Positions 1-64,000 of a DNA stretch of 64,000 bases are shown here, in pieces. The DNA comes from Arenicola marina. Its lineage: Eukaryota > Annelida > Polychaeta > Arenicolidae. Made by a program: the position numbers and the translations under genes. The notes below the pieces were generated by a model. The model saw only the letters and a program-made list of their open reading frames with translations. It searched no databases and was not told the DNA's origin. The stretch lies in NCBI GenBank assembly GCA_964019135.1, contig OZ025253.1, forward strand, positions 7,817,059 through 7,881,058. The letters are read 5' to 3'. The number at the start of each line of letters is the position of its first letter. The stretch's first letter is position 1.

Positions 1-504
1 CGGGGCATGCCTCCACCCGTTCAAACACTGACCACCAAACCCCCCACACCATACCCCCGGCCCCCACGCAAACCCCGCCCCCACCCCCTGCCGCCCTCCC
101 CACTCCAGCGGTCAAAGTTTTCCGCGGTCAAAAAATCCCGCGGCCGAAGATGGCGTAAACCGGTGGAAAAGCTAAGTTTGTGACACCTCCACCCTCCCGA
201 TCCTTCTCGACCGATCCCTTTACACTGGGCGCCAGGCTTTGTTTGACAGCTAGGAAGCAAGGAAGCCAAATACTGTGGGCCAGTTGACTGGCTGACCTTA
301 TCCCACTCTGCCCCTTACACGCATCCTGTGGTGGCTAAGGTTACGGAAGCTCTTGGGCTTACTGACCGTACAAAACCCCAACCCTTTACCACCTCCTACC
401 AAAAAGGATGTATCAATGTTTTGGAACAACTGCAAAATTATATATTATTTTTGTCCGTATGGTTTGGTACACCCAGGTTTTTAATTATTTTCCGGGTGTT
501 CCAA

Positions 505-1300
505 AACATACATAAATGACGGTAAGATGGATATTTTTGTTTCAGTACGAGCATGCTTTAAGAATATAAACTACTTCAGCTAAGACAGCAGCTATAATAG
601 TATATGACAACTGCTGCAGCTTTAAGAACTAACGTTAGGCCTACATTATTGTTAAATTTGGGTGAGCTCGTAACTTAGGCAATGTCTATTCATATTATTA
701 AGTACTGACCGGCCTATCCCAAAACTTGATCCTGGTGTGTCACCTATTTCCTCAGTCTACTGTGAGCTGCTGAGGCAGACACACAAGCTCCCCGCACGGT
801 GGCGCTACGCAGGCTCCGCTTTTATATAATGGAACCCTAGCGGAGTGAGTCGAAGGCAGAGAGTGTTAACACACTGGTACTAAACGGATTCCTGGTACCA
901 GCTTAATTCCTGTTACGTGCACTGCGTTCGCCAGACGGCGCGCGGGTGGCGCATTGGAAAATAAACCCACGTGTGGCCGACCGATAAGCTTGAGCGAGCC
1001 AGTCCTACTTTCAATGACTACGTTTGGCCTGTGAATGATCTATTGCCGTAATATGAACAGGCATTGCCTAGGTTGCGAGCTCACCCAAATTTAATAATAA
1101 TGTAGTTGTTAAAGCTGTAGTACCAACTGCAGCTAGTTTTATAGCTTTTTACCAACTGCAGCTAGTTTTATAGCTTTTTTATGCGGTATCAGCTGAAGTA
1201 GTTTATATTTTTAAAACTATAGAAATGATGTTTTTATATATTGTTCTTAAAGCTGGATATCGTCGACATGTCTTATCTACCGTACGGTATTTATAGAAAT
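505..1300. mobile_element. Foldback (long inverted repeat) element, MITE-like
   Basis: Bases about 505-705 match the reverse complement of about 1040-1300 with gaps. Shared blocks include AATATAAACTACTTCAGCT and TTAAATTTGGGTGAGCTCG. The arms enclose a GC-richer 300-base centre containing TTTATATAATGG. The right arm has an internal duplication (ACCAACTGCAGCTAGTTTTA twice). No clear target duplication or open frame, so class is uncertain. Confidence 0.65.
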
Positions 1301-1493
1301 GATGTTTTTATGTCTTCAGTTTTTTAATTTAAAAAGACGGATGGCTTAATTGTTGAAATATGCTTTGGGCTTAGAATCATATCCAGTGAAATACAGGAAT
1401 AAGTACCAGGTAGTTACTTGGCCCTATAATTAATTATATTACCAGTATTTTATTATAATTAATTTTATTCATTATTTATGTTTCTGATACCGC

Positions 1494-2395
1494 GAGTGTG
1501 TGACAGTAACCGTGACTGTGTGACAGTAACCGTGACTGTATTACAGTAACCGTGACTGTGTGACAGTAACCGTGACTGTATGACAGTAACCGTGACTGTG
1601 TGACAGTAACCGTGACTGTGTAAAAGTAACCGTGACTGTATGACAGTAACCGTGACTGTGTGACAGTAACCGTGACTGTGACAGTAACCGTGACTGTGTG
1701 ACAGTAACCGTGACTGTGTCAAAGTAACCGTGACTGTATGACACTAATCGTGACAGTGTGACAGTAACCGTGACTGTATGACAGTAACCGTGACTGTGAC
1801 AGTAACCGTGACTGTATGACAGTAACCGTGACTGTGTGACAGTAACCGTGACTGTGTGACAGTAACCGTGACTGTGACAGTAACCGTGACTGTCTGACAG
1901 TAACGGTGACTGTGTGACATTAGCCGTGACTATGTGACAGTAACCGTGACTGTGTGACAGTAACCGTGACTGTGTGGCAGTAACCGTCACTGTGTCACAG
2001 TAACCGTCACTGTGTCACAGTAACCGTGACTGTGACAGTAACGGTAAGTGTGTGGCAGTAACCGTGACTGACAGTAACGGTGACTGTGTGACATTAGCCG
2101 TGACTGTGTGACAGTAACCGTGACTGTGTGACAGTAACCGTCACTGTGTGGCAGTAACCGTCACTGTGTCACAGTAACCGTCACTGTGTCACAGTAACCG
2201 TGACTGTGACAGTAACGGTGAGTGCATGACAGTAACCGTGACAGAACGGTGACTGTGACAGTAACGGTGACTCTGTGACACTAATCGTGACCGTCTGACA
2301 GTAACGGGTGACAGTAACCGTGACTGTGACAGTAATGGTGACTCTGCGACACTAATCGTGACAGTGTGACGGTAACCGTGATTGCACATGTGACA
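1494..2395. repeat. 20-bp minisatellite (GTGTGACAGTAACCGTGACT)
   Basis: About 45 copies of a 20-base unit, with 14 to 18 base shortened variants becoming common after 2000. Open frames over it are only translated repeat. The left part is more regular than the right. Confidence 0.95.
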
Positions 2396-2397
2396 TC

Positions 2398-2550
2398 ATA
2401 TGTCCAGGAGACTGTGTTCGTAAACGTGATACCAAAATACTTGTATGATGATACTACTTCCATTCTTTGCCCTTTGAAATACCATTTTTCGTTTTTCTGC
2501 ACGATTCCTCGGGACTATAACCTTTGACCTATAACTTTGAGGCCCCATTG
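2398..2550 (-). mobile_element. LINE fragment (non-LTR reverse transcriptase, C-terminal part)
   Basis: The minus-strand frame reads NEKWYFKGQRMEVVSSYKYF followed by GITF, which matches the conserved segment after the catalytic domain in RTE/Jockey-like LINE reverse transcriptases (pattern F-x-G-x-x-x-E-V-V-x-S-[FY]-K-Y-[LF]-G). Only about 50 residues remain. On the left the frame runs directly into the 20-bp minisatellite, and an in-frame stop lies upstream, so it is a dead scrap. Confidence 0.6.
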
Positions 2551-2704
2551 ATATGCACGATTACTGTCACACCCTCCCCGCTACTGTCTCACAGTCACGC
2601 TTACGGTCACACAACCCCAAAAAATTATTTCACGGGGGGGGGGCGGTTAAAGCCATAACCACCCCCCTCACAACCAAATGGTCGGGTTTTAGGCGCTGTT
2701 ACAG

Positions 2705-2975
2705 ATTTGAGAATCAACGCCTTACTATGCGTCCATATAGAGTCTCACATCCTTACTATACCTCGTCATGGCTACGAAAATCACATCCTTACTATGCGCA
2801 GTTACAGATCTGAGAATTACATCCTTACTATGGGTCCCCATAGAGCTGAGAATCACATCCTTACCAGCGTAGTTATCGATCTGAAAATCACATCCTTACT
2901 ATGGGTCCCCATAGAGCTGAGAATCCAATCGTTGCTATGCGTAGTTATAGATCTGAGAATCACATCCTTAATAAA
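2705..2975. repeat. About 35-bp imperfect tandem repeat
   Basis: Roughly eight diverged copies of a unit with the core GAGAATCACATCCTTACTAT. Alternate copies resemble each other more (GGGTCCCCATAGAGCT versus GCGTAGTTATAGATCT), giving a higher-order period of about 70. Confidence 0.85.
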
Positions 2976-4341
2976 AGACGAAGTTTATGTCTGATGGCTG
3001 ACGTGTCAATTAAAGGAATAAAATATAATTGGTTCATGGCCTACATAGATAACTAAGGCAATGCAAACATGTCAGCTGTAAAAATGTACGTTTATTTCAT
3101 CATCTTTATCGGATTTCCATGATAACAATAAATATATCACTATACACACAAATTCTTAAAATTTACATGAAATCCGCCTCCTTCTACTAGTGCACGTGCA
3201 CCGGAAGCAGTATACACCGGCAGCAACTACTGGAGTTTCGCCTCCAAGGTTCAGGACTGACTCTAGTACCAATCAGTGACATAAGCTGTGGAAGTTTCAT
3301 AGGCTAAATACCCCTTCAACACTTCACTTTTTTTGACTGGTGGCCCAATGAATCTGGAATACATTTTAAACGTGCTATTTCCAGTAGCGCAGTGATATTA
3401 ACGTTATATTGACGTTGACATTTTGCGAAACGTTTTTCTAGGCAATACATTATCAACCCAATCAGCAAATAATAAGGGGTGAAAATAACTTCTCCCACAT
3501 GTAGCTAACTACTATTTCGCGACTATTTAGTATTACTATCAGGTCGTTAGTGGCAAGTCAATCGAACTACAATTGAGAGGTGTTTTGTTATCTTTTAACC
3601 CATGTGTCTTTTCATTATCATATCCATCTTATGCTTAGACAAGTTTAATGTCCTGATGTGTATGTGAAAGTTCACCAGGAACAGTGATGACAAATTTGTA
3701 TTTAATAAATGAAAGTGCCATCCTTTGTATCCTATCGAACTAAAGGTGGGTGTAAAACTTATCGAATTAAGCCTGAATTAAGGTAAGCGATACTGGCCCT
3801 ATATGCGCAACAACTAAGCAGTGTGTATCAACATACCTGCCACATTTCCTGCGTTATTATCAACAGGTAAGTATTGCAGACGATACTGAGGACATGTTAG
3901 CACCATAACTTTCAACGCTGGATCGTCATCAAGACCAACTCGCAGCCTGCTGTTGAGGGGCGTATATATGTGTGTGACTGGCGTGCATATTATACGTGAC
4001 TGCATAGATATTGTCCGTGCTTAGAATCGTCGAAACGGTGTGGAACAAAGAACTATAATGATAAAACAATGTTCAACAATTGCTTTTAGTTCTCGCACAG
4101 AGAGGCAGGCGGATGGACCATTCTAGTTGCATCCTGGTGAATACCTTAAGACAAAGTGCTTTCATTCATAAATCACGTGGAATACACTCGGATCATTTAC
4201 ACTGCTAAACATATACACCCAACTGATACAACTTCAAGTGGTGTTTGAGATTCCCAAAAGCCGTGCTTACACCAAGGTGTATCCAAGGAGACAACAGAGG
4301 GGTCCGTGGCGTCGCTATGACATAACAATTTTTGTGTCATG

Positions 4342-4387
4342 TGACGTCACACCCCGTGCGTCCAATCACATATAATGGCGGGTGAGT
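4342..4387 (+). promoter_or_regulatory. CRE + CCAAT + TATA-like cluster next to an ATG with a donor
   Basis: TGACGTCA at 4342-4349, CCAATCA at 4362-4368 and TATAA at 4371-4375 precede ATGGCGG followed by GTGAGT (4375-4387). This could be a promoter and a minimal first coding exon of a plus-strand gene, but no downstream exon was found. Promoter assignment is inferred. Confidence 0.3.
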
Positions 4388-7300
4388 CCCCGATCAACCC
4401 GAAGTGGCGGCCATGGCTGCTAGCGGCTCGTATAACATTGATACAACAATACATTCCATAATGAAAAAAACTACATAATTATGTCGTGGATATTTATCAT
4501 GAAAGACGATATTTGGGACAGTCCGTCATTTAAATTACACTATCGACCTACCATCTGAAGCGTACTGTGTTCACATCAAGAATTTAGCGGTAATAAGTCA
4601 GTGATTGACAAAATTTAAGAGTGTTCTTTACCGGCCAATATGGTGTATCCTCCTACTTTGCCCGATGTACCGTTAGTAAGTAGAAACTACCAGCGACTGG
4701 AGCCAAGAGAACGCTAAGAGAACACCGTGTAGGCTACAGAATCCCAATGGCTCAGCTCATACATAACTGCTAGCTACAGCAACTATCGCTCTATTTTAAT
4801 GCTTATTGGTCGTTCAGCTAAATAATACTGACATTGTCAAATAGAACATGACGTCAGTTGGTGGTCACATGACCACGCACCAACACGAGTCATTGGACCG
4901 ACAGACGGAAAGGCTTGCGGATAGACGGTGAGTTCCACATATGAATTCTCATCCGTCTCTCGAACACTTTCGGTCCGCTCATTAAGCAACAAATCTATGT
5001 ATTCCAGTACACATTTAGAAAAGTATCAAATGAAAGTGTTTACACCTTCTTGCGTTTGCACTTCTAAAATATCATATTATTATACATAGATTACACATAG
5101 TACTTTCTTTCATCTACCGGCAATTTCTACTATGTTACAACATTAGGAGGACAATTGCGTCTTGGGGGATCTATGTAAGTTATCACTGGGTCAGTTTGCG
5201 GTTCAGATATTTACAACTCCTGACCACAGAGCCGGGAGGATTTCGATTTTTATATCAAATAGAACGTATACCGTGCATATCACTATCTACGACGGCAACC
5301 ACGCAGATTGTGTACCTAAAGAGCAATGACGAGGATAAGTTATTCAAAGCCAGCGTCCGTTTGGTAACGCGTCTCTGCATTAGGAGATCTTAGGAAATCC
5401 TCGCCCTCTTCCTAAGGATGCAATGCCATGTACATTTCGTATACAACTGTATGCCACCTACGCTCAGCGTTATTCGCTCAACACCTGGGCGTCAATGGTC
5501 ATAATGTATTAACCAATGTCGTCATAGAGCTCAACTAGTGATTAATATATAGAAATAATGAGGTACCGAAACGTGTTCAAATGTGTTTTAGTGTTAGCGT
5601 CACCAGCGACTTACATGCTAAACAGCTTTTACTCTACGCAATACAAATAGTTGCACTCGTACATTATAAGGTATCCAAAGGCCGATACCACCTTTACATA
5701 ATACCCACATGTGATACTAACTCCAAGCGGCCCTGAACGTCCACTTTCTGAGTTTGACCCATATAGACACATGTTATTTGTATAATATATATATGTATAT
5801 ATATATATATTGATAAATATTTCTTACTTATGGCATTATGAATGGCAACAACGCCATTGGTCAAAGGAACGACTCGCTAGTCGCTTTCAACCTGTGGTTA
5901 GTATTAACACGTCAGTGGTAAGGAGGTATTTAATTTGAGGAAGCATGCTTCCAACGATAATGGATACATGTCACTATGGTTATGACGGCCACTACGTTCG
6001 TTGGAGACAGGTTAAACACGTCATCGCCACCACGCTAGCAGCATTATGTCATTCATTCGTGGTTCTTGTAAACAAAGACATCAGTGGTTCACAGATTCAC
6101 ATTCGCGGGGCACTTGACGTCTTCGAATGGCGTTTAACAGCAGTTGTCCACCACGCACTTCCTGTCGTTAAGTTATGCTAAAACTGTCCGCTATCAGGAT
6201 TTTCTAGCTTCCGAGCTCTCCCGGGATGTCTCCTCTCGTTATCTTGTCTTCGCTGGCTGTAAATATGACAAATGACCTGTATTATAATGGAGATTATATT
6301 CATGCAGCGGAGCATGTGATTTAAACACTTGGCGTACGAAAGCATACATGTAGATGTCAGAGATCAGTTTATATTTTTTTGTCTATGGTGCAGGTCACCT
6401 CGCATCACACAGCAAGACCCATCAAACCCCCGTATGTATACTGATCAATCAATACTGGACAATGTGGCCATGACCCATGAAAACCCATGAGGTACTCGAG
6501 CATCAACTCTCGAGCATCAGAACATCGCAACTCCGTCCTTTAAATTAATATTGCAGGCCTATCAACCAAAATATCAAAGGTTAAATAAATCGCATAAAAC
6601 GGACGATATTCGCAGGGATAAATATCAAATGTTATATTATACTGTTCACGCTCAATCAGATGAACATGTTTTAGTCGAAATGTAAGTAAAACATTAGAAT
6701 CGCATTACCATATCAAGTCTAACATTCGGAAAGTACGCATTGGCATCTCTTTAAATGCACTTTAAAAGATGAACTATTTGAGCTTTGTCAGTAAGAATAT
6801 TCATACCAGATATATATGGGTCTGTAACGAACCTGGTTTTGTCGGGAACCAAAGGCTACGAAGCTCTTTGATACCGCGCGTACACATGTACCATCACGTA
6901 CTATCACACAACGTATGGGGCAGAACCAAGACGCGTATACCCGACCCAATGTTGCACACGGTCTGCAGTATACTTTGACATTACTTACTCGTGTTCACCT
7001 CCGTCGTCCACGGTAGCGGGTGCCACCTTATGGTGGGTAGAAAAGTAGTCTCTATCATTAGAATATATTTATGGATGTTTTTTTTTTCTTTCAAGGTAAT
7101 TATGCTCATGCTGTTTTGCTGATTTGCATAAATATTGGAAAAATTAAACTTCAAAGATAATTTACAGAGAACATGCAAAAGGAATAAAGCACTAAAGTAC
7201 AAGGTCATGCCGCTCATCGAGAGAGGTGCCAAAATAAAAGTTACAAGATTTCGAGCAATTTATGCAAATCAGCGAGTAAAGCATAACGTTTGATGTTTCA

Positions 7301-8792
7301 ACTGAGCTTTCTACGCTACGCATGCGTCATACTTACTGTAAATACAGCGACCTTCGTCGTGCGGAGAGAGTGGATATGGCAGTATCCATGCATTGGGGAG
7401 GACTAACACTACGTCATATGTTGCTTTCAAGGTCTCCCTCGAAAGCAGTCAAATGAGCAGAACAAGTAACTTTCACTCACCTCCAATGAAACACTTGCCA
7501 GAGTGGGATAAAGTACTTGTTTTGGGATGTTTTACGCGATATATCAAGCTAAACGAGTTTTTGTTCTGCTTTTAACTCAAGTAGGTTGATATGAGAGAAG
7601 GATGACAACATTGTGAGCACACACGACAGCCTAGCCCAGCAAACACATAACGTTGTTTAACGTTTTAAAATAGTTATAATTACGTTATTACCATTTTAGA
7701 AACGCTAAAAAAACGTTACGTGTTTTTTTGGAGGGTTTCACCATTTGAGGGTCAATACTATCGCTATTTGGAGTGATATTTGCGACGGAGTACATAAAGT
7801 CAAGAAATTGTTTTGTAGTTGACGCCTAATAGGTTTCCGTACAAGCGATTGTCAGAGCAAAGGCCCTCTTGGTAGATTCCAACGGAACAAACACATTTGG
7901 ATATCGCTGATAATAAGCTTAGTAATTAATGAGGTGGACATAGGTGAATAAATTTTGTTTAACTGAGAGAGGGCTTAGCAAATGGTGAACGCGTCTAGAT
8001 CATACACACACGTTTGACATTTACTACAATTACGACAATATAATCCACATAAACGCCGACAATTTGAGCAAAAGCTAAACTAAAACTAAACGATAATCTT
8101 CAAGGGCAAACCATAAAGCAGCCAAAGATTGCTACAACAACATCGCGTGCGGGAGAATTCATACCAATACGACATATGGGCGAGTTAATCTTTAGACATT
8201 CTCAAACATTTCTACTAGAAGCAATCTAGTTCATTGTTATGTCAGCTAGGCCATTCTTACATTTTCTACGAACATAATTTATTCATGTCATAATTGAAAA
8301 GCTAACTAATAATTAGGTAAGCAATGGTGATATTAATCTACATTCATTTATCGAACCAATTTGATATATTATCGAGCGATTAATACTCACACCGATATAA
8401 TTAATCAAGAGTTACGTTAAACTAGCTGTCCAACTAGCAACATGATAAATAACTACAAACAAAACCGTTCATAGTTAATAAGGATCCATAATACAGTTGT
8501 TTAGCAAATTACACACTCGGTTTAGCCAACTGTAATGCTGAACTAGTGTAAACGATTTTCCATTTCGACTTTTAGATTAATCCATTATATAATATAAGCG
8601 CATCAACTCCAACCTATTATATATGTTAATAAGCACACTTATTATTGTGGCATATCAATTATTATCTGCATTCGTACACAGACTGTCACCAAAATATTCA
8701 TATATATATTGCCGTAGGCGGTGCAATTCTATGCGAAGCTTGGTGACGCCATCCTCGCAATCCTTTGCACATCGCAAACATAATCTTACAAA

Positions 8793-8870
8793 GCGGCAGT
8801 GACGTAGCGGAAGTGACGTAGCAGTCACGTCACAAGGCAGCTAAAGCAGACGCGGACGATAGACGGACAT
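8793..8870. promoter_or_regulatory. Cluster of CRE half-sites and ETS-like GGAAGTGACG
   Basis: AGTGACGTAGC occurs twice in a row, the second preceded by GGA, then GTCACGTCAC follows. ETS/CRE composites of this kind are common in animal promoters. No gene start could be linked to it. Confidence 0.35.
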
Positions 8871-9042
8871 CACGTGACAAGACACCTGCGTGATATCTGG
8901 TTTTTGGGTTTCTCTTTCGGCTCGAGAGAAGCCTAGCGTTCCCAAACTATCAGTAACGCCAAATCTGCGGGAATACGCTAAGGTCATCAACCACACGGGG
9001 AGTAGAGCCTCTCTATAGGCAGACCGGTTGCCTGGTACTCAC

Positions 9043-9177
9043 CTTCGCCCTCCCTGCAGTTGGGGCCTATCCACCCCACCTGGCAGTTACACTCTCCAGA
9101 GATGGGGTCGCACGCCGAACCGTTGTCACAGTCACAGAAGTAAGCACAGTTGGGGCCGTAGCGTCCCCGGCGGCAAG
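9043..9177 (-). CDS. MEGF6: MEGF6-like exon 29: last laminin-type EGF module seen
   Basis: Forty-five codons, phase 1 to 1, acceptor CATTGCAG, donor GTGAGTAC. Eight cysteines: [30 protein letters not shown], then REGE. The strong donor shows that at least one more exon follows further left, but I could not identify it securely. Confidence 0.94.
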
Positions 9178-12100
9178 CTGCAATGTAATCAAAGGATTAA
9201 CAAATCTTGTCATTTATCTTTTTCATTTATCTTGTTCATTTATATTGCTCATTGATATTACGAAGTATATTGTTGATTAATGCGAAGTATCCTGATGTAT
9301 CTCAGCGATCGTGATTGGTATAAGGTATGCTGATTCATATGAGATTTAAACTTTTATAAATAGTTTGATTCATTCCCAAATTAAGTTTTAATTTATATAT
9401 ATATATATATAAATGTATTACTCAAGCAGTATATATATTAGGTATGGGACTAAATTTATGGTTAAGAAGATGTGGTTTAGCTTACTTCGCTGACACTTCC
9501 TGCCGTCTTTGCCCGGCGGACACTGACAAGTGCCAGATACGGCGTCACATGGAATCCGGTCGTCATCGCAGTCGCACTCCAGACGACAATGGACGCCATG
9601 GTATCCATGGGGACAGGCTGCCACCATGGTAACAAAACCCTCGTTCATTATGTTCATTATGAAAAATGAATGGGCGCCACATTTACCATGCATATAACAC
9701 AAACTATAGGCATGTTATAACAGACATATCCTGCGCCAAAACATATCGACGAGAAATGGAGATACTCTACATTTGAATACTTCAACTCAGCGCGATAAGG
9801 TTCAAAATAAGACATACTTGACTCATATTCAATGCAATTACCGAGAAAAACAACCAAATATGTAGTTGTAAAACCAATTAATTGAAACCCACCTTTTTGG
9901 CATTCATCGCCGCTATAACCCGCCTTGCATATACACTGGCCAGTGATGGGGTCACACTTGCCGCCATTAGCACAGTCACACTTCTGATCACAGTAAGGAC
10001 CAAAGAATCCCTGAGGACAAGCTGCGAAACACCAACAAAGAAATCATTGTTAACATTCATAGCGGACAAATACAAACTATTTTTCCTATAAAAAAAAATA
10101 ATTTAATAGTAAAAGTTAGTTTATTGGTTGATAGCTATAAATAAACATCTTGGACGAATTTTAGATGTGATGGCTAACGCCAAATGTTCATGGGCCAAGG
10201 TTTTGTATTGACTTACCCATTTGAAGGAACAGCTAACTAAGCCTGAGGGACAGCTGACTTACCTAATTGACACTGGGGGCCGTACCAGCCTGAGGTACAG
10301 CTGCAGCAACCCGTCACCCGATCACAAGAGGCGCCGTTCTGACAGTTGCAGGTGTGTTGACAGTTGGGACCGTACTTGCCCCCCTGACAGGGGAAGTCGC
10401 AGTTGTCCCCACTCCAGCCAGTGCCGCACTGACAGTGGCCGGAGATGTGGTCACATAGGGCGTTGCCTTTACATGTGCATTCTGACGCGCAGTTGTAGCC
10501 GAAAGTACCCTCTGGACATGCTGCATGGTGATGAAAGGAAATGGATTTTCAGTATCAAAGAACAACGGAGGGCACACACAGTTATTCAGAAACCAAGTTT
10601 CCATGTTTTATGAAGTAGCGTTCAATGGGCATCTGGTTTTGCATACGTACAATACAGTCGTGAATAGGATCACATTAGCGCGAGTACGTTAGCGGGGCGT
10701 TAGGCAATTTCACTTTATATTGGCGTTAACAGGTTTCCTACTTTTTCGCATACAACCTTCGAAGTAGCCTTACAAGCCTTCCTACATCTTGTGAGCCAGT
10801 CGCCTTCTTTCATATTATATATATATAGAAGACAGGTGGCACGTGCGCTATGTGGGCCGTTTTATAACCACAATTGTTTAACATCATGTTCCATTGTTCT
10901 ACGCAATGTCACTATAGCAACGGTTGTCTATTGAAAGGGCCGCAGGACGGTTTAGGTCAGATTACACGATTTTAGTCGCCTTCAGATTTAATGTTATTAT
11001 AATAGTTAACACGTCCATCAACTCGTAATAATCCCCATTTGTTCTGCCATTATTATGTTATTCTGGTTGGCCTAAACACATTCCAACAAACTGGAAACAG
11101 TCAACTTGATGGCAAGCGACACCATAAACATACTTCACGTGTGCATACTGTCACATGCAAAAAAGTTGAGATGTAATAACCGGATATAAAATATTGGCGT
11201 TTCATTACGGATTGCATACGAGCAACGTAACGCCCCATTTCTCCTTAAAATGTCATCATTTCTTTTTCCTTGTCCTCATCGTTTCTTCGTATCTCTTTTT
11301 AAAAGAGCCCACATTGCTTACTCGTACATTTTAAAGTGTTATCATTTCTTCTTAAAGTGTCCTATCTTGCCCATTAAGACAGGCTAAAAGAAACGAATTC
11401 ACTGTCCTAACCGGCGTACAATAATTACACCTTTGTCACTATATGTAATTTGAAGCCTTTATCGCAATTGTATCACTATCAAAAGAGGGGGGGGGGCGCT
11501 GGTACCTTTTCCTATCTCCGCGATTGGCAGCCAGGAATTCTTGGATATTCGCCATTAGCTGTCGGCAATTTTGGGGAATCGTTATCCATACGATTCGTGG
11601 TTCAACCCGAATCCCCTTTCCATATTTACCGTGATTCGTTATAGCAGTCTGTGAATTCCTCGATATTCGCGAAAGGTGTTTTTTTCGCGTCCAGTTTTGA
11701 GTAGGCATCATCTTAGAGATTCGATATTATTCTCCCTAATTCTTGGTGATTCACGATTAAGATTAGGTATCCCTTCCCCCGCCCCGTTACAAAAGAGATG
11801 AGGATTCACATGCTATGTACGTTGTATAAACACCTACACATAAATCTCTAAAACGTAAAACAAAAACTGAGAAACAAATGTGCCTTCAGCACGTGGTAGT
11901 AACACTTACGCAGTTCGCAGTTGCTGCCCGTGTAGCCCGGAGCGCAGAGACACTTGCCGGACTTGGGGTCGCACGGGGCGTCGTTGATACAGTTGCAGAC
12001 TTGGGTGCAGTTCTTGCCGAAAGTCTTCAACGGACATTGTTCCTCGCACCGAGGACCGATCCAACCCGGCGGACACAGACACTGGCCCGTCACTATGTCA

Positions 12101-15100
12101 CATGACCCCCCATTCTCACATTTACATACCAACCCGCAGTTTGGACCGTAATGACCGTCCTTGCAACCTGAATGGATGAAGGTAGCGAAGCCGCGTTAAC
12201 GCAAAAGTTGCTCACAAAATAAAAGAGAAATGTACATACAATGTTACATTTTAAAAGGAAATAATACTTTATGATATGCATGTTATATTTGAAACTATGT
12301 CTAAGGCTACAGATCAAGCAATTTTACCCCCCGTAGAAATTAAGCTTTATATTGCATAAATCCAGAAAAAAAATTGCATTAATAATATAGGCGTGTTGTT
12401 TAATGCAGTTCCATCTCGTGTGCGTAAAAACAAGTTAAGAAGAAATCACGGGGAAATGACATTACATTTGACAATATTTGTGTTATATTGAGCATCTCTT
12501 TATTCGCACGTCTGGACATAACCTCATTATAAGGCATTTTCTCATTCTACATACCTTTATTGCAGGTGCGCCCCCTGTGGCCGGACTTGCAGACACAGTC
12601 CCCACTGATATGGTCACATACCATGTTAGGACCGCACTCACACACACCCTCGCAGTTCTTGCCGAACGAACCCGGTGGACAGGCTGCAGTGATACAAGCA
12701 CCACGTGTAATGATATTATACATTATAATTTAATACAGCGATACAAGCACCACGTGTAATGATATTGGGTGGCCCCAGCATCTTGCAATCAAAATATTAA
12801 CCAGTAAATTGACCACCAGATGGCAGCACTGTTTGGCCTAAGGACCGTGTACTCACGTCTCTCGCAGGCCAGTCCGGTGAAGCCTTCTGGACAGTCGCAC
12901 TCTCCGGTCACGTGGTTGCAGGGCATCCCAAGGGGACAGTTACACTCCTTCTTACAGTGGTGGCCAAACGAGCCGGGCAGACAGGCTGTGGAGAGAACCA
13001 AGCCAAGTCCGCGTTGAATATACCGGGTGATATTGTAACAGTCAAAGCGACGCGGAATTTGTCGCACCTCAACAATATTGCAGACGCAGACATAGATTTT
13101 AACTCACAAAACAATTAGCAAATACCGCTAGAAGCTGATCCCAAATATATATCCAGACTAGGGGATATTAAGTTAGACCTTGGGCAACAGGTACTCAAAC
13201 ATTAAATTGATTTCAAATTTGAAATATGTTTAACACTTAAACCGAAGAATTTCATTTATATTCAGGTTACGATTCGCCCAGTTTTTTTTTATGGAGACCA
13301 AAAGATAACATAGATCAAAGCCAAAATGCAGAGAGTACACTGGGTGTGACTGAAAGCAAACACGTCGATAGTAGATAACACAAGCTAGAGAATAACGGGG
13401 AGAATAGAGAGAACGCGCAGCAGAGGACGGCGCCAGGTAAGTCACGTGGTATGTCTCACCGACGTCACAGCGTCTGCCACGCCACCCTGGCGCGCACTTG
13501 CAGTCTCCAGAGGTGGGTTGGCACGAGGCCCCATTCAGACACTGACATTGTTCGCCGCAAGCCTCGCCAAAGTATCCTTCCTTGCAGCCTATGATGGAGA
13601 CGTAACAACAGTCAACGAAAGGATAACACCGTTGAAAAATTAGTGAAATATTAATTAGTGAAATATTAATCGAAAGTATGGGTCCATTTACACCACATAT
13701 GCAATTATGATACCACAATTCTCCTTTATTGATTAATTCTGTGATATGCGTGTCATAGAAATACGTTCGGTTCTCGTGTTTGAAGTGCGATAATAATATT
13801 GTAAAATTAGGATAATTGTTACTGTTATATGATGAAACAAAATGTCCACTCACTCTGGTCACAGCGTTCGCCGATGAAGCCCACTTTGCACTGACACTGG
13901 CCAGTATAGCGGTCACATGACAGGTGGTTAATGCAGTCACATGTCATCTCACAGTTGCGACCATAATATCCTTGGAAGCAATCTGGACAAAAAAGGCAGG
14001 GGACCCAATTATTTGAGTGAAATAAATCCGTGTATTCATTGTATATGTCAGCTATTGCATTATAAATTAGAACTGTCAATCTTTGCTTATAACAAAGTGA
14101 ACATTCACAAATGTAAATGTAGATGTAAATATCATGCATGGTATTTATTATGGGCCCAGTATTTCAGCATTTTCCTCGCCCGCACGAACCTTCTTCGCAT
14201 GACGTTCCTGTCCAGCCAGCGGTACAGTTACAGTCCCCGGTCATGTGGTCACATACCCCATCGTGCAGACAGAGACACGACTGGGCACAGTTCATGCCGT
14301 AAAACCCGGGCGCGCAGGCTGCGAACACAAGTAATACGGTAATATCATTGGGATTGCGACAATGGAGAAGCCCATTTTCATTGCCAGCAAACACACAAAT
14401 AAAAAGTTTGCCATAACAATCATACTCATGACGGGTTGACTCGGTTGTCTGCAGCAACAATATTGGTCTGTGCATTAGTCATATTTGAAGTACCATATCG
14501 CGTGGTAATATTAGACAAGAAAATATCAAGATTTATTTAACATCGGTATTATTCCACAATATTTCCTTTATTTTACACTACATGTCCATATTATTGATAA
14601 TCTCGTGTACATCTAGTGCTATGCCGTGTAGTCGTTTAACTGCTACATTGTACTGGCGTGTTATTATGCATGTTTAGGTCTTGCAACGTATATAATTTCC
14701 AATGGACGGATCAATGGCCTTGACCTCACCTTCCTCACAGCGAAGACCCATCCAACCGGGACTACAGATGCACGATCCGGAAACCGCGTCGCAACTTGCA
14801 CCATTTTCACAGCGACATTCCTGTTGATTAAAAAATATTATACATTAAGTAAATAATCGAAATATTACGGCAAATATCAACACGATTACGTATGCAGACG
14901 CTACAGTGGGGCGCACCTGCACTGATATCTAGTATAAATACATTATCTAGTCTTTACCGTGTAAAACAATATTGTGCAAATAGACTACTATGAGATTACG
15001 GAACAACAAGAAAAAGTGAAAAACTAAAAGGCTAAAAAGGGAAATAAAATAGGCAATACAAAGAAAAAAAGACAAAAGCCTCGAGTGACTGACTTGTTTC

Positions 15101-18100
15101 TTTACCCATGTTTAACGAAAAGTTGTACATGAACGCTATATTGCGGGATACGGCCGTCAGGCGGGGCTGCGGTGCTCACCTTTTGACAGTCCTCGCCCCA
15201 ATTCCCCGTGGAGCAGGCCTTGGTGCAGCCCTTGCCAAGCCAGCCGGGTGCGCAGCTGCACTGGCCGGTGATGGTGTCGCACTTGGCGCCGTTCTCGCAG
15301 CTACAGATGCCTTGACACTCGAGGCCCCAGAAGCCGTCGGGGCAGGGTTTGCGGCAGGACATGCCCCGCCAGCCGGCTGTGCACACGCAGGCCCCGCTGA
15401 TGTGGTCGCAGCTGGCCCCGTGGAGGCAGTCACACGGCCGCTTGCACCCCGGGCCGTAGGTGCCGTTCTCACATCCTGTTTAAATAACGGAATATCGCTG
15501 ATTATCATCAAATGTTAATCAAGCCCCTTTTGTTTAATTCAACGGTGGTATACATATGACATTATTACGAGTTGACTGTCGTGGTAACTAGCTATATACA
15601 TTGGCCTTAAATCTGAAGGCGGCTAAAATCGTGTAGCATGACCCGAACCGTCCTGCGGCCCCTTTAATAGACAATCGCTGCCATAGTGACCGTGCGTAAA
15701 ACGATGAAGCATGACGCCAAACACAAAACGACTCTGGTTATGGATAGACACTTCCCGACTAGATGTACTTGCCATGTTTCTTGCAGTTATAGATTCTATA
15801 TATAGAAGCAGAGAAGTAGGCGTCTGACAACCTGCGCCCCATAAAGCTGTAATACTGTAGCACAGACAGACCTACTCTGGTGACAGCTCCCTCCACGCCA
15901 GACCGGGCCACAGATACATAGACTTTGTCTGGTCACAGCTCTCTCCCCGCCAGCCCGGGGCACAGATACATAGACTTACTCTGGTCACAGCTCTCTCCCC
16001 GCCAGCCCGGGGCACAGATACATAGACTTACTCTGGTCACAGCTCTCTTCCCGCCAGCCCGGGGCACAGATACATAGACTTACTCTGGTCACAGCTCTCT
16101 CCCCGCCAGCCCGGGGCACAGATACATAGACTTACTCTGGTCACAGCTCTCTCCCCGCCAGCCCGGGGCACAGATACATAGACTTACTCTGGTCACAGCT
16201 CTCTTCCCGCCAGCCCGGGGCACAGATACATAGACTTACTCTGGTCACAGCTCTCTCCCCGCCAGCCCGGGGCGCAGATGCAGTCCCCGTTCCTCGCATC
16301 GCATTCGGCGCTGTTCCTGCACTGGCATCTATTCTTGCAGTTAGGACCGAACATCCCTGGCGGGCAAGCTGTAAGTGAAGGACATCATTTCACTCACATT
16401 GGTCGGTCGCCATCGGTTCATCCGGGTACCACGAAGGATTTGTTTCATTTAAAATTGACAGTTTATTGAAATTTCATCATCTCAATTAATGTTGCTAGAT
16501 TGATCATTCTTGCTGTTTGGTCTGGACAATCTGATGAACTGACGTCTCGTATGCGGCTTCCCAAACCAAAGTTAATCGTGATGGACCACACCCACCAGTA
16601 GCGGTTTAAAAGTGGCCGCACGCGCCCAAGCCACTCATGAATCCAAATCGATATCAAACGTCTTCATGTCGTCTTTTGCATATCATAACTTACATATAGA
16701 TTATATCCAGTACATGGATTCTACTTTCGTATACAAATGGATAGACAATCTTCTCATAAGTCATGTAACATGCATATATGACATGATGTCTGTATGTGAT
16801 GACCTAAACTCTCTCACTATTCAATTTATTTTCGCACAACTCAAAACGTTGTTCCATAAACTAGCATAAAAAGTTATCCAACCCCAAACACCATATTATC
16901 AATCTAGTCAATTCATCGATAGAGACCCTAGCACGATGTATGGACGTGTACGTACGCTGATCACAATTGGCCCCCATCCAGCCGGCTGTACAGTTACAGC
17001 GTCCGTTCGTAGGCTCACACCGGGCGTTGTTCTCACAGACACATTGCATCAGGCACTGCGAGCCGTAGCGTCCCTCGGGGCAGGCTGTCAAGGTTTAATC
17101 ATGGTCATGGTGTTTAAAACGATGCATTTGCCCAAAGACAAATTATGTTTGAACCTCACTAATTTTAATTTTTCAATTTTTTTAATTCAAGTATTAAAAT
17201 ATTGAAGTACTTTAGCGCCGACCAAATCGGAAATTAGGCACAACAGTTCTCATTTGCTCTGAAACTACACTATCAAACTAGTTTAACTAGTATTATGGTT
17301 TGTGTTCCGCGCTATATGCTGATAGACTTACGTTCCTTGCAGAAGGGTCCGAACCATCCTGGGAGACAGATACATTCTCCGGACACGCGGTCACAGCCCG
17401 AGGCGTGCTCACACTCGCAGCGCCCCCTACAGTTCACTCCCCACTGGCCATCCGGGCAGTCTGAAGTCACGTGACCAGACGGTGATTCATTATGGAATGA
17501 GCGGAAATTAATACCATGTATCATATCTTCATGATAAACACCACTTTTAGCAGCATTTTATATTAATGTATGTAAATACTATATTTAACTCCTTTTTAAC
17601 ACCACTGCGGGAACATCATTACGTTGACCATAGTTTGCGCAATAATTCTATGACGTAGGTGACATCCTAACTTCTCGCAGAATCATATCACCCTAGATTA
17701 ACAATTTAGCATGGAGCACTAATAGTTGATTGTGACGGGTGGTGACGCGATATCACGTGACTACCCACCTTGGTCGCAGTCCTCGCCCATCTTGCCGGCC
17801 TCACAGAGACACGCGCCGCTCTCGGGGTCACAGACGCTGCCGGAACAGCGGCAGTCGAACAGACAGTTCTTCCCATAACGCCCAGCGGGGCAGGCTGTGA
17901 AAACCCAAACGAGGTCAAATAAAGTCCCACGAAATGGTATGAACAGCTGAATAGAAATCATCGCAATTTTATCCTGACATGAATATAATACTAGACGTGA
18001 TAACGTTACGTATATAATTTCAACTGATATGATTGAAGTTATTAGGACCATTATTTACATTATTGCCAGTAAGTTGTCAACAAAGACAAGAAATGTGGCA

Positions 18101-21100
18101 ACCATTGCAATAATGCATCGGCCTACAGTGTTAGATACGTATAGTTGACGAAACAAATATAGTTCTCTTTCGGCTTTACCCATGATCGTGGCTGGCCTTA
18201 CCCCTGTCACACGTTTCGCCCATCCAGCCAGGCGGGCAGTCGTTGAGACACGTGCCTGTGACGTAATCACACGTCATCCCGGCGTTGCACTCGCACCGCT
18301 CCACGCACCCTTTACCGTAATAACCCTCCGCGCAGTGACTCTCGCACTTCTCGCCTTGGTAACCATGCTTGCATTTGCATGTCCCATCCTACAAGAAAGC
18401 GTATAGACGACGCTGTGTTTAAACGTGAATACAGATACTAGGGGGGTGGGGGGGGGGGGGAGGGCAGACATGTTGCATATTATAGAATGATAGAATGCCT
18501 CTTTAGCCAGTAAAAAATAGGGTTGCACGTCTTACAACATAAAAACTTATATTTGACGTGCACTTATATCTGATGTGTACTTATATTTGACGTGTACTTA
18601 TATTTGACGTGTATAAGAATAATCATCAACGAGCAGAAACAGAATGGAGAGCACTAAAGCAGAGAGCTGAAGAAGGCTGAGAGAAACCTTCTTCTCACCT
18701 TGTGGTCGCACCCGTTGCCATGATCACCGTGGCAGTCACACTCGTTCTCACCTTGGGGACGCACACCTTGCCGTGATCACCGTGGCAGTCACACTCGTTC
18801 TCACCTTGGGGTCGCACACCTTGCCGTGATCACCGTGGCAGTCACACTCGTTCTCACCTTGGGGACGCACACCTTGCCGTGATCACCGTGGCAGTCACAC
18901 TCGTTCTCACCTTGGGGTCGCACCCCTTGCCGTGATCACCGTGGCAGTCACACTCGTTCTCACCTTGGGGTCGCACCCCTTGCCGTGATCACCGTGGCAG
19001 TCACACTCGTTCTCACCTTGGGGTCGCACCCCTTGCCGTGATCACCGTGGCAGTCACACTCGTTCTCACCTTGGGGTCGCACCCCTTGCCGTGATCACCG
19101 TGGCAGTCACACTCGTTCTCACCTTGGGGTCGCACCCCTTGCCGTGATCACCGTGGCAGTCACACTCGTTCTCACCTTGGGGTCGCACCCCTTGCCGTGA
19201 TCACCGTGGCAGTCACACTCGTTCTCACCTTGGGGTCGCACCCCTTGCCGTGATCACCGTGGCAGTCACACTCGTTCTCACCTTGGGGTCGCACCCCGTG
19301 CCGTGATCCCCGTGGCAGTCACACTCGTTCTCACCTTGGGGTCGCACCCCTTGCCGTGATCACCGTGGCAGTCACACTCGTTCTCACCTTGGGGTCGCAC
19401 ACCTTGCCGTGATCGCCGTGGCAGTCACACTCGTTCTCACCTTGGGGTCGCACCCCTTGCCGTGATCACCGTGGCAGTCACACTCGTTCTCACCTTGGGG
19501 TCGCACCCCTTGCCGTGATCACCGTGGCAGTCACACTCGTTCTCACCTTGGGGTCGCACCCCTTGCCGTGATCACCGTGGCAGTCACACTCGTTCTCACC
19601 TTGGGGTCGCACCCCTTGCCGTGGTCACCGTGGCAGTCGCACTCGTTCTCACCTTGGGGTCGCACCCCTTGCCGTGATCACCGTGGCAGTCACACTCGTT
19701 CTCACCTTGGGGTCGCACCCCTTGCCGTGATCACCGTGGCAGTCACACTCGTTCTCACCTTGGGGTCGCACCCCTTGCCGTGGTCACCGTGGCAGTCACA
19801 CTCGTTCTCACAGTTGGGGCCCCATGAATTGCTGGGGCAGGGCAGATTACAAGCCGGGCCGAACAGACCAGGCGCGCACTCGCAGTAGCCAAACATTCGG
19901 TTACAGTAGCCACTGGAGCACTGCTGGGGGCAACGGCGGTCGCAGTCGTCGCCATAGTAACCTGGAGGGCAACCGTCCTCGCATCGGTCGCCCTTCACCC
20001 CCGGGGGACAGCGGCAGATGCCAGTGTCTGACTCACACGACCCGCCGTTCTCACAGCTGCAGATACTGTTGCATCCGACGCCAAAGAAACCCTGAAACGT
20101 AATGAACATGTGGAGTTATTATATATTACCTTACTTCCTCTTAGGGTTGCATGTAGTTTATACCAGATTTACGCGCGGTTTATCTTCTTAATATGTTCGT
20201 TGCGGCTTGAATCGCAACCACCTGACCATAGGAAGGAGAACCCTGAAACGTATCCATTGCTGTCAACCCAGCCCTCCCCACTTCTCCACACACTGCTGTG
20301 CGCTAACATAGTCCCAAAAGCCTAGCCAGTAGGCCTCAGGGCCGGGCTTCACTAGGATAATTACCAGGAGATCATCGCTTGATGAGGCGAAATGTGGCAT
20401 CGGATATACATAACACTCGTATACGTGACCCAGAATCATTCTCCAAATGAATGGGTGCGCTCACCTCGGGACATGTCTCGTTACAGAGAAGTCCCTGCCA
20501 GCCTGCCTTGCAGTCACATCCCTTCCGATCCCTGTTGCAAGAGCCGCCATTTTGGCACGAGTCACATGTAAATTCACAGTCCGGACCAAACGCTCCCGGA
20601 ATGCATTCTGGGAAAGAATAAACAATAAATAAAAGTGAGACATTATTAGATACATATTACATAAAGACACTCTTTATGTCAACCAAAACAACGTTGCATA
20701 TTGAAGAACCATTGAAGAAAATCACGTATGCCAGTTGTTTCATTAGCAATTTACATGAAGGCCTATTATTTTTATGATTACTTTATTATACCTAATATAT
20801 AATATCTAAGCACTGGTGACTATATAATTACAGCTATATATAAAGATCACAACAGGAAACGACATGGACTAGAAGTAAAGGTTATTGAACGACAGTACTA
20901 CACAGAATGACGGCACATGACAGCAGGCAACAAACATAGATACATCATGCAATGTCATAGAATGTATGAAGCAGTGCTAAACCAACGTTTGCTAGTGTAA
21001 TTGGAGATGGTAGTGAGGGACATTTCTTCTGCAATGTAACAATAAAGAAGATAGCGTGTCACAGTTGGGAGGTTCTTTTTGGCTCTCATCTGGCTCTTGT

Positions 21101-24100
21101 TCAGCATATTCTGTTATGGTTGGACTTTAAAGTGAGGTAACATTACCAGATATTATGGTATACTTAATCCGTGGTAAATCCAATAGCAATGTATAATATG
21201 CATTGTTGAGCTTATATCTGTGGTATCGAGAAGTCATATCAGTGAGTAATTTAGTATTGTAAACTACAGACTGGAGCCGTTCTATGGAATATAACATTAG
21301 TGGTATGCAGCCATAGTTTAGTATATAACGCAAGCGTGTCGCTTCTTAGCCATTCCGGAACAACATCAACAGGTAAATGATGGTTATACCAACGACCAAT
21401 TTTCGTTGTTACCGTCAGTGAATGTCGATCTTTGTCAAAGAAAGGAACCCGATTGTGGCAATTAGAAGTGACTGGGCGATCAGGGTTTCGTTTCTTCTAT
21501 TGCAATCACAAAGTGCAAGGAATTAAAGTGAACTTTAAGACAATTTAGGGCATCGTCATTCGGGACAAATAACGTGCAATACGTGAACCAAGAGAGAACG
21601 CAATTGGGAGACATTTGGGAGGTAAACTTCCGGTGTCACATTAATACAACTGGGACGAATATCAGTAGATTTAACACAAATAACGACTTGAAGGAGACGC
21701 ACTGTTTATTCGCCTAATCAGTGCGACAGGGAGGAGCTACGAGGGAATAAACCAGGAGTGGGGGGGGGGTAAGGAGGGTGTGTTGCGGGGGGCGGGAGGG
21801 TGGGGGGGGGGGCTATAACACCGGCGTGATACCCGGATGAACGACAAACCGCTACCATGGTTACCTTGTATCCCATTCTGGTTTAGTGGCTTATCTAGGT
21901 GACTCATATCTACGGATATGGAGAAGTGTCGGCGAGTGACGCAGAGAACGAGAGAAACAGTGCATAACACAACACAAAAAGTACAACACTTAAATACATT
22001 ATGCACGCATGGTACAGACAAACACCACAGACACGTTACAAAACAAGGCATTCTTACTTCACTCAACCTACGTAGCCTTAAACATTACTCCAGCAAGATT
22101 TAATTAGCTAAACCACATACTTAAATAGTGACAGGACGTAATTAATCTAACAGAATATATTCTCCACCAGAGGATATCTACAAATGTTATTATTTACAAA
22201 AGATATATATGTGTAATTACAGGTCATATAGATCCATGTATATTGATTTCCAAACTACTTGGGACCTATTACCGGCATTACTGTACATATATATATGTCA
22301 GTTATGTGCTTATGAAAAGGTACTGAATATAAAAAGGCACCAATTGCATCATTGTGACAACATATCTAAAGATGAAGACGTTTTGTCCTTGCTTGTGATG
22401 TAGAAGCACAGAAGTCTCATATGGTCTGATAATCTGGGTACAATGCAAATAAGCCTTGCAGTAAGCATAAGCAACGAAGCAACCGATGAGGTATATATAA
22501 GAGGGAATGTTATTTGTGCTTCATCAGGCAATTTGACTCCAAGGCCTAATATTGGATTTAAAACAGGATATCCTGCAAATTACAAAATTATAAATACTTG
22601 GGGGAATGAAGACGAATTGTGTTGAATGCTGCTACTGCTGCATCCGATAAAATGGCAAATCGACCTTGCCAGCTTAAATATGGTGCTGTAATCAAGGTGT
22701 ACAATTCATTGCGGGTGTCAATGCACTGGATCGTGAAATGGAAATCACGTGTGTCGCCAGAGAGACGTCGAAATATCATGTGAGTAAATTTGTTGTTCCA
22801 CACCAAATTAATCAACTATTTGCTTGGCTAACATATGCTTTCTGTCTACCTGACTCCCCGTTCGTGACGTCATCACTGACGTCAGCGATGACGTCATCGA
22901 CACGTATCGTTAGGTGGGATGAGAAATCGTCCTTAACTAAAAGCAGAAATATCTAACTTTACCACCACGCAGTCTTACTGGTCTTACACTGCTTTGCGAT
23001 ATTACGGACAGCTCCTGTTTGCATCGCTGTTCATCTATATTTAGAATGTGATTGATGGTTTTGTTCCGACATGTTGGATAATTGTACCCTATTTTATAGG
23101 ATAGGAACCCCATTTTATGCGATGATGAAACCGTATCGACAAAACATCCATATTACTTGTAGAAATGGCCAAGCGAAGTATGTCAGCAAGCGTCACCGCT
23201 ATTCACTATAATCTATGCTAACAGCGTTCGCCTATCTAAATACATCGCCATATAGTTTCAAGAAAGTAAAATGATATCTACGAAGCTTATTTTATGGTAG
23301 CCTCCAAATTGTGTTGGTTGAAGGATTGATACCAACCCATGCCAACGGTATTTGTTGCCAGTTACATAATATTTACAGAATAAACATGCAATGAAAAGAT
23401 AAGAAAAACCCATTATACCAAATGTTGAATGGAAGAGACTGACTTTGTTAAGATTTTGTTAAAGTTTTTAAAACGGACAAAAAAGTAAAACCAAATACAA
23501 AAAGAACATAAAAAAACAATTGTTTCTCCGTAATAATACCTTTCGCGATGGCGGAAAGGGAAACAACGAGGAGAAGAGACTTATAAAGGTATCCCAAAGA
23601 AGACCAATATCCAAGATGAAACAGTGATTTACACTGGCCAAGTCAAGTTGTTGTCCTAGTGCAAATAAATATTTCGCCTAGTTGTTCGTGAGTGAAACGA
23701 GAAGCACCAGACAGATGTGAGAGAGTGTGAGAGTTGGTGACAGTGGCGATATAACTGTATAACCCTACCTGGTTTAACCACGTTTATCTCTGGTAGGCAA
23801 AAGGTTGAAGAACAGGAACATCATTCAATCAATAACACAGCTTCAGTTAAACTCAGTTAAAGTATACTCTAAAAGAGAGACCTGTTGTCGAAGGGGCTTA
23901 TTTGTATTTTTTTCACAATTAGCGCTAAGATAATTATGAAGTTCCTCAACAATGTAGTGTCTGTCAAACAGAGAAGATTGCTTAAGCACCAAGAGACATA
24001 AGCCGTTTTATGACAACAGGTTTCTCACGCTAAACTATTTATACTAGTTAATCAATGTATACCCTTATATAACCAATGTAAAACCATTGGTAACTGCGTA

Positions 24101-27100
24101 GCAAAAGCCATATTTACACCACGAAGTCAGTCAATTCTCGGACGGTAATGACAATGTGTTGTGGGGTTACCAAGCTCGCTAGCGGCGGGAGCGATGTGGA
24201 TCAAGTACGAAGAAACACCAAAGTAATCCACAGTGTTATGTAATGCCCTGCTCACATAGACCCACCGACGCCTCGGCCGAGCTAAAAAGGGGGAAATTGA
24301 CCCCAAATCGGCCCCAAATCGGCCGACCTCGGCCGAGCATTGCTGCTCGGTGGCTCATTTCAGGTGCTCGGCCGAGGCCTTTCCAGTTTTAATGCAGACA
24401 TTAAAACCAGGCCGAGCTCGGCCAATTTCCTTAGGTCGGCGGAGGTGGGCCGACCTCTCGGCCGAGCTCGGCCGATTTTTAAAACTATGAAAGCTCGGTG
24501 GGAAAGTTGAAGAACTCGGTGGCGTGGGCGAGCTCTGACGTCGGCCGACCAGTCTTAGTCTATGTGAGCAGGGCATAAGACGAGACTAGATATGTGTTAT
24601 TGGCTTCACACAGCTGCGCAACTGCTACCAATCTTGTCCGGCATTGTTTGCTCGCATCAGAGGACTTTTTTTCTGAATATCAATGAGTTATAGTTTCTAC
24701 AGAGATTCTACAGCGACAATGTGAGTTCACTGTACATTATTATCGAACTGGCTTTACGGTACTGGTTCCTATGTTGTTGCGTTATTGCTCACTGGTTGTT
24801 AACACGGAACAAATGACCCCGTAATCGTCTAAACAATAAGCTGCAAATATGCGGTAAGAGCCCTTTTACTTTTGCGTGGGCCAAAAAAAAATCAAAACTA
24901 GGCTTTGTTTCAAATATATAAGTACGTATACATAGCCGACGCTTTTAAGTAAGAGCTTCATAGCATTGCTTCAGGCTCAAAAGCATCAAACGTAAACACA
25001 CTCGGAACAAATACGTGATAACATGTACGCATTTACACAAACATGTGTTGTCGTCAACACGTGTTATTAAGCGAAGCGCGAATTGAAGTCTCCCTTAATT
25101 ACATTAAGCACAACACCAAAAGCCTGCAAAAGTGAACAGATGGACTCGAACAAGTGAACGCGAAGACATGTACCAGACATTTAGAGGTGTTAATAAGCTA
25201 CCCATACCTTCAGTAGGTAAATGTAAGGAAGTGAAGGAGAAAGGAGGAACACATGAGGAATTAGAACAGGTTTAACTAGAGGCTTGAGACACAGTAACAC
25301 AATTAGAAAGTTAAGTACTGAAAATGAAGATATAAGCATGCCTCATCCATTTAAAGATAACATAAAAACATTCAGAATCATTATTTAAAATTTAGAACCC
25401 CTCATTTTCCATATGACCGTTACATCAACGAAAAATCACATTTAGTGTTTCTATATCAAGCGGCACATAATGATATTTTGTCGTAGCTGCTTGGATATTG
25501 ATCAAATCCTTTCTATTATACTGTATCAAATATTGAAGTGGCCCTATGTTCGTCTACTTAATCAAGTCATGGAAACAATACAGCGAACACATTTAACAGT
25601 TCTTAAACAATGATGGTAATTACGGGTCTGGTGTCCAATCAGAGAGCAGTGGACGGACATTGGCTCCGCTGGCGGGGTGAGTGACCTACCTATCCTGGCC
25701 TGTGGCTCCTGCAGCTCCTCTCGGTGGGGATAAGTTATTGGAATGATGCTAGGGGGCGTTGGCTGGTAGCGGAGGGTAGGCTCCTGGGGGCCCAGGTCTC
25801 CCCGATCTGACATGCACATTAACGGTTAACATTAACATTAACTCATATCGGTTAACCAGTCAGCAGATTAGAAAATAAATTATGTGATATACATCATTAT
25901 CGAAGCAAGCACTGTAGCATTGCATTTATTGTTCTATTTACCCGTTTATTCAGTTATTGTGGTGAAATTAGGCACGGTGGGCGTTACGAGTAAGGGGGAA
26001 CTGGCCAAAAAAAACTTAAGATGGCAGACTGTAACGACTTTGAGGGATCGTGTTATAATTTTCAGCTAATTCGTGTCAGAACATTATAAGTATCAGTTCT
26101 AATACATCGATCTTTTATCTATGTTGATTGGAATATTGGTCACATGACCAAATGCTTTGTAACTCATGTGTACCCATCCTCATCACAATATGATATCCAT
26201 ACCCTCAACATCATAATGTTTATGAACTATTAATTATAATTAGATTTAGAAGAAATTGCTGAATCGGAATTGCACATCAACAATGCTCTCTCAAGCGATG
26301 TCAACAGTCGGCCATCTTAGAAGGACTGTCTAATCCCCCTTGATTAATAATGGATAAATGTAAATGGGTAAATCTAACAACGTTACTGCTACGCCAATTC
26401 ACAGTGGGCAAGATTGACAGGAACAAGCTAGGATTATAAACCATGAAGACAAACGTCTCAACTACTCAATAATTGGCTTTCGCCCTACGGACACACGTCA
26501 TCGCGGTATCCTGGGTGGAGACTACCAAACACGCGTGTTGATTTGCCATTGCGTACAATAGCTAACATAGGTTATCATCGTCCCAGTTCAACCACAGCTC
26601 CATAAAACACCTGAACCATCTTCCCAGACGATAAAGTCGGCTCAAATGTACTTTGGCGTGTTGACGCATAGCAACTTGGGGGCTAACTGGTTGGTTTACC
26701 GGGGGGGGGGGGCGATTCACTCTTTGTATCTCATATTGCGACGACGGGACGGGTCAAAGTTAAGAAGAAACATATATCATGTGTATTTATGCCGCAAAAA
26801 CATATTCATTTGCACTGGTGGGGTTCGAACCAGCAAACCGGCCACTGTGGCGGTTATAGCAAAACGCATTCGACAATGACCGCAGACTGCGCTCCCTAGC
26901 AACGCAATGGGCGAGAATACCCGGATAAACCACATGTTGGGAAATACATGTATTATAATGTAAATAACTATATATATATAACGACATATATATGTGGTAT
27001 AAAATACCGACTTACCTGGAAGACATCTCCGGCCACCACGCGCCAACAGGTACCCAATGTTACATACACATTCATAGGTTCCCTCGGAGTTAACGCAGAG

Positions 27101-30100
27101 CTGCTCGCAACCGCCGTTGTTATTTTCGCACTCGTTGATATCTGTTGAAAAGACGTTCTAGTTCAGACAATGATGTAAAACAAACAGGTGCGTGAAACAT
27201 TATTGATGTAATGCATTATATTTTGAAGGGACGAACTTACGGAGTATTTCGGAATCATTTGCATCTGAGACACATTAAACCGACGAAGCCTTACAAGAAA
27301 TAATAGCCCTGCCTTACAATAAGAAAATATTGTTATGTAAAGGTCATGGGAAAGAAATGTTGCTTTTTTACACAGATCAAAGGTCAAAAATGCTTACGCA
27401 ACTAACAGGTAGCACGTACTTTCTTCTGCCCGGTGTCAAAGCATTACCATTACATGTTTTATGTCCACCGACTGACTGAACTTTGCTTCATTTCATAGAA
27501 CAATATCAGACATGTTAGATAAGCCATATGGCAATAATGCAAATGCATTGTCGTACATGGACAGCGTGCGACCATGAGATATAATATATATATGTGAGAT
27601 ATAATGTGACACTTAATAATGGTATCCCAAACAATATAAGCAATTATTCTTACTAACTTGACTTACGTACTTAAACAAACGTCCATATTTACATCCCAAT
27701 ATGATATATATGATAGATTGTATGCAGCACCATTACCAGGGGTAAATATGCATGCCATAAGTACTCTTTTCCTTGTAATATTAACGTATTTTTCTAGAGT
27801 TCCAGCCGAACATTTTCAGTCACTGCTAATCATTACATTACGTTACGTTCGGGAAGAATGATAGAAATAGACATATATGTTACAAGAGCACCACGGGCGA
27901 TAATGCACAAGATGACCTTCGACGTCGTCGCCAACGAAGGCAATGGAGTGCCCGTCAGCCTCGTTATCATTGTACCTGTGTGGCTTACGGCGAACCAGTG
28001 ATTGGCATGATGTATACATCAGTAACATGGAGTGTGACACTGGTTGCTTGGCCCGTGTATAACATATGTTATATAAAACACAATGAACTGACGTTAATAT
28101 CTACATATCTATATATGAGTCTCCTGTTATCACCATCATCCCGAGGTTAGTTCGCCAAGCCTTACCATTACAATGCCTTATTGCTACTAACACCACGACA
28201 GATGACTCTCATAATAATGATTAATGTGGCGCCACAAATTAAGTGTTCTTTACTATCTGATTATTTGGAAGAAGCCGCATCCATATACCCGTCAGCTATG
28301 GGCAAAAATGTATCAATATAATTATTTTACAAGAAGGTATGGCAAAAAGACGTTACTAGCAAAGGCAAACAATCAAATGCAACAATTATGAGAACAACAC
28401 ACTCATAGATATAGTAAATAGCGCGTGAACACATGCCACACGAGCGCAAGGGTTAAGCCGAGATGTCGACAAAGCAAAGGTTCATGTCCAGAGAGTTGTG
28501 TTGTCGTCGTCCGGGAAACGTAATACATGCGTTTCCAATAGCAATTATCATTCATTTTGTCAAGGAAACCCGACGTGGTGCGATTTCTAGAGGAGATTCG
28601 AATTTAGAAGTCAATGACAAGTTTCCAGAGAAATACCGAGGAGAATAATACTCAGATTGGAGGAGACAGCGCAGCTGACACAGCAATATTGGAGGTTTGG
28701 AGGTATATGTTTGGTGATGGAGGATGAATTTTAAATAGGTGGTTCCATAGCCAAGAGGGCGTCACCGCGGAAAGAATCTATAATCATTACATTGTATAGA
28801 ATGTTAAAGTATCAATTGACAGCCTGTAACTATATTATGATTAAAAGACTGTAACAAGACTGCGATGAAGTGTGGCAATTCGAATACGATCGCATTGAAT
28901 CCGGAGTATCGTGAAACTATGTCTGTCTGTATACGGTATACGACATGCCAGAAATATATGCTAAATATATGTCTAAATACCTAGTGTTACGTGGATTACT
29001 CGGCTAGAAAATACATTGAGGCGAGAACGGATTCATTACAAGGCGAGATTGGTGTATAATCTACGCCATACGTTTCCATACAGATGTACATTTGCACACA
29101 GCCAAATAATTGGAACAAGCTCTTATTAGCAAGTATTAGTGCAGCCCGCCATATCAATTCCAGTCTGACAGCACAAATCGCTATATTCTCAGCGTACACA
29201 GTCCGTGCAACACGTGAGGCAGCGACATATTTTTTGATTAATGTATGCAAATTTATCGATGCATGGGGATAGAGTGAGGATAACCTAACTATAGCAGCAT
29301 CCGGGTGGCATGACAACGATATATCACTGGCGCAACCATGGCGACAGACAAACCTTGACAGTGGCAGCCGTCGATCGAGAGCGTGAACCCGTTTCTACAG
29401 CCGCATCGGTAGCTTCCGGGAGAGTTGGAACAGAGCTGGTCGCAGCATTCGTTGCCCACCAAACACTCGTCCATATCTTTACAAACATTGGCGGATATTC
29501 GTTGGCAGACAGAGGGGGAAAGGCATATTTGCACGAAATATCCACGGATACAAATGAAAGACGCACAAAGAGATGGAGCCACGATGGGCATGTGGCGTGT
29601 ATGGGTGACCATCGCAACGGTTGCCATGGAGATGAACACAAGTTTGGGACGGAAGTGACGTAAGCGTGTGGTGTTGCGATACGTGATGAAGCGCGTGGAA
29701 TGAGCCGAAGTGAAGAGGAAGAAGAGGGGAAAAAAGAAAACATACAAATAGTGAGAACATGAAACGTTAATAACAATAATGGTACGACATATTTCACAAC
29801 CGAGAGAGCGAATGAAGATGGAAATCTTTGCTTTGTCGCTCAAAGAACAGCAAACGTTTTCCAGGAAAAAATCTACAACATTAAGGTTAGCTCTACGTCT
29901 AGACTACGCCCAGAGCATAATATGGAAAATTGAAAGTAAAGTATCACCATTATAAGTAATCGATGTATAAGTACACATCGAATAGATGCTGCATTAGCCC
30001 CCCAAGTCAGTTTACATCGCGATCAACGCAGGTTACTCCGGTTATCTGTTATCGATCGTTACAGTTACCAGCTATACTTCCATTATTAAAACACTTGTTA

Positions 30101-33100
30101 TATACATATCATAACTACGATACAATATGCATAATGTTACATAAGCAATATTTCACAAATTATATTTATTTACACTTGCGATAAAATAAAGGTCGCTATA
30201 GCAAACTGGGCCTGTTGCTATGGCAGAACAAGGCTTGTTGCTATAGCAGACAAACTAACTACAATAACACATTTAAACTGGTTTGGTTTTCTGAAGATGA
30301 TTTCTCTCCAAAACAGATGACACTGCAGGGTAATATGTACGTACGACGGGAGTCTAATAGCATGAATAATCACATTCTTCTTCCTACATGCCTTCCACAC
30401 ATATTAATATCACAACATATCTGTCAATTATCACAGGCGTCCAAAACATATTTTTGATGATAATACACGCTTTGGATGCTCCCCTACTGCTTATACCACG
30501 CCCGAGGTCGGTATGGGCGTGTACTCATTTAACAATCAATTAAGGGACCATATATTATGCCTGCATTACATACATTACCCATTTTTAACCACGCCGTTCC
30601 CCACCCCACGTAATGGGTTTGAAAGGAGCGTCATTATCTCAGAAATAACGGTAGAAACAGCAAATGCAATAATACCTTACTAAGGTAAACTCCGACTGGG
30701 ATATGATAGCCACAATACACCAGGTTTTAAGATTGTATTTCCTTCTATGAGTCATCTTATCCCCAGGGCGTGAACCCCTTTTTCCGAAGACAAGATCAGG
30801 AATTAAAGACAACGAGGCCCGGAAATGCAGCATTTTAGCGAACCCGCCGAAAATGTGGCATTTTGGCGAACCCGCTGGAGATGTCATTTCACAACACGTT
30901 TGTAATTTCGGTTCAAATTCACATCGACATCTACTACTACTGCATGAGATTACGGGACTCACCACCCAACCAACGCCGGTTACAACAGAGCTCAGTCGAT
31001 CCTTACCCTCGCATGTTTTCCGATCGGCCTGCAGGAGGTAGCCCTTGTGGCAGCTACATACGGGTCCCGTGGCACCGTGCCTACACTCGTGGTCACATCC
31101 ACCATTATTCGTGGCACAGCTGTCAATCACCTCCATCTCGATCCCTGTGGCAAGACGCCAGGATTAGCTCACGGTATAATACCCCTCGTAAAAAAGATAC
31201 ATAACTAAATTGCTCTCTCCCACTGATATCACACGTTTGGGAATTATCATTAAGCACTTTGATTTCTTGTTGGTATCGGTATTTTGTATTATTAACTCAA
31301 CTACCAGAATTAGAATAAACCAAAGAATATGGCGTTGCACTATTACATTGTATTATGCTACCTCTACTTACTCATCCCCAGTTCTCCACGCGAAAGCATC
31401 AGACAAAATCAATGATATGTAATAAATAAATGAGGTCAGATAAACGGCGTAAAGTGCGTAGTTTTACCGTGTTTCTCCCGGCATACGATTATGATATTTT
31501 TCGCATTTAAAATCACACTTTTATATACAATATAATAATAAGAATGTTTCCAAAGTCACAATAACCACAATTCAATGCTAAATGATAACGAGCAGAAGGT
31601 GAATCTGATACGCTCCAAAAGTCATACACAAATGAACTGGTATAAGACTTTTTTTATGATATAAGACGCATCGCATCATGCGCACAGTCTGCGGCTCAAT
31701 CTACACGTTAGCACGTTTGCATGTCTTCAGATCGCGAATAATAAGCTAAATTTTGGAGATCGATCATTGTAGGCCAATATCAGATCATTTTACTCACTGT
31801 AACAAGTCTTGCTGTCTGTGCCCAGCTGGTAACCACGGCTACACGTGCACGTGTATGACCCACGTGTGTTGACGCAGTTCTGTGCGCAGCCACCGTTGTC
31901 AACGCGACACTCGTCAATATCTGAAAACATTATCATTATCTTAAGAAATCTCAGTCCTATTTGGATTAGGCGCATAGGGGACTCGATCCGAAGACAAAGG
32001 TATAAATAAAATGGAGAATCGATGATCTCTGAAAATAATCCTGGTCACTCACCAGGGAGCGCCACATGTACCAGTACACACCATCACACGTTCCCTGGTC
32101 CCTCACCAGGGAGCGCCACGTGTTAGTACCCACCATCACAAATTCGCTGATCGCTCACCAGGGAGCGCCACGTGTACCAGTACTCATTATCACAACTTCG
32201 CTGGTCGCTCACCAGGGAGAGCCACGTGTACCAGTACTCACCATCACAAGTTCGCTGATCGCTCACCAGGGAGCGCCACGTGTACCAGTACTCACCATCA
32301 CAAGTTCGCTGATCGCTCACCAGGGAGCGCCACGTGTACCAGTACTCACCATCACAAGTTCGCTGATCGCTCACCAGGGAGCGCCACGTGTACTAGTACT
32401 CACCATCACAAGTTTGCTGATCGCTCACCAGGGAGCGCCACGTGTACCAGTAGTCACCATCACAAGTTCGCTGATCGCTCACCAGGGAGCGCCACGTGTA
32501 CCAGTACTCACCATCACAAGTTCGCTGATCGCTCACCAGGGAGCGCCACGTGTACCAGTACTCACCATCACAAGTTCGCTGATCGCTCACTAGGGAGCGC
32601 CACGTGTACCAGTACTCACCATCACAAGTTCGCTGCTCGCTCACCAGGGAGCGCCACGTGTACCAGTACTCACCATCACAAGTTCGCTGATCGCTCACCA
32701 GGGAGTACCCGGCGTAGCACTGACACACCGGGCGGCCGCCATAGTTCACACACTTGTGATCGCAGCCGCCATTGTTCAACTTGCATGGATCTAGATCTGT
32801 AGCACCAAGGGATATATAGACCATATTCAAATAAGATACATACACATACAAACATACACACGATGATACATAATGTTCACGTACATCTTTGCTAGATGCT
32901 AGATACGGCGTTCAAAGCCAATACTGACTTTTCATAGATTTACATTAAATTTATTATTATTTTTAGGGATACTTATTATAATTTTTAAGCTTACTTATTA
33001 TTATTTTTGGGCTTACTTATTATTATTTTTAGGCTTACTTATTATTATTTTTAGGCTGATTTATTATTATTATATATTTTTTTTTAGGCTTATTTCTTAA

Positions 33101-36100
33101 TATTATTACTCTTATTGCCATATTTATTTACGCCACAACACGGAGTATTGCATTATTCTTCAGGAATAATGACAGTTACATTAAGGCATGGGGACGGTGA
33201 ATTCGCTTTTACAAGGCCTTCACGAAGAAGACGGTCTAACTTTACCATCGCAGGCTTTTCCATTGGACGAGAGCCGGAAACCCGGGCGACAGCGACAGTA
33301 AAAATGTCCGTTGTAGCCGTTGACACAGATCTGGTCACAGTCCCCGTTATTCTGATCGCATCCACCGACAGCTGCAGAATAGCACCAGAAGGGACATTAC
33401 AACACAGCCCACGTGGTCTGAATGCGAGAGTCACGCGGGGATTGACAACATAAAGCGCACAACTATGACGTCACATATGGACAGTTTGGTGACAAACATG
33501 GATACACATATATATTACCATGACACAACGTGTAATGATTGCAAACATTGCGATCTAAATTGACGTTAAATATATTACAAGCAGGCCGACAACAACATAT
33601 TAAAGGCGGTATATTATAACAATGACTATTCTTAAAAGCATCAGCGGTCAGTCATGACTTTACTATGACAATCACAGTCCACATTGATAGCCTGACCACA
33701 ATATTACGTTGTCCACCATGCAGGGACGTATTGTCAGGCCAAACGCAAAATCATGACACCTAAATTACGTAAAAACGTTATTTGCACGAGATAAAATTAT
33801 CTATAAGAAAGATTGCACCGACAAAAAAGACGTTTATTTTTGTACCAATGCAACTTGCAGTACTAGCTATGATACCATGCATGCATATTTACAAACAGGT
33901 TACAGGGGGTCATTTAGAAAGGCACTACTTAGGAAGAGATCAAAAGTGTATCCATGCCAGGATAAAATTCAGATTCATAGCGGACAAAGATGTGTCACGT
34001 GGCATGCACCGCAAAAAGTAAACAGTTCACCATATAGACAATCGTGCGGGGTTCACAAAATATCGGAGCTTCATCGCTGGAAACCCCTATGGAGGCGGAT
34101 ATACTTTTAGGGACATATAACAAATAAATGGCGTATGTTGTATCGGTTATCGTTTGCCTGAGAAAGTTCAGTAATGACACTAATATATCATTTGTGCTTC
34201 GCACACCACACCACCGACGCCCCAAAGATAAAATTTCACTTCTTTCTTCACATCTATTTATTTATTTATTTATACAAGAGAAGTAAATGATAGCGTAGCT
34301 AGCAAATGAGTGGTATGTGTCAAGAATGCCAATGGTGACTTCCGTGTTGTAACTTGCAAATATTGAAAAGTCAGTCCCCGGATGGGTGCATTATGATATG
34401 GCAAACTGAGGTGAGCGCTCTATGAATGCACCTGAATGCAGCGAGCTTGAACTGCGATTGCGTTATGACGCTTTGAACCGTTCAGGTGCAGCCTGCTTGT
34501 ATGTCACCCCCTCGCACTATGCTTCAAAATTATGTTCATAAATGATCTCCAGTCATAAAAAACTGTCCATTTCTTATGTTCTTTGTGCGGTAAAAACTAG
34601 GATTAAAGTCGGATAAACTAGGAGTGATTGGTGAGGTCGCGAAACTGCTGAACAGGTCCAACGGATAGTGGTGTCTTGTGGCGACATTTGTAAACAGGAT
34701 GTTCCCTCTTAAGTCGTGTGTACGTAAAGTCGCGCAAGACGAGAAACCCGGATGGAGCGCCCTCTTCTCATGGCGCCAAGTCGGCATAGCAACCCACCGC
34801 GCCACCAAGAAACAGTAGTTTCACAGTCACTCATCCCAGAAGGCCGAACAGAGCAACGAGAGGTCACTGTAGGCTTGGTAAAGCTGCAGTACATCCCCAA
34901 AGGAGACTGGAATACCGTTACGAACAGTTCTACGTGTAGGGGGAATTACGTAAATATTGAAGTTGAAATAAACCAGATGCCTCCGAAATATGAAGACAAA
35001 TCACATAATTGCATTGCCTGTTCCATCATTAGTATATTCACTAAACATATATCATGGGACTACACACAAATAGATGACGTAATACACTGGTTCCAATTTG
35101 CCGTCGACTGTTAAGAAAATAGTTGTCTCCTGGCAACATGTATCATTACATTGCCCCCCCACACATGTTACAGCTGTACAATTTGTTTGTCATTTATGCA
35201 TACTTTGTAGACCTTCTGCAATGTCTTTATAAGTGACCAAAAGTCGTTGGACGCCTCACGGTCAGCCACAAGCCCCCCGCCCGCCCCACACACACACACA
35301 CACTCCCACCGCCCTGGTTGCATGGTGTGGGTGCCATGTTGGGTGCCAAGCACAGGGGCCCACATCTCTCTGTGTTCGCTGTAGAGATGGGAACACGAAC
35401 ACCGACTTAGAGGCACCAGTAGGTCGGGGGTTACAAAGGGCACGACCAGCCTTGGAAACATCACTCTTGGTGGGTTGGACAAGTAGCCAGCTGCAGCGCA
35501 GCCTCCTCCCCACTTCGCCATTGACCCTTATCTCCACGCCAAGCCCCGTAAAGAAATGTATTGTATTCGTGGCCCTGTATTCTCTGTATTTGTTTAAATT
35601 GAGCATCTGGCATTAACAGGACCTCATCTGATGTTTCCCTGTAGGCGCGCGTAGACGAACCGAGTAACAAAGGAGGAGGGAAGGGGGAGCAACCATGCTG
35701 GTTCCATTGTCAATATGTGAAAATCTTGAAAAAATGTTATTTGTTGCGTTAAAAGATGGTTTGACACGATAGAATTGCGTAGGAAGTTTTGGAAGACCGA
35801 AAGTGTCAAAATAAAATAATCCGAATGATATGACCCTTTCGGCTTTCCATAGAGAGGGGGAACACCCTTGATTCACACTAGGATAGCGTTCGAAAATGTG
35901 AAAAACTATGACAACGTCACGCGCTAAATCAAAGACCATAGTTACAGGGATAAAATATGGCCCTTGCTCTGGCTACATATGAATACCAACCTGTGTTATT
36001 GAGTGCTGTAAGCAGGGAATTAAACAGGACATGTTAAGTGAGAGGAATGGCTGGTCATTATAACGACAGGCTGAGGCAGCAATTGTTGACATAAAAGTAG

Positions 36101-39100
36101 AATTATGCAATGGAATCTTCCCAAAGTGACATTGATCAAACAATCTTTAGTCATAATCATGAAGATATGGTCCTTACAGTGATAACGTATAGAAATGTAT
36201 GCTGCAGTATATGATTCACTTATTCCAATTCTTCGGAGCATTTACATATTTATGATGAACAGGTCGAGCAAATCTATCTTGATACTAGATGTATAAGATG
36301 TCTTTATATTCATGAGTTTTCTTGCACGTCATATGGAAAAGATAAACCATTATAGACTGTCCAAAAACAATGGACAATATGGCAGCATATCATGTGCAAG
36401 TTGTGTGTTGTTGGTTAGTGGGTGAAGTAGGTGAATAGTGGGATAAAAAGCGAAGTGAACACGTTAAGCTGTGTAGCGTGTCACCGATTGGCTGCATCAT
36501 TCATAAAGTACGATGACGTCACAACATATATATCCCTCCCCGCACGAGCCAACAGCCAATGACAACACCGAGAAGCTCCGTTTGAACGAAACACAACATG
36601 GAGTACGAAACTAACGACGTTTTACAAGTGGGACGATTCTGGGACTAGCAAAGCGACAACATCATGGGACGGAACAGTAACAAAGTCCTCCGGCCAGGAC
36701 TGGACATTTGGGTCACATATAACACAAGTGAAAAGATGTGAAGCAACATGCCAAGAAATAAAAACATCCAAGTCTCATTACGTTCATATAGCGATACATT
36801 ACACAAAATTGCAAGTTAAAGGAAACGGCTTAAGTAGAAGCTTAACAAATTATACTAACAGAAGTCGATAAATTAAGCGACAGTTTCTTTTGTCGTTGGC
36901 CAACAAACCGATGTGAAGACTTATCTATTGTTTAACTAGGTATAAAGCTGTTAACATAAGACGGTTCATGTGGGTGCTTGACAGCCTTGTTGGTATCAAA
37001 GCTTAAATAATAGAAGCCTAACATAATTAAATGTACCAAAGCACCAATAATGTTTTATGAATCTCCTGAAAATAATAACAAAGATCTTTTGGACAGGTTT
37101 ACTTACGAATACATGTCCGTCCGTCGGCATGCAATATCTGCCCACTTGGGCATTCACAGGAGTAACCGCCATTTGTATTGTGACATTTAAACTGACATCC
37201 GCCGTTGTGTTGCCTACACTCATCAATATCTGAAACGTGATTGGTCAAGTCGGGCTTAATACAGATCCGCCGATTGGCCAATCAGAATGGCTCGACAATG
37301 GTTCGTTCTGCGTTGAAGTCACCGTTTATCATACAAGCGAGAATTCAGGAAGCAATGTTACCATCGGACGATCAACTACACGGGGAGAATGGGTGTCAGC
37401 TGAGTGCGGTCACTAAGATGGCGAGTAGCTGCTAAGCACCGCTACCATACACCAATGATGTGTTCCTCAATGAACGCGAAACATGACAACCAAATGTAGA
37501 CCGTCCTCGGCCTTGGACAAAACAACGATAGGAGAGAGAGAACCGTTGTAACCATCGAACGAAAATAACAAAATAAATCTTGCAACCCCATATCATTGCA
37601 AATGGCAATATAATGACATAAATACATGCATTAAGTGAATTAAGGGTACTTCAAGAGAACCAAACCAGTGCAGGATAGGTGAAAAACCCAACAATATACA
37701 GGGATGATTTCGTTGTCATTTCCCGTTATGGGGACTATACATATCCTACAGAGGGGTTAGCATTTGGAGTAACTCGCTAAAAGGACGTGATGTGATTGGA
37801 CGAGGAATGGTATACATGTGGGGGTGTGGGTAAGAGGGAGGGGGGGGCAGGTAATTCGCTGCTAAGAAAATCACTCATCATGCTGAAGAAGGCCATCACA
37901 TTGGATTAATCACCACAATTCTTTTGTAAAATCATCAATGACAACCCAAAGTGGAAAGGTTGAAGAATGTTCAGTTCCATTGTGAAGGGTGAGAGGTTTG
38001 ACGATAACGCTGATATATGCGACACAATTAGCGTACGTCCTGGGCAGAGTAAAAGATGGACTGATCAATATCAGAATGATATCTGACAATACCTACATAC
38101 AGATATCGATATCCTTGTCTAGACGGTGTGAAGAAGAAACAACTAAACGTCACATAGCAACCATAGATTGGTGCCCGGTGGGAACAGTAACAGTAACGGA
38201 TCCCCTACAATGACGGATCCCCCAAAACATACTCCAGCTCCTTGTCCACACAATTATCTTTCTTGTGTCGAAAGATAACCAAAAATGTCGGACTGTGAAT
38301 CTTAACCAATCAGTCATGAAGAGTATGACCACGTTAAGACGAACAACGATTCAGTTGGTTAAACCAATGTTTCAAGGTTCGAAAGAGAGAATGAGTGAGT
38401 AGTGAGAAGTGAGTCAAAGGATGAAATGAGAGCAATGCGCTAGCTAAGGAAACTACAGAGGGGACATGGGTGGTGACGGGTTGGAGGAGGGGCGTGAGGG
38501 GGGGCAAACCAAATTTGACCAGCGGCACCTGTTTCATTCCAGGTCAACGAGAAATTCCCCGAAGCTGAGGAGAGGAAGAAATCCGAGTTAGCGTCTGCAT
38601 ACACTGGGGGTGACCACACGGCCAGTAAATGGAACATTGATTGTGAAGCAGTATCTGCAGCAGATCCTGTGTCCTCAATATATAGCTTACTGACCATGGC
38701 TGCGAACTTTAGGACAAATCTATAGCTGAATTACGGCACTTACCAATTAAAAACCTTAAAACTGTAACTGCGAACATAATGATTCACTGTCTATGTCTCA
38801 CATATAACGCCAGTAGTTAATGTCTATGGGTCATTACGCATAACAAGAACGTCTTCAGCCACGACAGCTTCCTTTGCCTTCCACTATTATTGGATGGCCT
38901 CGCTTTCATAATTTGGTTCTTCCACTGTCAACTGAACAGCGAAACAATAATTAACTCACTGGTGAGACCTTTGCTAACTGAACAACAAAGTAGTACCTAG
39001 CTCAACGCAGAAGCAGTAACTGACTGAATAGTTAGATTAATAGATCTGCAGTGAATCAATGCTGCATTTACTAGGTATGGGACACATGCAGTGTGTGCAG

Positions 39101-42100
39101 ACCCTAACACTCAACAAAAGTCATTATTGGGTCATAAATCTGAAATTCATAAAAACAACGAACGCAATACAAACATTAACACAATACTCATTTCCTACTT
39201 TGCACATGGATTAAATAACTATATATGTATATGAAAGCTTGAAGCATAAAAATAATACAAAAAGGCTTTGCGGTATGGCTTTGCAGTATAGCCAAGCTAC
39301 CAAAACCCACTATACGCAGAAAGTTATAGCTGGCTTAAGAAATACGTATGTAGACGTTCTTGTGGCTCTATCTATCACATAATGGAGACAAAAGGCAATT
39401 TATAATGACATGAAAGCGGGCTCTATTCTATACGCTGGTCTTATGCGAAGCAGAAAGCGATCCGACCGAGACAATACGTTCTACAAAATACGATATTGCT
39501 GCCCGCTTTGGCACTAATAATGGCATTAAAAGCTTATAGACGTGTTTGTAGCAAGTCGGAAAATATATAGGCTAAGCATAGAAAGAAACATATGTTGCAA
39601 TGGCTGAAAAGGTGTACTGTGTAATAACCGATATCGCCACCGACACATTAACGATTGAGATGAGGTCAGAGTTGTGGTATGTATATCGGCTTTCCATACC
39701 TTCGCATGTCTTGCCCTCGCCAGTGAGCGCATAGCCAGCAGGACACTTGCAGAAGAAGGAGCCGGCAGTGTTACAACAGTCGTGCTGACAGCCGCCATTG
39801 CTCACGGCGCATTCGTTGATATCTAAACACCAAAAAGAAACAATATTTACGACATTAGTTTCATCATATTAAATATGTATTGATATCAAGACGGAGAAGA
39901 TACAAGTTACAATACCAGTTTCATCATCATATTAATAGCAGTTACCAACCAGAAAAGGATGGTATTCTACAATGCGTCAAATCTATGACTACGCTTTGAT
40001 TGATGTCCAAAAACAGAAAACAAAATGAAATAGCCGGTTGTATTTTGTAAAACTATGACGGCATAACATGTCTTCATCGCGTAAACGCATCTCCATAACA
40101 TCAGGTTCATTAACGGCGTGAGCAGGTTTTGCCACTCGAGAATGGAACTGCTGTAGCATTGTAAGCAAAACGTATTCCACGGAAATGCCGCAGATATTTG
40201 GATGCCGGCTAACAAATTGCTAAATAATTTTGCTAATAGGGTGTCACCGGAATGGTATGTTGCTTCTTTCTGTTAAGTCATTTTCTGTTAAGGATAAGAA
40301 GAAAATAAACCTCGGATAGGATGTTTTGCCTTCATCATATCAAGTAAGGATTCTACTCTGACGGGCTCAATCTATTGATTGCAACAGATCCAGTCATATA
40401 GATATTAACAATGCATCGCCGCAGTGAGGGTTTCATGCTGCCAAAAGTCCCCCCCCCCACCCCACTCGCCCTCTTCTCCCTCCCGGGTGACCCATGGAAA
40501 TACGCCGATCCCTTACTCATATACAGAAATTCAGACATCGAGACTCTAATATTATAACTTTGGCGATATTTATGGTGTGGCCGTTTCATATCGACATAGT
40601 TTCAATTTAATTGAGTTCAGGGCAATTACAAAAAAAACTAAACGACATCAATTTAGGACAGGAAATTAAATGATTGTACGGAATGCTTGAGTTGGAACTG
40701 TTTCGCACGTCGATCCGTGTTGTCACGTTCTTTTCGGTATGTGACCTCAGCCGACACCGCTACACTATTCACCAGGTTCAAAATCCAGCCTTTGCAGCCC
40801 GATTCGATCCACCTAAACGGATATTTTTCATTTGAAGGAATATGAGCTATCCGTCATGTAGGCCCTCGTAGTTTGCATCGCACCACACCTGTTAAACCAA
40901 TGCGCAAGTGCCCGGATATTGCATGAAGTCACGTGTCAACAGGGGTGGCCTAAATGCCTTCACGTACCAATTACCCGAAATGCTTCCCCATCAAGCCCCA
41001 CTTCCGGTCTACAGAGGCTTGGGGGAGGAACATTCTTGGCTAGATGGCGCCATTGAAGTTCCCACGCCGGGCTTAATTGGGCAAGTCCCTCACATCCAAG
41101 GATCCGGTCATGTAAGGTGTGTATGCCCAGTGAGCGGTGTAAGGCACGCCACTGAGCGAAGAGAGTGTCCACATTCATTAAGCCTTGAATGAGTGACGAC
41201 ATGGGATATTCAGAACCCTCATTTTGACGCCCGGGGCCTCCAAAAATAACCCAAATGTCTAAAACCAACACCGCCACAGGACATTCGGGACTACGCGACG
41301 CCCAATAAACGGACGCCGGGTCCCGGAAATACATTTTGAAGAACTACAGTCGATCTTATAATTGCACACCACAACAAATAGCACTGAGTATGATCGAGAA
41401 CGTAACTACGGCATCTCTGTGCGCTTTGTTATGCCAAGCACATAATGATCTTTCATATGGATGTGGCAGTATTTGATATTCAATCAAGTAACAGATCTCT
41501 TGGCGACCACACCAGAAGCATATGAAAAAAAGTCGTCTGCTTTTACCCGCCAAAAAATAAGTGTCTTTGCGTCAGTGCCGCGGGGAAGAAAATGACACGG
41601 CGCTGGAGACCAATTACAGTCTACACCTCAATTACCTGACCGGCTATACCACCCTCGTCAGGTTGATTACCAGACGTACATACAGCGTCATCGTCTCGGG
41701 CAAGGAAGCATGCAACGGTGAATTGAACACACCAAGCGGCCTTTATACGTACTTCAGACATCCCGTAGCTTAAACATTTTACCATCGGCCTGGGCAACAT
41801 ATATGAGGCTGGCTGGCTGGTCAACAATGATTTGTGTCTTAATACCCCCCGCCCCACTCTCCCACCATTACCCACACCCAATCCCACCCCACACATTCCC
41901 ACACGACACACGCCTCATCTCAATTCGTTCACAAAGAGCTAGAAAAAGCAGTATAGCCCATATTATCGTTAACCATCCAAGTACAATGAAATGAGTGATT
42001 GTAACAGGCTAGCACTTGAAACGCACTTGAAACGGCCACCTGCAAACATTACGACACCCGCCTCCACCTACTCCCCTGCCCCGCCTGTAATATTTACCCC

Positions 42101-45100
42101 TATCAATTGTTTTGCTGTTAGCCCAGTCAGGACGCTGTTTAACCCTCCCGTTAGGTACCTTTCTGGCCTTCTTCCTTCCACAACTACTTCCAACCTGCTT
42201 ACCTTTCTCTGCCGCTTCCCAGACAAAACCTTCGGCCACTTGGGCCGATTGCTGAGTGATGGAAGACAGGTGTTCCAAGCGAGGTTCTAAGCGAGCTACC
42301 AGCAGATTGAAAAAAGGTTTCCTCGGAAGATATCCGGACCCGAAGATCTCCACAAGTATTCGACTTTTGTGGATATGTCAAATGGTTTTGTCCCACTATG
42401 CCCGCTGGAATATTGTGCAATATCCCGAGACAATGAAATAGTAGAACCGCAAAATAATTCCGTTAATTTTGCCAGTAGTACTTGTGGGAATTATATGGCA
42501 ACAAGCCAATATTATTTTAGTATCTTACATATATTGGTTATACGCCTGCATGGTCATTGACATTTGTATACAGACATAAATGTGTTGAGAATTCTCCAGG
42601 CTATTGTCCGTATACGCAAAATGATCTGTGGTGAAAGGCAATGGCCGAATCACCTTGCTGTTGCTGCATTGCTGTTAGTGGATACATCAAATGCCATAGC
42701 ATGTTGCGTGTTTTCCATATATTTTAAATGTAAGTAACTGAATAAATACAGCTTTTTGGCGTAGCCCCGGTCAGTCACCTCCCGTAATCAGTGACATGGC
42801 TCATAACATCCGACATTTCTCGTCTGACAATATCTCCTCCCCACGCACCCCAAGCCACCTCTATCCCCCCTGTTTCCACCCCTATGCCGCCACCCCCCCC
42901 CCCCCCCCGCCCTCCCTCGGCACTATCCTGCCTATCACGGGCTGATGACAGCTACAACCCCCAGGCTTGCCGACGATAAATATAACGACAAAATAAGCGA
43001 TTCTTAACAGCCCATCCGTGATCTCACATTCTGCAGGCCCGTGACGTCACAGAGGGACCATTCCCCAGACCGATGACGTCACAGAGGGACCATTCCCCAG
43101 ACCAATGGCATGGGAATCCAACCCCGGCCAGGAACAGAACGGCGTGATACGCGTGTTTGTCGTAAAACAGATTGCGTCTGCTAAACCGTATGATAGCGTG
43201 GGTAATGGAGGCCGCAATCAGCTGCACGGGGTGCTAATAGATCACCGACTCCCCCAACAGGCATGGTCAGTGTTTAGATAACACCATCAAACCTCCGGGG
43301 TTACTTATGACCCGAACAGCTGAGCCGCCGTGGCTCACTTTGGCCAGAGTCTGGGCGATAATGTCACGGGCGGTACCGCCTCTACCTCCACCACCATCAT
43401 TAGGACATTACCATACTCCAGACCATTCCTGAACGCTTAGATAATGGGACGGCCGGTGATGGACCATCAATCACGACTGGCAGCCGTGTGTCAAAGTCGG
43501 CCTCCGCAGACTTTAACAGTCCTTAAAAGTGCTGATGCATCATGTTTTGCCCTGAGAAACGTCTTAATTGTAATATGTATGGTGAAGTATGATGTGTGTA
43601 TAGGTGTCTCTGTCTCTTGCATAAAACCCGACAAGTAAACAAATCAGATGTCGTTATAGACATTTGTTTTTGAGACTGGTCGGAACTCTTTTGCTCTTGA
43701 ACATGAATACAGCCACGACAGTGTAGGCGTTTCTTAAAAATTAACACAATTGGATAAAGAAATATTTTCAAAGGTGCAAAAGCACTCTCAATCCAGATAT
43801 TAGCAGCTTTAAGCCAAACGAACGTACGGAAACTTACATCTAACGATCTGATCCTCGTGTTGCATGGCTTGGTACGTACCGTACATATCTTTTGTGAGGC
43901 CTGGGATAAATGTTGACTCATTATCGTAATATTTGTTCGACATAATGGGATTGTTATCCAGGGGTGTAAGTGGTTTCCATTGGCGCAGCAGTATCACCAT
44001 TCTCCCAGTTTTATATGCCATAAAGGGCCAATCGCTTTTTGGAATGATTCACCCAAAGAGCAATGGGCAACAAGCAGCTGAATCATTTTTTCGTGAAATC
44101 AGTAAAAACTAAATGGCTGACCCCACCCAGTTCGCCACACCTAGGACTGAATAAGCAGTTTTTCATAGTACATTGAGGTGACGACCTTATGTAACACTGT
44201 TAGGTTCTTTCCATATATCTACAGTAGAAAACATGGCCTGCGATTGGGCAAAGCATGTTTATACGTGACACACCCGACTGGAATCCAAACATTGATTGAT
44301 AAAATCAACTTTTAGGTACACGAAGTGAAGAAAAATCGTCATTGTAGACAAGAAGGCAGTCATGGGATAAAAATGCAAAGATTGAGCCAGAAGCTATGAT
44401 ATCATACACGTTCTTCTTTAATTCGACTGTATTACATTTAGATGTATGAATAGGTCAACCTTGTCAGAATAACTTGGGTATTACGTTATTTAATCCAAAG
44501 AACTACGTTAATGACCATGTACTTGTACTCATCCCGTGTGGTTGACCAGAATGAAATGAATCATTTCTCTGGTATATTCGCCAGATGGCTGAGTTCTGCT
44601 GTCGTGCATGGGCCTTCAGTTTACTTCGTCCAACTGTTTTTTTTTCTACAAAATACCATTACCCCATTGAAAAGCGATTAATTTCACCTAATATCGGCGA
44701 CTACCGCAACGCACCATTACTGCAACGATACTGAAACTCCTGCCTGACTGCACGACACTGAATAACAGCAAGGTCGGCGTTTTTTTTATGACTTCACTAA
44801 TTACAAACAGATTAATTTTAGACCTCTCTCTGGCGATTAACGTCAAGTGTTCCCGGATTCCCAGAATCTGGAGCCGGTTCGGTGGAGCCGTAATTACAGG
44901 CGTCTGCCATAGGCTCAGATTGGGGCTTTATGCCGGTGAAATGACGGGTAAGAGAGGGCGATCATTTACACAGCCACACCAGCCATGGACAGGTTCCGGC
45001 TAATGAGCTGTAACCATTATCTGCCTCAGCTTATGTTGTAGAGTTCTGAAGCAACGTAAATGGGTAACATAGCTATCTTTACCTCTACCCTCCTATAATA

Positions 45101-48100
45101 TCTACCCCTTCCTTCGCCTCTTCCTTTACTAATAGTTTTAACTCCTACCCCGACCCCCCTCGCACCCCCTACCCCGTCACCTGCTGTGTCTTCTCCCACC
45201 ACTTGTTACTCATTACCCTCCCCCCTTCCTCTCCAATCGCTCGGCAGATCCAGACGGGGTTACTAGTCTCCCACTATCATTATAACCCCTCCGCCCTTCC
45301 CCACTCCTTTACCGCCTTACACCCCCCCCCCCCCCCCCTGTCCAGCCCAATGACCGCCCTGCACCCCCCCCCCACCCCCGTCCAGCCGCATGACCGCTGG
45401 CCCAGCACCCCACGCCATAAATCTCCCGGCGGCCAGCAGACTGCCTGCCGAATATTTCTCCGCTGACAAGACGGCCATCTTCTTTATTATCAGTTGATGA
45501 ACTGAAGGCACAAAAAGCCGTCATTTCCGCCCACTGACGGCGTCCGCTATATAACTAAACACCGAACAGAAGCGGAAACCAATCAAGACCTTTGCACGCA
45601 TGGAAAACTAAACACCAAACGGAGACGGTGAAGGCGAGCGCCGCCTAGCGACTGGATTAACGCCACGCGCAGTCTCCACCCGCCAGGTGGCGCCGGTGTT
45701 CACCCGGCGCGGGGTTAACCAGCGCGGAATAAGCCAGTAATCTGGACGCCGAGGATCGGAGGGAAATCCGGACTTCGATCCAGAAGGCTTTGATGGGCAA
45801 TTAGCGGAACGGATGAGTGCGCTCGGGGCGGTAAACGGCCGGAACACGGATTGGGGAAGACATAGAAGGAACCGGTGTATGTAGGGGGGGGGGGTGGAGA
45901 GGTAGGAGGGGGAGGGAGGGGGGTATATATATAACGTGGGCGGGGGGGGGGAGGGTGCAATACATCCGCCTCCTCATCGCGTCCTGTATGTACACTCAGG
46001 CCATGATAGGTACGAAATCGTCACCCGTGCCACCGCCTGGGGCTGATCACCGCTCGGCTATGCAGCTCTGGCCGTCGTCGGGTCGATTCGTCCCCATGAC
46101 GAGTCGGCCCTCGATACGAGTCTCCAAGCGAGTCGTCGCCTTCCGGAGCCACCCCCAGTTCAAATTATCGCCTGTCCGAACCGTCCTTTGTTACGAGTCG
46201 TCCCTGATACGAGTCAAGTCCTGTCGGCTGCCATTAGATTAGCAGTTTGGCCATTCTGGCATCGCGCTCCGATAAGTCTGCCATTTTTATGACTCGAGAC
46301 ACTATTAACTGGAGATAATTAGCGGCAGTGACCGCAACGACCTTTAACGTGAAAGGTCGTTAATTTGTGAATAAACACGGGGCGAAATAAGATAAAATAA
46401 CGTCAATCTCCACATTCCACGCGATGGAATTGGCATATTTCTTGGGCCAACCCGTTGTGCAATTAATTACTTGTGCAGTTACAGTCATAGTACATAAGAC
46501 CTCAACATTTGTTCTTGATACACATGGTTGATGATATATACTACCCTATATAATATAGCGATGCGGGCACCCCCCCCCCCCCCCCCCAGACACACACACT
46601 GGTCCGTGAGCATGGAAACAATGGGGTGGCAAGAGGGTGTTGGGTGGGGGGGGGCTCACTTGACATGGTACACACTACATATCACAACATCTACTCTTCA
46701 CTCAGTAGTAGTTAACATCCAGTGAGACGAACAAGAGCGGTAATCACCGGATATCACTCCATTTCTATTCATCAGGAGGCGCCACTGTTCGGCACCCAGC
46801 TGTTTTGTGACGAATATTTACGTTTGAAGTCTTCCTCCATACCGCAGTTGAACCATAAAAAAGCCGATGTGCGTATGTTTATAGTAGCTAGAAGCGTGTC
46901 CAAGCACCCCCCCCCACCACCTATCAGTTGAAGTTGACAGACAGCAGGCGTTTTTTTCGAATGTGTTTTGCGAGGCTAAATTATTGCCAAACGAGCTGGA
47001 ATTTAATGGCATTTCCAGGTGAGTGATCTAACCTTGCCTTTGATGATGGCAGTCATTTGGCTCAGACAGGAGTCCTGGTTATTATCAGTGTTTAGGGCCA
47101 TGAGCTGGTGCTGTCAGCCCGTCATAATAACACTGCCCCAGTGCTGCAACCTCGCACCCCAGCCACCAAACATCTACTGTAAGGACTCGCACTATATACA
47201 GAGGTCTGTACTATATACTAGGATATGTACTATATATACACATTGCAGTCAATATTCACTGACGTTTACTATATTCACTGCCTCTCATGCCAGAGATACA
47301 CTGGAAACATGTTTCAATGAATGTTAGAAAGGAATTGTTTACAACGGTGTGGGTATTTCACCTTTACTTTTTATTTATTTAATAGCACTGAAAAATCCAT
47401 ATACTTATACGGCAGGTCCATGTTCGCTGACCCAGACCGCCTCCTAAATGAATCAACACACCACTACAAGGATGGTTTTGTGGCATGGGGGTGGTGGTGG
47501 CGGTGGCGGGGGGTAAGGGGTAGGGAGTGGATGCGGTAGAGCAGGGTATGGGTCACGGACCACGGTAGGGTAAGCGGGGTAGAATCCGCGCCGAAACAGA
47601 CGGTAGGGGTGAGGGGTGGGTGAGGGTGATCCCCAGAATCGACTTCATGAGATACAATGAAAGTGGGGAAAGCAGTTTGCAGGGTGAGCGTGGGGGACGC
47701 GATTATGTTCAACTCGATGTCGGCCACGCTGCACATTGACAGTCACAAAACACCATTTAGTCGGTCCCATGAATGCGAAAGAAGGAAAAAAAACACAAGC
47801 GAGCCGCTCCAGCTCAGTCTCAAACTCACGGCGGGCAACTTAAAACAAAATGAATTAAGCTTTCTCGAAATTGCGGTTAAAGTTTTGCATACATCGCCGT
47901 GTCGCCTGCTGGCAAAGAGCCACTCGGCTCTGTTTGTGTACAAATGTCTAGCGCAGTGTATAACGCCACCACTGTTGGTGGGACGCCAAGCTCAAATTTA
48001 ACATTCTGTCTCTGAGTTGGCAAACAGCCGAGCTGGGCCCATATCTATGTCTCCATAGATATGCCCATATGTTTCCATGTAACTAAATTCTAAAAATGAC

Positions 48101-51100
48101 AAGCGAACATTCAATGTGTGGTATCGTGAGATGACTAAGCCAATACTAATAATAACCTTTGCTCATGACCTGCCATGACATTTGAAAAAAAATTCTCATT
48201 ATTATTTACATCCTTTGATGTAAATGGTTAACACGGCATGTCCTGCAAACAACTGATTCTGTCTTTTCGAAACGTCTTGGCGACAACGTAACTATGAGAC
48301 TCGCACTGATATAACGATAGTTTAACTTTCATGTGGGCTGTTTTACAAAGCGTGTCTTTCATGTTGCACTTCGTCATTGGGAGTTAAACCAAAGGCTCAA
48401 CGAAGTTCTGTCGCCACAAACCAAAGAACAGTTTTTGAAAAGCGAAACAAAATTACGCTCGTGAACCTGGGAGCCTGACCTAACCCCACGTCCCTACATA
48501 ATAGGAGCGGTCGTCTAACATGAACAATTGTGCGTTCCAGCAACCCTTAATTTTGTAACGTGCAGTACATGCATAAACTCCTATTTCCCGTGGCTACGGC
48601 ATGATCTCCATCTCTTATGTCAACCAAAGTATCCTTTGCGTTTGTAAATATAGGAACCATTCATAGCCGATCAGTTGCGTAGATACATTTGACGCAGCGC
48701 GTCCTCTTGTTCAGGAGTCATTCTCGACGACAACATGTCCCCAAGCGGCTGTTATAGATTGCGTTCACAAGGTCGAAGGTCGAAGGAAAATGTTGTCAGT
48801 TGTTCTTCTACTTTAGCTTTTGCGCTAAAGAATCAAGTCAATTTCATCTGCCGAAATCCAACACCGAGAAGGACGACAATTTAACTATTTAACAAAGTGA
48901 CACGACGACGAAACTGAAATATTTCCCCTCTGTAGCTCTATATCTCACACCACCCGCTACCCCTCACCCAATCTAATCTAAAGCGTAATTTATGTGTTAT
49001 TGACTGCGTGCTTCAAACACAAGAATGAAAACATGTGTTTATTATACAAAAGCACGGTACATAAATACGAATACAAGTATTACGGCAGACTAACTTTACT
49101 ACAAGAACACGCGATGTGGATGTTGTATGACAGGCGATGAAAGTTCCTATCATGTCATCTACATTTACTACGTCCCGTGACATAACCATTCATGTATAAG
49201 TAATTGAGCGCACATATCTTTATGTCACATCAAATGCAGGTGCGCGCATTGGTTTATTTTTGCTATAAGTTACTTATCGGGGGCGTTAACGTCAAGCAGA
49301 GACGATAGGGCGTTAAACACCGAAAGAAGTCGTAAACAACGTCCATCCCAAACCTGCACTCGAACACCCCTAAATTGGAATATCACGCGCGCGCTCATAG
49401 CCTGGTTCCCTGGGATCCCCTCACGCGCACTGCACGTGGGCACCAGCCTGTGAACTCCCCGCCCATTGATGGCAACACGGCAAGCCTTTATGTTTGGACA
49501 AAGCCGGCGTTATTTGGTAAAGCAAACAGAAAAATCGACCAACAAACTATTAGCGGTTAGCTCCGCGACACGGGAGCAGCCGCCCACCCATCAGGTGGAG
49601 GGAGGGGTGCTTAGCAAACAAACAGTCCCAAAGCTGTAAGATTTGTCCTGTGTGTCGGTGGACTTGTGGTGAATGGAATAAACATATGTTTGACATTGCT
49701 ACGAATGCAGACAGGTACGCAATGACGAAAGCTATAGGGGAGCGCAAATGCTACCCACTTTCCCGATGAGTAGATTCTGGGCAGGGTAATTTTATTCGCA
49801 ACATGTTCAAATCACATCTTTAAATTCGAAAGGATAACCAAATATGTTGCTACATGTCCGACTTTCAATATGCCCGACGCTACATTTTGTATATATACAT
49901 TTTGCTATATTGGTAATATAGCGTCAAACTGTGAAAGGGTGTGTTTGGGGGGGGGGGGGGGCATAGGTGGAGAAATCTCACCCAAGCATCGAGGAAGGGT
50001 TCCTAGAGGGGGGATTCCCGCTGCATGGGGAGAGGTGATGTATCCGCATCATCTACACTTTCCAAAATTGGAATTAGGGAAAGGGGTGGTTATCGGGTCT
50101 CTGAGACCCCTCCCTTCCCCCACCCCACCCTCACCCCACTCCCTTCTACATTCCCTGGTGTATATTATCCAAAAATGTGGTTTGGTTGGGAGTAACATGT
50201 GTAACCACATTGACCCGGATGTGAACATAGCACGCGCGTGAACTCTCGAATAGGCCCAAATCATTTATAAGCCATTACATGACATCACTCCACTACAGGG
50301 TGTTCCAATAAGATATAACTACGCAGGAAGGCAATCACAATTCCCTTGAGGTCATAATAGCGCAATTTCTGAGCAACATGCCAGAACAGCGTCGACTTAT
50401 GTAAAAAAAAAAAACTCATGCCGGAAATGACCTCATGTGGGGCGTTTTCTTCTTGCTCTATTACACCATCGGGTCTTTTATCCCGCGAGAATCGTGACAA
50501 CAGCAGCCGACACACGTACCATTGGTGACGTAAACTATTGGGCAGTTTGCGCGCACTTAATCCAGACTTTAGGGGCAGCCGGAAGGCATTTTATGACGGC
50601 CGCATGGGGGCTCCGACATTCTGATCTGCCAAGCGTCATGCATCTCTCGGGATCATATGACGACAATCCAGAGAGTACGCTAGATTAGTGGCTGAATCAT
50701 CGGCCAAATTGACAGGTGTTTTTTTTGTGTTACAATTCTGTTTATCTCTGGATACGGGGAACCATTAGGACTGTTCGCAGCTGAGCCTCTCCCAGTGGCG
50801 CATCGTTAGCACGACCGACAGCTCATCCCGGGCTGAGACACAGCTGTCACCGGGCCTTTATCGTTAGACAGAACAGCCATTAGATGCGTCAGTAAATGAA
50901 AGGGTTTTTCAAGACGGCTTGGCAGTTGTCTTCTTTTACATATTGATATCAAACGTAACTTACGCAACACATTACTAATCTTGACCATGGAACAATGTGT
51001 AAATAATATAGGCTTATATATAAACAAAATTTTTGCTCCGCTAAAACGAATTTATACAGGGTACAACTTCTTCACCGCAGAGTCGTAAGAGAACAACGTC

Positions 51101-54100
51101 AATTGATACTCCGGCTCAAAGATGTCGCTCTCCTTCCGGTTGAAAAATCCAGGGTACACTGTTTTAATTTTGTATAAAACGTATCCGCTAAATCTAGCAT
51201 AGTCTTTATTTTTGTGGAGTCAATTTTATGTCTATGTGTTTCATATCTTATTTGGCTCTTGCTATGGATTCTGAAGACTCGCTGTGGTGAACGCGTTCGA
51301 CGCACTGACAGTGGTGCCGCCGGGTCGAGGGGCCTCCATGGTGTAGCGGTTAGCGCACTAGACCGCAGATCGGTAGGTCCTGGGTTCGGGCACATAATCG
51401 GGGCCATGTTTCATGCACATAAAATACATGCGTTAACCCCAAAGAAAACAAATTAGCAGCATTCCACTTGAACATCGCTTGGACTGACATTTAAGTAAAA
51501 AATGTACATAAAGTACCTGGCATGACATGACCTTGACCTTCCAATTTATGGATGCCCTGCTACCACAGCAAACAGTAGACACCTCGGCGTCTATTTACGA
51601 CCCCGAGAGACCAGAGGTCACAGACGATTCTATAAATATAAATACTCCGCGACTGCACTCGCAAGTCACGCAAAACCTGGCTTCACCCAGTGGCACAGAG
51701 AAGCAAAGCATTCATACACCAGGAACCCAATCTCGGCGAAAAATTACATTTGTAGAGCCGGTCCAGGACTCCAGGCATAGCCTTCGGGTCTGGTGGCTAG
51801 TTCACACAATCACCGTGGGTTTCCAATCCCGATATGCGATGTTTTAACCTATTAAAAAACTTAAAATTGTTGAGTCAATAAGCAATATTTTACATGACGC
51901 CCATGTGCTAAAAACAAATGTCGTGATAAAGGAATAAAACTTGCCCATTGCTTGTCCGTTTTTGTTTTCGCAAGACAGGTCGGAATATCGAGTGGAGTTG
52001 GCGCTGAGGATAGTGGCAGCGTTGGATGGCCCGATTGATGCCCAGAAAAACCAGATATCACATCAGGCGTCATTTCCGCTTCATCTCCAAGACGACGGCA
52101 AGCAATTGATCGCCACGTGACCCTGGGATCAGGCTGTCTCTTACATCACTTCCGGTCCCCACGTCCCGGCATCGCGCATGCAAATCTACATTTCGCCGTA
52201 ACGTTTAATGTGGTGGGTCTCCGATACATTTAACATGGGGACACGGGGCAATTATTCGTCTGTAAAATCTCGCGCGGAAGAAGCGTCTGAAGAATGATGG
52301 AGCATCCACCCGTGGTACAGCGTGACTAGCGCTTTGCTTGATCATATTCATCAAGTGGGCCGCTTATGTCCGGGAGTCCGCTGCGTTTGCTGTTGGACCG
52401 GTTTTATCAATATGGGGCGATTTGACTTCGCTGGGGGGCCGGTTTCGTTAATGGACCGGTTTTGTCCAGCCGGTTTTTTCAAGGGCTGGTTTCGTCAATG
52501 GGCCCGTTTTGTCAAGGGGCTGGCTTCGTCAGAGGGGAGACGCGATGCCATCAGCGAATATCACTTGGGAACGATTTGTTTGCCTTGCTTTCAGCTAATA
52601 TATGGACATGGGGGGTGGCAAAACGACGGGTGGGCCAGGAGGGGGGGGGGGGGGCAAGGATGGCCTGGACCTGCACATGGGGCTCGCATGTCTGGGCGAT
52701 AAAACGCCAGCCTCATTGGTATTCCCGGATGAGCCGAGGAGATGCCGTATCTGGTTAGAAACATCGTGACGGGGTTGATGAACTGGTGCCAGTGGGTATG
52801 GAAGAGGAAGGGTCGGGGTATCACATGACTCCAGAACAACTGGAACTGTAATTTTATGATGTATCAGTGTCATAGAAGATGACTAAGCGAAGCGTTATCT
52901 CATTTTTATTTTCTCTTGGCTATTGTCTGCTTTCCTGCTTCGAACAAGCATATTAATTAACATAAATTAAATTAACATGTGCTCGACATTAGTGCATGCT
53001 ATTTCACCTATTTATCGCCTGTATGTCTAGCATATTCGTGAACACCTTTGCCTACCATACCAAAGTTCAGATTCTTAAAACAAATTCTGGACGAATATTG
53101 CATTTAACGTTGATATATGCTATGCAGTAATAAATGCTATTCAGGGTCTGTTTTTCTTGTCTCCTTCCTTGTACAGTTTCTCGCCACCTCCCAGACGCCG
53201 TGGGCTGTTTGCCTTATCGCACGGGACATCGGATAAACAACCACCGCCCGTGAGACGTAATGGGCGGGACGCACGCAGTGAGAGAGACGCTGTTGTGAGA
53301 TTGAACAAACTATGATACAAGAAAGTCCCAAAGCGTCCCACACGGGAAAGTATTATTTGGTAGCGCCACAATACTGGAGACTGTCACCGCACTGTACAGA
53401 GATTTGTTGCGATACATCGCCACCACAGTGCATGGAGATTGCTACGATGCAGCGCCCCCACGGTGCAAGGAGTTTGCTACCATACAGCGCCACCGTAGCG
53501 CAAGGAGATTGCTACCATACAGCGCCCCCACGATGCAAGGAGATTGCTACCATACAACACCACCACAGCGCAAGGAGATTGCTACAATACAGTGCCACCA
53601 CAGTGCATGGAGATCGCTACCATATAGCGCCACCACACAGCACGGAGATTGCTACCATACAACACCACCATAGCGCAAGGAGATTGCTACGATATAGCGC
53701 CACCACAGTGCATGGAGAGTGCTACCATACAGCGCCACCACAGTGCATGGAGAGTGCTACCATACAGCGCCACCTCTGGGAGGTCGAGACCACACGTGGT
53801 GCACGGTGTGTTGATAACGAGGCGATACACGACAAAACCGGTTCTGGTAGCGGTCACGACGAGTGTCAACCAGAACAAGCACTTAGCAAAGTCGAGATCA
53901 CCAGTTTCCAATCAGATTTGCCCGACATTCTTCTGTTTTTTTCCCCCATGCCTGACATGCCAGAACATACACAACGATCAACTTATGTTGTAGTTTAGCC
54001 GCCGGTCACACAGACCTACTTGTATACATACAGTGACACTGAATGTCTCAGGGTCATGTCGAAGTTTGTCAAAGCCACCTTATTCGTAATGTCGCTGTCA

Positions 54101-57100
54101 TATTTTAAGTAACTGTTCCACAAAGGCACACACAGAGCCCAAGAATACACCACGACTCCTTGTCGAGAGGTCAGCATATTTAATTTATCCCGCATGTTTC
54201 TCAGGGAACCAGCTAGTTCACAGGATGGAACCGGAACCAGCCTCTCAACGTGAACACAATCTCCCGACATGTCCGACGACTTGTCATGTTCACTGGGCGC
54301 AGCCTGGTTTGGGGGTTTGAAGTGGTGCCAGGAACCAGACTGCCTCATTAACATTAGTCGTTATCGGGCTTTTAATAAAATATTATTGACAAAATCTGCT
54401 TCTCATCACGTATTCACACGGGAAAGTACATTTACATCACCTCAACTTAAGACAAGGACAGCCATAAGATATTTCACAGATACTTAAACCGTTCCACCCA
54501 GGTATTCACACCGGCTCAAAGTAATACCTGCTGGACAAAAAATATTTATGGGCTTGAAACATAACATGTTTTGTTCTGCTGCGTCGTTTTGTTTTATTTT
54601 CGCACCGTTTTATTTTTCTATTTCTATGTGTTATCTGTTGGTTGAAGGCCAAAAAAGGGGGCGTAGTGCTTAAACATTTTGCGCAGACAAAAATTGTCCC
54701 ACAAGACGTTGACAGAGACCGTTTGTACGGCCAAGAGATATTAACACCCCAGAAAAATAATCTTAAGTAGAAAATCTTGTTAATGTCCCTTGTTATTAAA
54801 TTGTGGGTAAACACAGGGCGCATGTGTTTCATCCAAAGCCCGCCCCCATCGGGTGTGATCCCTCTGATGTAACTGCCATAGCACCCCCACCCCTTTTTCC
54901 TAACCGGCACCCGTTACATCGCCCATAATTCCAACTCCAGCAATCATCAAACGCCGACAGAAATATCACAGAGCGGCGTTTGTTCGCAGTATACTGACAG
55001 TTATAATTAAAGAGACAGCATCTACAACTTAGCGCCTAATGATGTTGAGTCCTTTTCATTACGGTGTTACCGCGGACTGCCAAACACCGCGAGATCACAC
55101 AGAGGCGCCCTCTGGTATCTGATCCGCCTGGAGCCAAGTTACTCGTGTCTCCCACACCAGGTGTCGCCTGTGTGATGCAATATCCGGGGGAGGGGTCATC
55201 GCAGAGGCGGACTGGGGGGGTGATGAGGGAGGCGGAACGCGGTGTGTGTGTGTTGGGGGGGGGGGGGGAAGAGGAGGGGCGGGGCTGAGGTGATGATTAT
55301 CTATGTAGTTATGCATTTCTGGAGCCATTAAACATGAGCAGAGTCGAGCACAGGTGGAAGCTTGCACTGTGTATTGGAAGGAGGGAGCTGGGCAAAAAAG
55401 GTAGCGGTGGGGAGCGAGTGGTGACAATGGTACCAACTGGGGTATTCAACAGAGATGGTGAACCTGACACCACGCTAGCCTGGTACAACCGACGGCGGCG
55501 TGAGTCATAAATCCTGGCAATAACGACATTGGCGTTGAAGTCTCCACCCAGCAGTACTACTGCGGCGATGGCAAGGCATCCAGGCGATGTTGCCGCCACG
55601 AGAGCCTTTGACAAGGTTTATCACGAGACCATCGACTAAAAAAATCATATTGCGCTCCCTAATTTAATAACGATTTACATAGACTTCCGCCACGACAGAC
55701 ACTCCTGGGTTCGCCGAACACACCTTGCGAGACCCGAGGGGTTTTAGTACATTATCACATTCGTCGCATTGTGCCGGGTGATTTTTTATGATCTAATAAC
55801 ATGTGAAGGGGACCAGTTTCAAGTGCAATAACCTCCCACAAAGAGTAGGCCCGGTACAGTGTCTGGTTGATGTATAGGCTCACCATTCTATTTAACATAG
55901 TATGTTTTGGGAAGTCATGTATAAATATATATGTATATAGAAATGATAGCACATAATACAGGCGTCAAAGTGTATTCCACATCTACTGTGTTATTTAACC
56001 AGTCAGGGATTCATGTTTTATGCTAATATAGTAACTGCACTCAGAGAAACGACTATACATTGCACCACATCGCTGCGGATAGTCTTATTTCTCAACACGG
56101 TGGAAGTCAGAAGACCATTAAAGCCTCATAATACCATGGGATGGGACAATTATTATCCCGATGGTGAAAAATTTGCACATACGGGACGTGAATCCCCAAC
56201 CGCTGGCACGATGGCTGGTCTGGCAGAGATTACTGCACAACGTTAAGGGAAGAATCGTGTGAATTCAGAGGTCTTGGAAGGGGGGAGGTGGGTATGGTCA
56301 GTAGTCTTGGTGTAACCCAATGTTGAGGGTCTGGCCACTTGAAGGTTATCTCAGTCTGTGACTGGCCTTGAGAACGACTTCACTGTTCAGACAAAGTCAT
56401 CAAACAACACACTTGACCTTGTTCACACCCGTCACAACGGTTGGACACAACACTTCCTATTTCCTGATGAAATCGCGAAATGATGAAACACTTTATCAAC
56501 TAGGTCAGTTTATATCCTATGCAGAGAGAATGAGAAACACAATTTCATTTCAACTGTATGCAAGGCCAAGACAGAAATATATATTGCACTATTATATGTT
56601 CGAATTGGCCATAGATGGGGATCTCTTACGTATGTTATCTCACATGGAACTATCCGGCATGCCGATAGGATGTACCACGTGGTACCCCACCAGGTCAGCC
56701 TCGTTCCGGTACCCCTCCGCGCCTCGTTCCAGCGCACCGCGAGCCTCTTTATGGCACCGACCGAGCAGACCTCGTGTCACTAGGTTTGATGAAAGGCGTA
56801 ATCTCCAGTGTTAGCCCGTTACTGACACGAGGTCAAGAGGTCTGGGGCATCAACCATATCTTACCCACAACCTGGCCGGTTCTGACACACCCCTGAAGCC
56901 CGGCCAGTGACGTTTATGCCTTTCGCTGCAGAAACAACGCTGATAGTGCGGCTCTTTAGGCCAGTCTGTGCCCTCCTAATGGGGACTGCAGCTGGAGACT
57001 GTGTACGTAGGGACGGTGTGGGGGCTATATGGGGACTGTATGCGGCAGGCAAAAAGGTGATGATGGTTTATATAGCGAGGGTGTTTGGTTAGTGTAAGAT

Positions 57101-60100
57101 TTGATGGCGGCAGACAAGATGGCTGCCGCTTTACTCCTCATCGCCGACGAGACCTGTGATAAGGCCACGTGTCGTGGATGACAAGGTTAAAGGTCATGAA
57201 GAATGCATCAAGGACGCGGTATCCCTTAGCAACAGGCTCCTGGCATGTCTGGTCATCCTTCATCAGCCACCAGCAAGCACTTAGCATATACCGACCCGCG
57301 ACTGGTACGGTGAGTTATAACTTGTAATAGCATAATTAGCCTAGGCGTGAACCCCCGAACGACCCCAGGCTGAACCCATAACTCAACCTAATCTTTATGC
57401 GGCCCTTCATCACTTGGATGGCAAGATACTGGTTGTAGTTGTGAAGATGACGGGTGGTTTATCCCAGAGCGATTACTGCGCCAGGTCACATAGCTCTCGC
57501 AATTTCTAATGGTGATCGCTACCTGTTCCACTATCATGTTGAATATAAAGCTGGGTCCCTATCCTTACGGTACCAGCCACTACTAGGGAGCGCCATCTAT
57601 TAGCTGGAGATTGATAGCGTGGGATTCGAACCCGCGACGTTGGTCAGAGCAGCCGATATCTTCCAACCGTTTACGGACGTCATCCCGACGTCTGGACACC
57701 GCACATCCAGACCGTGGTACAGCCAACCAGACAGACAGCCAGCTGCCGTCTGGAGGCCATTATATCCCGAAGGCCGCGGATACCAACACGTGTTCTCAGT
57801 TCCTGGATCATTATTCAGATCCATTGCTCATCCTCGCCCTCTCTCTCTCCGGGATCACAACATGGTAATGGTAGTAAACCGGACCACCATATCCTGTTTC
57901 TGCTTCACAGCTGGAGCGGCGGTAAGCCATCGGGATCGAGACGAACTGGACACGATTCCGGAGCGAGTTCCGCAAAGCGACGGTGCCCAGTCCGTGTCAT
58001 TCCGGCTCTATTGACTCAGGTGGTGCATGCTTCAAGTACCCCCACCCCGCCACCCCATTCCGGCCCCCGCCACCCCATTCCGGCCCCCGCCACCCCCTCT
58101 GCCGCCATCCCGCCCCGCCACCTCCCCTCACCTGCGTCACCCCCCTCCCATACCGCCATCCCCCTCCCGCCACCCCCCTCCCACACCGCCACCCCCCTCC
58201 CGGCGCCGCGCCACCCTCCTGCTGTACCAGGGTCATTGATCGCAGAGAGATCATATGCCAGTGGTTATTTGTTCAAGGTGCGGTATATATAAAAAAAAGG
58301 CCGGGGTTAAGTTGTCTTGCAATATCAACATGTTCTGCCGGCCACCTCTATCGGATGTTCACCATGTCAGTGCCATCAGTGGCATACAGTCACAGTGCCA
58401 TCAGTGGCATACAGTCACAGTGCCATCAGTGGCATACAGTCACAGTGTCATCAGCGGCATACAGTCACAGCGCCATCAGTGGCATACAGTCACAGAGCCA
58501 TCAGCGGCATACAGTCACAGTGCCGTCAGTGGCATACAGTCAACAGTGTCATCAGTGGCATACAGTCACAGGGCCATCAGTGGCATACAGTCAACAGTGT
58601 CATCAGTGGCATACAGTCACAGGGCCATCAGTGGCATACAGTCACAGCGCCATCAGTGGCATAGTCACAGTGCCATCAGTGACATACAGTCAACAGTGCT
58701 ATCAGTGGCATACAGTCACAGTGCCTTCAGTGGCATACAGTCACAGGGCCATCAGTGGCATACAGTCAACAGCGCTATCAGTGGCATACAGTCAACAGTG
58801 CCATCAGTAGCATACAGTCAACAGTGTCATCAGCGGCATACAGTCAACAGTGTCATCAGCGGCATACAGTCAACAGTGCCATCAGTGACATACAGCCAAC
58901 AGTGTCATCAGTGACATACAGTCAACAGTGTCATCAGTGGCATACAGTCAACAATGCCATAAGTGCTATACAGTCAACATTGTCATAAGTGGCATACAGT
59001 CAACAGTGCTATCAGTGGCATACAGTCACAGTGTCATCAGTGGCATACAGTCAACAGTGCCATCAGTGACATACTGTCAACAGTGCCATCAGTGACATAG
59101 AGTCAACAGTGCCATAAGTGCCATACAGTCAACATTGTCATAAGTGGCATACAGTCAACACTGCTATCAGTGGCATACAGTCACAGTGTCATCAGTGGCA
59201 TACAGTCAACAGTGCCATCAGTGACATACTGTCAACAGTGCCATTAGTGACATAGAGTCAACAGTGTCATAAGTGCCATACAGTCAACATTGTCATAAGT
59301 GGCATACAGTCAACAGTGTCATCAGTGGAATACAGTCAACATTGCTATCAGTGACATAGAGTCAACAGTGCCATAAGTGCCATACAGTCAACATTGTCAT
59401 AAGTGGCATACAGTCAACAGTGCCAACATTGCATACAGACAACAGTGTAATCAGTGGTATACAGTCCAGTCATACCATAGTAAGACTGACGTCACGGGGA
59501 CAATAAATACCATAGGAACATTGACGTCACGGGGACAATAAATACCATAGTAACACTGACGTCGCGGGGACAATAGATACCATAGCAACACTGACTTCAA
59601 GGCGACAATAAATACCATAGTAACACTGACAAGTGTGTAATAAGTGATCAAAAATATAAAGTTCTTCGGATAGATCAAAGTCCATGTTGGGACACTTTCT
59701 ACAAAGGTCTCGTTATCTCGTCATGGTCTCGTACCATGTCTGGCACCAGGTCTCGCGTGCAACCAAAACTTGTCTTTGACACGAACAAGGCCGCCTATTC
59801 TATCGAAAAGCACTGCGTTCTTGAGAGGTCATTGGTCAATCGGCTGAGAAATGACGAGTACTTAATAACTTTCAGAAAAACACACACTCAGCCCTGAATG
59901 AGACACGAGGTGTTGACCTGCAGTGGCCTTCCGTGTAGTTATGAGAGGGTGTCTGGTCGAGACGTGTGACTGTTTGGACATGATTAATGATTCATATGTA
60001 ATCGAGTTTCTGACATCAAAGTGGCGGTTCGTGTCTGCCGTGTTGAGGGACGGGGCTTCGGTAATGCCATTGTCTTTTATGTACGGTTCTTATTTTTGGC

Positions 60101-61527
60101 GAATGATTACTTCGTCATGTCACGCACAATGGTCTATGGGCGTAATGGCATCTGGTGCAGAAGGGGCGACCACACAAGTATTGCATTGTTTCTATTGGTT
60201 CTCTGAACCCTCACTTTAAGGTAAGAAGTACGTGTCGCCGTGCAATGGAATGTCAGAGGGGCAAGGAGTGAGGGGGCGGTGGTAAAGACTGAGGCACGAT
60301 AGAGGTCGGGGGGGGGGTAAATTCTAGGGTACGGTAGTGGTTCGGGGTGGGCGCACCGCTAACCCTATGCCAGCTGTTATACCAAGGCACGGGGTAGGAA
60401 TATTGTCATATCGACATAGCGACTTTCGATGGAGGATCTATCCAGAAACAGCACCCCTCCCCCCTTCATCCCACTAACTTCCCAACTTCCCCTATGGCAC
60501 AACGCAAAGTTGCCAATTGTAGGTTGATTTCCCATTTCCGTGGAGTATTATGCCCTGAGGGGCATTATGCTCTCTGGGTATTATGCCCTGAGGGGCATTA
60601 TGCTCTCTGGGTATTATGCCCTGAGGGGCATTATGCTCTCTGGGTATTATGCCCTGAGGGGCATTATGCCCTGAGGGGCATTATGCTCTCTGGGTATTAT
60701 GCCCTGAGGGGCATTATGCTCTCTGGGTATTATGCCCTGAGGGGTATTATGTCCTGTGGGGTATTATCCTCTCTGGGGTAATAACAGGATCGGCGCACAC
60801 TTAATCAGCAGCAAGGGATACCGTCTATAAAGCATATACTTCAAACTATATGCACTTCGATTGCCACCAACACGGTCAGCCACGCCACGTCTCTCGATGA
60901 GTAGGTCAATTGTAGACAGGGAAGCACATGGGGAGGGTGAGGGGGGCTGCGGTTGTTGTTGAAACAGAAATCTTGCCGTGAACTCTTTCTAAAATATTAC
61001 ACTTACCTGGCCGAAGTGACATTATTCTCACCCTCAAGTAAACATTGAAGTATTCGTTCTCCCGTGTGAACACATATCTTTGACCCCCTGATGCCCCAAC
61101 CCCCACTCACAGCACCATCCGCCCACATCTCTTTAGAATCCTAACCCCACAGACTTTCGCGGACTCTTCGTTCCTCGGGTACCTCAGCCCGATCTGGGCT
61201 CTGAGATCAGAGCTGGGTACACTCTCCATGGCGACACCCCACCCCCCTCCCCCTACATTCCCACTCCCAAGCCATATCATCTGCCCCGGCCCATCTGCGT
61301 CCTTGGTAACCGGACCCAGCAACGTCGTGTCCGTCTTACATACATCGACTCCATAACAATATATACCATCACATCCTGACAATTTCCCTTCTGGATCTTG
61401 TAAGAGGGTAACGGATACTCACCATACTGACACCTGGGACCCTGGAATCCCGGCGGGCAAGAGCACATCTGGCTGTAGCCGCCCCCGCACATGCCGCCGT
61501 TGAAACACAATCCGCTGTGACACTGAC
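9043..61527 (-). CDS. MEGF6: MEGF6-like multiple-EGF extracellular protein gene, 29 exons, incomplete at both ends
   Basis: Spliced minus-strand gene assembled from exons with EGF cysteine patterns bounded by AG acceptors and GT donors in compatible phase. Reading 5' to 3': one six-cysteine EGF, eight mostly calcium-binding-type EGF modules (several beginning DIDEC, DINEC or DMDEC and carrying the C-x-N-x4-F/Y-x-C-x-C hydroxylation consensus), one cysteine-free linker, then about 24 eight-cysteine modules of the C-P-x-G-x-[FY]-G-x-x-C laminin/MEGF type. About 1449 residues are visible. This order matches the MEGF6 family of secreted EGF proteins; an N-terminal EMI domain would be expected but is not found. 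MEGF10/11 or Draper-like proteins lack the calcium-binding block, which argues against them. No signal peptide, transmembrane segment or stop is seen, so membrane or secreted status is open. Orthology to vertebrate MEGF6 is inferred from architecture only. Confidence 0.85.
9486..9617 (-). CDS. MEGF6: MEGF6-like exon 28: laminin-type EGF module
   Basis: Forty-four codons, phase 1 to 1, acceptor GGTGGCAG, donor GTAAGC. Eight cysteines: (A)[32 protein letters not shown]. One residue longer because of the acidic DDDRIPC loop. Confidence 0.94.
9893..10021 (-). CDS. MEGF6: MEGF6-like exon 27: laminin-type EGF module
   Basis: Forty-three codons, phase 1 to 1, acceptor TTTCGCAG, donor GTGGGT. Eight cysteines: (A)[32 protein letters not shown]. 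Confidence 0.95.
10263..10520 (-). CDS. MEGF6: MEGF6-like exon 26: two laminin-type EGF modules, one extra cysteine
   Basis: Eighty-six codons, phase 1 to 1, acceptor CCATGCAG, donor GTAAGT. Module one is (P)[10 protein letters not shown] to GWSGDNC; module two [10 protein letters not shown] to GWYGPQC. Module two reads DRVTGCCSC, giving nine cysteines. A second GTAAGT lies 46 bases further into the intron (10211-10216) but would change frame. Confidence 0.94.
10521..11909 (-). other. Intron of about 1.4 kb between exons 25 and 26
   Basis: No exon recognised. Contents are the dispersed repeat at 10880-10996 and a ten-base G run near 11487. The remainder is AT-rich. Confidence 0.65.
10880..10996 (+). 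repeat. Dispersed repeat, copy A
   Basis: Matches the reverse complement of 15601-15720. It lies in the intron between exons 25 and 26, next to a short ATATAT run at about 10818. No coding potential seen. Confidence 0.7.
11910..12167 (-). CDS. MEGF6: MEGF6-like exon 25: two laminin-type EGF modules
   Basis: Eighty-six codons (exactly two 129-base modules), phase 1 to 1, acceptor CCATTCAG, donor GTAAGT. Module one is (G)[10 protein letters not shown] to GWIGPRCEE; module two [10 protein letters not shown] to GYTGSNCEL. The exact doubling suggests loss of a phase-1 intron between two single-module exons. Confidence 0.95.
12555..12683 (-). CDS. MEGF6: MEGF6-like exon 24: laminin-type EGF module
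   Basis: Forty-three codons, phase 1 to 1, acceptor CACTGCAG, donor GTATGT. Eight cysteines: (A)[32 protein letters not shown]. His replaces the usual aromatic after the last C-x-C. Confidence 0.95.
12857..12985 (-). CDS. MEGF6: MEGF6-like exon 23: laminin-type EGF module
   Basis: Forty-three codons, phase 1 to 1, donor GTGAGTAC. Eight cysteines: (A)[32 protein letters not shown]. Confidence 0.95.
13460..13588 (-). CDS. MEGF6: MEGF6-like exon 22: laminin-type EGF module
   Basis: Forty-three codons, phase 1 to 1, acceptor CCATCATAG, donor GTGAGA. Eight cysteines: [32 protein letters not shown]. Confidence 0.95.
13854..13982 (-). CDS. MEGF6: MEGF6-like exon 21: laminin-type EGF module
   Basis: Forty-three codons, phase 1 to 1, donor GTGAGT. 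Eight cysteines: (D)[32 protein letters not shown]. Confidence 0.95.
14190..14318 (-). CDS. MEGF6: MEGF6-like exon 20: laminin-type EGF module
   Basis: Forty-three codons, phase 1 to 1. Eight cysteines: (A)[32 protein letters not shown]. The donor consistent with phase is GTTCGT, a poor match at +3 and +4 although GT and +5 G are present. Confidence 0.92.
14730..14820 (-). CDS. MEGF6: MEGF6-like exon 19: second part of a split laminin-type EGF module
   Basis: Phase 0 to phase 1, 91 bases. The acceptor is AATCAACAG and the donor GTGAGG. It encodes [19 protein letters not shown] and GWMGLRCEE, which completes the module begun at the end of exon 18. Too short and lacking a start codon, it is easily missed by simple open-frame scans. 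Confidence 0.92.
15180..15475 (-). CDS. MEGF6: MEGF6-like exon 18: about 2.3 laminin-type EGF modules
   Basis: Phase 1 to phase 0, 296 bases, acceptor TTTAAACAG, donor GTGAGC. Two full modules ((G)[10 protein letters not shown] to GWRGMSC, and [10 protein letters not shown] to GWLGKGC) and the start of a third ([12 protein letters not shown]). Notably GC-rich compared with neighbours. Confidence 0.94.
15601..15720 (-). repeat. Dispersed repeat, copy B (inverted relative to 10.9 kb)
   Basis: The reverse complement matches 10880-10996 over about 110 bases with roughly 80 percent identity by eye, including the shared core GGCCGCAGGACGGTT and CACGATTTTAG. Probably a short interspersed or MITE-like element; its true ends are not clear. 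Confidence 0.7.
15863..16275 (-). repeat. 52-bp minisatellite of exon end plus splice donor, 8 copies
   Basis: Units contain the exon 17 end ([12 protein letters not shown]) with donor GTAAGTCTATG. Donor positions precede 16240, 16188, 16136, 16084, 16032, 15980, 15928 and 15876, exactly 52 bp apart. The copy at 15928 has lost GT and the outermost reads GTAGGT. Copies nearest the exon are almost identical and the far end is more diverged. Since 52 is not a multiple of three, distal donors would disrupt the protein. Confidence 0.95.
16240..16368 (-). CDS. MEGF6: MEGF6-like exon 17: laminin-type EGF module, 3' end seeds a 52-bp array
   Basis: Forty-three codons, phase 1 to 1, acceptor CACTTACAG, donor GTAAGTCT. 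Eight cysteines: (A)[32 protein letters not shown]. The final codons and donor are repeated downstream in 52-bp units. Read-through past this donor meets TGA within the first repeat, so this donor must be used for a full-length protein. Confidence 0.94.
16956..17084 (-). CDS. MEGF6: MEGF6-like exon 16: laminin-type EGF module
   Basis: Forty-three codons, phase 1 to 1, donor GTACGT (weaker than consensus). Eight cysteines: (A)[32 protein letters not shown]. Confidence 0.94.
17332..17460 (-). CDS. MEGF6: MEGF6-like exon 15: laminin-type EGF module
   Basis: Forty-three codons, phase 1 to 1, donor GTAAGT. Eight cysteines: (D)[33 protein letters not shown]. Confidence 0.95.
17769..17894 (-). CDS. 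MEGF6: MEGF6-like exon 14: laminin-type EGF module
   Basis: Forty-two codons, phase 1 to 1, donor GTGGGT. Eight cysteines: (A)[33 protein letters not shown]. One codon shorter than the 43-codon standard because the loop before the fifth cysteine is shorter (SGSVC). Confidence 0.95.
18202..18388 (-). CDS. MEGF6: MEGF6-like exon 13: end of one and one full laminin-type EGF module
   Basis: Phase 0 to phase 1, 187 bases. The acceptor is TTTCTTGTAG and the donor GTAAGG. It starts [15 protein letters not shown], completing the module begun in exon 12, then encodes [10 protein letters not shown] to GWMGETCDR. In the second module the usual C-x-C near the end is spaced CLNDC. Confidence 0.93.
18694..19811 (-). 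repeat. 53-bp minisatellite of exon end plus splice donor, 21 copies
   Basis: Each unit carries the exon 12 end ([17 protein letters not shown]) followed at once by GTGAGAACG, so donor and coding sequence overlap. Donor-adjacent bases lie at 18699 plus multiples of 53 up to 19759; several intermediate positions checked fit exactly, so no length change is evident. Most copies differ by zero to three bases, which points to recent homogenisation. Read-through past the first donor shifts frame and meets TGA at the second donor. The array fills most of the intron between exons 12 and 13. Confidence 0.95.
19759..20091 (-). CDS. MEGF6: MEGF6-like exon 12: about 2.5 laminin-type EGF modules, 3' end seeds a 53-bp array
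   Basis: One hundred and eleven codons, phase 0 to phase 0, acceptor TACGTTTCAG. It completes the module begun in exon 11 (FFGVGC, CENGGSC), carries one full module ([10 protein letters not shown] to APGLFGPAC) and begins another ([10 protein letters not shown], ending GKGCDPK). The donor at 19758 is GTGAGA. It is the first of 21 equivalent donors spaced 53 bp. Only this one joins in frame to exon 13 (CDPK followed by DGTCKC). Confidence 0.93.
20465..20607 (-). CDS. MEGF6: MEGF6-like exon 11: first laminin-type EGF module
   Basis: Phase 1 to phase 0, 143 bases. The acceptor is TTTCCCAG and the donor GTGAGC. It encodes (E)[17 protein letters not shown] and KAGWQGLLC, then the start of the next module (CPE). 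The phase-0 intron splits that second module, unlike most introns of the gene. Confidence 0.93.
22865..22896. promoter_or_regulatory. Three TGACGTCA (CRE) palindromes at 12-bp spacing
   Basis: Perfect TGACGTCA octamers occur at 22865-22872, 22877-22884 and 22889-22896, each 12 bp apart, so they fall on about the same helix face. This is the consensus site for CREB/ATF bZIP dimers. It lies in an intron of the EGF gene; an enhancer role is inferred. Confidence 0.6.
24244..24575. mobile_element. PIF/Harbinger-type MITE, 332 bp, with perfect 18-bp TIRs and TAA target-site duplication
   Basis: The left end TGCCCTGCTCACATAGAC is matched 18 of 18 by the reverse complement of the right end. Both sides are flanked by TAA (24241-24243 and 24576-24578), the three-base duplication typical of PIF/Harbinger elements. 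The interior has no open frame of note and is packed with CTCGGCCGAG-type palindromes that could form nested hairpins. A non-autonomous element mobilised in trans is the natural reading. Identical TIRs suggest modest age. Confidence 0.85.
25690..25806 (-). CDS. MEGF6: MEGF6-like exon 10: cysteine-free proline-rich linker
   Basis: Thirty-nine codons, phase 1 to 1. The acceptor is CATGTCAG and the donor GTAGGT. It has no cysteine and is rich in Pro, Glu and Arg (for example [13 protein letters not shown]). Position and phase place it exactly between the calcium-binding EGF block and the laminin-type block, so it probably acts as a hinge. Phase-1 symmetry means it could be skipped without a frameshift. 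Confidence 0.8.
26815..26905 (-). mobile_element. Possible tRNA-derived SINE remnant (B-box-like)
   Basis: On the minus strand GGTTCGAACCCC resembles a pol III B box and lies about 60 bases after a GGTCATTGTCGAATGCG segment that is a poor A-box match. Flanking sequence TAGGGAGCGC also occurs beside the 57.6-kb SINE. The tRNA-like fold is imperfect, so this is tentative. Confidence 0.35.
27016..27141 (-). CDS. MEGF6: MEGF6-like exon 9: last calcium-binding EGF module
   Basis: Forty-two codons, phase 1 to 1. The acceptor is TTTTCAACAG and the donor GTAAGTCGG. It starts (D)INEC, with six cysteines, [18 protein letters not shown] and [11 protein letters not shown]. It closes the calcium-binding block. 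Confidence 0.95.
27142..29353 (-). other. Intron of about 2.2 kb, nothing recognised
   Basis: AT-rich, with short ATATAT stretches. No EGF pattern, tandem array or RNA gene seen. Confidence 0.6.
29354..29476 (-). CDS. MEGF6: MEGF6-like exon 8: calcium-binding EGF with eight cysteines
   Basis: Forty-one codons, phase 1 to 1. The acceptor is TTGTAAAG and the donor GTTTGTCT, a weak donor at positions +3 and +4. It starts (D)MDEC and has [12 protein letters not shown]. Two additional cysteines (NECCDQ and GCHC) raise the count to eight, which may form an extra disulfide. Confidence 0.9.
29477..31006 (-). other. Intron of about 1.5 kb, nothing recognised
   Basis: Two motifs near 30195-30250 contain TTGCTATAGCAGA-like short palindromic sequence. 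No coding exon or RNA gene identified. Confidence 0.6.
31007..31144 (-). CDS. MEGF6: MEGF6-like exon 7: EGF module with extended N-terminal linker
   Basis: Forty-six codons, phase 1 to 1. The acceptor is TTGCCACAG and the donor GTAAGG. A short (G)IEMEVIDSC lead precedes a six-cysteine module with TNNGGC and [11 protein letters not shown]. The loop [12 protein letters not shown] lacks the Asn and aromatic of the hydroxylation consensus. Confidence 0.92.
31798..31920 (-). CDS. MEGF6: MEGF6-like exon 6: calcium-binding EGF module
   Basis: Forty-one codons, phase 1 to 1, donor GTGAGT. It starts (D)IDEC, with six cysteines, NGGC, and the textbook [12 protein letters not shown] hydroxylation and calcium consensus. 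This is the most canonical calcium-binding EGF in the gene. Confidence 0.95.
32040..32700 (-). repeat. 54-bp minisatellite of exon end plus splice donor, 12 copies, in frame
   Basis: The unit carries the exon 5 end ([11 protein letters not shown]), the donor GTGAGTAC and following bases. Donor-equivalent positions precede 32674, 32620, 32566, 32512, 32458, 32404, 32350, 32296, 32242, 32188, 32134 and 32082, spaced 54 bp except the last, which is 52. The copy at 32188 has lost GT and the one at 32458 reads GTGACT. Because 54 is a multiple of three, read-through gives an 18-residue repeat, [18 protein letters not shown], until a TAG near 32391. Up to five extra repeats could be encoded if distal donors are used. 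Confidence 0.92.
32674..32796 (-). CDS. MEGF6: MEGF6-like exon 5: EGF module whose 3' end seeds a 54-bp array
   Basis: Forty-one codons, phase 1 to 1. The acceptor is GCTACAG and the donor GTGAGTAC. It starts (D)LDPC, has six cysteines and ends [13 protein letters not shown]. The usual aromatic in the hydroxylation loop is replaced (YGGRPVC). The last codons and the donor are repeated downstream in 54-bp units, so the true exon end is uncertain: the donor before 32674 is the first of several usable ones. Confidence 0.9.
32949..33110. repeat. AT-rich 22-bp tandem repeat (TTA-rich)
   Basis: About six degenerate copies of a unit of the form GGCTTACTTATTATTATTTT lie in the intron between exons 4 and 5. 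Ordinary AT-rich low-complexity repeat. Confidence 0.8.
33246..33371 (-). CDS. MEGF6: MEGF6-like exon 4: EGF module, divergent calcium site
   Basis: Forty-two codons, phase 1 to 1. The acceptor is ATTCTGCAG and the donor GTAAAG. Six cysteines with spacing of the calcium-binding EGF block, but it begins (A)VGGC rather than D-x-D-E-C and has one extra residue in the [13 protein letters not shown] loop. Calcium binding may be weakened. Confidence 0.9.
33372..37106 (-). other. Intron of about 3.7 kb with a promoter-like segment
   Basis: No coding exon recognised. It holds a CRE/TATA/CCAAT cluster near 36484-36560, a short TTTA microsatellite near 34256-34275 and a CA run near 35287. A plus-strand open frame of 120 codons at 34752-35114 has no family I can name. 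Confidence 0.55.
36484..36600 (+). promoter_or_regulatory. CRE/TATA/CCAAT promoter-like segment in an intron
   Basis: GATTGGCTG (36484), TGACGTCA (36514-36521), ATATATAT (about 36526) and GCCAATGACA (36550) sit upstream of an ATG at 36598 that opens only 16 codons. It resembles a core promoter on the plus strand. Its product, if any, is unknown. Confidence 0.35.
37107..37229 (-). CDS. MEGF6: MEGF6-like exon 3: calcium-binding EGF module
   Basis: Forty-one codons, phase 1 to 1, donor GTAAGT. It starts (D)IDEC, has six cysteines, the NGGC turn and the [12 protein letters not shown] hydroxylation consensus. Canonical calcium-binding EGF of the same length as its neighbours, consistent with module duplication. 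Confidence 0.94.
37230..39699 (-). other. Intron of about 2.5 kb, nothing recognised
   Basis: AT-rich sequence without an EGF pattern, long repeat or RNA gene that I can identify. A minus-strand open frame at 38440-38697 has no recognisable domain and no clear splice sites. Confidence 0.6.
39700..39822 (-). CDS. MEGF6: MEGF6-like exon 2: calcium-binding EGF module with an extra cysteine
   Basis: Forty-one codons, phase 1 to 1, with a TTTAG acceptor and GTATGG donor. It starts (D)INEC and has the [11 protein letters not shown] calcium-binding/hydroxylation consensus, then a [11 protein letters not shown] end. The segment reads DCCNT where one cysteine is usual, giving seven cysteines, so one is unpaired or pairs between modules. 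Confidence 0.92.
42893..46588. repeat. Region with long poly(C) tracts
   Basis: C runs of 16 to 18 bases occur at 42893-42908, 45322-45338 and 46570-46587. The segment 45000-46200 is C-rich and GC-rich overall, without a recognisable gene. Confidence 0.8.
43042..43105. repeat. Two 32-bp tandem copies each with a CRE octamer
   Basis: TGACGTCACAGAGGGACCAT occurs at 43042 and again at 43074, followed in both by TCCCCAGACC. Each copy carries a perfect CRE palindrome. Confidence 0.9.
51331..51442 (+). mobile_element. tRNA-derived SINE
   Basis: The plus strand carries a pol III A-box-like TGGTGTAGCGGTTAGCGC and, at tRNA spacing, a B-box-like GGTCCTGGGTTCGGGCAC. A short non-tRNA body follows (TTTCATGCACATAAAATACA). 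The D-arm, anticodon-like and T-arm order is visible, but the acceptor stem is imperfect, so this is a SINE head and not a functional tRNA gene. Confidence 0.65.
53395..53775. repeat. 35-bp minisatellite (GCGCCACCACAGTGCATGGA core)
   Basis: About 11 copies of a 35-base unit such as GCGCCACCACAGTGCATGGA followed by GATTGCTACCATACA. Several long overlapping open frames on the plus strand are repeat translation only. Confidence 0.92.
55480..55645. mobile_element. LINE scraps in opposite orientation
   Basis: The minus strand encodes [12 protein letters not shown], the endonuclease motif of LINEs (G-D-F-N-A). The adjacent plus strand encodes [12 protein letters not shown], like the reverse-transcriptase motif A (K-A-F-D-x-V-x-H). 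Both are short and isolated, so this looks like rearranged debris; chance is possible. Confidence 0.4.
57590..57860 (-). mobile_element. tRNA-derived SINE (minus strand)
   Basis: On the minus strand GTCGCGGGTTCGAATCCCAC is a strong B box and T arm, preceded by GTAAACGGTTGGAAGATATC as a decayed A-box/D-arm. Sequence further upstream (57720-57860) may belong to the same or an adjoining element. No functional tRNA cloverleaf. Confidence 0.6.
58035..58215. repeat. C-rich CCCCGCCACCCC low-complexity tandem repeat
   Basis: Many variants of CCCCGCCACCCC with CATTCCGG or TCCCACA insertions. Plus-strand open frames over it are compositional. Confidence 0.9.
58370..59465. repeat. 25/26-bp minisatellite (CAGTGCCATCAGTGGCATA core)
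   Basis: More than 40 copies of a unit close to ATCAGTGGCATACAGTCACA plus GTGCC. The left half mostly has the 25-base CAGTCACAGTG form and the right half the 26-base CAGTCAACAGTG form, with a higher-order block repeated near 58990-59280. All open frames here are repeat translation. Confidence 0.95.
59468..59640. repeat. 35-bp tandem repeat, five units, CRE in the first two
   Basis: Units with TGACGTCACGGGGACAATAA followed by ATACCATAGTAAC recur at 59487, 59522, 59557, 59592 and 59627. The CRE octamer is intact in the first two and mutated in the others. Confidence 0.88.
60547..60780. repeat. 33-bp minisatellite with internal hairpin
   Basis: About seven units of ATTATGCCCTGAGGGGCATT followed by ATGCTCTCTGGGT. 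TGCCC and GGGCA in each unit can pair across a four-base loop. The last copies are diverged. Confidence 0.92.
61423..61527 (-). CDS. MEGF6: MEGF6-like exon 1 of those seen: six-cysteine EGF module
   Basis: Thirty-five codons, phase 1 to phase 1. The acceptor is TTTCCAG and the donor GTGAGTAT. The exon encodes one compact EGF module with six cysteines, the NGGMC turn and the GFQGPRC end, and no calcium-binding D-x-D/N-E start. It lies 21.6 kb upstream of the next recognised exon, so its membership rests on strand, phase and module type. Exons for the signal peptide and any EMI domain must lie further right or outside the window. Confidence 0.8.
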
Positions 61528-61605
61528 CTGGAAATAGAGAAGAGGGGAGAGCTATTAGTAAACGGCGAACATACATAACGTAGGGAGACTGGGCGGGGGG
61601 GGGGG

Positions 61606-61675
61606 CGTCACCCCATGGTCAGGTGGTAAGCAGATTGAGCTGCAGATCATGGGTCATGGGTTCGCGCCCTGTGGT
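61606..61675 (+). mobile_element. tRNA-derived SINE head
   Basis: The A-box-like TGGTCAGGTGGTAAGC and B-box-like CATGGGTTCGCGCCCTGTG lie at tRNA spacing on the plus strand, just after an 11-base G run. No matching acceptor stem was found, so a SINE head is more likely than a tRNA gene. Confidence 0.55.
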
Positions 61676-63580
61676 ATGTTTCTTTATATTTCCTTTATAT
61701 TTATGTAAGCCTTTATGCGCACAGAACTGGACTGAAACACCAAAATGTTTGCATTTCAATCATATAACGCAGCCACCACTCTCGGGAAAAAAATTCCATG
61801 CTCAAGTCCAGTTATTTTCCTAAATGAGAGCCATTGGCAATCAAATCTGAGAGAATCCGGCAATATGATCTGATTGGTGTCGGCAATAACCAGAACATAT
61901 CTGCGAGACACCGACAATAACATCTGAGTGCGTTGGGCAATAACATTAAGATGGCCGAATGGATTAAGATCATACGACAATTATATTATAAGGATAGGAG
62001 ACACGAGGCGAAGTACGGCGATAACTTCATTGGCGCCATGGGTCTTTTTTATTACTTCGTCTGTCCGCATCGCCTCACAAGGCAATCCATGTAACCAATG
62101 GCAACACGGCAAAGCATTACATTTGTGCGTTTAACGTCATAGAATATGTCTGTGATATTGTCTTTGATGCGGACCATAAGATGGCAGGTGCGATGGTCTA
62201 TGGTGTTTGTGATATGGCGTCATCCAGACCATGAGATGGACTCTGAGATGGGGAGGCTACTGTGTGATGGTCTATATGTGGTAACGTTCAGCTATGAAAT
62301 GGCTTATAATGATAGGGTGTAAAGCACCGATAATGCATCAATAATAATGATAATGTATCAATGAATCGTGGGATAGCGTAAGAATCGTCAATAAATACAC
62401 CTCATATGGCGTCAATGATGTTAGATATGATACGCTCTATGCGGGGCGGGACCCCAGTATTTGAGCCGTATCGTCACTCTGTGGACCGACTGTGTAGGGC
62501 TCCTGGCTTTGCTATTGTAACATCTGTAACGCCACACACAGATCTTGGCACCGTCAAGTTGATGTGTAAATGTGAGTAACTGAAGGATCCTGACAAATCC
62601 AAGTGCCTCAAGCTCCCCGCCCCGCCCCTCCACCCCCACCCCCACATACCCAAACACAACCTGCTTGTCTACCCACAGGAACGGAGTGACCTGTCAGACA
62701 ACAAGACGACGTCTCACATACGGGTTCTTTATTAACGTCATGTTGACCGTCGTGTCGGTGCTAACAGCGAACACACCGTCGCCATGTTGACCCAGGCAGG
62801 GGACCCAGGTCTCTAGGGTCGGGTCGGGAGGTGGGGGTGGCCAGGCAGGGAACCAGGTCTCCCGTGTGACAGTCGTACCCAGCTGAATCGTAAATTTAAT
62901 ATGATACAGGCTGCTAAACCGGAGTAGACGGAGTAGAAAGCTGTTGTTTCAGCGCCGCGTAGCTAGGTTCGCATGAACAGAATGGTTACAAACAGCCTGT
63001 GGTGTAGACTGTACATCAGGCTGCGAATACACTGCGATCCTATGACGGTAGCGAGGAGGAGGCTAGACGGCCAAAACTGACTAAACAGCGCGACACACAC
63101 TATGCAAAGGAAATGAAGCGAGTGTTGTTTCAGGCCAGTCTGGAGCACACGAGGGCTAAGTTAGTCCAAGTAACCACGGGGGAAAATGAACGATTTGGAT
63201 GAAATATGTCCCAGATTAGATCGCACAGACTGAGTTTCGAACCAGCGATCACTCGGCCAGGGAGAGAAATGATCATGTTCAGGATAAGGAACCCCGCTTG
63301 CCAATACGATCTATGAGTGACGAAGCGTAACTGCCTCCACGAATAACGGCCAAACATGTAAAAAATAATCACAATCCTCACAATTTGTGACAAGAGAAAA
63401 AAATCAAGAGGCGTGGTAGTTCCGAAGAAGAACTCCACATCCAAAAAATAATCACACTTTTCACAACACGAGAAGAAATCAAGAGTAGGCGAGGTATAGT
63501 CCAGACGAAACGAACGATTTTCGGAACTTTCACTAAATAATAACTTCGGGCAAACACTTAAAGCCACTTTAAAAGATAAT

Positions 63581-63842
63581 AAAGTGAACGCCGCGGCATG
63601 AAGGTCAAGCAAATGGTAATCGCAAAGTGAACGCCGCGGCATGAAGGTCAAGCAAATGGTAATCTCAAAGTGAACGCCGCGGCATGAAGGTCAAGCAAAT
63701 GGTAATCTCAAAGTGAACGCCGCGGCATGAAGGTCAAGCAAATGGTAATCTCAAAGTGAACGCCGCGGCATGAAGGTCAAGCAAATGGTAATCTCAAAGT
63801 GAACGCCGCGGCATGAAGGTCAAGCAAATGGTAATCTCAAAG
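63581..63842. repeat. 43-bp tandem repeat, six near-identical copies
   Basis: Units beginning AAAGTGAACGCCGCGGCATG start at 63581, 63624, 63667, 63710, 63753 and 63796. The first differs slightly (CGC for CTC) and the rest are essentially identical, implying recent expansion. Confidence 0.97.
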
Positions 63843-64000
63843 CGAAAGGAAACATGCAACCTTTGAAAAGGCTCTCCAGGGCAACAGACGTGTCGCTGAC
63901 CCCCATGATAGCAGACTACACGTCAGTTCTCCATAACCTTGGCACCCAGATAACAACAAATCGATATTTGTTCACGTGATGATGATGAGCTCCGCAGCGA

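Follow-up and report, generated by a model that had tools for sequence, protein, structure and literature searches.

How could one gene come to repeat its own exon ends at three separate places, each time with a different unit? The question is raised by a stretch of 64,000 nucleotides (here called the window), whose minus strand carries an EGF gene with a tandem array lying across three of its splice donors (Table 1). The exons of this gene, from 39822 to 9043 (minus), were modelled using the EGF pattern and splice signals. The exon edges are predictions, since the splice-site scores came from a hand-written matrix. Joined together, the 27 exons give a stop-free spliced frame of 1374 aa. Pfam places eight calcium-binding-type EGF modules first and laminin-type EGF modules after them, with whole-protein E-values of 2e-48 for FXa_inhibition (8 stretches), 1.3e-32 for cEGF, 5.4e-19 for EGF_CA, and 2.1e-48 for EGF_laminin, for which only 2 stretches pass individually. 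We call the gene MEGF6-like from this order of modules, which we take to be that of MEGF6. A regular expression for the CCPG-type motif of an N-terminal EMI domain gave no match; the model does not include the 5' end of the gene. The PDB relatives of a 265-aa part of the protein were the angiopoietin-1 receptor, SCARF1, Delta-like 4, laminin beta-2, and an unnamed EGF protein. Among the 26 modelled introns, 23 are in phase 1 and 3 in phase 0. An Rfam search gave no match. An isolated EGF-like exon at 61423-61527 (minus), far upstream of the modelled gene, is possibly its 5' part or else a piece of another gene.

Tandem Repeats Finder recovered the three arrays at the positions where the original prediction had placed them, with the same periods of 52, 53, and 54 bp, and the predicted 8, 21, and 12 donor positions in register (arrays 1, 2, and 3, respectively) were confirmed. 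All three arrays lie on the gene strand, where they begin within an EGF exon and extend into the next intron. The GT is intact at 7/8, 21/21, and 11/12 of these positions, the last count taking account of a final step of 52 nt. In array 2, all 21 donor positions read AAG/GTGAGA. In array 3, donor sites 2 to 6 are near-identical, with GTGACT at donor 5. The expected design of the unit, consisting of the exon end, the GT donor, and the start of the intron, was found in each array, but more of it is exonic than the "last codons" that had been foreseen. By visual inspection of the sequences where the arrays are entered and left, about 40 of 52 nt are exonic and about 12 intronic in array 1, 46 to 53 of 53 nt are exonic and 0 to 7 intronic in array 2, and about 32 of 54 nt are exonic and about 22 intronic in array 3. 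The host introns measure 764, 1370, and 753 bp, of which the intronic parts of the arrays take up, by arithmetic, about 372, 1067, and 633 bp, between roughly half and more than four fifths of the intron. Provided that the arrays exist in the animal itself, they show that introns here grow by hundreds of bases out of exon ends. The array 2 intron (19759 / 18388) is in phase 0 and lies within a laminin-type EGF module (CDPK / DGTC). The consensus units resemble one another no more than shuffled sequences do (scores of 15, 10, and 13 versus 95% points of 17, 16, and 17), which agrees with the earlier description of the arrays as unrelated, and the idea that the units arose from one ancestral unit was rejected. 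The last copies are the most divergent in arrays 1 and 3, with 6 and 11 differences, respectively (the 11 being inflated by a 2-nt deletion), and the last unit of array 2 has 3 differences, the maximum for that array, the other units having 0 to 2.

Table 1. Location of the modelled gene, the three donor-spanning arrays, and associated exon features in the window
Feature	Position	Strand	Description
MEGF6-like EGF gene	9043..39822	-	27 exons modelled; N and C ends outside the model
Array 1	15868..16279	-	52-bp unit, 7.9 copies, 95% matches (Tandem Repeats Finder)
Array 2	18692..19819	-	53-bp unit, 21.3 copies, 97% matches (Tandem Repeats Finder)
Array 3	32041..32705	-	54-bp unit, 12.4 copies, 94% matches (Tandem Repeats Finder)
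EGF exon seeding array 1 by its 3' end	16240..16368	-	Donor at 16239
EGF exon seeding array 2 by its 3' end	19759..20091	-	Donor at 19758
Calcium-binding-type EGF exon seeding array 3 by its 3' end	32674..32796	-	Donor at 32673
Exon stretch resembling the array 2 unit	18304-18359 vs 18692-19819	-	

At each of the three sites, the reading frame is preserved when the first donor is joined to the next exon. Splicing from the later donors leads to a stop in 7/7 cases in array 1, in 20/20 cases in array 2, and in 6/11 cases in array 3 (donors 7 to 12), where the remaining five (donors 2 to 6) leave the frame open and add 18 aa per unit. Production of the modelled protein would thus require that the first donor be the one mainly used, at least in arrays 1 and 2. 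One might suppose that array 3 is put to use, its donors 2 to 6 producing protein isoforms with added 18-aa repeats, since these donors are open in frame and have near-identical sites. We regard this as extremely unlikely: the added peptide carries a single cysteine in every 18 aa and lacks the spacing of an EGF module, the six donors that follow all end in a stop, and the frame makes such a use impossible for arrays 1 and 2. The later donors look neutral, because the donor 9-mer takes its expected share of the differences among intronic copies (8/47, the 9-mer being 17% of the sites; 7/36 when unit 12 of array 3 is left out). Selection against the later donors was rejected on the same count. 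Should the arrays exist in the animal, this one gene provides three natural tests of donor choice, in which 7, 21, and 11 GT donors would compete in almost the same sequence context, and in two of the three arrays only the first donor yields the modelled protein. Among identical competing donors, the one closest to the 3' end of the intron tends to win. The available part of PMC5585400 does not state a preference for the donor nearest the 3' end of the intron. With as many as 21 near-identical donors in competition, what would make the first one win is a sharp and testable question.

The founding study of arrays of this design, on Adh3 in amphioxus, is said to be that of Canestro in 2002. Such "mirages" are tandem repeats over exon-intron boundaries in amphioxus genes, for which instability, undisturbed splicing, and a possible role in intron gain have been described (PMC3087553; PMC3902484, available part). 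Their units measure 150 to 160 bp in the globin genes (PMC3087553), 10 to 72 bp in Adh3, as cited (PMC3087553; PMC3902484, available part), and 60 and 108 bp, with imperfect repetition, in PGBD5 (PMC3902484, available part), where a mirage in troponin C is also cited. Acceptor-side mirages have been published as well, and the units at the ends of the globin clusters are divergent (PMC3087553). The arrays described here resemble these mirages in that, at three donors, a unit spanning the exon-intron boundary is repeated with its splice site, as one gene copy plus intronic copies. The units fall in the size range of Adh3, the end copies are divergent, and the GT is retained by most copies, as the splice signal is by many, not all, copies of the published arrays. 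Unlike the amphioxus cases, three arrays occur in one gene, all of them at donors and with up to 21 donor copies, and the gene is another one (MEGF6-like). By resemblance, the arrays are of the mirage kind that has already been published. Ordinary intronic minisatellites, too, consist of near-identical units in tandem, with variation at the ends, but here the first unit is protein-coding. A potato RdRp gene likewise shows a tandem duplication that copies splice signals (PMC4974935, available part), whereas here an existing intron grows and no new intron is shown. If the host is a lancelet, as we suppose, the gene adds to those with mirages and is notable for having three of them; if it is not, the phenomenon is wider than the amphioxus reports that we consulted. 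Our literature search found no survey of donor-spanning repeats; worm minisatellites close to alternative splicing are described in PMC4039745 (available part).

We consider it very probable that the arrays are three independent mirage minisatellites, as in amphioxus, born of local tandem duplications that are tolerated in introns. The founding step would have been a local tandem duplication that happened to span the 3' end of an exon and its donor, followed by expansion through slippage or unequal exchange. We propose that the arrays are tolerated because splicing at the first donor, the one presumably used in vivo, would leave the protein unchanged and turn all later copies into intron. The bounds of array 2 give a hint of how such a duplication might begin. 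Taking the last copy as the old start of the intron, the motif GTGAGAA is found in the exon and again at the exit of the array, 53 bp apart, and a shared run of at least 7 nt is seen in only 2% of random exon/intron window pairs of similar size. This suggests a duplication via a short direct repeat, the founding event probably having taken place between the exonic GTGAGAA and the donor GTGAGAA 53 bp downstream. The bounds of array 1 share 4 nt, which is at chance level (84% of random draws reach as many), and the 12 nt shared at the bounds of array 3 may be a truncated unit. Clear microhomology is present in array 2 only, and one mechanism for all three arrays is not proved. DNA secondary structure was rejected as a cause, as the units fold no better than shuffled sequences (z of -1.23, 0.27, and 0.24).

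A bolder version, in which the donor sites themselves seed arrays, would have an exonic donor-like GT(A/G)AG recombine or slip with the nearby true donor, so that introns grow in a donor-directed way. Array 2 fits this form exactly, with its two GTGAGAA motifs, and GT(A/G)AG occurs in the last 60 nt of 4/27 exons, including two of the three array exons (hypergeometric P of 0.049, post hoc). We think this version unlikely; were it true, exons with GT(A/G)AG near their end would be hot spots.

Alternatively, the donor sequence may have had no role at all. Ordinary minisatellites would then have arisen by chance in the GC-rich exons of an intron-dense gene, and only those reaching into the intron would have survived selection, so that no mechanism specific to the boundary would be required for the overlap with donors. 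This account overlaps with the one that we prefer and differs from it only in the role denied to the donor. For a unit of 52 to 54 bp placed at random in the modelled gene, the probability of spanning a donor is 0.043 to 0.045, and that of spanning an acceptor is the same; 82% of such units are wholly intronic. Among the arrays with at least four copies inside the modelled gene (arrays 1 to 3, 18545-18613, and 32951-33071), three of five span donors (P of about 0.001). When all nine array loci in the gene are counted, adding those with fewer than four copies (9204-9259, 13638, 30195, and 30819), the proportion is 3/9 (P = 0.006). These tests, which cover arrays inside the modelled gene, are post hoc because the site was chosen for its odd look; under such a test, donor overlap is more frequent than chance. 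The chance account gains from the base composition, with 58.7% GC in exons versus 41.3% in introns and 57 to 62% in the three array units, from the neutral look of the later donors, and from the fact that 52- or 53-bp duplications lying wholly in an exon would break the frame. Against it, acceptor-spanning arrays would be expected as often as donor-spanning ones, and none was among the arrays listed (3 versus 0, a weak contrast with a two-sided P of 0.25 by arithmetic), and the repeat that bounds array 2 is the donor motif itself. Overall, we lean slightly against this account, which comes close to an even chance.

The same comparisons bear on the mechanism shared by the three arrays that the original prediction had placed at exon-donor boundaries. 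A recurrent process at such boundaries is upheld by three arrays in this gene and by several amphioxus genes, but its restriction to donors is not, given the published acceptor-side mirages and the weakness of the contrast seen here. The meaning attached to the shared period was also lost. Published mirage units vary widely in length, as do other arrays in the window, with periods such as 20, 22, 26, 33, 35, 36, and 43 bp (Tandem Repeats Finder), so that near-equal periods were rejected as a signal, and the similarity of 52, 53, and 54 bp is most likely a coincidence.

The arrays had further been seen as a possible step in intron gain by tandem duplication of AG/GT segments, an idea proposed in 2010 for the globin mirages of amphioxus (PMC3087553) and in line with the potato gene in which an intron was gained through duplication across a boundary (PMC4974935, available part). 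This was not borne out, and we hold it to be very unlikely. Each array sits within an intron, and the exons on either side of that intron join in frame when the array is left out. The last 60 nt of these introns are unlike the unit (their scores were equalled or exceeded by 428, 397, and 468 of 500 shuffles for arrays 1, 2, and 3, respectively), which places the acceptor outside the copies, and a new intron bounded by the GT of one copy and the AG of another was not found at any of the three introns. The case for gain is best in array 2, whose intron is one of the 3/26 in phase 0 and lies within a module. The unit of this array, taken across the junction, aligns with nt 29 to 85 of the next exon (18388-18202) with a score of 39, reached by 0/500 shuffles, and this exon is the best of 26 for it; against the same stretch, the exon end taken alone, with no junction, scores 25. 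However, the unit also scores 33 against exon 9177-9043, and the exon end scores 40 against it, and, as EGF modules are related, shared module ancestry may suffice to explain the likeness. The corresponding ranks of the next exon are 4 and 5 of 26 for arrays 1 and 3. The intron of array 2 may thus have a duplication in its history, or the likeness may reflect module homology.

Near-identical units also invite the suspicion of an assembly artefact, with copies collapsed or inflated. The copy number of the PGBD5 array differs between published drafts (PMC3902484, available part), and the array of BflGb6 in a draft was termed aberrantly assembled by its authors (PMC3087553). The PGBD5 sequence was nevertheless confirmed by the original Sanger and new Illumina data, even if heterozygosity or assembly error was still named as possible by the authors (PMC3902484, available part), and BflGb6 has two haplotypes, with 6 and 3 units (PMC3087553). 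In the arrays described here, variant units are scattered and the differences are specific to each array. We judge an artefact highly improbable as the source of the arrays, though their copy numbers could be wrong in the assembly.

Other splice sites of the gene were scanned for traces of similar events. In a search for decayed arrays at 23 other donors, none beat the best of 100 shuffles, and 3/23 (exons 37229, 31920, and 10520) were above the 95% point. On the acceptor side, 3 of 26 tested exons beat the best of 100 shuffles (20091, 18388, and 16368), and exon 37229 tied with it. No tandem array was found behind the three acceptor-side matches, which correspond to a 14-bp acceptor copy (20091), to the resemblance between the exon and array 2 (18388), and to a local match of the exon to its own intron (16368). 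The 14-bp element at 20239-20252 (minus) repeats the acceptor of exon 20091 exactly (TACGTTTCAGGGTT); it lies in the same intron, about 150 bp upstream, and is perhaps left over from an acceptor-side duplication.

Elsewhere in the window, an array with 36/71-bp periods at 2745-2970 has a minus-strand unit with a donor-like GTAAGG and an acceptor-like TTCTCAG; no exon adjoining it was seen by eye. More minisatellites, with periods of about 20 to 43 bp, lie at 1489-2381, 53412-53774, 58368-59466, 59472-59630, 60545-60777, and 63581-63846, which indicates that the region is generally rich in such repeats.
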